Source of the DNA: Oligoflexales bacterium
Lineage (GTDB): Bacteria > Myxococcota_A > UBA9042 > DTJE01
DNA length: 42,119 nt
Direction of reading: 5' to 3'
Assembly: GCA_012840965.1 (NCBI GenBank)
Contig: DUVQ01000102.1
Coordinates: 1 to 42,119 of the forward strand
This document shows positions 1 to 42,119 of this stretch, in pieces (the first letter of the stretch is position 1; each line of letters begins with the position of its first letter). The notes beneath the pieces are model-generated. The model did not search any database, was not told the DNA's origin, and was given only the letters and a program-made list of their open reading frames with translations. A program made the position numbers and the translations under genes.

Positions 1-240
1 AACGTACACGTTAGCAATCGTATATTTCGCCCGGACGATGTCACCAAGAGACAGTCGGGGTGGCTACGGGAGATTTTGGGTCCGGAAGGATGCCCACGGA
101 CATGTTTTAAAACTGTAACGAAGAGATCAAACGCAAAAAAGAACAAACAATTGGGAATCAAAACAGGTAAATTGGCAGGGTCAGGAACAGAAACAGGAGC
201 AGGATCAGGAGCAGGGGCAGAGCCACAATCTCTATCTTAG
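1..240 (+). CDS. Possible 3' end of a gene cut by the window edge
   Basis: Frame 1 is open from the first base to a TAG at 238-240, giving 79 residues with no start in the window. The middle is basic and Lys/Arg-rich. The last 20 or so residues are a Gly/Ala/Thr/Ser-rich tail translated from the hexamer repeat at 174-224. No family is recognised. A second frame is also open to about base 116, so this may not be a gene. If real, it meets the next gene tail to tail with a few bases of overlap. Confidence 0.2.
   Translation, partial: NVHVSNRIFRPDDVTKRQSGWLREILGPEGCPRTCFKTVTKRSNAKKNKQLGIKTGKLAGSGTETGAGSGAGAEPQSLS
174..224. repeat. G-rich hexamer repeat, locus 1
   Basis: About eight degenerate hexamers of the form GGnnCA (GGGTCA, GGAACA, GGAGCA, GGATCA, GGGGCA) on the plus strand. 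The array ends within 10 bases of the stop codon of the minus-strand gene at 232. This is the most degenerate member of the dispersed family. Most units have only two consecutive Gs, so G-quadruplex potential is weaker than at the other loci. Confidence 0.7.
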
Positions 241-1116
241 CTTGTACTTTGTGCTTCTGCCTTTGCCTAAAGCAGATACATAGTTTTTGTCTGTTAAATC
301 CTTTATTAGCCTCAATACTTTGCTTTTGCTGAAGCTTGTCCTGACCGCTATTTCACTGCTGGATAGAATTGCTCCACCTTTTAACACATTTAGTATTTCA
401 GACTCATCGCTGGTTACTTCATATGCCGCGGTAGTTGTTGGAAGTTCAATTGTTATGCTGTTATCAAATATTTGGTAATTCGGCTTTATGTCATAACCTC
501 TGTAGGCTTCGTTTATGCGCCTGATTCCAGTTCCAAGCGCCTCTATCAAACCCAGTCTGAAAAACAAATTACCAATGATGGGATTCTTCAATACTGAAAT
601 AGTGCCGTTTAAATATTCATCTTGTGTGACTCCTAGGGGGAGTCCGCCTGGCGAAGATATTTCGATCTTGTGTTTGAACATCGCGATTCGAATATGGGCA
701 TTCACATCAAAGTCTCGATGGACCAGGGCGTTTGCAAGTGCCTCTCGAAATGCGGCCTCAGGTACCAGCTCGCGTTTGATTCGCACTACCCCATCGATTA
801 CTTCGTATTGATAATGTTTGCTGTATATCTCCAACGCCTTATCGTACTGTTCGAGCAGTGAATTGTTGCTAAGGGTCTCTCTGTCTAGTATCTCGTTTAT
901 CGTTTCGCCAAATCGAACAATATCGACACCAAAAAAACTGTTTCGATCCGCAAAGATAGCGGCTGCGTTGTTGTACTTCATATCTTTTGTATAGAAACCC
1001 AAAGAACGCAGTATGTCGTTGTCTAAGGCACTAATTTTAAGGACATTTTGAAGCTTCTTTTCAAGATAAGTAAAGCCGAGGTCGCTTTCCCCACAAGCAA
1101 GCTGATCATAAAACAT
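232..1116 (-). CDS. HATPase_c_4/winged-helix protein lacking its AlbA domain
   Basis: This 294-residue protein matches the C-terminal part of the RecG-like/AlbA_2 'divergent AAA' family. A GHKL-like ATP-binding region around residues 120-230 contains ALANALVHRD, then a glycine-rich SSPGGLP and a GLIEALGTGIRRI motif. Residues 238-294 form a winged helix-turn-helix (SSSEIAVRTSFSKSKVLRLIKDL). Family members normally begin with an AlbA_2 (Schlafen-type) DNA-binding domain of about 100 residues; none is seen here or upstream. The ATG at 1116 is chosen because GGGAGGG lies 7 bases ahead; a TTG at 1134 would place that site inside the gene. Either a truncated remnant or a short regulator. Upstream repeats suggest regulation, possibly by the protein itself (inference). 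Confidence 0.75.
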   Translation of the reverse strand: MFYDQLACGESDLGFTYLEKKLQNVLKISALDNDILRSLGFYTKDMKYNNAAAIFADRNSFFGVDIVRFGETINEILDRETLSNNSLLEQYDKALEIYSKHYQYEVIDGVVRIKRELVPEAAFREALANALVHRDFDVNAHIRIAMFKHKIEISSPGGLPLGVTQDEYLNGTISVLKNPIIGNLFFRLGLIEALGTGIRRINEAYRGYDIKPNYQIFDNSITIELPTTTAAYEVTSDESEILNVLKGGAILSSSEIAVRTSFSKSKVLRLIKDLTDKNYVSALGKGRSTKYKLR

Positions 1117-1161
1117 GTTCGAACCCTCCCGCAACGAATCATGTCACAAACACGCCAAACA

Positions 1162-1289
1162 TGCAACGATTAGACATTCGCGTCATTTGCGTGTCAGTTT
1201 TGAAACGATTATTCGATTTATTCGTGCCATAAATGAAGCGTATTTGACGCGCAAAATTATTCGCGTCATGCGACTTTTGCAACGATTAG
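1162..1289. promoter_or_regulatory. Cluster of operator-like repeats upstream of HATPase/wHTH gene
   Basis: The 12-mer TGCAACGATTAG occurs at 1162-1173 and 1278-1289, with related forms AAACGATTA near 1204 and CAACGAATC near 1131. Between them are TGACGCG half-sites: an inverted pair at 1245-1251 and 1262-1268 (10-base spacer), and a direct pair on the minus strand at about 1173-1196 (TGACACGCAAA, then TGACGCGAATG). The spacing and symmetry look like binding sites for a dimeric DNA-binding protein controlling the gene at 1116. No clear -35/-10 pair could be assigned. Confidence 0.5.
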
Positions 1290-1313
1290 CCAGAGTGACA
1301 TTTGCTGGGTTGA

Positions 1314-2093
1314 TTAATCAGCTTGTATGCCAAAAACGCGCATTGTGTTGGCCGTGGTGAGCTTGGCTATCTCTTCGACTGGTAGGCCCTTGATTTTTGC
1401 TACTGCCTCGGCTGTGTGGGGCAAGAAGGCGGGCTCGTTTCGGCGGCCTCGCTTTGGGACAGGTGCCAAAAATGGTGCGTCGGTCTCGATCAACATGCGG
1501 TCCAGTGGTAGTTGTGCGACTGTTTGAACTAGTTCTCCAGCTTTTGGAAAGGTGACAACCCCTGGTATTGATATGAAAAAGCCCAATTCCATGTATTTAC
1601 GGGCCGTTTCAATGTCGCCAGTGTAACAATGGATAATCCCCGGATTGCTTGAAAGCCCAGCTTCACCCAAGATGGCCAGGCAGTCTTCATGAGCCTCTCT
1701 GCAATGAATCACAACCGGAAGCTCAGCCCGTTTGGCTATTTCCAACTGATGAACAAAGGCCGCCCGCTGCCCTTCCTTGGATGAATAGTTGTAGTAGTAA
1801 TCAAGCCCAATCTCGCCAACAGCCACAACTTTTGGGTGAACCAACAACTTCATGACCGCAGCGTATGTTTCCTGATTGGCACTGTCGGCTTCGTGTGGAT
1901 GACAACCTATGACCGCGTACACATGAGGGTTTTTATCCGCCAGCTCGACCGCTTCATGAAAAACCGCAGGCTCGTAGCCGCTTCCAACGTGGGCTATCTT
2001 GGTCACTTTCGCGGCGACCGCCCTTGCAATGATATCGTCGATGGAATCTTCGTGGCGGTGTGCCTCAAGATGAGCGTGAGAGTCAAAAAACAT
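1314..2093 (-). CDS. tatD: TatD family metal-dependent deoxyribonuclease
   Basis: 259 residues, the usual family length. TatD proteins are TIM-barrel metal-dependent hydrolases acting as 3'-5' exonucleases in the cytoplasm. The N-terminal metal site FDSHAHL, the GEIGLDYYY motif carrying the bridging glutamate, HCREAHED, IIHCYTG and the C-terminal ETDAPFLAP are all visible. The ATG at 2093 is preferred over an in-frame TTG one codon earlier because GGAGG is 8 bases upstream of the ATG. It lies 14 bases after the ricT gene and is the last gene of the housekeeping block on this strand, probably translated from the same message. Confidence 0.95.
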   Translation of the reverse strand: MFFDSHAHLEAHRHEDSIDDIIARAVAAKVTKIAHVGSGYEPAVFHEAVELADKNPHVYAVIGCHPHEADSANQETYAAVMKLLVHPKVVAVGEIGLDYYYNYSSKEGQRAAFVHQLEIAKRAELPVVIHCREAHEDCLAILGEAGLSSNPGIIHCYTGDIETARKYMELGFFISIPGVVTFPKAGELVQTVAQLPLDRMLIETDAPFLAPVPKRGRRNEPAFLPHTAEAVAKIKGLPVEEIAKLTTANTMRVFGIQAD

Positions 2094-2107
2094 CAACGGC
2101 CTCCAGA

Positions 2108-2974
2108 CTACCCGTCAAAATCAACGTCGTCACCATCAACGTCGTCATCCTCGTAATCACCAGGCGAAACCACCGTCAATTCGCTTAAAGGAAAATCAAC
2201 CAAATCCCCAGAATCCAACGTCACCTTCACGATCCCACGCATGATCATGATTTCACGTACTTTACCTTCACCTTCAGGAGTTTGAACCACAGCTCCAACC
2301 TTTGGAAAAGTCCTTAGCTTCTCGACATAAACATCCTGCTCGTAGGCCAGGCAACACATTAAACGCCCGCACAAACCTGAAACTTTTTGAGGATTTGGAA
2401 CCAAACCCTGCAGCTTTGCCATTCTGATCGACACGGTTGTAAATTCGCGCAAGAAAGTCGCACAACACAAGGGCTGACCACATGGCCCAAGCCCACCGGT
2501 GCACCTAGCTTCATCACGCACGCCAATCTGGCGCAGCTCGATGCGAGCCCTAAGCTGGGAGGCTAGATCTCGGACCATCCCCCTAAAATCAACCCTGCCA
2601 GGCGCCGTAAAAAAGAACAATATTTTCGGCTCGTTATGATAAGTCTCTACCTCTGACAGGTGCATATCAAGCTTATGAGCCCTGGCCAGGTCCACAAACA
2701 CCCTTTTGGCCTCTCGTTGGCGAGCATATTCCCTGGCATAAAGCGCATCAGCCTCATGGCCAGAAACAATCCTGACTACCCGGTCATAACTGTCGGGCAG
2801 CAAAGTCTCCCTCTTCGAGTCAGTAATCGCCTTTCCCAAAAGCTCGCCCCGTTCTGTGCGAATCATCAGGATTTCATAACGCCAAAACCTACCCTCTTGT
2901 GAAGCCACTCGAACGAGCCGCCCAGTAGGGCCAACCCTGACCCAGCCTGCCTCAACAACATTTCCTGCCAACAT
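2108..2974 (-). CDS. ricT: PSP1/RicT (YaaT) family regulatory protein
   Basis: The PSP1 domain family includes Bacillus YaaT/RicT, which in a complex with RicA and RicF affects mRNA maturation and carries iron-sulfur clusters. The conserved cysteine pattern is present: CTGGLGPCGQPLCC and SGLCGRLMCCLAYE. The C-terminus is a short acidic tail rich in Asp. An upstream GTG at 3001 overlaps the stop of the protease gene by one base, but the ATG at 2974 has GAGGGGAG 8 bases ahead, so a 288-residue product is chosen. No ricA or ricF is in the window. In many genomes a PSP1 gene lies near holB and tatD; here only tatD follows. Confidence 0.85.
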   Translation of the reverse strand: MLAGNVVEAGWVRVGPTGRLVRVASQEGRFWRYEILMIRTERGELLGKAITDSKRETLLPDSYDRVVRIVSGHEADALYAREYARQREAKRVFVDLARAHKLDMHLSEVETYHNEPKILFFFTAPGRVDFRGMVRDLASQLRARIELRQIGVRDEARCTGGLGPCGQPLCCATFLREFTTVSIRMAKLQGLVPNPQKVSGLCGRLMCCLAYEQDVYVEKLRTFPKVGAVVQTPEGEGKVREIMIMRGIVKVTLDSGDLVDFPLSELTVVSPGDYEDDDVDGDDVDFDG

Positions 2975-3000
2975 ATTTAAAACTCCCCTCACGGCCCACA

Positions 3001-6000
3001 CTATTTAGAATCAGACCATGGTTTCACATATATTGAAAAGCGCCTGACAATCGAACGGTCCTTACCCTCAACCGCAAGCACCGATATGTCGTTTTGCCCT
3101 TCAATCAAAGGAACGGTGGTATCGAGATCGATTACAGCCTCAGTTGTAGCCCCAAACCTCGTCCAGAAGTGCACCTTGTCCATCCCTCGATAAACCAAAA
3201 CCTTGCGCCTAGCCTCGCCATCATGGCCAAAAAACCCAGCCTTACCTGAAATCTTTAGCATTGGCCTTTCGCCTGTGGCACCATAGATGGGCTCGAAGGA
3301 AACATCCAATTCTGGCTGTACATGTGATGGTTGCACAATTGTTGGAAGGGTCGAAAGTCTGGTTTCACCCCCCACAAATTGCCCGTCTCCCTTAGCAACA
3401 AAACCAAAGCGTTTCGGACCAATCTTGACTGCGACGAAATCGCCAAGGTCTTTAATGGCCTTTAACACAAAGCCTGAGGGCAGATTAAACAAAGTAAAGG
3501 CACTGGTATCAGCTGCGGCTAAAACCTTGGCCCCATCTGTTGTTATTGACCAGTGCTGTGAATCCAGGATCTGGCCAGGGATGGCTGTCTGGTAAAGATC
3601 GAACTTGACCTTTTCCGACATAAATTCAGTGTATTTAAGGTCCAGCACCAACACTTCTAGTTCAGCAGGCACTACGCCTAAAACCTTGCGGACGTCTATC
3701 TTAAAGGTCGCTTGTGCGTGACCACCAGGTGGGATTGGTTGGTCAAATTTCACCCTACCCGTCCTGATGTTTATTGGAGAATCATTGCTATTTCGAATAG
3801 TTACCAGCACCTTGCTGGCTGGACCAGGGCCCAGATTAAACACATCCACCAAAACATCAGCAGCCTCACCATCGTTTAGCAGGCCGTCCCCGCCAGAATC
3901 TTGAATCTGAACTGTAAAGGCAAAGCGAGGACGCTGCACACCGGCCACTTCCACAGCAACTGGAGATGGACTTGGCAGCTCAGTCTCTTGTTGAAACAGC
4001 CTGAACCTAAGCTGATCCAACCTGTTATAGGAATCAAGCGGAATCTTTAGGTCGATTTCCCTTTCAACAGGAATTGAAGGCTCAAGCAGCCCAAACACGA
4101 ACTCACGACCATCTAAAAGGCCATTTTCCGATTCCGTCATACAGTGAACACGATGCAAGGGCTGAGCACCCAAATTAACCGCTGTGGCCTTCAACTTCAC
4201 CTCGGTGCCGCCTACCAGCGGGCCAGCAGGCTCAACCGACCAATCAACCCTGACATTCGTATCTGAAGGGGCCGGACCCGCACTCCAATTCACCCCACGC
4301 TCGGCAAACAATTGCGAAATCCTAGCGTCTTGGACTTCATTCCACTTGGCAATGGCCTCGTTAGCTTGCTCAAGTTTGGAGCGTCCATAAGGTCCCTTGA
4401 TAGCCCCCACAATGGCCTTTCCAAGGGTTATGACCTCGTCTTGCTTGAATTTATCTGTGTCTTCAAGAGGCGGCAGCTCATCGTCGTCATCATCGTACTC
4501 AATGGCGTCACTATCGAGCCAGAAAAAGCGGTGCGCCGGGGGCACATCTGACACCTCGCCAAAAGGCTCCAGCCGACGCTTTGGGTCACGTGGGCGTCTG
4601 TCATCAAGCAACCCCATAGTAATAAAGCGCTTTCCAACAGTCACCGGCATCGTTTCCACATCTGGAACAACCCCAACCCCCTGAATCGAAAACTTGCCTG
4701 GGATAAGATACTGGGCAACAGTCAGTTTCAGGGCCGCATCCTCAATGTCATACAAAACCTGAACCGTACCCTTGCCAAAGGATGTGTTACCTATCACCAC
4801 AGCGCGATCATTGTTTTTCAAGGCACCTGCAACGATTTCAGCCGCGCTGGCGCTTCCACCATCAATCAAAACTACCACCGGCGTCTTCTTTTGAGCGGCA
4901 CTACCATCGGCCTCATATTCCTGGTGCATCTTCTTGCCGTCACCCTCAGTAATGACCAGCGTTCCCTGTGGAATAAAAAGGTTTGAAAGTTCAACAGCTT
5001 GGGCCAATAACCCGCCCGAATTTTGCCGCAGGTCCAGCACAAAACCACGATTGGCACCTTCGCGACCCAGCAGCTTTATGGCGTTTTCAACCTGTTCGAC
5101 GGTGTCTTCCTGGAAATTGCGAACCTTGATATAGCCAATACCGTCTTTCAGGTTTTGATGGGTGACGCTCTTAACCCTGATTTCCTCGCGCACCAAAGTC
5201 ATTTGCCTTGGCTCGTCCCATCCTTTGCGCTCGATGGTTATGGTTACTTCTGTTCCAGGTTCCCCGCGCATTTTGGACACCGCCGTTGTCAAAGACATGT
5301 TCATGGCGGATTCGTCCCCAATTTCAACTATCTGGTCTCCGCTACGAAGCCCTGCCTTTTCGGCTGGAGTCTCCTCCATGACAGACACAATGGTCACAAC
5401 GCCATTGCGGCTTGAAATCACAATACCGAGGCCACCAAACCTGCCTTCAGTATCCATCATCATGTCGGCGTACGCCCTTGGCGACAAAAATGACGAATGT
5501 TCATCGAGAGGCAGCAGCATTCCGTTGATGGCGGCATACTCGACTTCATCAGTTTTCACGTCGTTCGACAGATTATCGGCAACAAACTCAAATATGTCTT
5601 TCAGGCGCCAATTAACCTTAAACAAGGTATCAACGTCTTCGACCGCAAAACTCTTGGTTTTTACGCCCATTCTGACTTCAATAAGCTTCACGTCTTCAGG
5701 CTCGTCTGCGTCCGGAATAATCATCATGTCAGGGATCAACCCTTCTGCACCACGCAGGGCCCCAAGCAGCATTGGCAACGGTTTCAGGCGATCTGGCACC
5801 ACATAGTTTGCCTGAATCAAACCGGTGCTTCTGGTCAGGTACTTTAATTTCTTCAAAGTTTGCGGCGAGTTATCGTTGGCCAGAACTTCATGACCGCTTA
5901 TTACTTTGTACAGGGCCCCGCTGGAGTCGAATTTAAACTCCAAAATCCACAGGGCGGCCGCCAAAACCAGCGCTATAAAAAATAAATTACGTAAAACCCT

Positions 6001-6012
6001 CATTATCCTCAT
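3001..6012 (-). CDS. S41 (C-terminal processing) protease with PDZ domain and long C-terminal extension
   Basis: 1003 residues, about twice the length of ordinary CtpA-type proteases. Residues 5-24 are a signal peptide or membrane anchor, so the enzyme is exported. A PDZ domain spans about 190-275 (RFGGLGIVIS, AGLRSGDQIVEIG). The S41 catalytic domain follows, with DLRQNSGG near 327-334, the nucleophile Ser389 in GGSASAAEI and the general base Lys414 in FGKGTVQ, the usual 25 residues apart. After an Asp-rich stretch near 510, residues about 570-1003 form Ig-like, CARDB-like beta domains ('GDGLLNDGEAADVLVDVFN' type), suggesting substrate or partner binding in the periplasm (inference). GGGAG lies 8 bases upstream of the start. 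Its last base is shared with an alternative ricT start. Confidence 0.93.
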   Translation of the reverse strand: MRIMRVLRNLFFIALVLAAALWILEFKFDSSGALYKVISGHEVLANDNSPQTLKKLKYLTRSTGLIQANYVVPDRLKPLPMLLGALRGAEGLIPDMMIIPDADEPEDVKLIEVRMGVKTKSFAVEDVDTLFKVNWRLKDIFEFVADNLSNDVKTDEVEYAAINGMLLPLDEHSSFLSPRAYADMMMDTEGRFGGLGIVISSRNGVVTIVSVMEETPAEKAGLRSGDQIVEIGDESAMNMSLTTAVSKMRGEPGTEVTITIERKGWDEPRQMTLVREEIRVKSVTHQNLKDGIGYIKVRNFQEDTVEQVENAIKLLGREGANRGFVLDLRQNSGGLLAQAVELSNLFIPQGTLVITEGDGKKMHQEYEADGSAAQKKTPVVVLIDGGSASAAEIVAGALKNNDRAVVIGNTSFGKGTVQVLYDIEDAALKLTVAQYLIPGKFSIQGVGVVPDVETMPVTVGKRFITMGLLDDRRPRDPKRRLEPFGEVSDVPPAHRFFWLDSDAIEYDDDDDELPPLEDTDKFKQDEVITLGKAIVGAIKGPYGRSKLEQANEAIAKWNEVQDARISQLFAERGVNWSAGPAPSDTNVRVDWSVEPAGPLVGGTEVKLKATAVNLGAQPLHRVHCMTESENGLLDGREFVFGLLEPSIPVEREIDLKIPLDSYNRLDQLRFRLFQQETELPSPSPVAVEVAGVQRPRFAFTVQIQDSGGDGLLNDGEAADVLVDVFNLGPGPASKVLVTIRNSNDSPINIRTGRVKFDQPIPPGGHAQATFKIDVRKVLGVVPAELEVLVLDLKYTEFMSEKVKFDLYQTAIPGQILDSQHWSITTDGAKVLAAADTSAFTLFNLPSGFVLKAIKDLGDFVAVKIGPKRFGFVAKGDGQFVGGETRLSTLPTIVQPSHVQPELDVSFEPIYGATGERPMLKISGKAGFFGHDGEARRKVLVYRGMDKVHFWTRFGATTEAVIDLDTTVPLIEGQNDISVLAVEGKDRSIVRRFSIYVKPWSDSK

Positions 6013-6132
6013 TTCGATGCTCCCAAGCTTCGAAAAGCTTTACGCATCCTACCTGAACCTTTGGCCAAAATGAATGTTCCAAGCGAAAATTGCTTTGGGT
6101 CCGGGCTAGTCACCCAAACTACACTCACATGC

Positions 6133-6897
6133 CTAACGGTTCATGTTGTGGATCAATTTCAAACCCATCATGGTCAGGTCTGGCTCAATTCGATCAACGA
6201 CCGCACACTCTAAGCACACCAGCGAGGCCATGCCTCCAGTCGCGATAACATGGACTGGGTCCTTCATTTCCAGTTTCATTCTGGTGACAATCCCCTCGAC
6301 CATTGATAGATAGCCATAAAAAGCACCTGATTGGATGCTGTGGATGGTATTTCGACCAATGACCGACTGGGGCCGCGCAACGTCCACCCTGGGCAGTTTC
6401 GCGGTCCGCAAAAACAAGGCATCCAAGCTGACCGTGACACCTGCCACGATTACGCCGCCAAGATATTCGCCGCCTGCAGTTATAGCGTCAAAGGTGGTCG
6501 CGGTCCCAAAATCCACGACTATCAGGTCGGTTTTGTACAATCCACGCGCCGCCACTGCGTTTACAATTCTGTCTGCGCCCACATCCCTTGGAGTTTCATA
6601 GGAAATCGAGATTCCGGTTTTGACCCCTGGGCCCACAATTAGAGGTTGTTGTCCAAAAAAGCGTTTGGAAAGTTCAACAAAAACGGCCTGTAACCTTGGG
6701 ACAACGCTTGCCAAACACACGTGATGTACCTGCTTTGGGGCCAAGTTGGCCATCCTGAGCAATCCGTCCAGGGTGGCCGCATATTCGTCGGCAGTTGTCT
6801 CGGCTCTGGAGGCAATCCTGAAGCTGCTGACCAGCCTATCCCCGTCAAATATTCCAATCACAATGTTGGTGTTGCCAATATCAATGGCTGCCAGCAT
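6133..6897 (-). CDS. coaX: Type III pantothenate kinase
   Basis: 254 residues, a normal CoaX length. It phosphorylates pantothenate, the first step of coenzyme A synthesis, in the cytoplasm. The ASKHA-fold phosphate motif AAIDIGNTN is at 3-11, the second motif VVDFGTATTFD is mid-protein, and GGVIVAGV and ATGG follow. GADRIVNAVAA, typical of CoaX, is present. The start has GAGGTG a few bases ahead. It follows nadC by 23 bases; birA, often found between nadC and coaX in other bacteria, is absent here. Confidence 0.96.
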   Translation of the reverse strand: MLAAIDIGNTNIVIGIFDGDRLVSSFRIASRAETTADEYAATLDGLLRMANLAPKQVHHVCLASVVPRLQAVFVELSKRFFGQQPLIVGPGVKTGISISYETPRDVGADRIVNAVAARGLYKTDLIVVDFGTATTFDAITAGGEYLGGVIVAGVTVSLDALFLRTAKLPRVDVARPQSVIGRNTIHSIQSGAFYGYLSMVEGIVTRMKLEMKDPVHVIATGGMASLVCLECAVVDRIEPDLTMMGLKLIHNMNR

Positions 6898-6920
6898 CTG
6901 TCACCTCGTTCGCACTAGAA

Positions 6921-7823
6921 TCAATGGTCTTGAACATGGCCCTCTTGTGAGGCTGAACTTTTGGAGGCCGGGACCTTGATATACATCGAAAAATCGAGCC
7001 ATGGAGCTTGATGAGTCAAGGCGCCGGAAGACACGAAATCGACGTCCATCTGCGCTATCTCGTGGGCCCTATCAATGGTCACGTTGCCAGACAGTTCAAG
7101 CTTGATGTTTTGGGCGTTTGCCGCCCTAGCACGTTCGCGAACCGCGACCACTTGTTCATGGGTCATGTGGTCCAGCAGCAACATATCTGCCCCGGCGTCG
7201 ATTGCCTGACAAGCCTCTTCGATGGTCCTGACCTCGACCTCAATGCCCGTCAAAGCTGGAGCTTTGGCACGCGCCTCCAAGATTGCCGAGCGCAAGTCAC
7301 CACCTCTGATAGCTATGTGGTTGTTTTTTATCAACACCCCACCATCCAAGCCCATTCGATGATTTCTGGCGCCACCAATCCTGACGGCGTACTTTTCCAA
7401 GACCCTTAAGCCTGGCGTGGTTTTCCTGGTATCCAGCAGGACTACTCTGCCTTTAGCCATGGCGTCGACAAAGCGGCGGGTTGCGGTAGCCACACCTGAC
7501 AGGCGCATCACAAAGTTCAGCAAGGTGCGCTCGGCGGTCAAAAGCGAGGCCGCCCGACCGCGGATCTTCATCACCTGCATGCCTGGTTCAACCACCGTCC
7601 CATCTGGGTGCAACACCTCCCAAGTTATGGTTGGGTCGACCTCTTCAAGCACCACCTGCGCCACGGGCAGGCCAGCCAAAACTCCCTGGGCCTTGGCCTC
7701 TATGTGCGCATCAACGACCACATCAGGCGGCACCACGGTCATGGTGGTGATGTCCCCAGTTCCGATGTCCTCATCCAAGGCAAATCTGACAATACGCCTA
7801 ACTTGTGGATTGTTAGTCAACAT
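6921..7823 (-). CDS. nadC: Nicotinate-nucleotide pyrophosphorylase (carboxylating)
   Basis: 300 residues. It converts quinolinate and PRPP to nicotinate mononucleotide in NAD synthesis. Characteristic motifs are DEDIGTGDITT near the N-terminus, AERTLLNFVMRLSGVAT, LDTRKTTPGLRVLEKYAVRIGG, the NHRMGLDGGVLIKNNHI quinolinate-binding stretch, EVEVRT and the C-terminal ELSGNV...DFVSSGALTH. The last 15 residues after the catalytic barrel are a Ser-rich tail. Located 39 bases downstream of the aminotransferase and 23 upstream of coaX. No nadA or nadB is in the window. Confidence 0.97.
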   Translation of the reverse strand: MLTNNPQVRRIVRFALDEDIGTGDITTMTVVPPDVVVDAHIEAKAQGVLAGLPVAQVVLEEVDPTITWEVLHPDGTVVEPGMQVMKIRGRAASLLTAERTLLNFVMRLSGVATATRRFVDAMAKGRVVLLDTRKTTPGLRVLEKYAVRIGGARNHRMGLDGGVLIKNNHIAIRGGDLRSAILEARAKAPALTGIEVEVRTIEEACQAIDAGADMLLLDHMTHEQVVAVRERARAANAQNIKLELSGNVTIDRAHEIAQMDVDFVSSGALTHQAPWLDFSMYIKVPASKSSASQEGHVQDH

Positions 7824-7862
7824 GTTGGGATTTTATCCTGAAATAGCTGTTCCTAGCAGCGC

Positions 7863-9062
7863 CTAGCGCTGATTCCACTGCTTGATTGCCTCAACCAGCA
7901 GGTCCATGGCAATCTGCAGGTCTTCTTCCTTCAAAACGTAGGCAATTCTGACTTCTTCTGCGCCCGCGCCTTCAGTGGCATAAAAGCCGTTACCTGGGGC
8001 AACCATTACCGTTTTGCCGTCTTTTTGGAAGTCGGTCAAAAGCCACTGGGCAAAGGCGTCCGCGTCGCCAACCGGCAGGCGAGGCTGCACATAAAACGCG
8101 CCTTCTGGGACTGCACAGGTTGCGCCAGGAATCTTTGCCAGGCCTTCCATAACGCGGTCCCGACGCCGGCGATATTCATCAATTGTCGGAGGAACGTACT
8201 TGTCAATCACAGAATAGCCAACGGTGGCGGCGTACTGTTCCAGGGTTGGTGGGCAAAGGCGGGCCTGTCCAAAACGCAGGATCGCGGCCAGCAGTTCTTC
8301 GTTCTTGGTAACCAAGAAGCCAATTCTGGCGCCACAAGCGGAAAATCGCTTGCTGATGCTGTCAATCAGGATAGCTCGGTCTGAGCAACCCAGTTCAGCC
8401 GCAACATCAAGGACGCAGGTCGCCACATGCCCGTCATAGCAAAATTCGCGATAAGCCTCATCGCTGATGGCATACAGACCATGTTTCTTGGCCAGTTCGA
8501 CCAAAGCGGTGACTTCCTGCCTTGTAAACACGGCACCAGTTGGATTACCAGGAGACGACCACAAGATGGCCTTTGTCTTGGGGGTAATCTTGGCCTCGAT
8601 CTGGGCTACTGGTGGCAGGTGATAGCCGTCTTCAACCTTCGTTTGAACCGCACGCAGGTGCACGCCCAACATGCAGGCAAAGCCACTGTAGTTGGTGTAA
8701 AAGGGCTCAAAAACGATGATTTCATCGCCTGGATCGCAGATAGCCGCCATTGCAAACAAAATGGCCTCGCTACCGCCCTGAGTCACCAGCACATGATTAG
8801 CAGACACATCAACGCCAATGCCCCTTAGGTACTTTGCCATGGCCTCTCTGGTCTCATTCAAACCAGCAGAAGGCCCATATGACAGAACCGGGTCAGAAAA
8901 GGCCTTAACCGCCTCCAGCATTTCCGGCGGAGTTGTAATATCAGGCTGGCCAATATTAAGGTGAAACACCTTGATTCCCTTTGCCTTAGCGGCATCCGCC
9001 AAAGGAGTCAGCCGTCGAATAGGGGACGCAGGCATCGCATTTCCACGATCAGACAATTTCAC
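7863..9062 (-). CDS. PLP-dependent class I aminotransferase (aspartate aminotransferase-like)
   Basis: A GTG at 9062 with GGAGGT 5 bases upstream gives 399 residues, the normal length for fold-type I aminotransferases. A longer reading from 9170 adds 36 residues with no family resemblance. Visible features are the N-terminal NIGQPDI, the PLP-phosphate region GGSEAI, SSPGNPTGA at 169-177, SDEAYREF around 200-207 (the Asp that pairs with the pyridine nitrogen), and the Schiff-base Lys238 in SISKRFSACGARIG, which includes the phosphate-binding Arg. The exact amino donor cannot be told from sequence. It heads the operon-like block running into nadC and coaX; an aspartate/oxaloacetate role would fit NAD synthesis but is only suggestive. 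Confidence 0.9.
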   Translation of the reverse strand: MKLSDRGNAMPASPIRRLTPLADAAKAKGIKVFHLNIGQPDITTPPEMLEAVKAFSDPVLSYGPSAGLNETREAMAKYLRGIGVDVSANHVLVTQGGSEAILFAMAAICDPGDEIIVFEPFYTNYSGFACMLGVHLRAVQTKVEDGYHLPPVAQIEAKITPKTKAILWSSPGNPTGAVFTRQEVTALVELAKKHGLYAISDEAYREFCYDGHVATCVLDVAAELGCSDRAILIDSISKRFSACGARIGFLVTKNEELLAAILRFGQARLCPPTLEQYAATVGYSVIDKYVPPTIDEYRRRRDRVMEGLAKIPGATCAVPEGAFYVQPRLPVGDADAFAQWLLTDFQKDGKTVMVAPGNGFYATEGAGAEEVRIAYVLKEEDLQIAMDLLVEAIKQWNQR

Positions 9063-9311
9063 AGCACACCTCCAGTCAACAACGGTTGGACCTAAGTTTT
9101 GCCAAGAGCCAAAACAACGACGCATTACTATACCCCAGATGAGTGGTAAAAGTCTTGGGATATTGTTCAAAACAGCAGCAAAAGCGGCTTACTAGAAGGT
9201 GCGATGATAGGCAATACACCAACTCTTAACACGACAACGGTGTAAGTCTTTAAAACACAAGTCACGTTCGCCATTGAAATCGAGGTACTGGAGTGGATTC
9301 AGCCGCCAAAT

Positions 9312-10049
9312 TTACCAAAGGTATGAGATGCCAAACTGGCCGCCTGCATAGAGACCAACACCCGACCATAACTCCGAGGCAAAGACAAGGGGGCCTACTT
9401 CCAAATTGAAGTGCATGTTAAAGTTTTTAACCAAGTTGAACTCAGCGCCGATAATGTACAGCATTGGAATTTCAGCTATTCTGGTGGTTAACCATACACG
9501 AATCGGCATCCTGAGTCCCGTCACAATCGCGACGCGTGGATTATCCCAGCGATGGCTGTACCTTAATTCAGGGCCTCCAATCTGGAATGCCGCCAGAAAC
9601 CCCGCCTTTTCGCAGAAAATGTACAGATTATCGTCGTCATCTATGAATCCTAAGCAGTGATAGCTAAGGTAGCCAACATAGTTCATAGCAAAGCCTATGT
9701 CAGCACCAAGCGAGATTGCGTTCCCGCCGCTCTTCCAAAGCAGCCCCTTCAACTGGAAGCCAAGCGTGTTTCCAATGGTCGGAGCTCCTACCAGAGCATC
9801 GTAAAAACCGTAGTCAATGGTAATAAACGGCGTGAGCTCAAACTTGGCCCCAAGCGGGATGTGAATACCAAAATCGGTTGATGGCCAACCCAGCCGGACT
9901 TCCAATGCATAAGTCCCCTTCGGTAAGACTTCCGCACCCTGAGTCAACCACCCATAAGCACCTTTTTCTTTAGCAGAAGCTATTGATGCGGTGGTCGTAA
10001 TTGAAACGGCTACCAATGCTGCAAGTAACGTCCTGAAAACCGACTTCAT
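9312..10049 (-). CDS. Exported protein, probable outer-membrane beta-barrel
   Basis: The ATG at 10049 follows AAGGAGGG by 4 bases and starts a 245-residue protein. Residues 1-27 form a typical signal peptide ending in ASIASA. The mature part alternates hydrophobic and polar residues with many aromatics and glycines (GTYALEVRLGW, ITIDYGFYDALVG, AVSLGADIGF-like strands). It ends in YLW, an aromatic last residue typical of outer-membrane barrels. No specific family is recognised. A longer reading from 10172 lacks a ribosome site and is rejected. An unusual run of ten Gs lies about 193 bases upstream. Confidence 0.75.
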   Translation of the reverse strand: MKSVFRTLLAALVAVSITTTASIASAKEKGAYGWLTQGAEVLPKGTYALEVRLGWPSTDFGIHIPLGAKFELTPFITIDYGFYDALVGAPTIGNTLGFQLKGLLWKSGGNAISLGADIGFAMNYVGYLSYHCLGFIDDDDNLYIFCEKAGFLAAFQIGGPELRYSHRWDNPRVAIVTGLRMPIRVWLTTRIAEIPMLYIIGAEFNLVKNFNMHFNLEVGPLVFASELWSGVGLYAGGQFGISYLW

Positions 10050-10760
10050 CTTACCCTCCTTGTTAATTGAGATTGTGGCTATGTGTTCACGAATTTCAGG
10101 GGTTAAAACATTCTTTTGGCCAGGCACCAGTTTCTTGTGGTCGGTCCGAATCTGATGAGCATTGACACACAAGTTCTGCGAAGACGACCTCGACTCAGTA
10201 CCAAATATACGCTGTTGTTTTAAGCACTTAAGCCGGAAATTGGGGGGGGGGCATTTAGATTCACTAGCAGCGCACGACTGCTGTTTTCCGGATGTAGAGA
10301 CGAATCGTTCACAAAAAGAGGAGCGTACATCAAAAACCTCTTGGTCGCCGGATTATAGAGCAAAACTTTCTGTTAGAGCAAGCACCATGTTTTACAGATT
10401 CTCCCAAAAAATCACCACCTAGTTTTAGCTAGCTGGTAGAACAAAGATTTCTGCACATACAAATGATGAACAAATCAACGAAGGATTAAGGCACAAAAAA
10501 CTTCCACCTACATGGTGATCATGATTCTCCAATATTCGTAATGAATTAAAGGCGAAAATTTATTTGACTGGAAATCGTGGCTACGTCGTCACCCAAACCT
10601 TTAATAACGGCGGCATCTTTTCTTTCCTCCCAGCCGAGTTTTTGTATGGAAAACGACTCCTCAACACAAAAAGAAACCCCTTCCAGGCATCTCCAGCGTC
10701 GATGCTGGGGTTGTCCAAGGGACCAACCGAATCATTAGGTGTTTCGTTGTTATCTACATA
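10050..10760. other. Intergenic region of about 700 bases with no convincing gene
   Basis: AT-rich sequence between two minus-strand genes. It holds the ten-G tract at 10242-10251 and a small hairpin CCAGC...GCTGG near 10696-10712 within a T-poor context. Short open frames on the plus strand (for example 86 codons at 10162-10422, read through the G tract) lack ribosome sites and family resemblance. The promoter of the exported-protein gene should lie at its left end but no consensus was found. Confidence 0.5.
10242..10251. repeat. Homopolymer of ten Gs
   Basis: An uninterrupted G10 run on the plus strand (C10 on the strand of the downstream gene), 193 bases upstream of the start of the exported barrel-like protein. 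Homopolymers of this length are prone to slipped-strand length change and are found at phase-variable surface genes in other bacteria. That role is inference here. Confidence 0.8.
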
Positions 10761-10792
10761 AGGTTACGTTAACTTCACAAAACGTAATGAAC
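10761..10792 (-). terminator. Weak terminator-like hairpin after the AgmX/PglI lipoprotein gene
   Basis: Immediately after the lipoprotein stop codon, on the minus strand, TTACGTT and AACGTAA form a 7-bp stem around a 10-base loop. It is extended by AGG/CCT with a bulge and followed by a short T/A stretch. The U-tract is poor, so termination may be inefficient or factor-assisted. Confidence 0.35.
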
Positions 10793-11563
10793 CTAGCCTG
10801 GGGAAAATATGAACGGCCACTGCACAACGCAGATACCGCTTTCAGGCTTCTGGAATCTCATGGCGCGAATAACCCTCAGCACGCACTCCTCAACCTTTGC
10901 GTTACCAAGGGTAGAAGATTTGATTGATGCTTCTGAAACTCGACCTTCACCGTCGATGGTCCATCGTATCATCGTTTTACCGGCCAACGACTCATGACTC
11001 TGGAGCTGAGCCTCATAACAGGCGCGAATAGCACCAGCACGACGCATAACGTTGGTGGTGATGTGTTCTTTTTCGCAGACCCCAGTAAAACCACCAGAGC
11101 CAAGCTTCATCTGGCCAACTTTCTTGGTACCTTTCTTTCCTAGGTCTGTACGCTCTCCCATTCCACCGCCGGTATCAACTCGGCCAAGGCCGTGGATTCT
11201 GCCATAACCGCCAGTTTGCCAACCACCAGGGCCATATCCTTTAAAGCCCATATCACCGGCATCGTCGCCGACTTGCTCCTCGAAGGCGCTACTGCGACCA
11301 AGCTGGTTAGAAAGCACGTTTGCAAGTCCAATCTTCTTGGGGTCAATCTTGTTGCTCAAAGTTGGATCGTTGTCGGGATCACCGAACTTACCTTCTTCGC
11401 CTTCCGCACGATCACCATTCGGCACCTTGCTCTCCAAGGTTGGATCCTTGTCGGATTCTGCGGATTTACCTTCTTCGCCTTTTGCACGCTTACTAGGCTG
11501 GTCGTAGCAGCCGACCAACATCAGAAAAGTAAATAGAGCTGTTATTGCTAGCAGATTTTTCAT
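10793..11563 (-). CDS. Lipoprotein with AgmX/PglI C-terminal domain
   Basis: 256 residues with a signal peptide and lipobox LVGC; Cys19 is the predicted lipidated residue. After a charged linker with a duplicated EGEEGK...DPTL motif comes a Gly-rich stretch, then a domain from about 160 that matches the AgmX/PglI C-terminal family: AGAIRACYEAQL, an IDGEGRVSEASIKSSTLGN strand pair, VEECVLRVIRAMRFQKPE and PFIF. The fold is TonB-C-like, and proteins with it belong to myxobacterial gliding and related envelope machines. The two Cys of the domain (ACYE and EECV) are conserved in the family. GGAGG precedes the start by 5 bases. A hairpin follows its stop. A second AgmX-domain protein is encoded at 21480-22373. 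Confidence 0.85.
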   Translation of the reverse strand: MKNLLAITALFTFLMLVGCYDQPSKRAKGEEGKSAESDKDPTLESKVPNGDRAEGEEGKFGDPDNDPTLSNKIDPKKIGLANVLSNQLGRSSAFEEQVGDDAGDMGFKGYGPGGWQTGGYGRIHGLGRVDTGGGMGERTDLGKKGTKKVGQMKLGSGGFTGVCEKEHITTNVMRRAGAIRACYEAQLQSHESLAGKTMIRWTIDGEGRVSEASIKSSTLGNAKVEECVLRVIRAMRFQKPESGICVVQWPFIFSPG

Positions 11564-11789
11564 GGCATCCTCCTATATTTGTTACAGTGCCTACGCCTGT
11601 TTGAACGCTATTGCTACAGACAATCGCCATAATATCGACTTACACCAGTCAGCTCGGATGCAAAAACCGATTATGAGAGTATTCAGAAGCTATTCAGTGA
11701 GACCCACTGTTACCAGTAACCTCCGATTGCGGCGATTGTACAGCCTGACTTCATGTTCGAGCAAGCGCCATTGAAGAAAACAACAATCT

Positions 11790-11821
11790 TTGCATTCTTA
11801 CTTGCCTTGCATTCTTACTTG
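11790..11821. repeat. 17-bp tandem duplication over the acetyltransferase stop codon
   Basis: TTGCATTCTTACTTG is repeated at 11790-11804 and 11807-11821. The second copy contains the stop codon of the GNAT gene (TAA on the minus strand at 11815-11817), so the duplication doubled the gene's end without changing the product. Confidence 0.8.
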
Positions 11822-12324
11822 ATATGAATTGGGTACTCGAACAAGAGGTACCTGGTTTGTTCCATTTCCAGGGCCTGGTAGGCGGCTTGGGCTACGTGAT
11901 TGTCGCTGTCTACATACAGTCTGAGGCCTACGACATCGTTCTGTTCCTTTGCCATTTCAAGGACTTTGCAGTGGAGGGCGGCGTAAACTCCGCGGTTGCG
12001 AGAATCTAGGCGTACGTATACGCTTTGAATCCACCAAAACCAGCCGGAACGCCAGTCGCTCCATTCGAAGGTGACCATCAGCTGGCCAACTAGATTGTCT
12101 AATTCATCTCGAACGATGAGATAGAAACCGCGATTTGGGTCGGATAAGACGGCCTTGACTCCGCTGGTGGCAGTCTGAAGGTCTAGGTCCTTGCCTTCTG
12201 TTTCTTTGGCCATGGATCGGTTAAAGGAAATTATAGTGTCTAGGTCCTTTAGCTGGGCCTTTTCCAAAACCCAGCCATCTGGCAATAAACGAGGCTCACT
12301 GCAACCTTTTCCACCAATCAACAT
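11815..12324 (-). CDS. GNAT family N-acetyltransferase
   Basis: 169 residues. The GNAT fold is visible: an N-terminal strand-helix (VLEKAQLKDLDTIISFNRSMAKE), a central LVGQLMVTFEWSDWR strand, IQSVYVRLDSRNRGVYAALH (the acetyl-CoA pyrophosphate site, with RNRGVY in place of the classic Q/RxxGxG/A), then LRLYVDSDNHVAQAAYQALEM, the usual splayed strand and helix. The substrate cannot be deduced. GAGGG lies 6 bases before the ATG. It is a single gene downstream of tRNA-Leu on the same strand. Confidence 0.88.
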   Translation of the reverse strand: MLIGGKGCSEPRLLPDGWVLEKAQLKDLDTIISFNRSMAKETEGKDLDLQTATSGVKAVLSDPNRGFYLIVRDELDNLVGQLMVTFEWSDWRSGWFWWIQSVYVRLDSRNRGVYAALHCKVLEMAKEQNDVVGLRLYVDSDNHVAQAAYQALEMEQTRYLLFEYPIHIK

Positions 12325-12378
12325 TCACAGCCCTCAAAGACAACCATTGGAAATTATTGACAAAAAGCGGGCCAAAAG

Positions 12379-12462
12379 TGCCGGGAGCGGGACTCGAACC
12401 CGCACGACCATAAAGATCTGGAGATTTTAAGTCTCCTGTGTCTACCATTCCACCACCCCGGC
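12379..12462 (-). tRNA. tRNA-Leu (anticodon UAA)
   Basis: 84 nucleotides on the minus strand. The acceptor stem GCCGGGG pairs with the 3' end (one G-U), the T arm contains GGTTCGAGTCC, and the anticodon stem GGAGA/TCTCC encloses a CTTAAAA loop with anticodon TAA. A class II variable arm is present, as expected for leucine. CCA is not encoded; the sequence after the discriminator A is CTTTTGG. Confidence 0.97.
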
Positions 12463-12495
12463 GAATGGAAAGAGCCTTTTAGCATATTTGAGGTC

Positions 12496-12526
12496 ATTGT
12501 AACAAGGGGCTTTTTTGCGCTGGCAA
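12496..12526 (-). promoter_or_regulatory. Possible sigma-70 promoter for tRNA-Leu
   Basis: On the minus strand TTGCCA (12521-12526) and TACAAT (12496-12501) are separated by 19 bases, longer than ideal. The -10 lies 33 bases upstream of the mature tRNA 5' end. The hexamers match well but the spacing weakens the call. Confidence 0.28.
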
Positions 12527-12605
12527 TCCGCGCCTAGTCTTGGACCGAGGCATAGAATGTGTCTTATGAGCTTAACGTGCTTACCTTCCTGACGCCGAAC
12601 GCTGA

Positions 12606-13265
12606 TCAGTTTAGGGGAGGGCATTGACCAGACGACGGAGAGCAGACGTTCTTGCGTAGGGTGGGATGCATCATGCAGTCGTAGTCCTCGGGGCAGTCGC
12701 TGGTGGAGTCGCAGGTGATTAAGCACACTTTTTCATCTCCACCCTGCGGAAGGGAGGCGCAGATAGACCACGTACCGCCAAAACACTGCCGGTATTCTTT
12801 GCAAGGCAAACACAGTCGATCACGAACATCCCAGCAAAAGTACACTGGCTCCCCTGCAGACATGTTCATGCACGCCTCAAAGCTCCGACAACCTTCATTT
12901 AGCCCACAAGGTTCAGCACAGCGGTAACCCATTCGCCCTTCCGTAGACATACATAATGCATTGGCACAGCTGCGCACACTGGATACGCATGTGCAACCCT
13001 GGCCTTGCTTATCTGGCTGGCAAGTGTCATCAACGGGGTCATCCGCTGGTTCGTTATTATCCAAAGGCAACTCGACTTCAGACAGGTCATCTGCAGGCTC
13101 GTTATTATCCGAAGGCAACTCAACTTCAGACAGGTCGTCTGACGGCTCGCCCGTCTCCAAAGGCAACTCCTTTTCCAGCGTTTCAGTGTTTGAGCAACCG
13201 GATACAGCGATAAAGATACAAACGAAAGCCAAGATAGATGCGGGTATCAATAATCTCCTTCTCAT
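12606..13265 (-). CDS. Cys-rich lipoprotein with acidic tandem-repeat linker
   Basis: 219 residues. The signal peptide ends in lipobox VSGC (Cys24 lipidated), so it is anchored to a membrane, probably the outer one. Residues about 30-80 are an acidic linker built of 16-residue repeats (SDNNEPADDLSEVELP). The rest is a cysteine-rich region of about 20 Cys with patterns CALC-like, LCLPCKEYRQC, CLITCDSTSDCPEDYDC and a terminal SGQC. The same pattern occurs in the giant lipoprotein at 24742 onward. No enzymatic motif is seen. Strong ribosome site GGAGG 8 bases upstream. A structural or adhesive surface role is likely but not shown. Confidence 0.82.
   Translation of the reverse strand: MRRRLLIPASILAFVCIFIAVSGCSNTETLEKELPLETGEPSDDLSEVELPSDNNEPADDLSEVELPLDNNEPADDPVDDTCQPDKQGQGCTCVSSVRSCANALCMSTEGRMGYRCAEPCGLNEGCRSFEACMNMSAGEPVYFCWDVRDRLCLPCKEYRQCFGGTWSICASLPQGGDEKVCLITCDSTSDCPEDYDCMMHPTLRKNVCSPSSGQCPPLN
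13047..13162. repeat. 48-bp tandem repeats coding the acidic linker
   Basis: Two close copies of a 48-bp unit begin at 13051 and 13099 (both with TCGTTATTAT), followed by a degenerate third. Each encodes 16 residues, so copy-number change would keep the frame and only alter linker length. Confidence 0.75.
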
Positions 13266-13427
13266 GTGCTCAACCTCCTACGGACACCCGCCAGTCTTAT
13301 AATACAGGAAGTAATAAACGAGTTGGCATCCTGCCGATGCTCGGCGTTCAATAATCCCCGCCTAGTCTTCGTGACATGGGCAAATTCGCTTTTTGGTGCC
13401 TAGTTTTGGGGTATCTAAAGTTGCGTC

Positions 13428-13442
13428 AACAGGGACAGGGGC
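13428..13442. repeat. G-rich hexamer repeat, locus 2 (short)
   Basis: A minimal copy of the dispersed hexamer family, CAACAGGGACAGGGGCC, upstream of the nitroreductase gene on the plus strand. Only two or three units, so on its own it would not be called a repeat. Confidence 0.4.
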
Positions 13443-13491
13443 CTTGCATTGGGCTACAATCGGGGCCAGGTTGTTGGTGTAAGGAGGTAAT

Positions 13492-14004
13492 GTGAGTTTT
13501 CAGGAGTTGGTTAAAAATCGCAGGAGTGTCCGTGGTTATAAGCCAGACGCGGTGAAGAAGGAAGACCTGGAGCTGATTTTGGAGGCGGCTAGGTTGGCCC
13601 CTACTGCAGCAAATAAACAGGCGTTTAAGATTGTGGTGCTGGAAACAAAGGGGCATGAAGAGACGCTGGCGCGAATTTATCACCGCCCTTGGTTCGTCGA
13701 GGGACCGTATGTGTTGGGAGTTTTGGCGGAAACAGACAAGGCCTGGGTGCGTAAAGATGGTAAAAACCACGCCAATATTGACGGCGCAATAGTGATGGAC
13801 CACATTGTATTGCAGGCAGCCGAGCTTGGGCTTGGTACCTGTTGGATTTGCAATTTTGATGATGAGGCCACAAGGCAACTGCTTAATCTGCCGCCTGAAA
13901 TTGATCCTGTGGCGTTTACCCCATTGGGCTATCCCGCGGATGAGGCCAGTGCCAAGAAGCGAAAATCGCTGGAAGATTTGTTGTGGAAAGTCCCTCAGCA
14001 CTAG
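13492..14004 (+). CDS. Nitroreductase family flavoprotein
   Basis: 170 residues, typical of short FMN-dependent nitroreductases that reduce nitro compounds, quinones or flavins with NAD(P)H. The FMN-binding N-terminal motif KNRRSVRGYKPD, the APTAANKQAF segment, the dimer-forming MDHIVLQAAELGLGTCWIC and the C-terminal TPLGYPAD are present. The GTG start at 13492 is fixed by AGGAGGT 3 bases ahead. It stands alone on the plus strand and ends 6 bases from the convergent ABC ATPase gene. The physiological substrate is unknown. Confidence 0.93.
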   Translation: MSFQELVKNRRSVRGYKPDAVKKEDLELILEAARLAPTAANKQAFKIVVLETKGHEETLARIYHRPWFVEGPYVLGVLAETDKAWVRKDGKNHANIDGAIVMDHIVLQAAELGLGTCWICNFDDEATRQLLNLPPEIDPVAFTPLGYPADEASAKKRKSLEDLLWKVPQH

Positions 14005-14010
14005 CTGGCG

Positions 14011-14751
14011 TTAACCAAGCGATTCGCCGTAGCGCAGGCGCCGACGTAGCTCTTTGACTTCGCGCTCGGTGGCCTCTAGTTTGGCGGCGGTCTGCAGTTC
14101 ACCTGGGCTGGTTTCAATGACTTGCTTGATGGCGCCTTCACCCAAAATCAAACGTTTATGAGCCCTTAACGCGATTAATGGGTCGTGGGTGGCCAAAAAA
14201 ACTAGCCTGTTTTCTTTGACCAAAAACTCAAGCGCTGCATGGCGATCAATTCCAGCGTTCTCGATCTCGTCGATTAAAAGCACTGGGGCGTTGGCCACCA
14301 GAACCAAATCCGCGACCATCAAGGCCCTGGCTTGGCCTCCGGATAGTGTGGCTAGAGGCTGCGAGCCCGACATCGGCTCACCTGCAAGGTTGTTGGCGGC
14401 CTTTATAACCGCACTTTTGTCAGTATTGGCGCTGCGGGCGGCCACGTGCATTTCGATGAATTGATCGACTGAGAGGTCAAGGAAGAACTGCATCGTTTGA
14501 CTGATTCGACCGACCGCGAAACCAGATTCAACCAGCTTTTCATCAACGCCAGTAAGGGAAACCTTGCGGCGAGTGGGGGAATCCCCTTGTGACAAGCGCT
14601 CCATGTCCGACAGGAGCCGCGTTTTTCCAGAGCCTGTGGGGCCACAGATGGCTACCACCTGGCCGCCATGAAATGACAATGCCCCGTATGACTCGGCCGC
14701 GCCGCTTTTGTCGGTGCCAGCCTCAATCTTCATAGTGGTCATTTTGGGCAT
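14011..14751 (-). CDS. Stand-alone ABC-type ATPase of the GTPase/radical SAM cluster
   Basis: 246 residues, a single nucleotide-binding domain without membrane segments. Walker A GPTGSGKT at 37-44, Q-loop SQTMQ near 84-88, signature LSGGQ at 136-140, Walker B VLLIDE at 157-162 and the H-loop His189 in ATHD are all intact, so it should hydrolyse ATP. The last 40 residues are a charged helix likely to form a coiled coil. No permease or binding-protein gene is adjacent, which argues against a conventional transporter. It is the last gene of a tightly spaced four-gene cluster, 15 bases after the GTPase gene. AGGAGGG precedes the start. A chaperone or assembly ATPase role is inference. Confidence 0.85.
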   Translation of the reverse strand: MPKMTTMKIEAGTDKSGAAESYGALSFHGGQVVAICGPTGSGKTRLLSDMERLSQGDSPTRRKVSLTGVDEKLVESGFAVGRISQTMQFFLDLSVDQFIEMHVAARSANTDKSAVIKAANNLAGEPMSGSQPLATLSGGQARALMVADLVLVANAPVLLIDEIENAGIDRHAALEFLVKENRLVFLATHDPLIALRAHKRLILGEGAIKQVIETSPGELQTAAKLEATEREVKELRRRLRYGESLG

Positions 14752-14766
14752 TATCCCTCCTGCAAT

Positions 14767-15417
14767 TTATCTTTCGTGCCCTGAGCCAATGCCCTGGCAA
14801 AAATGGCAGTAGCCCATGGGTAAAGTCACCCTTAAAGGCTCGATATCCATGAATCTGATGTCCCTGGAATCAAGCACCATAGCGGCCAAGTCGCCAACGC
14901 CTTCACCGGTTAATCCGTCGACGTTGAAAACTCGTCCTTGGGGTTGGATGGCCCTTAGTTTGGCGGTAAAGATGTGTCGCTCGGTTGGGCTTATCAGCGA
15001 GGTTTTGGTCAAAACAATCAGGTCGGAGGCCTCGACAATGGGGCGCATGCTTTCAGGGGTGCCAAGGTGGGCAAGCCCGCTGACAACGCAGATGGCAAGG
15101 GCTCGCTTTAAAAATGGTGAACATCTGTGGCAAAGGCCGGCTGTTTCAATGCACAGCAGGTCAAGGCCCAGGTCCTCGGCCCAGTCCCAAGCTCGACCAA
15201 GAGACACCATGGCCTCGTGATCTGGGCATACATCCTTGGCGCTGTGACCTTTGGCTGCAAAACCGGCTTGGATGAAAACCAGTTCATCACCAGCATCAAG
15301 CGCGTCAATCTTGAACACGCCAGCTTTTAGCCCAGCCTTTTGAGCGTGACGCAAAAGGTGCAGCAAAACCGCAGTCTTTCCAACCCCTTGCCCACCTGCA
15401 ACGATCACAACTTTCAT
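14767..15417 (-). CDS. G3E/HypB-like P-loop GTPase A with CxxC motifs
   Basis: 216 residues. Walker A GGQGVGKT is at 8-15, the G3E-type Glu motif ETAG at 91-94, and a guanine motif position at 137-140 that reads TKTS instead of the usual [NT]KxD, so base specificity may be weakened. Four cysteine-bearing sites match GTPase B: CPDHxxM at 64-70, ETAGLCxRC (Cys96, Cys99), GLTGEG, and the C-terminal YCxxC (Cys204, Cys207). G3E GTPases such as HypB, UreG and CobW insert metals or cofactors into target enzymes. The ATG at 15417 is chosen; an in-frame TTG at 15561 overlapping the radical SAM stop would add a 48-residue Arg/Gly/Asp leader translated from the hexamer repeat. Confidence 0.85.
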   Translation of the reverse strand: MKVVIVAGGQGVGKTAVLLHLLRHAQKAGLKAGVFKIDALDAGDELVFIQAGFAAKGHSAKDVCPDHEAMVSLGRAWDWAEDLGLDLLCIETAGLCHRCSPFLKRALAICVVSGLAHLGTPESMRPIVEASDLIVLTKTSLISPTERHIFTAKLRAIQPQGRVFNVDGLTGEGVGDLAAMVLDSRDIRFMDIEPLRVTLPMGYCHFCQGIGSGHER

Positions 15418-15440
15418 AACAAGCCCCTGATCCAGACTCC

Positions 15441-15556
15441 ACCCCCGCCTCCTGCCCCTGTCCCTGCCCCTGCCCCTGCCCCCGCCCCTGTCCCTGCCCC
15501 TGTCCCCGTCCCTGTCCCCGCCCCCTGTCCCCGGCCCCTGCCCCTGTCCCCCTGCC
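15441..15556. repeat. G-rich hexamer repeat, locus 3 (longest)
   Basis: About 115 bases of tandem CCCCTG/TCCCTG/CCCCGT-type hexamers on the plus strand, G-rich on the minus (coding) strand. It begins directly after the radical SAM stop codon and ends 24 bases before the GTPase A ATG. It contains many runs of three to five Gs with 2-3 base spacers, so both DNA and the intercistronic mRNA fit the canonical G-quadruplex pattern. Confidence 0.9.
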
Positions 15557-15557
15557 C

Positions 15558-16868
15558 TCAAGCGCCCCTTACCGGCACTAGTTCCTCATACCCATACAGA
15601 TTCGCATAACCTCTGGAAACACCGTTACATTCCCTGCGCAGCTTACACCTACGGCACTGGGGCCCCTTCGTGCGCAGCAAGTCGACCGACGTTTTGTCAA
15701 AAACATCACCTTCTGCGCTGCTGGTAAGCCTGAATATGGACATGTAGCGGTCGTATGAATATCGCTCCAAGCCTGGCAGCAAACAAAGCGGAAAGCCACG
15801 GAAAGTCAGAGGTAACCCCCTACCATGAGCTATCTCCAAGGCCTTTAAAACCGGCTCCATTACATCCGTCAGTTTTGGCAACAGCTCTTCCCGATTTAAC
15901 CAAGCATTTTCTTCAGGCATCACAAAGTCGATGTTTGGGACAAACAAGTTTTCCATGGCGTCGTTGCGATCAGCCCACCAATTTGCAAGATCTGGTAATT
16001 GCGAAGCATTTTTCTTGGTTATAACTGCGATGCTACCCAAAAGAAGCTGTGGATGCCTGGCAACTGCATCAAACGCCAAAGAAACTTTGTCAAACACTGG
16101 ACTTTGCCACAACTCGTGCGCGATTTCTTTATCAGGCGTATCAAACGATATGCCCACAGCAGTTATGCCCGCTTCAACAAGACGGTCTAAAACCCCTGGA
16201 ATTGACAGCGTTACCCCGTTTGTAACCAAGATGACCTGGCGATAACCCAAAGTCCTGGCAACTGTAATAATCTTCAGCACTTCAGGATGCAGGGTTGGCT
16301 CGCCACCAGTCAGGGCGACCTTTTGCAGATTTCGACGACGGCCCAGCATCAGGTCTGAAACAATCTCGGCAGTTGTCCTGGTTGTACGATTTTCATGACC
16401 CAAAAGGCAGTATGTACAATTCAGGTTGCACCTGGTTCCAAGGCGCAAATCAATATATGGCATCAAGGTGTCAGCGTATTTGGTGATCTCTGGAATTCGC
16501 CTTGCTGGGTCTCGATCCTCGGATGAGCTAATCACAGTCAGGCCAGGCGTACCAAAGCCCTCAACCACGCGCCGCAGCAGATTGGCTTCCATCTCGAAAA
16601 CATCCGGGTCTTCAGCAGCCAAAGCGGCCTTTGCAAGCAGCTCTTCAACTGGAATCAAACCGTACCAAGGCCCCTGCGCGGTTTCACGCCGCCTGACAAT
16701 TCCAAGCCCAACCAGCTGTGGCAACAGCACGGCCACCCGCTCCTGAGGCATCCTGGCAAGATAACCAACCCTAGACTCAGGCTCTTCGCGAAATCCTAAA
16801 AAACCAGCCACTAAAGACCATTGTTCTGGATTAAGGCCTAAAGCATCTGGAATGCATTGAAATTCCAA
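15558..16868 (-). CDS. Radical SAM protein with N-terminal winged-helix-like region and C-terminal auxiliary Cys motif
   Basis: 436 residues. The first 110 residues look like a winged-helix segment (WSLVAGFLGF...RMPQERVAVLLPQLVGLGIVRRR). The radical SAM core starts near 136 with YIDLRLGTRCNLNCTYC; Cys147, Cys151 and Cys154 form the CX3CX2C cluster site, and GGEP at 188-191 binds SAM. Near the C-terminus Cys405, Cys408 and Cys414 (CRRCKLRREC) resemble a SPASM/twitch-type auxiliary cluster site. TTG start at 16868 supported by AGGGGG 6 bases upstream. It sits between two related GTPases and upstream of an ABC ATPase. The substrate is unknown; a cofactor or protein modification role is inferred from the neighbours. 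Confidence 0.9.
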   Translation of the reverse strand: MEFQCIPDALGLNPEQWSLVAGFLGFREEPESRVGYLARMPQERVAVLLPQLVGLGIVRRRETAQGPWYGLIPVEELLAKAALAAEDPDVFEMEANLLRRVVEGFGTPGLTVISSSEDRDPARRIPEITKYADTLMPYIDLRLGTRCNLNCTYCLLGHENRTTRTTAEIVSDLMLGRRRNLQKVALTGGEPTLHPEVLKIITVARTLGYRQVILVTNGVTLSIPGVLDRLVEAGITAVGISFDTPDKEIAHELWQSPVFDKVSLAFDAVARHPQLLLGSIAVITKKNASQLPDLANWWADRNDAMENLFVPNIDFVMPEENAWLNREELLPKLTDVMEPVLKALEIAHGRGLPLTFRGFPLCLLPGLERYSYDRYMSIFRLTSSAEGDVFDKTSVDLLRTKGPQCRRCKLRRECNGVSRGYANLYGYEELVPVRGA

Positions 16869-16886
16869 AGTTTACCCCCTGAAAAC

Positions 16887-17531
16887 TCAGTAAATGCCAA
16901 CCTCGGCTTTACCAAGACAGTAGGAACAGTACAACTGAGGCAGAGGCGTTTTCAAGGCCTGCTCACCATCTACCATACCAGCGATCACACCCTGAACGGA
17001 CTTGACCAAATCCCAGGCACCCTCCCCTGTCAACCCATTGAACCACACCAGTGTTGCCCCTGGATTTTTGCCTCGCACAGCGCCAGCGAAAATCTCACGC
17101 TCTGGCTGGGAAACCAAATCCCCCTTGGACAAAACCACAATATCAGCATCCGTCAAAAGCGGCCCCAGCTTGTATGGGGTCCTTGAACCAGCCGTGCAGT
17201 CGATCACACAAATCGCGACTGAATTGCACAGATATGGCGCACACCTGCCACACAGCCCAGCTGTTTCAATCACCAGCGTATCTAAATCACAAGCCCATTC
17301 ATCTATTTCGGGCAGGCTCTCCATCAACAGATGGTCAGGACAATAGCGGCCAGCCAGCAACAGCTTCACCACAAGGCCCTGATCCAAAAACATCTTTTCA
17401 TCGACCGACGATACACAATCCAGCTTGGCGACCCCAAGGCGGCCAAATCCATCGCTTTGGGCCAACGCCAGAACGACTTTAGATTTTCCAGAAGATGGTG
17501 TGCCGCCAACTACAATTCTCACGAACAGCAT
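16887..17531 (-). CDS. G3E/HypB-like P-loop GTPase B with CxxC motifs
   Basis: 214 residues, paralogous to GTPase A. Walker A GGTPSSGKS is at 9-17, ETAG at 89-92, and the guanine motif SKGD at 135-138 is intact, unlike A. Shared cysteine features are CPDHLLM at 64-70, ETAGLCGRC (Cys94, Cys97), GLTGEG at 167-172 and the C-terminal YCSYC (Cys202, Cys205). These could bind a metal between domains or between subunits, and the two paralogues may form a heterodimer (inference). First gene of the cluster, 18 bases before the radical SAM gene. The ribosome site before the ATG is weak. Confidence 0.85.
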   Translation of the reverse strand: MLFVRIVVGGTPSSGKSKVVLALAQSDGFGRLGVAKLDCVSSVDEKMFLDQGLVVKLLLAGRYCPDHLLMESLPEIDEWACDLDTLVIETAGLCGRCAPYLCNSVAICVIDCTAGSRTPYKLGPLLTDADIVVLSKGDLVSQPEREIFAGAVRGKNPGATLVWFNGLTGEGAWDLVKSVQGVIAGMVDGEQALKTPLPQLYCSYCLGKAEVGIY

Positions 17532-17605
17532 TCTACTGGTAACAAAGTAAGCGTCAACAAATTTGGGGTTTTACTGCAGATTACAAGGGCATTAAAGGAC
17601 AGGTG

Positions 17606-19291
17606 TTACTGGGCGCGTTCATCGACCATGGCTTGGATTGCTGCGGTGTAGGCCTCGTCCAGATATTTACCTGGGGACAGTCCCATGTTGTAGTCCAGCT
17701 TATTGGCGTCGATCACCTCTTTATCCAGTTCCCAATGCTCCTTGACCAGCAGGTAGCCTATCCAGTTTGGAGACATCCCCATAACGATGGGATTGGTATA
17801 CCCAGCCTCCACAAGAATATCAGCCCCCTTCTTTGCAAACGTGGGGAAGGACTCACCTGGGCTCGTCAAGAAATTAAGGTCGCCCAACTTCACCCATTCG
17901 ACTTCCTCCCAAATCTTGGCATTTGGGTCGGCAGAGTTAATTGGTGGGAGGGGAATAGTTGGTGCAATCTGAAGCACCAATGAGAACAGTTCGTTCTCGG
18001 CATGGAATTCAAAATCCTTGTAATTAAACTCGATGCCAGTGTCTGCCACTGGTGTCAATTCACCTTCAAGAGCATCCAGAACCGATTGAGCAATCAGATA
18101 GCCTGTACATGTGACCTTCATCCGCTGAACGTCCATATTGCCGGGCTCCTTTGGATTTTCGTACTTATAGCCATCCGGAAAAGCTTCTTCTTCCAAGCCA
18201 CATTCTTCAGGACGGTTTATTGGATAAACACCGCCAATGGGGCCCTGGAGATACACAGATAACGCACCGGTGGCCTCGTCGATCTTCTTGCGGAAAGGCC
18301 CAACCCAGTCAGCAGAAACAGCAACATTATCAGAGCCATAGACTGTTGGATGGGCGGCCCATCGAACCATGGTAAACAGGGTGTCTGCGTCAGGTCGCTT
18401 TCCTTGGATGATGTACATATCGTAATCGGTGTTGAAATAGTCATTGGTTCTGTTTTCCAAGGAAGTCTTTGTCCAGGCAAGCTCGACATCCCCTAAATCA
18501 TCGATGGCCTGGATTGCAGCTTCAACGATGCCTTCTCGAAGGATGTTTATGTATTCCTCGTCGCGAATATTATCAGGGTCCATCATATCACCCCACAGGC
18601 CTGTGGTATCTGGACCAGCATGAGAGTGAGTGGCTACTGGAATCAACCTTTCACCTTGAAAATACAGGCCCTTTTCTTCATACATACGAGTCTGCACTCT
18701 GGCTTGGATTACGTCCGCATCAAATGGGAATATGCCAACGCCATCAAAGCCAACAAATACGACTACTTCCTCATTTTGCGGGTCCGCAAAGGCCACCGCA
18801 GTCGCATAAAGCGGGTCATGGACGCCAAGCGCAAAACGGCACATATCGGCATTACCCATGCAATTACCATAACCAGATAGATTTATGGGATTTTTGGGAG
18901 AAATATCGACTCTAGCCACCCCGGCGGCATAGCGAGTCGTGAAGTTTTTACCCTGTGGCAAAGTCGGCAGCGTCGACCAGTCAGCATCAGGACGTGCGCT
19001 GGCAGGATCAGTGGGCTCCACCTTATCTTCGGCAAGCCCCTCATCGTCGACCACGTCTTCATCGTCGGCGATGTCCTGAGCGTCCGCGTCATCAACCACA
19101 TCCTCATCATCAATGATGTCTTCAGCTGGCTTGGTGTCAGTATCAACACTGTCATCTGCAGCCACATCACCAGCATCAGTATCCGTGGTATCCGGATCAC
19201 CAGTGAAGGTATCTTTTCCAGGTTCAGGATCGTCTGAACAAGCCACAATAAAAGCAGTCACCGCCAAAAGGCTGAGCAATCTCAATTTCAT
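17606..19291 (-). CDS. Lipoprotein with neutral/alkaline ceramidase-like domain
   Basis: 561 residues from the ATG at 19291, which has GGGGGTG just upstream; an ATG at 19303 would add four residues before the signal peptide. Lipobox FIVAC gives a lipidated Cys, followed by an acidic Asp/Glu/Val/Thr-rich linker of about 90 residues. From about 105 the protein resembles the N-terminal domain of neutral ceramidases: AAGVARVDISP...LSGYG, FVGFDGVGIF, and THSHAGPDTTG, comparable to the Zn-binding SGTHTHSGPGG of that family. Neutral ceramidases cleave the amide bond of ceramide. The C-terminal ceramidase domain is short or diverged, so amidase activity on sphingolipids is plausible but unproven; another amide or ester hydrolase is possible. 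A 6-bp inverted repeat, AGCCCA/TGGGCT, sits at 19307-19320. Confidence 0.82.
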   Translation of the reverse strand: MKLRLLSLLAVTAFIVACSDDPEPGKDTFTGDPDTTDTDAGDVAADDSVDTDTKPAEDIIDDEDVVDDADAQDIADDEDVVDDEGLAEDKVEPTDPASARPDADWSTLPTLPQGKNFTTRYAAGVARVDISPKNPINLSGYGNCMGNADMCRFALGVHDPLYATAVAFADPQNEEVVVFVGFDGVGIFPFDADVIQARVQTRMYEEKGLYFQGERLIPVATHSHAGPDTTGLWGDMMDPDNIRDEEYINILREGIVEAAIQAIDDLGDVELAWTKTSLENRTNDYFNTDYDMYIIQGKRPDADTLFTMVRWAAHPTVYGSDNVAVSADWVGPFRKKIDEATGALSVYLQGPIGGVYPINRPEECGLEEEAFPDGYKYENPKEPGNMDVQRMKVTCTGYLIAQSVLDALEGELTPVADTGIEFNYKDFEFHAENELFSLVLQIAPTIPLPPINSADPNAKIWEEVEWVKLGDLNFLTSPGESFPTFAKKGADILVEAGYTNPIVMGMSPNWIGYLLVKEHWELDKEVIDANKLDYNMGLSPGKYLDEAYTAAIQAMVDERAQ

Positions 19292-19518
19292 TAGCACCCC
19301 CATGCCAGCCCACCTGGGCTAAGCTTACAAAACCGTGAGAGTTTAACGGACTTCCAGTTCCAGCACCAGAGTTAAGTTACAGTCTTACCAAGAATGAATC
19401 GACTTCAGACCTAATATCCTTAATCATTTTCGTTATTTTCAATTCCAAAAGAAACGAGGTCAACAACCTGTTTAGCGTTGGGAAACATTTGCGAAAGGCT
19501 TTAAAGCGATTAGGACCT

Positions 19519-20019
19519 TCACTTTTTCGCTTTGGCGGCTTTTGCAACTAAGACAACTGCCTGGGAGAAGATGCCCTGCCCTGTGCCTGCAAAGCCCAAA
19601 CCTTCAGCGTGTCTGGGTTTTATTGACACTTGTGATGGGCTAATTTCCAATGCTGTGGCAATTGCCTTAATCATGGACGGCACATAACCAGCAAGTGAAG
19701 GCCGGTCACACATCACCGTGCAGTCGACATTGATTATCATGGTGCCAGCCTCTGCTAAAACGCTTGCTACCCTCTTTAGCACATCCACCCCCGAGATTCC
19801 CTTGATTGAATCATCAGAAGCAGGCAAAAAGGTCCCAAGGTCACCAATACCACCAGCAGAAAGCAAGGCATCTGCGATGGCATGAGCAACTACATCGCCA
19901 TCCGAGTGCCCTTTGAGGTGATAATCAAAGGGGATTTCGCAGCATCCCAAACACAGCGGCCCGCCGGGAATCAAAGGATGCACGTCCATCCCCAAACCAA
20001 CTCGTATGTGATTGAGCAT
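19519..20019 (-). CDS. ispF: 2-C-methyl-D-erythritol 2,4-cyclodiphosphate synthase
   Basis: 166 residues, normal IspF length; fifth step of the non-mevalonate isoprenoid pathway. The metal-binding GMDVHPL (Asp and His), GHSDGDVVAHAIADALL and IGDLGTFLPASD motifs are present. Two stretches deviate: the usual L-G-G-V before EIP is LGCCEIP, and the CDP-binding K-A-T-T-x-E-x-LGF region reads KPRHAEGLGFAGTGQGI. The ATG at 20019 has GGAG about 8 bases ahead; the TTG one codon earlier is less likely. Divergent from the release-factor gene across hexamer locus 4. No ispD neighbour is in the window. Confidence 0.93.
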   Translation of the reverse strand: MLNHIRVGLGMDVHPLIPGGPLCLGCCEIPFDYHLKGHSDGDVVAHAIADALLSAGGIGDLGTFLPASDDSIKGISGVDVLKRVASVLAEAGTMIINVDCTVMCDRPSLAGYVPSMIKAIATALEISPSQVSIKPRHAEGLGFAGTGQGIFSQAVVLVAKAAKAKK

Positions 20020-20076
20020 CAAGGATCTCCTGGCCGCGAACAGGCAACAAAACTGCTGGGACTTTACAGCGTTTCT

Positions 20077-20182
20077 GGGGCAGGGTCCAGGGGCAGGGAC
20101 GGGGGCGGGGACAGGGACAGGGGCAGGGTCCAGGGGCGGGGGCAGGGTCCAGGGGCAGGGACGGAGACAGGAGGCAGGGACA
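20077..20182. repeat. G-rich hexamer repeat, locus 4
   Basis: About 105 bases of GGGGCA, GGGTCC, GGGACG/GGGACA units on the plus strand, in the divergent region between ispF and the release-factor-like gene. Multiple G3-G5 runs with 2-3 base loops give strong G-quadruplex potential, close to where both promoters should be. Confidence 0.9.
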
Positions 20183-20300
20183 GTTCATTTTATGTGTTCG
20201 TCCTTGGTGACGGGACCGGAAACGTTGATTTTGGCTTGATTGCAACTTTAAATTCTGTATCGTTACCTTGGTTTGATTTTGGGCTTTCCGAGGCTTTTAA

Positions 20301-20720
20301 ATGGTCGATTTTCCAGTGTCTCCAGAAAAGGCAAAAGCCCTTCAAGAGCGAATGGCTGCCTTTGACATCAAAGAAGAAGACCTTGAAGAAACGTTCACTA
20401 GGTCAGGCGGGAAAGGTGGCCAAAATGTCAATAAAGTCGCCACTTGTGTGATTTTACTGCACCGTCCAACTGGTACTTTGGTCAGATGTGAACAAGAGCG
20501 CTCTCAAGGATTAAACAGATACCTTGCGCGGAAACGATTGGTTGACAAAATCGAACAGAAAATTTTGGGCGACGCCAGTACTCAACGGCAGGCGATTGAA
20601 AAGATTCGACGTCAGAAAAGGAAAAGAAGCGCCAGAGCCAAGGAAAAGATGCTTAGGGACAAAAAAATCCGCTCCGAAGTTAAGGAACTGCGCAAACCAG
20701 TTGATATAGATGAAGAATAG
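20301..20720 (+). CDS. Stand-alone RF-1-domain peptidyl-tRNA hydrolase/release-factor-like protein
   Basis: 139 residues containing only the catalytic domain of class I release factors. TFTRSGGKGGQNVNKVAT holds the GGQ motif at 39-41, whose glutamine coordinates the peptidyl-tRNA ester. The codon-recognition domains are missing. The C-terminal third is a very basic helix (KIRRQKRKRSARAKEK), as in ribosome-rescue factors ArfB/YaeJ and the C12orf65/MTRFR group, where it enters the empty mRNA channel. It likely frees stalled ribosomes. GAGG lies 7 bases before the ATG. First gene of a short plus-strand run with lipB and the GYF/AgmX gene. Confidence 0.88.
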   Translation: MVDFPVSPEKAKALQERMAAFDIKEEDLEETFTRSGGKGGQNVNKVATCVILLHRPTGTLVRCEQERSQGLNRYLARKRLVDKIEQKILGDASTQRQAIEKIRRQKRKRSARAKEKMLRDKKIRSEVKELRKPVDIDEE

Positions 20721-20767
20721 CATGCAAACCCAATTTACCACCTGTCTTAAACTAGGGAAAGCTTAAT

Positions 20768-21445
20768 ATGCAAATAAGGTTCTATGGTCTAACCCCTTAT
20801 GAACGTGGCCTCGAATTACAACAACAGGCATTAAACGAGCTTGAAATGGGCTCAGATGGGATTTTACTGGCGTTAAGGCATCCTCCTACTCTAACTCTTG
20901 GCCGGCGCACAGCTCCTGAGGAAGTGCTGGCCAGTCCAGATTTGATTAAAAGTAAAGGCATTGAGCTGATCTCAGTCAATCGAGGAGGAGGCGCAACATT
21001 CCACTATCCAGAACAAGCCGTGGTATATCCGATACTTAACATTCATAAGATGAGACTTTCAGTTCCAGATCTGCTGCAGAAAGTTGCGCTGGCTTTGCAA
21101 CAGACCCTTGAAAAATACGGTGTTATCAACGGTGTATGGGATGAAGACAGGCCCGGTGTTTATGTTGAAGGCAAAAAAATTGCCTCAGTGGGCTTTCACC
21201 TTGTAAAAGGGCTGACCTCTCATGGTATAGCACTTAACATTGGTAATGCTTTGGATGGGTTTAAGCTTATAGCACCGTGCAAGATGCCTGACCAGCCAAT
21301 CACCTCAATTCAGGATTTAACCGGGCAACTTCCAGACTCTGATGAGGTATGTAACGACTTGGCAGTTTTTGTGCGAAATGCTCTTTTGGCTAACAACACA
21401 GGAGTTGCCAAACTACCCCTTGATCCTAAACCCAGTAGAGGTTAA
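20768..21445 (+). CDS. lipB: Octanoyl-(acyl carrier protein):protein transferase
   Basis: 225 residues. LipB transfers octanoate from acyl carrier protein to lipoyl domains, the first step of lipoate assembly. Visible are ALRHPPTLTLGRR, SVNRGGGATFHYPEQAVVYPI, the active-site lysine in GKKIASVGFHL (about Lys137), THGI-like TSHGIALN and the nucleophilic Cys171 in APCKMPDQPITS. The last 20 residues are a variable tail. Located 47 bases after the release-factor-like gene and 34 before the next gene. No lipA is in the window. Confidence 0.96.
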   Translation: MQIRFYGLTPYERGLELQQQALNELEMGSDGILLALRHPPTLTLGRRTAPEEVLASPDLIKSKGIELISVNRGGGATFHYPEQAVVYPILNIHKMRLSVPDLLQKVALALQQTLEKYGVINGVWDEDRPGVYVEGKKIASVGFHLVKGLTSHGIALNIGNALDGFKLIAPCKMPDQPITSIQDLTGQLPDSDEVCNDLAVFVRNALLANNTGVAKLPLDPKPSRG

Positions 21446-21479
21446 AAGCTTATTAGGTTCACTTTTGTGAAAGAGCGAT

Positions 21480-22373
21480 ATGTCAAAAATTAGACCTGAC
21501 GATGCATTGGAACGCTGGATGTACCGAAAAGATGGAATGGACTATGGGCCGTTTACATCTAAGGAAATCCAGGGATTAATTGAAAAACACGAGATTTGGG
21601 CGGACACAGAGTTGTATGCTCAAAGAAAGCGTCAGTGGTTCAAAGTCGATACAGTTCCAAGGTTTGTTGAATACCTGACCGAGGCCATGCGAAAGGAGGC
21701 TGAGGCGAGGCGACTGGCCGAGATGGCTGAAGATAACGCGACGGTTGAGCGACAGTCAAAACGTAGTCACCAGCTTCCATTTATTATTGGTGGGATACTT
21801 GCTGTTGCTGGTGGGATTGCCGCTTTCTTTTTGATAAAGCCACCGCCGCCAGTGCTGGCAAGCTACCCATCGCATTACTACAGGGATATATCCTTCGAGA
21901 CGTTGCTGCCGGTTCTGGAATTAAAGGCCGAGGCCATTCAGATTCAGGCCGAGGAGGAGGAGGAGGCTCCAAAGGCGGTAACTAAGAAAAGGCGTGGTGG
22001 TACGGGCAGAAACAACCAAGTTGCAGCCAAGCTTGAAGCCCCAGAATTGGACTTAAGTTATGACGCTGCGGCGGCATCAGGTGGCAGAACGCTAACACAC
22101 GAAGATTTGGGCAGAATCCAACAGGCGGTAACACCTGGTCTTGTGCACTGTTTCAGAAGCGAGGTGAATCGCACCCCAGGATTTGAGGGTGGAGTCGTCA
22201 GGATTCACGTGATCAATAAAGGCACGGTGGTGGTCAGTGGTGTTCAAACAACGCCAAGCGCCTCTTCTGACCTTGTAAGCTGCATAAAATCCAGAACCTC
22301 AGGCATCAAAGTGCCACCATTTGCTGGAGCCAGCCAGATCATGAAAATCCCAATCTTCATCCAAGGCTCCTGA
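21480..22373 (+). CDS. Membrane protein with GYF_2 domain and AgmX/PglI C-terminal domain
   Basis: 297 residues. Residues 12-60 are a GYF_2 domain (WMYRKDGMDYGPFTSKEIQGLIEKHEIWADTELY, then QWFKV), predicted cytoplasmic. A charged helix follows, then one membrane span near 99-120 (LPFIIGGILAVAGGIAAFFLI), an acidic/basic periplasmic linker and the AgmX/PglI C-terminal domain from about 200 with LVHCFRSEVNR and LVSCIKSR as its two conserved cysteines. The architecture is that of myxobacterial envelope-spanning proteins. Function unknown; the topology suggests it links cytoplasmic partners to a periplasmic machine. The stop codon runs directly into hexamer locus 5. Confidence 0.88.
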   Translation: MSKIRPDDALERWMYRKDGMDYGPFTSKEIQGLIEKHEIWADTELYAQRKRQWFKVDTVPRFVEYLTEAMRKEAEARRLAEMAEDNATVERQSKRSHQLPFIIGGILAVAGGIAAFFLIKPPPPVLASYPSHYYRDISFETLLPVLELKAEAIQIQAEEEEEAPKAVTKKRRGGTGRNNQVAAKLEAPELDLSYDAAAASGGRTLTHEDLGRIQQAVTPGLVHCFRSEVNRTPGFEGGVVRIHVINKGTVVVSGVQTTPSASSDLVSCIKSRTSGIKVPPFAGASQIMKIPIFIQGS

Positions 22374-22432
22374 CCCTGCACCTGTCCCTGCACCTGTCCC
22401 TGCGCCTACACCTGTCCCTGCACCTGCACCTG
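22374..22432. repeat. Hexamer repeat, locus 5
   Basis: About ten units of CCCTGC/ACCTGT/ACCTGC on the plus strand (G-rich on the minus strand), starting at the base right after a TGA stop and lying between two convergent genes. Runs of two or three Gs make G-quadruplex formation less certain than at loci 3, 4 and 8. Confidence 0.85.
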
Positions 22433-22474
22433 AGCAAACTAAGTAATGAATATTATAAGTGGATTCTGAAACAA

Positions 22475-24430
22475 CTATTCAGCGGGTTTTTCTTCGTCTG
22501 CGACTTCTGTAGCCTCAGCAGCCACTTCTTCCTTTGGCTCCTCGGCAACTTCTGCCTTTGCTTCTTCAGCCTTTGGCTCCTCGGCAACTTCAGCCTTTGG
22601 CTCCTCAGCCACTTCTTCCTCTGGCTCCTCAGCCACTTCTGCCTCTGGCTCCTCAACCTTGGGAGCGGCCTTGGCTGCAGCCTTAGGCGTTGCAGCTTCC
22701 TGACCAGCGGTTGGCAGGCTTGAAACATCAAGCTTCTCGCGAATCAGGTCACCGATCGTTGTCGGAGCAGCCTTCTGGACCTTCAGATATTCCTGGTAGT
22801 CGCCACTTTCCTGGGCTTCCTGATATCTGCGGATTGAAAGACCAAGCTTACGCTCCTCTGGGATCAGATTGATGACCATCGCTGTAACTTCTTCACCAAC
22901 CTTCAAGACCTTGGAAACGCTTTCAACCTTTTCGACCCGAATCTCAGAGGCGTGGACTAGTCCCTCAACCTCATCTTCCAGCTCGACAATCGCGCCGAAA
23001 TCAAGAAGCTTGGAAACAGTACCAGTCACCACTGAACCGATTGGATAGCGATCATGAACCTTTTCCCACGGATCCGTAGTCAACTGCTTGATACCAAGGG
23101 CAAAGCGCTCCTTGTCTGGATCGATGTGAAGAACGATGGCCTCGACTTCATCACCCTTTTTGTAGGTTTCAGCAGGATTCTTAATCTTACGAGACCAAGA
23201 AATATCCTGCATGTGAATCAAGCCATCAATACCGTCTTCGATACCAACAAAGATACCAAACGATGTCACCGAACGAACCTTACCAGTCACAATAGTATTC
23301 ACAGGATACTTGTCACGAAGCAGGTTCCAGGGGTTGATCTCAGTCTGCTTAAGACCAAGGGCGATTCGCTTGTTGCGGGCATCGACTTGCAGCACGACGG
23401 TCTCGACTTCGTCACCAACATTCAGCACCTTGGAGGGATGCTTGACCTTCTTGGTCCAAGACATTTCGGAAACGTGAATCAAGCCCTCAATACCAGCTTC
23501 CAGCTCGACAAAAGCGCCATAATCAGCCAGCGATACGACCTTGCCACGAACACGATCTTCCACGAAGTAACGGTCACCAGCTCGCAGCCATGGGTCCTCG
23601 GTGGTCTGTTTCATGCCCAAGGAAACACGCTCGCTCTGGGGATCGAACTTCAAAACCTTGACCCGAACGCGATCCCCAACCTGAACCATTTCGGAAGGAT
23701 GGTTGACTCTGCCCCAAGACATGTCGGTGATGTGCAGCAAGCCATCAATACCACCAAGGTCGACAAAGCTGCCGTAGTCGGTGATGTTCATGACGATGCC
23801 TTCCACAATCTGGCCGACTTCCAAAGTGGCAAGAGTCTTGGATTTCAGTTCTTCGCGTTCCTTTTCCAGCAGTACGCGACGTGAAAGAACAATGTTGCCT
23901 CTGCGGCGGTTAAACTTGATAACTTTGAACCGCAGTTTCTGGCCAATGTAGCGATCAAGACCACGAACCGGGCGCAAGTCAATCTGGGAGCCTGGCAGGA
24001 ATGCCTTGACGCCGATATCGACAGTTAAACCGCCCTTAACGCGGGAAAGCACCACACCTTCCACAACGCCATCTCGTTCGGCGGCTGCGGAAATTTCGTC
24101 CCAGATTTTCAGCTTTTCAGCCTTATCCTTGGACAGCTCGACCAGACCTTCACGATTTTCACGAGCCTCGACGTAAACTTCGGTCTTGTCGCCGACCTTT
24201 ACTGTCAGGTTGCCATCAGCATCCTGGAACTCGTGTAGTGGGACGTGCCCTTCCGATTTGTAGCCGATGTCAATCAGCACCCAGTCTTTTTCAATCTTCA
24301 AGACGGTGCCCATGACAATCTCGCCATCTCTGACTTCCGCCTGGTCGTACTGTTCGACCAACGCCGCAAAGTCCAGATCGTCGTCGTTCTGCACATCTTC
24401 CGGCAGATTCGGGTTCAAAGTATCAGACAT
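22475..24430 (-). CDS. rpsA: 30S ribosomal protein S1
   Basis: 651 residues from the ATG at 24430, preceded by TAGGAGG 5 bases away; a longer reading lacks a ribosome site. S1 unfolds mRNA on the 30S subunit. Six S1 RNA-binding repeats are visible, beginning near residues 40 (GEIVMGTVLKIEKDWVLIDIG), 120, 210 (GQIVEGIVMNITDYGSFVDLG), 295, 380 and 467, followed by a variable region. The last 80 residues are an Ala/Glu/Val/Pro-rich tail of 12-13 residue units (EVAEEPKAEVAEEPK) not present in E. coli S1. A good promoter lies upstream at 24519-24548. Confidence 0.96.
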   Translation of the reverse strand: MSDTLNPNLPEDVQNDDDLDFAALVEQYDQAEVRDGEIVMGTVLKIEKDWVLIDIGYKSEGHVPLHEFQDADGNLTVKVGDKTEVYVEARENREGLVELSKDKAEKLKIWDEISAAAERDGVVEGVVLSRVKGGLTVDIGVKAFLPGSQIDLRPVRGLDRYIGQKLRFKVIKFNRRRGNIVLSRRVLLEKEREELKSKTLATLEVGQIVEGIVMNITDYGSFVDLGGIDGLLHITDMSWGRVNHPSEMVQVGDRVRVKVLKFDPQSERVSLGMKQTTEDPWLRAGDRYFVEDRVRGKVVSLADYGAFVELEAGIEGLIHVSEMSWTKKVKHPSKVLNVGDEVETVVLQVDARNKRIALGLKQTEINPWNLLRDKYPVNTIVTGKVRSVTSFGIFVGIEDGIDGLIHMQDISWSRKIKNPAETYKKGDEVEAIVLHIDPDKERFALGIKQLTTDPWEKVHDRYPIGSVVTGTVSKLLDFGAIVELEDEVEGLVHASEIRVEKVESVSKVLKVGEEVTAMVINLIPEERKLGLSIRRYQEAQESGDYQEYLKVQKAAPTTIGDLIREKLDVSSLPTAGQEAATPKAAAKAAPKVEEPEAEVAEEPEEEVAEEPKAEVAEEPKAEEAKAEVAEEPKEEVAAEATEVADEEKPAE

Positions 24431-24518
24431 AAGCCTCCTAATAGCTTGGCCCGCCCCACTATAAGCTTCCCACCGTCCACTGCGGGCATTCTCCCGGCCA
24501 TCACGCACGGGGACGCGC

Positions 24519-24548
24519 ATTCTAGTTGAGATACAACATTAGTGTCAA
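24519..24548 (-). promoter_or_regulatory. Sigma-70 promoter of rpsA
   Basis: On the minus strand a perfect -35 TTGACA (24543-24548) and a -10 TAGAAT (24519-24524) are separated by 18 bases. Transcription would begin near 24512, leaving a leader of about 80 bases before the rpsA start, and would exclude the longer in-frame start at 24520. Confidence 0.65.
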
Positions 24549-24624
24549 TCGTTTTTTCTTTAGTTTTGCATCCCATAGTCTGAAACAAGCTTTAGAATAA
24601 ATTGGACTAAACAGGTCAAATGAG

Positions 24625-24644
24625 GACTAATTTACTCATTAGTC
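24625..24644. promoter_or_regulatory. Inverted repeat GACTAAT-6-ATTAGTC
   Basis: Perfect 7-base arms with a 6-base spacer, centred about 23 bases upstream of the -35 of the giant lipoprotein gene. A related GGACTAA lies at 24604. The position fits an activator site for the plus-strand promoter or a shared site with rpsA (inference). Confidence 0.45.
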
Positions 24645-24653
24645 GTTATTTGT

Positions 24654-24682
24654 TTGCACCCACCGTTGCTAAGGTTTAGAAT
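24654..24682 (+). promoter_or_regulatory. Sigma-70 promoter of the giant Cys-rich lipoprotein gene
   Basis: TTGCAC (24654-24659) and TAGAAT (24677-24682) are separated by 17 bases. The start would be near 24689, about 50 bases before the ATG at 24742, which has GGAG 8 bases upstream. An intact promoter suggests the interrupted gene is still expressed. Confidence 0.55.
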
Positions 24683-24741
24683 TAACCACCCCACATGCTG
24701 ATGGTCACTACGAGGGGGGACTCAAAAGCAGGAGTTTTGTC

Positions 24742-25566
24742 ATGCACTTCTTGAGAACCACAACCATTGCTATCGCGCTAGCTTTCCTCTTGGGATGTGG
24801 AGGTGGCGGGACTCCTGTCATGGATACTGGGCCTGGAGACTCAGGGGCAGATGCCGACAAGAGAGATCTCGTAAAGCCTGAGGATTCAACTGGGCCGCAC
24901 GATGGTGAGCGCCCAGACGGCGAAGACGATACGCCGGAGGACGAAGAAAGCTCGGAAATAGAACCGGGTAAGCCTGGAGCGCCTTGTTATAACAACAGTG
25001 AGTGCGATTCCAACCTATGCGTTGAGGGTTCAGAGGGGGGTGTTTGCACACAATACTGCCAAAGTGAGGGATGCCCTGAACACTGGTATTGTCGTGGCAT
25101 GAGCATTGGGCAGGACGTCGTGTTCATCTGTATCCCGGAAGGTGCCAACCTGTGCAAACCTTGTAGTGTTGACACTCAATGCGGCGATGGAGTTTGCCTT
25201 GAAACTGCCGAAGGTAAGTTCTGCACCAGAAACTGCGAAAAATACGGTTGTTCCAAGGGGTACGAGTGTAAGGAAATTACTCATGGAGGACGTCAGAGCA
25301 AAGAATGCCTTCCCGTCAGTGGTAGCTGTACATGCAGCGAGAAAAACGCTGAAGAGGAACGCCCCTGCGAACAAAGAAACGACGTTGGGGTGTGTCAGGG
25401 CTTTGAAACATGCGACCCCAGACTGGGTTGGGTGGGATGCACCGCTCTTGAGCCATCAGTCGAAATCTGTGACGGCATCGACAACGACTGCAACGGCGTG
25501 GCCGACGATAATCCGCGGATGCCTTCAGAGGAATGCTATAACGAAACCCCAGGAGTTGAGGGCTGA
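24742..25566 (+). CDS. N-terminal piece of giant Cys-rich lipoprotein (ends at in-frame TGA)
   Basis: 274 residues before the TGA at 25564-25566. Signal peptide with lipobox LLGC, then a Gly run and an acidic linker of about 55 residues. From about 76 a Cys-rich module begins (CYNNSECDSNLC, EGCPEHWYCRG, NLCKPCSVDTQC, SGSCTC), followed by the first MopE-type metal-binding motif EICDGIDNDCNGVADD. The protein stops 27 residues later. The same frame continues after the stop with another module-typical sequence (CKGTWSC..., then a second motif NYKDDNCDGQIDEG), so this is the beginning of a longer gene. By itself it could give a small secreted lipoprotein. Confidence 0.85.
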   Translation: MHFLRTTTIAIALAFLLGCGGGGTPVMDTGPGDSGADADKRDLVKPEDSTGPHDGERPDGEDDTPEDEESSEIEPGKPGAPCYNNSECDSNLCVEGSEGGVCTQYCQSEGCPEHWYCRGMSIGQDVVFICIPEGANLCKPCSVDTQCGDGVCLETAEGKFCTRNCEKYGCSKGYECKEITHGGRQSKECLPVSGSCTCSEKNAEEERPCEQRNDVGVCQGFETCDPRLGWVGCTALEPSVEICDGIDNDCNGVADDNPRMPSEECYNETPGVEG

Positions 25567-25713
25567 TGTAAGGGCACGTGGTCTTGCGGAGGTGAGGACG
25601 GATGGCTGTGCATTGGCCCAACTCCAGCGGCTGAAGAGTGCAACTACAAAGACGACAACTGTGACGGCCAGATAGACGAGGGTTTTAGAGATACCAGCGG
25701 TCGCTATTTCACC

Positions 25714-28632
25714 TTGGAGCACTGTGGTCAATGTAATAACAGCTGTATAGGACGAATTCCTTATGCCGAAATAATTGTATGTGAAGTTCCTGACGACCCT
25801 GATGAGGCACCAACCTGCCAGGTAGATAAATGCCAAGATGGGTGGGTTTTATTTAACAATTCCTGCGTTCCACCTCTGTCCAATCTTTGTTTGCCATGTA
25901 ATACGGACAGCGACTGCGGCTACGGCAATGACAAGTGTGTTGAACTTGATGGAGAAGGTTATTGTGGCCGCGACTGTGCGCCTGGGGCACCCCAAGGAAC
26001 TGACTGCCCCGATGGATTTACATGTACTGCCATGACTGGAGGCGGTGCTCAATGTATCCCCACATCTGGAACCTGCCAGTGCACCTTGTCCAACAATGGT
26101 GTAAAGCGCCCATGTGAAAAGAGCAACGAATTTGGCACTTGTATCGGGGCCGAAATCTGTGACGGGCTCGTCGGATGGGGGCCTTGTTCTGCCGCCACCC
26201 CAGAAAGGGAAGTTTGTGATGGCATCGACAATGACTGCAACGGCATCATTGATGACAACCCAGTGCTACCTAACGAGCCATGTGCAAAATCCTGGACCGA
26301 CCCGGTGACTTCAATCGAGTACACCTGCACGGCAAACTGGCACTGTGTATCTGTTGGTGGTGGGGTAAATGATTGGGTGTGCGATGCCCCAAGCCCAGAA
26401 CCTGAGGTTTGTAACGGTCTTGATGACAACTGTGATGGTCAGGTGGACGAAGATTTCAAAGTCAACGGTAAGTACGGCACTTTGGAACATTGCGGAGCTT
26501 GTGGAGTTTCATGTATCGGCTTGGTTGAAGGCGCAACCGAAATGCGCTGCAATACCGACCTGCCAAAGCCTGCGTGTGAAGTTGTCTCGTGTGAGCCCGG
26601 CTTCTGGAAGGCTTCAAGCCTGTCATGCCAACCGTTCCCAGACACGCTGTGCCAGCGGTGCTCTTCTGACCGGGCCTGTCAGGTGCCGGGTGATAAGTGT
26701 GAGCCAGCAGACTCCGCGGGCAGGACTTATTGCCTGTGGAGCTGTGACCCTGAAACAACCATCCACCCTGAATTAACCCCTGGAAACTATTGCCCAGATG
26801 GCTATACATGTGTTGAGCACATGGCCGCACTGATTCCAGGATTTTATTGTGTGCCAGATTCCGGCAGCTGTGACTGTCTAGCACCTGATGCAGGGGCTGA
26901 AAGGCTTTGTTACAACCAAAACGCCTACGGAAGATGCCAAGGCGTTGAAACATGCGATCCTGAGCATGGATGGATTGGGTGTGACGCCTTGGTGCCTGCT
27001 CAGGAAACCTGCAACGACATTGATGACAACTGCAACGGTTATGTCGATGAATTGTGGCCGACTAAAGGCGCCGTGTGCAGTGAAGGAATCGGGGCATGCC
27101 GTGCCGAAGGACAACTGGAGTGTAACGCCGACGGGACCGACTTGGAGTGTAGCGCCACTCCCAGTGCTGGTGATCCTGAAATTTGCGACGGTCTCGATAA
27201 TGACTGTGATGGTTTGGTCGACGAATTGTGGCCACTTAAGGGCAGTGCTTGTGCTATTGGTCAGGGACTTTGCTACGCAACTGGAATTTGGGTCTGTTCT
27301 GATGACAAGTCTGACATTGTGTGTAACGCCCCAGTCCTGACTGGTTCGCCAGAGCTGTGCGATGGGTTGGACAACAACTGCAATGGTCAAATTGACGAAA
27401 TTTTCCCGAACCTTGGCAAGTTCTGTTCGGTAGGAACCGGAGAATGCTTGAGCCAGGGCGTCTACGAGTGTAAGGCCGATGGTAGTGGCACTGAGTGTTC
27501 GGCCGCTATCATCGAGCCAGACGAAGAAATATGTGACGGAGCGGACAACGACTGTGATGGTCAAATCGATGAAGACTGGCCGACACTTGGTCGTCTGTGC
27601 TCCGTTGGAATTGGGGAATGTATGGCTGTGGGTGTACAAGTCTGCTCTAATGATGGGTACAGCACGGTTTGTGATGCAATCCCTGGCGAGGAAGAAGATG
27701 AAATCTGCGACGGACTGGATAACGACTGTAATGGCCATGTAGATGATCCTTGGCCAAACAAAGGCAAGGCATGCAGCATTGGGCTTGGCGAGTGCCATTC
27801 CACTGGCGTATGGGAGTGCAAGGCCGACGGCAGTGACGTGGCTTGTAATGCCCCGACTATTCCACCAGGCACCGAGATTTGTGACGGAAAGGACAACAAC
27901 TGCAATGGCGAGGTTGACGAAAACTTCCCAACCTTAGGGCAGATCTGCTTTGTAGGTAAGGGCGAATGCATGAGAATCGGCACCAACATCTGTTCTAGCA
28001 ATGGATTGGGCGTTGAGTGCAGCGCGACAGCTGGCCCAGTGGCAGATGAGATTTGTGATGGTTTGGACAATAACTGCGATGGTTTTACTGACGAACTGTG
28101 GCCAACCAAGGGTCAGCCATGCACTGACGGTGCCGGGCCATGTCTAGTAACCGGTGTGTTGCAATGTAATGCCGCCAAGAATGGCCTTGAATGCAGCGTA
28201 GTTGCTGGCAATGGAACTGATGAAGTCTGTGACGGTATCGATAACGACTGTAATGGTGTTATTGACGATGGTTTCCCGGACTTAGGTAAACCCTGTAGCA
28301 AGGGCAAGGGCGAGTGTTTTAGAACTGGCGTCTACATCTGCAAGACCGACGGCACCGGCACCGAGTGTGATGCAGAGGAAATTGAGCCCAAGCAGGAAAT
28401 GTGCGACGGAAAGGACAACAACTGTGATGGCGTTATTGACGATGGTTTCCCGGACCTAGGCAAACCTTGTAGTAAGGGCAAGGCGAGTGTTTTGCAACTG
28501 GCGTCTACGTCTGTAAAGCCGACGGTACCGGCACCGAGTGTAATGCAGAGGACATTACACCTGAGCAGGAAACCTGCGACGGGAAGGACAACAACTGTGA
28601 TGGCGTTATTGACGATGGTTTCCCAGATTTAG
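25714..28632 (+). CDS. Central piece of giant Cys-rich lipoprotein (MopE repeats)
   Basis: The same frame is open from 25567, so the TTG at 25714 is only a formal start. It carries two further Cys-rich modules (NLCLPCNTDSDC..., TLCQRCSSDRAC..., each ending in SGTC or SGSC) and about eleven MopE-type motifs such as EVCDGIDNDCNGIID, each spaced about 55-60 residues with WP/FP and a C-x-G-x-G-x-C stretch between. No signal peptide exists on this piece, so without readthrough of the TGA it would not be exported. The last 50 residues (from about 28479) are out of frame: they read ASVLQLASTS where the sister copies read GECFATGVY. Sequence-level reason: one G missing near 28475-28478. Confidence 0.75.
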   Translation: MEHCGQCNNSCIGRIPYAEIIVCEVPDDPDEAPTCQVDKCQDGWVLFNNSCVPPLSNLCLPCNTDSDCGYGNDKCVELDGEGYCGRDCAPGAPQGTDCPDGFTCTAMTGGGAQCIPTSGTCQCTLSNNGVKRPCEKSNEFGTCIGAEICDGLVGWGPCSAATPEREVCDGIDNDCNGIIDDNPVLPNEPCAKSWTDPVTSIEYTCTANWHCVSVGGGVNDWVCDAPSPEPEVCNGLDDNCDGQVDEDFKVNGKYGTLEHCGACGVSCIGLVEGATEMRCNTDLPKPACEVVSCEPGFWKASSLSCQPFPDTLCQRCSSDRACQVPGDKCEPADSAGRTYCLWSCDPETTIHPELTPGNYCPDGYTCVEHMAALIPGFYCVPDSGSCDCLAPDAGAERLCYNQNAYGRCQGVETCDPEHGWIGCDALVPAQETCNDIDDNCNGYVDELWPTKGAVCSEGIGACRAEGQLECNADGTDLECSATPSAGDPEICDGLDNDCDGLVDELWPLKGSACAIGQGLCYATGIWVCSDDKSDIVCNAPVLTGSPELCDGLDNNCNGQIDEIFPNLGKFCSVGTGECLSQGVYECKADGSGTECSAAIIEPDEEICDGADNDCDGQIDEDWPTLGRLCSVGIGECMAVGVQVCSNDGYSTVCDAIPGEEEDEICDGLDNDCNGHVDDPWPNKGKACSIGLGECHSTGVWECKADGSDVACNAPTIPPGTEICDGKDNNCNGEVDENFPTLGQICFVGKGECMRIGTNICSSNGLGVECSATAGPVADEICDGLDNNCDGFTDELWPTKGQPCTDGAGPCLVTGVLQCNAAKNGLECSVVAGNGTDEVCDGIDNDCNGVIDDGFPDLGKPCSKGKGECFRTGVYICKTDGTGTECDAEEIEPKQEMCDGKDNNCDGVIDDGFPDLGKPCSKGKASVLQLASTSVKPTVPAPSVMQRTLHLSRKPATGRTTTVMALLTMVSQI

Positions 28633-30055
28633 GCAAACCTTGCACTGTGGGCAAGGGGGCCTGTGCCAGAACTGGTGTTTATGTCTGCTCTGCCAATGGT
28701 CAAGGAACGGTATGTGATGCCGAGCCCGGACTACCTTCGGAAGAAATCTGCGATGGTATCGACAATAACTGTGATGGCGTAATTGATAACGTAGCACCGG
28801 AAAACGTCCCGTTATGCGCAAACCAAAATGGTGTTTGTGCGGGCGCTCGCAAAACCTGTGCTGGAGCAAATGGATGGCTGAATTGCACTACGGCTACCTA
28901 TGTGGCTCACAGCTCCAAATATGAGCAGATCGAACAATCTTGTGATGGCCTAGACAATGACTGCAATGGCATTGTCGATGACGCCCCAGCACCACTGTGT
29001 GAGAAGCAGCAAGGTGTTTGCGCAGGCTCAACTAAGGTTTGTGGGGGTGCCAATGGATGGCTACCATGCGGTGCCGGTAATTATGGGGAACATTACCAGG
29101 CGACAGAGTCGCGCTGCGATGGATTCGACAACGACTGCGATGGAAGTATCGACGAAGGGCATTCAAACAAGGGCAAGGCCTGCAGCAAGGGGCAAGGCGA
29201 GTGTTTTGCAACTGGCGTCTACGTCTGCAAAGCCGACGGCACCGGTACCGAGTGTAATGCAGAGGACATTACACCTGAGCAGGAAACCTGCGACGGGAAG
29301 GACAACAACTGTGATGGCGTTATTGACGATGGTTTCCCAGACTTAGGCATGCCTTGCACTGTGGGCAAGGGGGCCTGTGCCAGAACTGGTGTTTATATTT
29401 GCTCTACCGATGGTCATGGAACGGTATGTGATGCCCAGCCCGGACCATCTTCGGCAGAAATCTGCGATGGTATCGACAATAACTGTGATGGCGAAATTGA
29501 CAACATAGCCCCGGAAAACGCCCCGCCATGCGAAAACCAAAAGGGCGTTTGTGCTGGTGCTCGCCAAACATGTGCTGGAGCCCTTGGATGGCAACCTTGC
29601 ACAACGGCTACCTATGTGGCTCACAGCTCAGAATATGAGCAAACCGAATACTCTTGTGATGGCTTGGACAACGACTGTGATGGCCAAGTCGATGAGGTTA
29701 CAGCCCCGCTATGTGAAAACCAGCAAGGCGTCTGCGCAGGCTCGACCAAGGTTTGTGGGGGAGCCAATGGGTGGTTACCGTGCGACGCCAGTAATTATGG
29801 AGTACATTACCAGGCAACAGAGACTCGCTGCGATGGACTAGACAATGACTGCGATGGAAGTATCGACGAGGGTCATACAAACAAGGGCAAGGCCTGCAGC
29901 AAGGGGCAAGGCGAATGTTTTGCAACTGGCGTCTACATCTGTAAAGCCAACGGCACTGGTACCGAGTGTAATGCAGAGGACATTCCACCTGAGCAGGAAA
30001 CCTGCGACGGAAAGGACAACGACTGTAATGGCGTTATTGATAATGGCTTCCCAAC
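28471..30055 (+). repeat. 714-bp tandem duplication in the MopE gene
   Basis: A unit of 714 bases (238 codons) begins at 28471, 29184 and 29898, each with AGCAAGGGGCAAGGCGA or a close form. The first copy is 713 bases because one G of the AAGGGG run is missing; the third is partial and diverges near 30055. Each full unit codes for four metal-binding motifs. Identity between units is high but not complete. Confidence 0.9.
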
Positions 30056-32114
30056 CTTGGGTCAAGTCTGCTACGCTGGTGTGGGAGAATGCCAAAGAGC
30101 TGGAACCCATGTCTGTAATGCAAATGGCAACGGCACTGTGTGTAATGCAATAGCGGGGCAGGTGGCAAATGAGCGTTGTGATGGTTTGGACAACGACTGC
30201 GATGGGTATACCGACGAAGACTGGCCGGATAAGGGCAAAGTCTGCTTAGTTGGCCAAGGCCAATGTCAGGCTTCTGGCACCTATAGGTGCAAGGCAGACG
30301 GATTAGGGCTTGAGTGTGACGCCGCTGAAGGCACTCCTACGGCAGAGGTCTGTGACTACCTTGATAACGACTGCAATGGAGTGGTTGATAACGGATTTAA
30401 GGACCAAGACGGTCGTTACACCGCGGACACTGCGTGTGCCAACTGCTTTACCGACTGCACCACCATTTGGGTCTCAGCGGTCCATCACGCAACGGGCGTT
30501 TGTGACTCGGATCCAACCATCCCAACTTGCACGTTCGTGTGTGACGAGGGTTGGGTTGATGCTGACCAGAACCCAGACAACGGTTGTGAAATGTTCATTG
30601 ACGTGGGCGCCGTCTATGTTTCCACGCCATACAACGGTGGAACTGACAACGCAAGTTGCGGAGCCTGGAATGCCCCATGCGCAACCATTACATATGGTAT
30701 CGGTCGCGCTAACGGTTTAAGCAGACCAAGAGTCTTGGTTTCCGAAGGAATCTACGCTGAAAACATCACTTTGGTAAACGGAATCAGTGTGAAGGGTGGG
30801 TACTCAGCGACATGGCGTTACTCGCCTGAAACAAATGTGACCGTTCTTTACGGGACAACACCTTCACCAGAAACAGTGAAGCACAAACGCGCTGTTATAG
30901 CTCAAAACATTACCAGTGCAACCGAATTTTCAGGCTTCACAATCTATGGTGAAACTAACTTCTACCAAGCCGCTTGTGACACAGGAGGCAACTCGTACGC
31001 AATTTGGGTGAAAAACTGCTCGTCCGCGTTGGTGATCAAAGATAACGTCATCTACGGTGGTCAGGCGTCGTCTGGAGCCAATGGAGCTGCAGGTGCCCAG
31101 GGCGCAAACGGCGGAGACGGCGGAGTGGGAGCCAATGCGTTTGAGACGAATCAGCTGTACTGTCCGTCGGGAAGTTCAGGAGCAGGAGGAGTTGGTGGAA
31201 CGAGTACATGCGGAGCAGCAGGAGGAGCAGGGGCTAACACGGCATGCCCATCCAACAATAGTCAAAGGGCTAGTGGTCAAAACGGCTCGGGAACCGGAGC
31301 GGGAACAGGAGGTAGCGGTGGTCATGACCGGTACACAACAAACTGCACCACGTGTACCGCAGGTGGGTACTCTGCTGAAGGAAAGCCTGGAACTAATGGT
31401 GCAAATGGCGCTAATGGCTCCCGCGGAAATTCCTGTTCAAATGCTGCAGGAACAATTACTGGCGACCACTGGGTTGGCAATGTTGCAACAGCCGGCACAG
31501 CCGGAACAAATGGTGCTGGAGGAGGCGGTGGCGGTGCTGGAGGAGGCGTAGACACCCAGAAAAGTGGCTGCACCGGCGGCGACACACTAGGTAGTGCTGG
31601 CGGTGGCGGTGGTGCTGGTGGGTGCGGGGGTCAGGCAGGTGCTATAGGACAGCCTGGAGGAGCATCAATTGCAATCTTTATTGTGGGCTCAAATGGCGGT
31701 ACAGTGCCTGTAATCTACAACAACTTTATCAGCCGCAATGCTGGAGGCAATGGTGGTGCTGGAGGCAATGGTGGAATGGGAGGCATTGGCGGTCAAGGAG
31801 GTCAAAGCGGCTTGATCAACCTGACACCTGCGCTGAGGTATGAATATGCGATCGGTAGTGGTGGCTTTGGAGGCAGCGGTGGTTGGGCTGGAGCCGGTGG
31901 AGCTGGTGGTGGCGCCTGTGGAGGTAACTCCTACGGCATTCTGTCTGCTGACGGCTCAGCTGCGGTGCCAAACTACTGTAACCCAGCAGCAGCCAATACA
32001 TTTTCAAGCGTAGGTGGAGCCGGCAACGGTGGCGCCGCAGGCACGTCTCAAGGCCACGCCCAAGGCCCAGCAGCTGTAAACGGCGAAGCAAACAACTGCA
32101 AAATCCTGCCCTAG
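28647..32114 (+). CDS. C-terminal piece of giant Cys-rich lipoprotein (MopE repeats, beta-helix, Gly-rich tail)
   Basis: 1155 residues from a formal GTG; the frame is open further upstream to the frameshift. About ten MopE-type motifs (EICDGIDNNCDGVID and similar) run to near base 30390. Then a Cys-containing spacer leads to GAVYVSTPYNGGTDNASCGAW and a region with DUF1565-like, beta-helix character (PCATITYGIGRANG, YAENITLVNGISVKGGYSA). The final 330 residues are dominated by Gly, Ala and Asn runs (GGAGGNGGMGGIGGQGG), similar in composition to Gly-rich surface proteins, ending with a Cys pair. No signal peptide, so it depends on the upstream pieces for export. Confidence 0.78.
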   Translation: MGKGACARTGVYVCSANGQGTVCDAEPGLPSEEICDGIDNNCDGVIDNVAPENVPLCANQNGVCAGARKTCAGANGWLNCTTATYVAHSSKYEQIEQSCDGLDNDCNGIVDDAPAPLCEKQQGVCAGSTKVCGGANGWLPCGAGNYGEHYQATESRCDGFDNDCDGSIDEGHSNKGKACSKGQGECFATGVYVCKADGTGTECNAEDITPEQETCDGKDNNCDGVIDDGFPDLGMPCTVGKGACARTGVYICSTDGHGTVCDAQPGPSSAEICDGIDNNCDGEIDNIAPENAPPCENQKGVCAGARQTCAGALGWQPCTTATYVAHSSEYEQTEYSCDGLDNDCDGQVDEVTAPLCENQQGVCAGSTKVCGGANGWLPCDASNYGVHYQATETRCDGLDNDCDGSIDEGHTNKGKACSKGQGECFATGVYICKANGTGTECNAEDIPPEQETCDGKDNDCNGVIDNGFPTLGQVCYAGVGECQRAGTHVCNANGNGTVCNAIAGQVANERCDGLDNDCDGYTDEDWPDKGKVCLVGQGQCQASGTYRCKADGLGLECDAAEGTPTAEVCDYLDNDCNGVVDNGFKDQDGRYTADTACANCFTDCTTIWVSAVHHATGVCDSDPTIPTCTFVCDEGWVDADQNPDNGCEMFIDVGAVYVSTPYNGGTDNASCGAWNAPCATITYGIGRANGLSRPRVLVSEGIYAENITLVNGISVKGGYSATWRYSPETNVTVLYGTTPSPETVKHKRAVIAQNITSATEFSGFTIYGETNFYQAACDTGGNSYAIWVKNCSSALVIKDNVIYGGQASSGANGAAGAQGANGGDGGVGANAFETNQLYCPSGSSGAGGVGGTSTCGAAGGAGANTACPSNNSQRASGQNGSGTGAGTGGSGGHDRYTTNCTTCTAGGYSAEGKPGTNGANGANGSRGNSCSNAAGTITGDHWVGNVATAGTAGTNGAGGGGGGAGGGVDTQKSGCTGGDTLGSAGGGGGAGGCGGQAGAIGQPGGASIAIFIVGSNGGTVPVIYNNFISRNAGGNGGAGGNGGMGGIGGQGGQSGLINLTPALRYEYAIGSGGFGGSGGWAGAGGAGGGACGGNSYGILSADGSAAVPNYCNPAAANTFSSVGGAGNGGAAGTSQGHAQGPAAVNGEANNCKILP

Positions 32115-32160
32115 AATTCCCGCCGTCCTTTCTTGAAAACCAGTTTCTCATAATCGCACT

Positions 32161-32192
32161 CCCTGCCCCCTGTCCCCGTCCCCGCCCCCGCT
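32161..32192. repeat. Hexamer repeat, locus 6
   Basis: CCCTGCCCCCTGTCCCCGTC and following C-rich units on the plus strand (G-rich on minus), between the giant gene and the next lipoprotein gene, 46 bases after the stop. G3-G5 runs on the minus strand fit a G-quadruplex. Confidence 0.8.
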
Positions 32193-32302
32193 TCGGTGCC
32201 CCCTTTCTTCTCGTGTCATTTTTTACTGTTCCACATGGAAAAATAATGTACAATGGTTCGCCTGCGAGTGTGCAGGATTCCTTCCTAGTGTTGGAGGTTT
32301 AG

Positions 32303-35300
32303 ATGAATCGCTTGAGAGCTGTAACGTTTGGACTGACCATAGCCGCCTTGTTTGTAATGACAACTCAAGGATGTAGCTGTAAAAATGCCTCGGTGGTGGA
32401 GGACAGGAACCTCTCCTTCAACCCAACGACCCTCAGCTTTGCGCGTGTTCCAATAGGTAACACCAGCAGGCAGACCGTTACGCTGACCCACGTTGGCACT
32501 TCTGGAACCATTGAGTTCGCCACGATCTCCTTCGAAGGACTTAGCACTGATGAGTTTTCCTTTGAAGGTCCTGGGTCGATGACATTGGAACCAGGCGACT
32601 CCACTACTTTGACGGTGATCTATTCGCCTGTTGATTCCAATGCAGACAATGGTCATCTGGTCATCAGGCACAACGTTGTTCAGCTAAACAACGTGACCAG
32701 AATCCCAGTCAGCGCACTTGGTCAGGTTGCAGAACTGATTGCGAATCCTCATCCAATTGATTTTGGACATGTCCACGTCGGCGACAGCAAGGACTTGGAT
32801 GTCATCCTAACAAACGTCGGCTCGGATGCGGTTAATATCACCAACATCGGGCTTCGTATTGACGGCAGTCCTGACTTTGAAATAACTGCAATATCACATA
32901 AAAATGGCGACAAACTGCCTGTCGAGCTGATGCCAGGCGAAGATATGGGACTTGTAATCAACTACAAACCAGCCGGCGATATTTGTGAGGCAAGTGTTTT
33001 ACAGGTAGTTGGGGACAAGAAGGGAGCCAAATCCTATTGGAATTTCAGTGTACAGGGTTGCCAAGTTGGTCCAAGAATTGTTATCACCCCCGGCGTGATT
33101 GATTTTGATTGGGTATCGTTGGATGAAACCGCGGAAGGAACTCTGCACATAACCAATGCAGGTAACGCTCCCCTTGAGATTCAGCCTAATGATATTCAAA
33201 TCTTCCCGGGTAGTTTAGAACTTGAAAATCTTGCGGTGTCTAACGTTCCAACCGAGCCAATTATTATTCCTGATGAAAGCGATGCTTCGGTGGCTTTCAA
33301 GGTTCAGTGGACGGCAAAAACCCCAAGACCTGACGATGGAGCTCCTATTGGGCATGTTTCTGTCGCCAGTAACGATGCTGCCCATTCGCCAACGATGATT
33401 CCAATTTATGGTAAGGTTGAAGCGCCGCTACTCATAACTGTTCCGAACGATATGATCAACATGGGATACGGAGCCAAAAACGTCCCGGTTCAAAGGCAGC
33501 TCACCCTTATCAACGAAGGGCATGGCTTGGCTAAGATATACACCATGGAAATAGTGGATGCCAGCCCGAACATCTACGGAGAGGAGTTCACCTTTGGACA
33601 TGACTCCACATTCCCGGTTCTGCAGGGTCAAGGCGAAGGGCTGATCCCAGGCTTCGAACAAAAGAGCGTAACGATTTTCTTCACGAATAAAGGTCCTGAC
33701 ACTGGTAAAGTAACTGCAACCTTGAGAATGACCACCAACGTCAAGGGCAAGGAAACTATTGAGATCCCGATTGTAGCCCAGAGGGTTAGCTCTCCAGTAT
33801 GCAGAATCGGCATTCTTCCAGCGACGATGAACTTTGGAACGGTTGCCTACGGCTTCCCGGAAAGTCAAAGGTTGTTCCTAGCGAATGATGGTAGTGGTGA
33901 CTGTATCTTCAGAGAGCTGAGAATCTCTGACTGTGGTGGCGGTATTTTTGGTGGTGGGGCAAATAGTTGTCCTCAGCCTCTAACTGGTAACGCGTCACAG
34001 GCCTTCAGCGTTCAGGGAATTCCTGCCCCTGGCACCGTTTTAACTCCTGGACAGAGGGTTTCAATGACCGTTACCTTTAACCCGCCAAAACAAGGTGGTT
34101 TGTTTGCAGGTCTGCTCTCTAACTACTATGGATTGCTTGGGATTAAGGCTGATGACGCTACGACTCGCCAGCCCACTATTATCCCTGCGTGCCCTGCTGG
34201 GTCGACCTGTGCGGCCAACCTTCGTGGAGCGGGTGGTATTGCCAAGGTCAGCGTATTGCCTGCCGAGGTCAATTTTGGTGTGAACACCATCGGTTGTTGT
34301 TCGCAAACACACTCTGTTTGCATCTACAACTCTGGTAATGCCCCTCTTAAGCTTACTGACATCGTCTTTAAGGGTTGTACCCCCGAGTTCAAGTCAGTTA
34401 ACGTGCCTGCATTGCCAAGGGCTATCTTGGGTGGTGGTAACCCACTTTGCTTCCAAACTCAGTACAAGCCATTGGATGAGGGGCCAGATGCATGCAATCT
34501 GCAGATATCTGTAACTGACCGTGAAAACCCAATAGTTGTCATACCATTAAGGGGAGAAGGAACATACGAAACCGAGCAGATTGACGAATTCAAGCAGGTG
34601 TCTGGTAAGGAAGTCGACATTCTATTTGTTATCGACGACTCGGGCTCCATGTGTGATAAACAGGAGGTCCTTAGCAAGAGCTTTAGCGACTTTATCCAGC
34701 ACGCTGACGTTTGGGAGAACGAGTATCACATCGGGGTCGTTTCCGTTAACGTTTTGGATGATAAGGTCATTGGACGACTGAATGCTGGTAATGCTAGTAA
34801 GACTCCAAGGTACTTGACACCAACCAGCGGTGGTAACTTCAGCCAGTTGGTAAACCTTGGATGTAACACGACAGATTCCGACCAGCAGGAAGCTGGGCTC
34901 CAAGCTGCACAGGCAGCACTGTCGGCTCCAAACACGACCGACACCGGAATTTCATGCTCAAGTGATACCCAGTGCAGGAACGATCCGAACATCTGTCCTG
35001 ATCCAAACAAGTGTGGGTACACCTGCATTGACGGCACTTGTGGAGGCTGGAACAGAGGCTTCTTGCGAGATGATGCCCAACTGGAAGTCGTGGCTTTGGC
35101 TGACGAAGAGGACCAGTCTGCTGCAGGTATCGACTTCTACACGGACTTCCTGAAAAACATCAAGGGCTGGTACAACGTGGGCATGATGCACTTTAACGCT
35201 ATCGTTGGTACAGGCGGGACCGACCAGTGTGCTGACCATGGCAGGCGTTACCTTGAAGTGGTGAGACAGACTGATGGTTTGTCTGGATCCATCTGTGAGA

Positions 35301-35548
35301 GCACCTTTGCTCCAATCATGAACGAGATCGGAACGGTCACTTTTGTGCCCAAGGTCCAGTTCTTCCTTTCACGACTGGCTGACCCAGCAAGCATCGAAGT
35401 TAAGGTCAACGGCGTGGAATGCAAATCACCTGCTTGGAGCTACGATGTTGGTTCAAACTCAATCGTCTTCGATGAAGATGGCTCTTGCATGCCACAAGCC
35501 GAAGACCAGATTTGGGTGAAGTACCAAACATTGTGTATCAAGTGCTGA
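32303..35548 (+). CDS. Lipoprotein with HYDIN/ASPM (choice-of-anchor D) repeats and a VWA-type domain
   Basis: 1081 residues. Lipobox TQGC anchors it to a membrane. From about 35 to 750 there are roughly seven Ig-like repeats of the ASPM-SPD2-HYDIN/choice-of-anchor-D type: each starts with a 'xLSFARVPIGNTSRQTVTL' or 'IDFGHVHVGDSKDLDVIL' strand pair and ends near a GDS-like or PG turn. Near 770 VDILFVIDDSGSMCD gives a MIDAS-type DxSxS signature of von Willebrand A domains, with a Cys insert following (CSSDTQCRNDPNICPDPNKCGYTC). The terminal 70 residues are a small beta domain ending in CIKC. Probably an extracellular adhesive or assembly protein. GGAGG precedes the ATG; it follows the giant gene on the same strand by about 190 bases. 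Confidence 0.88.
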   Translation: MNRLRAVTFGLTIAALFVMTTQGCSCKNASVVEDRNLSFNPTTLSFARVPIGNTSRQTVTLTHVGTSGTIEFATISFEGLSTDEFSFEGPGSMTLEPGDSTTLTVIYSPVDSNADNGHLVIRHNVVQLNNVTRIPVSALGQVAELIANPHPIDFGHVHVGDSKDLDVILTNVGSDAVNITNIGLRIDGSPDFEITAISHKNGDKLPVELMPGEDMGLVINYKPAGDICEASVLQVVGDKKGAKSYWNFSVQGCQVGPRIVITPGVIDFDWVSLDETAEGTLHITNAGNAPLEIQPNDIQIFPGSLELENLAVSNVPTEPIIIPDESDASVAFKVQWTAKTPRPDDGAPIGHVSVASNDAAHSPTMIPIYGKVEAPLLITVPNDMINMGYGAKNVPVQRQLTLINEGHGLAKIYTMEIVDASPNIYGEEFTFGHDSTFPVLQGQGEGLIPGFEQKSVTIFFTNKGPDTGKVTATLRMTTNVKGKETIEIPIVAQRVSSPVCRIGILPATMNFGTVAYGFPESQRLFLANDGSGDCIFRELRISDCGGGIFGGGANSCPQPLTGNASQAFSVQGIPAPGTVLTPGQRVSMTVTFNPPKQGGLFAGLLSNYYGLLGIKADDATTRQPTIIPACPAGSTCAANLRGAGGIAKVSVLPAEVNFGVNTIGCCSQTHSVCIYNSGNAPLKLTDIVFKGCTPEFKSVNVPALPRAILGGGNPLCFQTQYKPLDEGPDACNLQISVTDRENPIVVIPLRGEGTYETEQIDEFKQVSGKEVDILFVIDDSGSMCDKQEVLSKSFSDFIQHADVWENEYHIGVVSVNVLDDKVIGRLNAGNASKTPRYLTPTSGGNFSQLVNLGCNTTDSDQQEAGLQAAQAALSAPNTTDTGISCSSDTQCRNDPNICPDPNKCGYTCIDGTCGGWNRGFLRDDAQLEVVALADEEDQSAAGIDFYTDFLKNIKGWYNVGMMHFNAIVGTGGTDQCADHGRRYLEVVRQTDGLSGSICESTFAPIMNEIGTVTFVPKVQFFLSRLADPASIEVKVNGVECKSPAWSYDVGSNSIVFDEDGSCMPQAEDQIWVKYQTLCIKC

Positions 35549-35640
35549 CCCAACATTCTTGATTCATTCCAGATAGGTCTGTTCGATGCTGCTCTAGGGG
35601 GTTATTGTGCCTGTGGCAGTGGCGGGAGGGTGAAGGGTGA

Positions 35641-35683
35641 AGGGGGCCAGGGGCAGGAACAGGAGCAGGAACTAGGAGCAGCC
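35641..35683. repeat. Hexamer repeat, locus 7
   Basis: GGGGCCAGGGGCAGGAACAGGAGCAGGAAC-type units on the plus strand, partly inside the last codons of the minus-strand YeeE-rhodanese gene; the CTA at 35672-35674 that encodes its stop lies within the array. Six to seven units, with some G2 runs only. Confidence 0.8.
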
Positions 35684-37006
35684 ACCCTGGACGGCGGCTT
35701 TTCTTTCCAGCTTTACCTTTCGCTCGAATTTTACGATTGGGGCTTCCGGTTTTTTCTCGCCTGCTTCCGAGTGCGCCGCTGCGTCTTGAGAGAAGGATTC
35801 AAGATGGCAGTCAGTCGGCTTTTCTTTGTGCCTGATTTCAGGATATGCGGTGTTGCAACAGTCGCCTACTGCACGATGGAATACAAAGGCCGGTTCTTCC
35901 GCCTTACGCTCACCTTTTTTTGGATAGGCCAAGCATGGAGGTGGGGTAAAAATACTCATCCAATTATTGACTCCACCCTCGATTATGTAAACATTTGGCA
36001 CACCTTGAGCCACTAACATCTGCCAACCAATAGCAGCTACCTCGTCATCGGTCGAGACGGTAAAAATCACCGTGTTAGCAGGCAATGCCTTCAAGGATTT
36101 GATGTAGTCCGGATCCTCCAGCTGATCCATTGTCACGTTCACTGAATTGCGCAGATAAAACAGGTTGTAGTGATACTGAGGCCTCAAATCCAGGATCTTC
36201 ACATACACACCGGTATTTTGGGTCAGCTCTGCAACTTCCATCGGGTGCACATACACTGAACGGTCAGCCATCTTTGGGCCCAATTCAGCGGCTTTCAGCT
36301 CCCAAAGTCGTTTAGCGTCAGGTTGACCTACAAATGCTGTAACAAACGCAATCGTAATCAAGATGCCGCCAAAGGCCCAAGCCATAGGCTTTTTGGGGTA
36401 AAAGCGTAGCTTGTCAGCAGGTACTTTTTTGCCAAAAACGTCCTCAAGCATCTCGCCGCCCAAAAACATGAACAAGGCCATGAAAACAACACCAATCAAC
36501 ACAATACCAGCATCAACGCCAAACAGTTCAGGCAAAGTAAAACGGCCAAGGAAGGTGGAATTGTAAAAACCCTCAAAGCTTGAAACCGTCTCACCAAACA
36601 GAAAAATTCCAAAGGTCGCCCCAAGCACAAAAAAGAGGCCGTCAATTTTAAAAGTTGAAGCCGCAACCAAGGAAGTCCCAGGGCAAAATCCACCGATGAT
36701 GAAGCCAATCCCCATGATTACCCCACCAACAATCTGGGGTGCCAGATAGGTGGGATTAACAAACAGAGCATCAAAATCGATAAGACCAATGGCGGATGAA
36801 AGGCCTATCAAAAGCGAGGCCACCACGATTGCAGTGAACATCACCCTCAAAACGGTGATGTCTTTAAAGTAAAACTGCGCCGCCAGCTTACGAGAATCGC
36901 CAAACCCTGACATTTCAAGGGCGGCACCAAAGCCCATGCCAATTAAAAGCGGCACAAGGTACGAAATCCAAGTACCAAATTCAGCGGTAAGTTGGAAAGG
37001 TCCCAT
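35672..37006 (-). CDS. YeeE/YedE-type sulfur transporter fused to a rhodanese-like domain
   Basis: 444 residues. The first 235 are membrane spans of the sulfur-transport (YeeE/YedE, PF04143) family with the typical GGFCPGTSLVAAS motif; E. coli YeeE imports thiosulfate. Residues about 255-355 form a rhodanese-like domain (VKILDLRPQYHYNLFYLRNSVNV, ... VYIIEGGVNNW), but the active-site loop reads FTVSTDDEV, with Ser where the catalytic Cys normally sits, so sulfurtransferase activity is unlikely. The tail of about 85 residues adds cysteines (GDCCNTAYP, TDCHLES, GGCS end), which may take a sulfur role instead (inference). Last gene of the operon, 12 bases after its partner. Good ribosome site AGGAGG. 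Confidence 0.9.
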   Translation of the reverse strand: MGPFQLTAEFGTWISYLVPLLIGMGFGAALEMSGFGDSRKLAAQFYFKDITVLRVMFTAIVVASLLIGLSSAIGLIDFDALFVNPTYLAPQIVGGVIMGIGFIIGGFCPGTSLVAASTFKIDGLFFVLGATFGIFLFGETVSSFEGFYNSTFLGRFTLPELFGVDAGIVLIGVVFMALFMFLGGEMLEDVFGKKVPADKLRFYPKKPMAWAFGGILITIAFVTAFVGQPDAKRLWELKAAELGPKMADRSVYVHPMEVAELTQNTGVYVKILDLRPQYHYNLFYLRNSVNVTMDQLEDPDYIKSLKALPANTVIFTVSTDDEVAAIGWQMLVAQGVPNVYIIEGGVNNWMSIFTPPPCLAYPKKGERKAEEPAFVFHRAVGDCCNTAYPEIRHKEKPTDCHLESFSQDAAAHSEAGEKKPEAPIVKFERKVKLERKAAVQGGCS

Positions 37007-37018
37007 AATACACCCCTC

Positions 37019-37531
37019 CTAATTCCACAGCCGGCGAACAAACCAGGCAAGCATGTAGCCCCCAGCGAACACCGAAAGCATGAAAGCCCAGGAACCAACA
37101 GACAAGACAGCGCCGCCACTTAAGGCTTGACCCGAAGTGCAGCCCCTGGCCAATCTGGCCCCATAACCCATGATTGCCCCGCCGATGAAGGCGGTGATGA
37201 GGCGGGTGGCGTTGGAAACATTGGGGCCACGGCGAATTTCAGGCTTTACCCGTCCAAATGCCAGCCCAGAAGCAAAGCCACCCAAAAGGACGCCCACCAG
37301 CATCAAGACCGACGGGTCAGCCAGCGGGTTTTTGTCTCCACCAGCCAAATCCGCAAAATAGGGCACCCTGTCAACATGGTTTGGGGCTACCAAGTCAACT
37401 ACGGAAACCTGCACGCGATTGATCGCACCTGAGGCTCCAAGGCCGCCACCTGTTAACAAGAAGGCCGAAAACAGGACTATGCCAAGCAAAGTCCCACCAA
37501 GATAAGGATTGACGTAAGGCTTTGCGGTCAT
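37019..37531 (-). CDS. YeeE/YedE-type sulfur transporter, small subunit
   Basis: 170 residues with four or five membrane spans. Sulfur-transport motif GARLARGCTSGQALSGGAVLSVGSW carries the conserved Cys of the family's second half. Together with the next gene it forms the two-part transporter seen in many bacteria, where the halves correspond to one longer YeeE. The ATG overlaps the stop of the cytochrome gene as ATGA (37528-37531), a sign of translational coupling. Confidence 0.92.
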   Translation of the reverse strand: MTAKPYVNPYLGGTLLGIVLFSAFLLTGGGLGASGAINRVQVSVVDLVAPNHVDRVPYFADLAGGDKNPLADPSVLMLVGVLLGGFASGLAFGRVKPEIRRGPNVSNATRLITAFIGGAIMGYGARLARGCTSGQALSGGAVLSVGSWAFMLSVFAGGYMLAWFVRRLWN

Positions 37532-39882
37532 TCTGCTTCCTCCTCCAGCATTTCCCAGCCACTAACCATGGCCTTGATCAAGGCACCAGGAGTGTGTCCT
37601 GTAGTAGTTAGATAAACGTGAACCACTATAAAAGTTAAAAATAGCCAAGACCCGACATTGTGGACCGGCCCAATAATCGACAGCCCACCAATTGGTTCAA
37701 GAACTTGTGGAGCCACCCCGCCGATCCACAACAGGGCGCCTGTCAAGACCTGCAATGGGAACAAGACATTCAACAGGCCTACATAAGTCACCTGCTGCAA
37801 CGGGTTTAGCTTGTGCTTGGCACTTTTTGCAAGAGGATGGGCTGCGCCAGTGAAGATGCCACGAAGGTAGTACATGGCTTGGGCTGTTATCCTGCGTACA
37901 AATCCCTTTGGGCGTGGGACGAATTGGCGAATCTCCCCGGTTGTGATGTGGAAAAACAGGGAAAGGGCCGCGTTTAGAATCATGATTACAGCGGCCACGT
38001 TGTGGACCAGGACCAAGATGTTGAACCTTTGACCAGAACCTGACCCTGGGAAGTGAATCTGGATTCCAGTGATCAGCAGGGCGATGATGGACGCGGCCAT
38101 AGTCCAATGCCAAATTCGCTCATAGATTCCATATAGATATACGCGCCGCATTGGTTTTTCAGCGTGTGGCTGCCTTTTTATAATCCTTAAACCACCGTGA
38201 ACGGCTACCCCCAGGATTGAGGCCAGGAAAATCAAGAATCCCAGTTGGTCAGTCCATTCATAGCGGTGGTGTCCCAAAACGTAAGTGCCGGTAGAATCGA
38301 CAGAACCAGCTAGGACGACTTCTTGATCGTTGACCTCGATGACGCGGCCGCTGAGCGCCAGCTCAGAATCTGGCGCTACGCTAAGCTCGACACCTTGTGG
38401 CCCAGTAATGGTTCCAAGGGAAATTGGTGAATTAAAACGAGAATCCTGGGAGTGGCAGGATTCGCAACTGGCCGCAGTAAAGTCGCCTTTAACAATTCCG
38501 TGGCTAACTGGGTGGGCTTCAACAACACCTCGAATTTGTGGACTTTTAACCCCAAGGGCGCTCAACTTTTCTTGTATTACCAGCTGTGCTTCTTTGGAAA
38601 GGGCCAATTCGCCTTCTGAAATCAGGCCATCTGCATCTTTGTCCAAAAGCTTAATGATGTCAGGCCTGTATTTACCATCTTCACCGATGAAGACTTGGCG
38701 CACCAACTGCGCGTCAACTGGGGTGCCGTCCTCGGATGATACCCACTCCCAAGTCGCCACAGGGTTGTAGGGGGCAAAACGAACACCGTCGTCGGTATGC
38801 TTGCGCCCTAGGATGGGCTGATATCCGACTGAATACCAGGTGTTAGGAGCCTTATATTCGGCATGCTCAATCCCTCTGAACTGCATCACAGGGCCGCCAT
38901 CTTGGGTGATCACCGTCCTGTCCACGGCCTTAAGCGCCGGGGCATAAAGCTTTGGAGAGTGACAAGCCTGGCAAGCAAGAGCTTGGGTGTGTCTTTCAAC
39001 GTAAGGCATTGATTTGTGAACCTTTAATGGATCGTGACATTTTTCACAGGTGGCCGCCTTCAGCTCGTGGTCTGGGCGCTTCAAATAAGCAGAAATGGAC
39101 AAGGAACGAGGGTCCTCTTTCAGATGAACTGGCCCCTTTTTGATCCAGGTCGCCTTTTGCGGATGGTTGGCTGAGTAATGGCAGTCAGAACACTGCAGGC
39201 CTCTAGCGGCGTGCACATCCCAAGGGCGGTCATGGGTAAACTTGCCTTCGAGATTCAGCAACGATGATGACATGAACTGGCCGGCGTATATTTCGCCAGT
39301 ACGCAGAGTTTGGGCATAGATTCCAGGCATCTCACCAAGCATTAGGTCCGGCAGAATTTCAAGCGGTGTCTGCAGGTCATGGGTGATTCCATGGCAGCTA
39401 CCACAGCTGAAGCTTGAGGGCGCTGACATGGGTAACAGGATTTTGCCGTTAGAGTCAAACGCATGGTTTTGGACGGCCTCGACCCCACCTGGCAAGTGGC
39501 AGGTAAGGCAGTCCACTTGAACGTGTTTTGCGTGATGCGAACTGGTTGAATTGATAAAGGCCGTGTCATGACAATCGGCACAGGTTTTGTTTTGATCGAT
39601 CTGCACGATTGGGATGGAGACGGGGGCAGGGGCAGGGACAGGGACAGGGTCAGGGTCAGGGGCTGGGGCTGGGTCCTGGAGCTCCTGTGCGCTGAGGTCA
39701 TCTGCCTCGCCTACTGTCGGTAATATCACCGCGCCCGTTGAATCACGCAGATAAAAGGCTGGATGCATCTCGTTTACCGGGGCCTGTCGCTGGGGAGGCT
39801 CACCCTGCTGGGCCTGCGCGTTTGATAGTGCCACCAGTTGAATAGCTAAAACTAACGCTGCTAATTTCCAAGAGGTCTTCAT
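37528..39882 (-). CDS. Heptaheme cytochrome c fused to a membrane cytochrome b domain
   Basis: 784 residues from the ATG at 39882, which overlaps the upstream stop as ATGA and has GGGAGGGG ahead; longer readings lack a ribosome site. A signal peptide (1-25) is followed by a Pro/Asp/Val linker at 71-91. Seven CxxCH haem-c sites are at Cys101, 125, 160, 231, 279, 304 and about 474. An EF-hand-like DKDADGLISEGE sits near 405. From about 560 to the end a cytochrome b561-like bundle follows (YERIWHWTMAASIIALLITG, then LVHNVAAVIMILNAALSLFFHI, ending GHTPGALIKAM) with histidines for two haem b. A quinol:cytochrome oxidoreductase feeding the octaheme protein is the obvious role (inference). Confidence 0.92.
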   Translation of the reverse strand: MKTSWKLAALVLAIQLVALSNAQAQQGEPPQRQAPVNEMHPAFYLRDSTGAVILPTVGEADDLSAQELQDPAPAPDPDPVPVPAPAPVSIPIVQIDQNKTCADCHDTAFINSTSSHHAKHVQVDCLTCHLPGGVEAVQNHAFDSNGKILLPMSAPSSFSCGSCHGITHDLQTPLEILPDLMLGEMPGIYAQTLRTGEIYAGQFMSSSLLNLEGKFTHDRPWDVHAARGLQCSDCHYSANHPQKATWIKKGPVHLKEDPRSLSISAYLKRPDHELKAATCEKCHDPLKVHKSMPYVERHTQALACQACHSPKLYAPALKAVDRTVITQDGGPVMQFRGIEHAEYKAPNTWYSVGYQPILGRKHTDDGVRFAPYNPVATWEWVSSEDGTPVDAQLVRQVFIGEDGKYRPDIIKLLDKDADGLISEGELALSKEAQLVIQEKLSALGVKSPQIRGVVEAHPVSHGIVKGDFTAASCESCHSQDSRFNSPISLGTITGPQGVELSVAPDSELALSGRVIEVNDQEVVLAGSVDSTGTYVLGHHRYEWTDQLGFLIFLASILGVAVHGGLRIIKRQPHAEKPMRRVYLYGIYERIWHWTMAASIIALLITGIQIHFPGSGSGQRFNILVLVHNVAAVIMILNAALSLFFHITTGEIRQFVPRPKGFVRRITAQAMYYLRGIFTGAAHPLAKSAKHKLNPLQQVTYVGLLNVLFPLQVLTGALLWIGGVAPQVLEPIGGLSIIGPVHNVGSWLFLTFIVVHVYLTTTGHTPGALIKAMVSGWEMLEEEAE
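39611..39676. repeat. Hexamer repeat, locus 8, inside a gene
   Basis: GGGGCA/GGGACA/GGGTCA units, plus strand, within the coding region of the cytochrome fusion. Read on the coding strand they give residues 71-91, an alternating Pro-Ala/Pro-Asp/Pro-Val spacer between the signal region and the first haem. Hexamers keep the frame, so length can vary freely. Strong G-quadruplex pattern on the non-coding strand. Confidence 0.9.
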
Positions 39883-41282
39883 TTGCCCCTCCCACCAACA
39901 TCCATTGGATCTGCTCCATAGCCCAAAGCCTTCCAATCCATGCGCCCTCCTTGGCTGTGACAATCGTTACACTGCAAGGCTTGTTCGGCTGGGACTACCA
40001 TATGAGACAGGGGCCAATGCATCCTGGTTTCGACGAATCCAAGCTGGCCGCTGTATTCCAATCCAACTAGCTTGGCGCCAATACCCATGGCCTTGTCCCA
40101 GTCAAACTCGTGCCAATAACCACCCTTCCCTGCTGTAACTGGCGGGATTAGCATTTTGCTTTCCTTGTCGTAAGGTTGTTTGGCAAGGTGCAGTTTAAAG
40201 GGCCAGATTTTGGCGCCTGGAGAGCCACGCTGACCTCTGGGACGGTTCAAATCTACCATCTTGGTATCATCGATGGTGTCGCCAAGTAGGTAGCGGTCAA
40301 CGGTCATGTCAAACCATTCATAAGCCGGTATTACAGCCGAATCATAAACGAATTCGCCCTTTATTTTCAGATAGTTATGCACATCATCTTTTCTGCTGTC
40401 ATCACCCGCCTTGGACCAGTCCCAAACCATCTTTGTTGGAACTCTGTTGGCAAAAGTGGGGATATGGCAGGTTTGACAAGCCACTGCATCAGTGTGGTCG
40501 TTAATCCTTGAATCTGCGTGGGGCTTTTCTTCGTGGCAGTCGGTGCAGGCGATGCCATTTTGGGGATTCACGCTAACCGAGTAGCCCTTGCCCATGATCT
40601 GATGCTTTTTGCCACCATGGCAGTCTATGCAAAGCATGTTATGACGCCCCATGTGTACATCATCGTAATCATTAGGGTTATCCAAAGTGGCATCCAAGTC
40701 ACCATGCTTCACACCCAGCCCACCGCCACCATAGTGGTGACAGCCCCCACAATTGTCGCGTCTGGGAAATCCAACACTCTTGGCAACCGCTTGAAGGTCG
40801 ACGTCTTTGGCCGGCATTCCTGATGGCCCTTTTTTGTAAGTACCAGTGCGGTCATGGCAGACAAGGCAATCAACGTTTGTCTGCTCGTCGAAATCGTACT
40901 TGTCATCACTCCAGCCATAACCGGCGTGACACCGCGTACAGGAGGGCCAGTTCCCGTCAATTCCTATGCAGAAATTGTTTATCAGGTTCTTTTTGCCGAC
41001 CTTGATTTCTTGCCCAGTGCGTGGATTTTGCATGGTATCCCCCAACCACTGGAAGTGAGCGGTGGCCATAACCTCCTTGGACGAATCTGGATGGCAGGTT
41101 AGGCACTGTTTAGTCGCCTCCTGACCGCTTGCGATTGGGTCGGGAAAGAACGACGCATGGTCCAGATGGGGCCGGTAGGAGGGAATTTTGTCCCAAGGAC
41201 TAGCGGACTTTGGCTTTAGCAGCAAAAATCCGCCTATCACGACTACAGCAGCCACGACGATTACTAGGACTTTTTTTGGCAT
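39879..41282 (-). CDS. Octaheme c-type cytochrome, tetrathionate reductase (OTR) family
   Basis: 467 residues with an N-terminal membrane anchor (VLVIVVAAVVVIGGFLLL). Eight CxxCH haem sites start at Cys60, 115, 139, 178, 218, 246, 269 and 438, the count and spacing of the octaheme tetrathionate reductase family. Shewanella OTR reduces tetrathionate, and also nitrite and hydroxylamine in vitro. In the family the active-site haem is lysine-ligated by a residue outside the motif; no CxxCK is present here. Other hallmarks are CTRCHAGYGW and HADSRINDHT. It is the first cytochrome gene of the operon, behind the ArsR gene, and overlaps the next gene by four bases. AAGGGGAG precedes the ATG. Substrate in vivo unproven. 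Confidence 0.9.
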   Translation of the reverse strand: MPKKVLVIVVAAVVVIGGFLLLKPKSASPWDKIPSYRPHLDHASFFPDPIASGQEATKQCLTCHPDSSKEVMATAHFQWLGDTMQNPRTGQEIKVGKKNLINNFCIGIDGNWPSCTRCHAGYGWSDDKYDFDEQTNVDCLVCHDRTGTYKKGPSGMPAKDVDLQAVAKSVGFPRRDNCGGCHHYGGGGLGVKHGDLDATLDNPNDYDDVHMGRHNMLCIDCHGGKKHQIMGKGYSVSVNPQNGIACTDCHEEKPHADSRINDHTDAVACQTCHIPTFANRVPTKMVWDWSKAGDDSRKDDVHNYLKIKGEFVYDSAVIPAYEWFDMTVDRYLLGDTIDDTKMVDLNRPRGQRGSPGAKIWPFKLHLAKQPYDKESKMLIPPVTAGKGGYWHEFDWDKAMGIGAKLVGLEYSGQLGFVETRMHWPLSHMVVPAEQALQCNDCHSQGGRMDWKALGYGADPMDVGGRGK

Positions 41283-41310
41283 AACTCCCCTTTCACATAG
41301 CCTGCGACAT

Positions 41311-41616
41311 TCAAGCTAAGAAATGAGACTCAAAGCAATTAACCAAGCTACGAAGCAATGGTTCCTTCAAAGAGTAAGTAGCAGTACCACCAGTGCGATC
41401 CACTGCGACCAATCCCAGCATCCTTAGCGGGGCCAAGTGTTGGGAAACTGCAGCTTGGCGCTCATTAAGCAATTCGGCCATTTCACCGACCTTATGAGGC
41501 CTGTCGCAAAGCAAGCAAATGATCCGAAAACGTAGTGGATTAGCTACGCTTTTCATAATATCCATGATTCGTTTTAGGCGTTCTGGGGGAATTTGGTTTA
41601 TCTTTGATATTGCCAT
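41311..41616 (-). CDS. ArsR-family winged-helix regulator of the sulfur/cytochrome operon
   Basis: 101 residues from the ATG at 41616, which has GGAG 9 bases ahead; a start at 41637 would lie upstream of the predicted transcription start. The ArsR fold is clear: SVANPLRFRIICLLCDRPHKVGEMAELLNERQAAVSQHLAPLRMLGLV, with the recognition helix QAAVSQHL. Cys34 and Cys37 lie on the helix before it and Cys94 in the C-terminal helix, a layout like the dithiol of BigR/SqrR-type persulfide sensors, though the exact spacing differs. The classic ArsR metal box ELCVCDL is missing. It is promoter-proximal in the operon and probably represses it, releasing on oxidised sulfur species (inference). Confidence 0.9.
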   Translation of the reverse strand: MAISKINQIPPERLKRIMDIMKSVANPLRFRIICLLCDRPHKVGEMAELLNERQAAVSQHLAPLRMLGLVAVDRTGGTATYSLKEPLLRSLVNCFESHFLA

Positions 41617-41640
41617 ATCGCAATCTCCGAAAGTCACTAT

Positions 41641-41669
41641 GTTGTACAGCTGATAACGACGTGCGTCAA
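41641..41669 (-). promoter_or_regulatory. Promoter of the arsR-cytochrome-YeeE operon
   Basis: On the minus strand TTGACG (41664-41669) and TACAAC (41641-41646) are separated by 17 bases. Transcription would start near 41634, about 18 bases before the chosen ArsR start. Confidence 0.5.
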
Positions 41670-42008
41670 GGATTAATTTACTCCAATAAGGTAAGCTGCG
41701 GTATTTTTGCTACTAACTTGATTTTACAGGCATTTAAAGGCGCTTAAAACGGCAGAGAGAAAAAGCCGCTTGAAAGAAAAGTGAATCGATGCGGTGTGAA
41801 ACGGCAGGCAAGGAAACGCAGTCAGGCAGATTATGACGTTGAAGGAGCCTTGCACGGCGGTCATCGTGTGAAACAGCACGCAAGGAACCGCAGTCAGACA
41901 GGAACAGCGCTGAAATGAGGCATCAAAGGGACATCAAAGATGTACAGCCTGAAACAGCTGGCATGGAAATGTCGATATGAATTGGTCTGCAATTTTGGTG
42001 GTTTTGCC
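41670..42008. other. Intergenic region with imperfect direct repeats
   Basis: About 340 bases with no recognised gene. A 36-base unit beginning GTGTGAAACGGCAGGCAAGG is present at 41794-41829 and again at 41866-41901 (GTGTGAAACAGCACGCAAGG), 72 bases apart; a shorter third copy is near 41945-41970. A 45-codon open frame (41781-41918) runs through the repeats but lacks a ribosome site. Could be protein-binding sites or a transcribed leader for the lipoprotein at 42009. Confidence 0.5.
41794..41970. repeat. Spaced 36-bp imperfect direct repeats
   Basis: Two copies of a 36-base unit share about 30 positions, spaced 72 bases, with a degenerate third copy about 79 bases later (CCTGAAACAGCTGGCATGG). 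No CRISPR character, since the spacer is non-unique in length and the copies are too few and too degenerate. Confidence 0.65.
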
Positions 42009-42119
42009 ATGCAAAGTACAAAAACAATGGTTCGAGTTGGTTGGGTATTTCTTTCATGGTTGGCGTTTATGATGCTTGGTTGCTCAGACTACCAGGGTTA
42101 TACAAGTGCAACCAGCGAT
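42009..42119 (+). CDS. Lipoprotein, 5' end only (cut by the window)
   Basis: 37 codons to the edge. The N-terminus is MQSTKTMVRV, then a hydrophobic stretch and lipobox MLGCSD, with Cys25 predicted lipidated. A second ATG lies at codon 7. The ribosome site (GGTGG 8 bases ahead) is modest. The mature protein is not visible, so no family can be given. Confidence 0.6.
   Translation, partial: MQSTKTMVRVGWVFLSWLAFMMLGCSDYQGYTSATSD

What the first reader, a model, noticed from the sequence alone, without database searches (positions are those of the whole stretch)
14011..17531. Unrecognised four-gene module: two CxxC GTPases, radical SAM enzyme and soluble ABC ATPase
Seen: two paralogous P-loop proteins share CPDHxxM, ETAGLCxRC, GLTGEG and a terminal YCxxC; between them lies a radical SAM enzyme with a winged-helix-like N-terminus and an auxiliary CxxCx5C site; the ABC ATPase has no permease. 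Known: G3E GTPases (HypB, UreG, CobW) deliver metals; radical SAM enzymes often build cofactors; soluble ABC ATPases can act in assembly. Inference: a metallocentre or cofactor assembly/repair machine with a GTPase heterodimer. GTPase A has TKTS at the guanine site where B has SKGD, so one partner may be degenerate.
Basis: partly seen in the sequence, partly recalled or inferred. Interest (0 to 1): 0.78.

Follow-up and report, generated by a model that had tools for sequence, protein, structure and literature searches.

The report
GTPase–radical-SAM–ABC cofactor-assembly gene set
Four neighbouring bacterial genes, two metal-site GTPases, a radical SAM enzyme and a soluble ABC ATPase, are inherited as one set and look like an uncharacterised machine for building or inserting a metal cofactor, but the enzyme it serves is not known.

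Summary
In detail: at 14011-17531 (minus strand) lie GTPase B, a radical SAM enzyme, GTPase A and a permease-less ABC ATPase. The set is a real unit: in 284 genomes of the phylum the families are confined to the same few genomes, in the same order wherever contigs are long enough, including distant G203.

The GTPases are a distinct UreG/HypB-like subfamily. The best structural match is nickel-bound UreG; CPDH falls on UreG's nickel-binding Cys-Pro-His. CPDH, AGLCxRC and a C-terminal CxxC are invariant in 14 proteins, other cysteines are not. GTPase A has a degenerate guanine site.

Correction: the conserved core is ABC+GTPase. It also occurs without the radical SAM gene, beside an Fe-S protein (G203, G155) or, in Fusobacterium, a DUF1858/solute-binding-like protein.

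Likeliest function: NTPase-driven metallocentre assembly or activation. The client is unknown: [NiFe]- and [FeFe]-hydrogenase and CODH/hybrid-cluster families are each missing from several module-bearing genomes. One copy is divergent from a nitrogenase-like operon, a lead only. No library searched names these proteins beyond superfamily. Genomes outside this phylum could hardly be sampled.

The parts
16887..17531 (-). GTPase B: 214 aa UreG/HypB-like P-loop GTPase; CPDH 17331-17342, ETAGLCGRC 17241-17267, SKGD 17118-17129, YCSYC 16917-16931
   Evidence: (PF02492 41.1 bits, above cut-off)
15558..16868 (-). Radical SAM enzyme: winged-helix N-terminus (1-105), CNLNCTYC 16407-16430, auxiliary Cys set C362 (FPLC 15783-15794) plus CxxCx5C 15627-15656
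   Evidence: (PF04055 73 bits)
14767..15417 (-). GTPase A: 216 aa paralogue, real start ATG at 15417; CPDH 15217-15228, ETAGLCHRC 15121-15147, degenerate TKTS 14998-15009, YCHFC 14797-14811
14011..14751 (-). Soluble ABC ATPase, 246 aa, all catalytic motifs, no permease nearby
   Evidence: (PF00005 48.3 bits)
15442..15557 (.). G-rich hexamer tandem repeat lying between the radical SAM stop and the GTPase A start; absent from the orthologous junctions in G176, G031 and G110, where the two genes abut or overlap

Best explanation
The module is an NTPase-driven machine that assembles, inserts or activates a metal-containing cofactor in a client enzyme. The GTPase pair works like UreG/HypB: a metal ion (or a small cluster) is bound between protomers at the CPDH motif, helped by the GLCxRC pair and the C-terminal CxxC, and is released on GTP hydrolysis. 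GTPase B is the likely catalytic partner and GTPase A a partly degenerate one, so a heterodimer is plausible. The ABC ATPase dimer supplies mechanical opening or closing of the client or scaffold, as PhnK/PhnL do for C-P lyase and as is proposed for A2 in methyl-coenzyme M reductase activation. The radical SAM enzyme, with one probable auxiliary cluster, makes or modifies the cofactor or client. Shown: gene linkage, co-occurrence, UreG-like fold, conserved metal-ligand-type residues. Inferred: metal binding, dimerisation, the ABC's mechanical role, the radical SAM reaction. Unknown: metal and client.
For: Same genomes hold all three families; order conserved across two families of the phylum. 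UreG (5xkt, nickel-bound; E 3.4e-11, TM 0.69/0.73) and HypB are the closest folds and the closest PDB sequences of GTPase B. CPDH aligns with UreG's Cys-Pro-His, shown elsewhere to bind nickel at the dimer interface (PMC3792862). C64, D66, H67, C94, C97, C202, C205 are invariant in 14 of 14 aligned sequences, C39, C81, C102, C108, C112 are not. All seven cysteines of the radical SAM protein other than C5 are invariant where the sequence is complete. ABC+GTPase pairing recurs in three settings: with an Fe-S protein (L034, L035), with a solute-binding-like protein (L043) and with the radical SAM gene. Precedents for soluble ABC ATPases acting on metalloenzymes: PMC9947105, PMC12176620.
Against: No metalloenzyme is consistently adjacent. 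Tested clients fail: [NiFe]-hydrogenase large subunit absent from G000, G176, G065, G110, G234; [FeFe]-hydrogenase domain absent from G065, G110, G234; CODH/hybrid-cluster family absent from five of the six carriers in the family. GTP specificity of GTPase A is doubtful. The radical SAM model is poor outside the N-terminal domain and parts of the barrel.
Confidence: 0.52

Rival explanations
1. Redox or repair activation machine: the ABC ATPase and GTPases drive reductive activation of a client's metal site (as in methyl-coenzyme M reductase activation), the radical SAM protein or, in the other variant, the PF04060 Fe-S protein being the electron or radical donor, and no metal is delivered.
For: The radical SAM gene and the PF04060 Fe-S protein each accompany the same ABC+GTPase core; A2 is a soluble ABC ATPase in a reductive activation complex (PMC12176620).
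Against: A2 is a double-ABC protein and no GTPase is described there; the UreG-like Cys/His site argues for metal handling.
Confidence: 0.2
2. Cofactor assembly specifically for nitrogenase-like reductases, which are multiplied in these genomes.
For: In G110 the module operon and an NflH-NflA-NflB-radical-SAM operon are transcribed divergently from a gap of roughly 230 bp (L031). All seven four-gene carriers hold PF00148 proteins, including the distant G203 with 10 matches; G155, which has only ABC+GTPase+Fe-S protein, has none.
Against: Six of seven module-free genomes of the same family also hold them, one with 30 matches, so the module is not required for them; only one adjacency; the frequency of PF00148 in the rest of the phylum was not measured.
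Confidence: 0.12
3. The radical SAM enzyme modifies the GTPases themselves or a peptide (RiPP-like maturase), the GTPases not being metallochaperones.
For: Winged-helix N-terminus recalls substrate-recognition domains of peptide-modifying radical SAM enzymes; auxiliary CxxCx5C set.
Against: No conserved small peptide gene noticed in the loci read; strand/helix order resembles MarR-type winged helices rather than the RRE order (own knowledge); the GTPases keep their cysteines in loci without the radical SAM gene.
Confidence: 0.08
4. An incidental neighbourhood: an ABC importer ATPase whose permease is elsewhere, next to unrelated GTPases.
For: ABC domain matches transporter profiles generically.
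Against: The ABC subfamily is found only in GTPase-bearing genomes and is next to the GTPase in every uncut locus, including Fusobacterium; no permease of its own in any of them.
Confidence: 0.05

Closest known systems
UreG (urease nickel GTPase)
   Same: Fold, size, Cys-Pro-x-His-type motif at the place of UreG's Cys-Pro-His, P-loop and Glu in Walker B
   Different: CPDH not CPH; extra invariant GLCxRC and C-terminal CxxC; partners are an ABC ATPase and radical SAM enzyme, not UreD/UreF/UreE
HypB (hydrogenase nickel GTPase)
   Same: Fold and sequence similarity (2hf8); metal cysteines near switch regions
   Different: Far below the HypB equivalog cut-off (31 vs 121 bits); most module carriers have no [NiFe]-hydrogenase domain match; no HypA/C/D/E/F alongside
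COG0523/CobW metal GTPases
   Same: PF02492 GTPase domain, ETxG Walker B
   Different: No GCxCC motif, no CobW C-terminal domain
C-P lyase PhnJ with PhnK/PhnL
   Same: Non-transporter ABC ATPase operating with a radical enzyme and a metal site
   Different: Radical SAM protein has no PhnJ match in Pfam; one ABC gene, not two; no GTPase described there
MCR activation component A2
   Same: Soluble ABC ATPase that acts on a metalloenzyme
   Different: A2 has two ABC domains; here a single one; no GTPases described in that complex
HydEFG [FeFe]-hydrogenase maturation
   Same: Radical SAM enzymes working with a cluster-binding GTPase (own knowledge)
   Different: HydF GTPase is of another family (own knowledge); three module carriers have no [FeFe]-hydrogenase domain

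Membership tests
G3E GTPases | Glutamate in Walker B (definition quoted in PMC2770081) | tested here: met
   E89 of ETAG invariant in 14 sequences
G3E GTPases | Intact NKxD motif | tested here: inconclusive
   [ST][KR]xD in GTPase B and single-GTPase loci; lost or altered in GTPase A (TKTS, TKTS, TRCD, TRSE, TKGE)
G3E GTPases | PF02492 profile above cut-off | tested here: met
   41.1 and 31.5 bits against 20.7
UreG | UreG equivalog score | tested here: not met
   24.7 bits against 204.2
UreG | Cys-Pro-His metal motif at dimer interface | tested here: inconclusive
   CPDH at the same place; interface not modelled
HypB | HypB equivalog score, and a [NiFe]-hydrogenase in the genome | tested here: not met
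   31.0 bits against 121.2; PF00374 absent from G000 and four other carriers
COG0523/CobW | GCxCC motif | tested here: not met
   No such motif in the sequences
Radical SAM superfamily | CxxxCxxC cluster and GGE motif, PF04055 | tested here: met
   73 bits; C147, C151, C154 invariant
Radical SAM enzymes with a twitch-type auxiliary cluster | Four further conserved Cys able to hold one auxiliary [4Fe-4S] | tested here: inconclusive
   C362, C405, C408, C414 conserved, but the C-terminal fold is not predicted (pLDDT about 30)
C-P lyase (PhnJ/PhnK) | PhnJ-type radical enzyme | tested here: not met
   Only PF04055 and a weak Fer4_12 match
ABC transporter | Cognate transmembrane permease in the operon | tested here: not met
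   None beside it in the window or in L028, L029, L031, L034, L035; in L043 the neighbouring metal ABC transporter has its own ATPase

The most novel reading that the evidence does not exclude
The module is a dedicated cofactor-assembly and activation apparatus for uncharacterised nitrogenase-like reductases that are multiplied in these bacteria, pairing a UreG-like heterodimeric metal GTPase with an ABC motor and a radical SAM enzyme: a new type of complex-metallocluster maturation system whose ancestral ABC+GTPase core is spread over more than one phylum.
Probability: 0.1. Interest if true: 0.85.

Novelty: new variant of a known kind. Interest (0 to 1): 0.5.

Why it matters
If right, a UreG-like metal GTPase subfamily, recognisable by CPDH + AGLCxRC + C-terminal CxxC, works with a soluble ABC motor in organisms as far apart as this deltaproteobacterial-type lineage and Fusobacterium, with exchangeable partners. 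That would give a handle on an unassigned metallocentre, and a well-defined set of genes to delete or express. No curated library searched (Pfam, NCBIfam, PADLOC) names any of the four proteins beyond superfamily.

Tried and rejected
Clients: [NiFe]-hydrogenase, [FeFe]-hydrogenase, CODH/hybrid cluster, rejected as general clients because several carriers lack them. Nitrogenase-like proteins, kept only as a lead. The PF04060 Fe-S partner of G203/G155 is absent from G000 and its family and was not found in plasmids or viral contigs. The Fusobacterium solute-binding-like partner is not found in the family (no positive control). Anti-phage defence: PADLOC matches are superfamily-level only (viperin-like radical SAM core 58 bits, generic ATPases). 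Viral contigs: one ABC-GTPase fragment on what looks like the host side of a provirus contig (L044); radical SAM hits there are generic. The RecA hits at the top are an artefact of multi-copy fusion chains. Promoter and terminator scan no better than shuffles. Literature searches for such a gene set found nothing.
Full report
Observation. The four ORFs are present on the minus strand in the order GTPase B (16887-17531), radical SAM (15558-16868), GTPase A (14767-15417) and ABC ATPase (14011-14751). One correction: the ORF of GTPase A runs back to 15561 only because a G-rich hexamer repeat (15442-15557) happens to be open; the protein starts at the ATG at 15417, matching its relatives in G176, G031 and G110, where radical SAM and GTPase A genes abut or overlap.

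Is it a unit? I searched 284 genomes of the phylum with each family. True members of the GTPase family, recognised by AGLCxRC, are in G000, G176, G031, G065, G110, G234, G203 and G155; the remaining hits score far lower (E 4e-11 or weaker), and one that I read, G249, is HypB in a hyp operon. Full-length radical SAM relatives are in G000, G176, G110, G031, G065 and G203 only (E<1e-100), the next being a generic radical SAM protein at 6.5e-39; in G234 the contig ends 23 residues into the radical SAM gene. The ABC subfamily (E<1e-22) is in G000, G176, G031, G065, G110, G155 and G203; in G065 it sits at a contig end, compatible with an assembly break. So no genome in the sample has the ABC or radical SAM family without the GTPase. 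Hypergeometric values (3e-13, 4e-11) overstate this because six carriers are one family, but G203 and G155 are from other families. Beyond the four genes, neighbours are not conserved outside the genus: the ceramidase-like and nitroreductase genes flank the module in G000 and G176 only.

An older core. G203 (second locus) and G155 carry ABC + GTPase without the radical SAM gene, followed by a protein with an N-terminal PF04060 Fe-S motif (in G155 a cysteine desulfurase-like gene lies between). An IMG/VR contig has the ABC end and the GTPase beside prophage-like genes. A Fusobacterium vincentii record, filed as a plasmid but apparently the chromosome, has a DUF1858 + SBP_bac_6 protein without an evident signal peptide, then GTPase (42% identical to GTPase B), then ABC. 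Hence the ABC+GTPase pair is the conserved core, and radical SAM + second GTPase is one elaboration. In a tree the copies of GTPase A from the window's family form a supported clade (97/96) and the GTPase B copies group together more weakly (92/89), consistent with a duplication within the module; GTPase A of G203 is unplaced.

What the proteins are. GTPase B is modelled with pLDDT 85; its nearest solved folds are nickel-bound UreG and HypB. In the sequence alignment CPDH falls on UreG's Cys-Pro-His, which in UreG holds nickel between two protomers and drives GTP-dependent dimerisation (PMC3792862). Across 14 sequences C64, D66, H67, C94, C97, C202 and C205 never change, while the five other cysteines of GTPase B do. 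The Walker B residue is Glu, a G3E hallmark (PMC2770081). The guanine motif is [ST][KR]xD in GTPase B but TKTS, TKTS, TRCD, TRSE, TKGE in GTPase A, so GTPase A may be non-specific or regulatory. The radical SAM protein has a winged-helix N-terminal domain (MarR-like matches), a radical SAM core nearest DesII, GDGT synthase, BlsE and MoaA, and four further invariant cysteines (C362, C405, C408, C414) able to hold one auxiliary cluster; the C-terminal part is not reliably modelled. The ABC protein has all catalytic motifs and no permease.

Mechanism. UreG-like metal site, soluble ABC ATPase and radical SAM enzyme together point to assembly, insertion or activation of a metallocentre. Soluble ABC ATPases do mechanical work on metalloenzymes in C-P lyase (PMC9947105) and take part in methyl-coenzyme M reductase activation (PMC12176620). 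That metal is bound, that A and B pair, and that the ABC protein acts on the client are inferences.

Client. G000 has only three PF02492 places: these two GTPases and one weak partial match, so no HypB, UreG or CobW was seen in a 96% complete assembly. [NiFe]-hydrogenase, [FeFe]-hydrogenase and CODH/hybrid-cluster families are each absent from several carriers. The remaining lead is nitrogenase-like proteins: G000 has 11 PF00148 matches, G206 has 30, and in G110 an NflH-NflA-NflB-radical-SAM operon is divergent from the module. All seven four-gene carriers have PF00148 proteins, G155 has none, but so do six of seven non-carriers in the family, and the background frequency was not measured. I therefore give it 0.12.

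Verdict. A real, conserved, uncurated gene set with a distinct UreG-like GTPase subfamily; the class of function is likely, the client unknown.

Noticed in passing
G000 contigs C119, C43, C120, C84, C169, C62 (L103-L108); G206 and other family members: Multiple nitrogenase-like component-1 genes (PF00148): 11 matches in G000, 30 in G206; one operon in G000 (L103 8956-15444, minus) has NifH-like, two component-1-like and a large radical SAM gene; the three nitrogenase-like proteins reach no NCBIfam cut-off.
   Followed up: partly
L031 (G110) 1-10871: Nitrogenase-like operon (minus, starting near 5602) and the module operon (plus, preceded by an extra radical SAM gene starting near 5834) are transcribed divergently.
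   Followed up: partly
window 15442-15557, 20077-20183, 22375-22432, 39623-39675; also L105, L107, L111: Dispersed G-rich hexamer tandem repeats (GGGGCA/GGGACA type), mostly between genes, some inside ORFs, scattered over this genome.
   Followed up: partly
window 25714-32114: Two adjacent giant ORFs (972 and 1155 aa) with nine and seven stretches of the MopE putative copper-binding motif PF11617.
   Followed up: no
window 37528-41282: Multihaem cytochrome c and cytochrome b561-type genes, possibly an extracellular electron-transfer or respiratory cluster.
   Followed up: no
L043, NZ_CP084075.1: A 2.1 Mb Fusobacterium vincentii record filed as plasmid pSB055A carries dnaK/dnaJ-type genes and appears to be the chromosome.
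   Followed up: no
L034 7643-8362, L035 9168-9863: A PF04060 Fe-S protein of about 235 aa with a strongly conserved, unnamed C-terminal region (GRPLGMSCGCPITHCGV) linked to the ABC+GTPase core.
   Followed up: partly
L032 (G234) 1018-6120: Radical SAM, B12-binding radical SAM and SGNH-hydrolase-like genes run upstream of GTPase B on the same strand.
   Followed up: no
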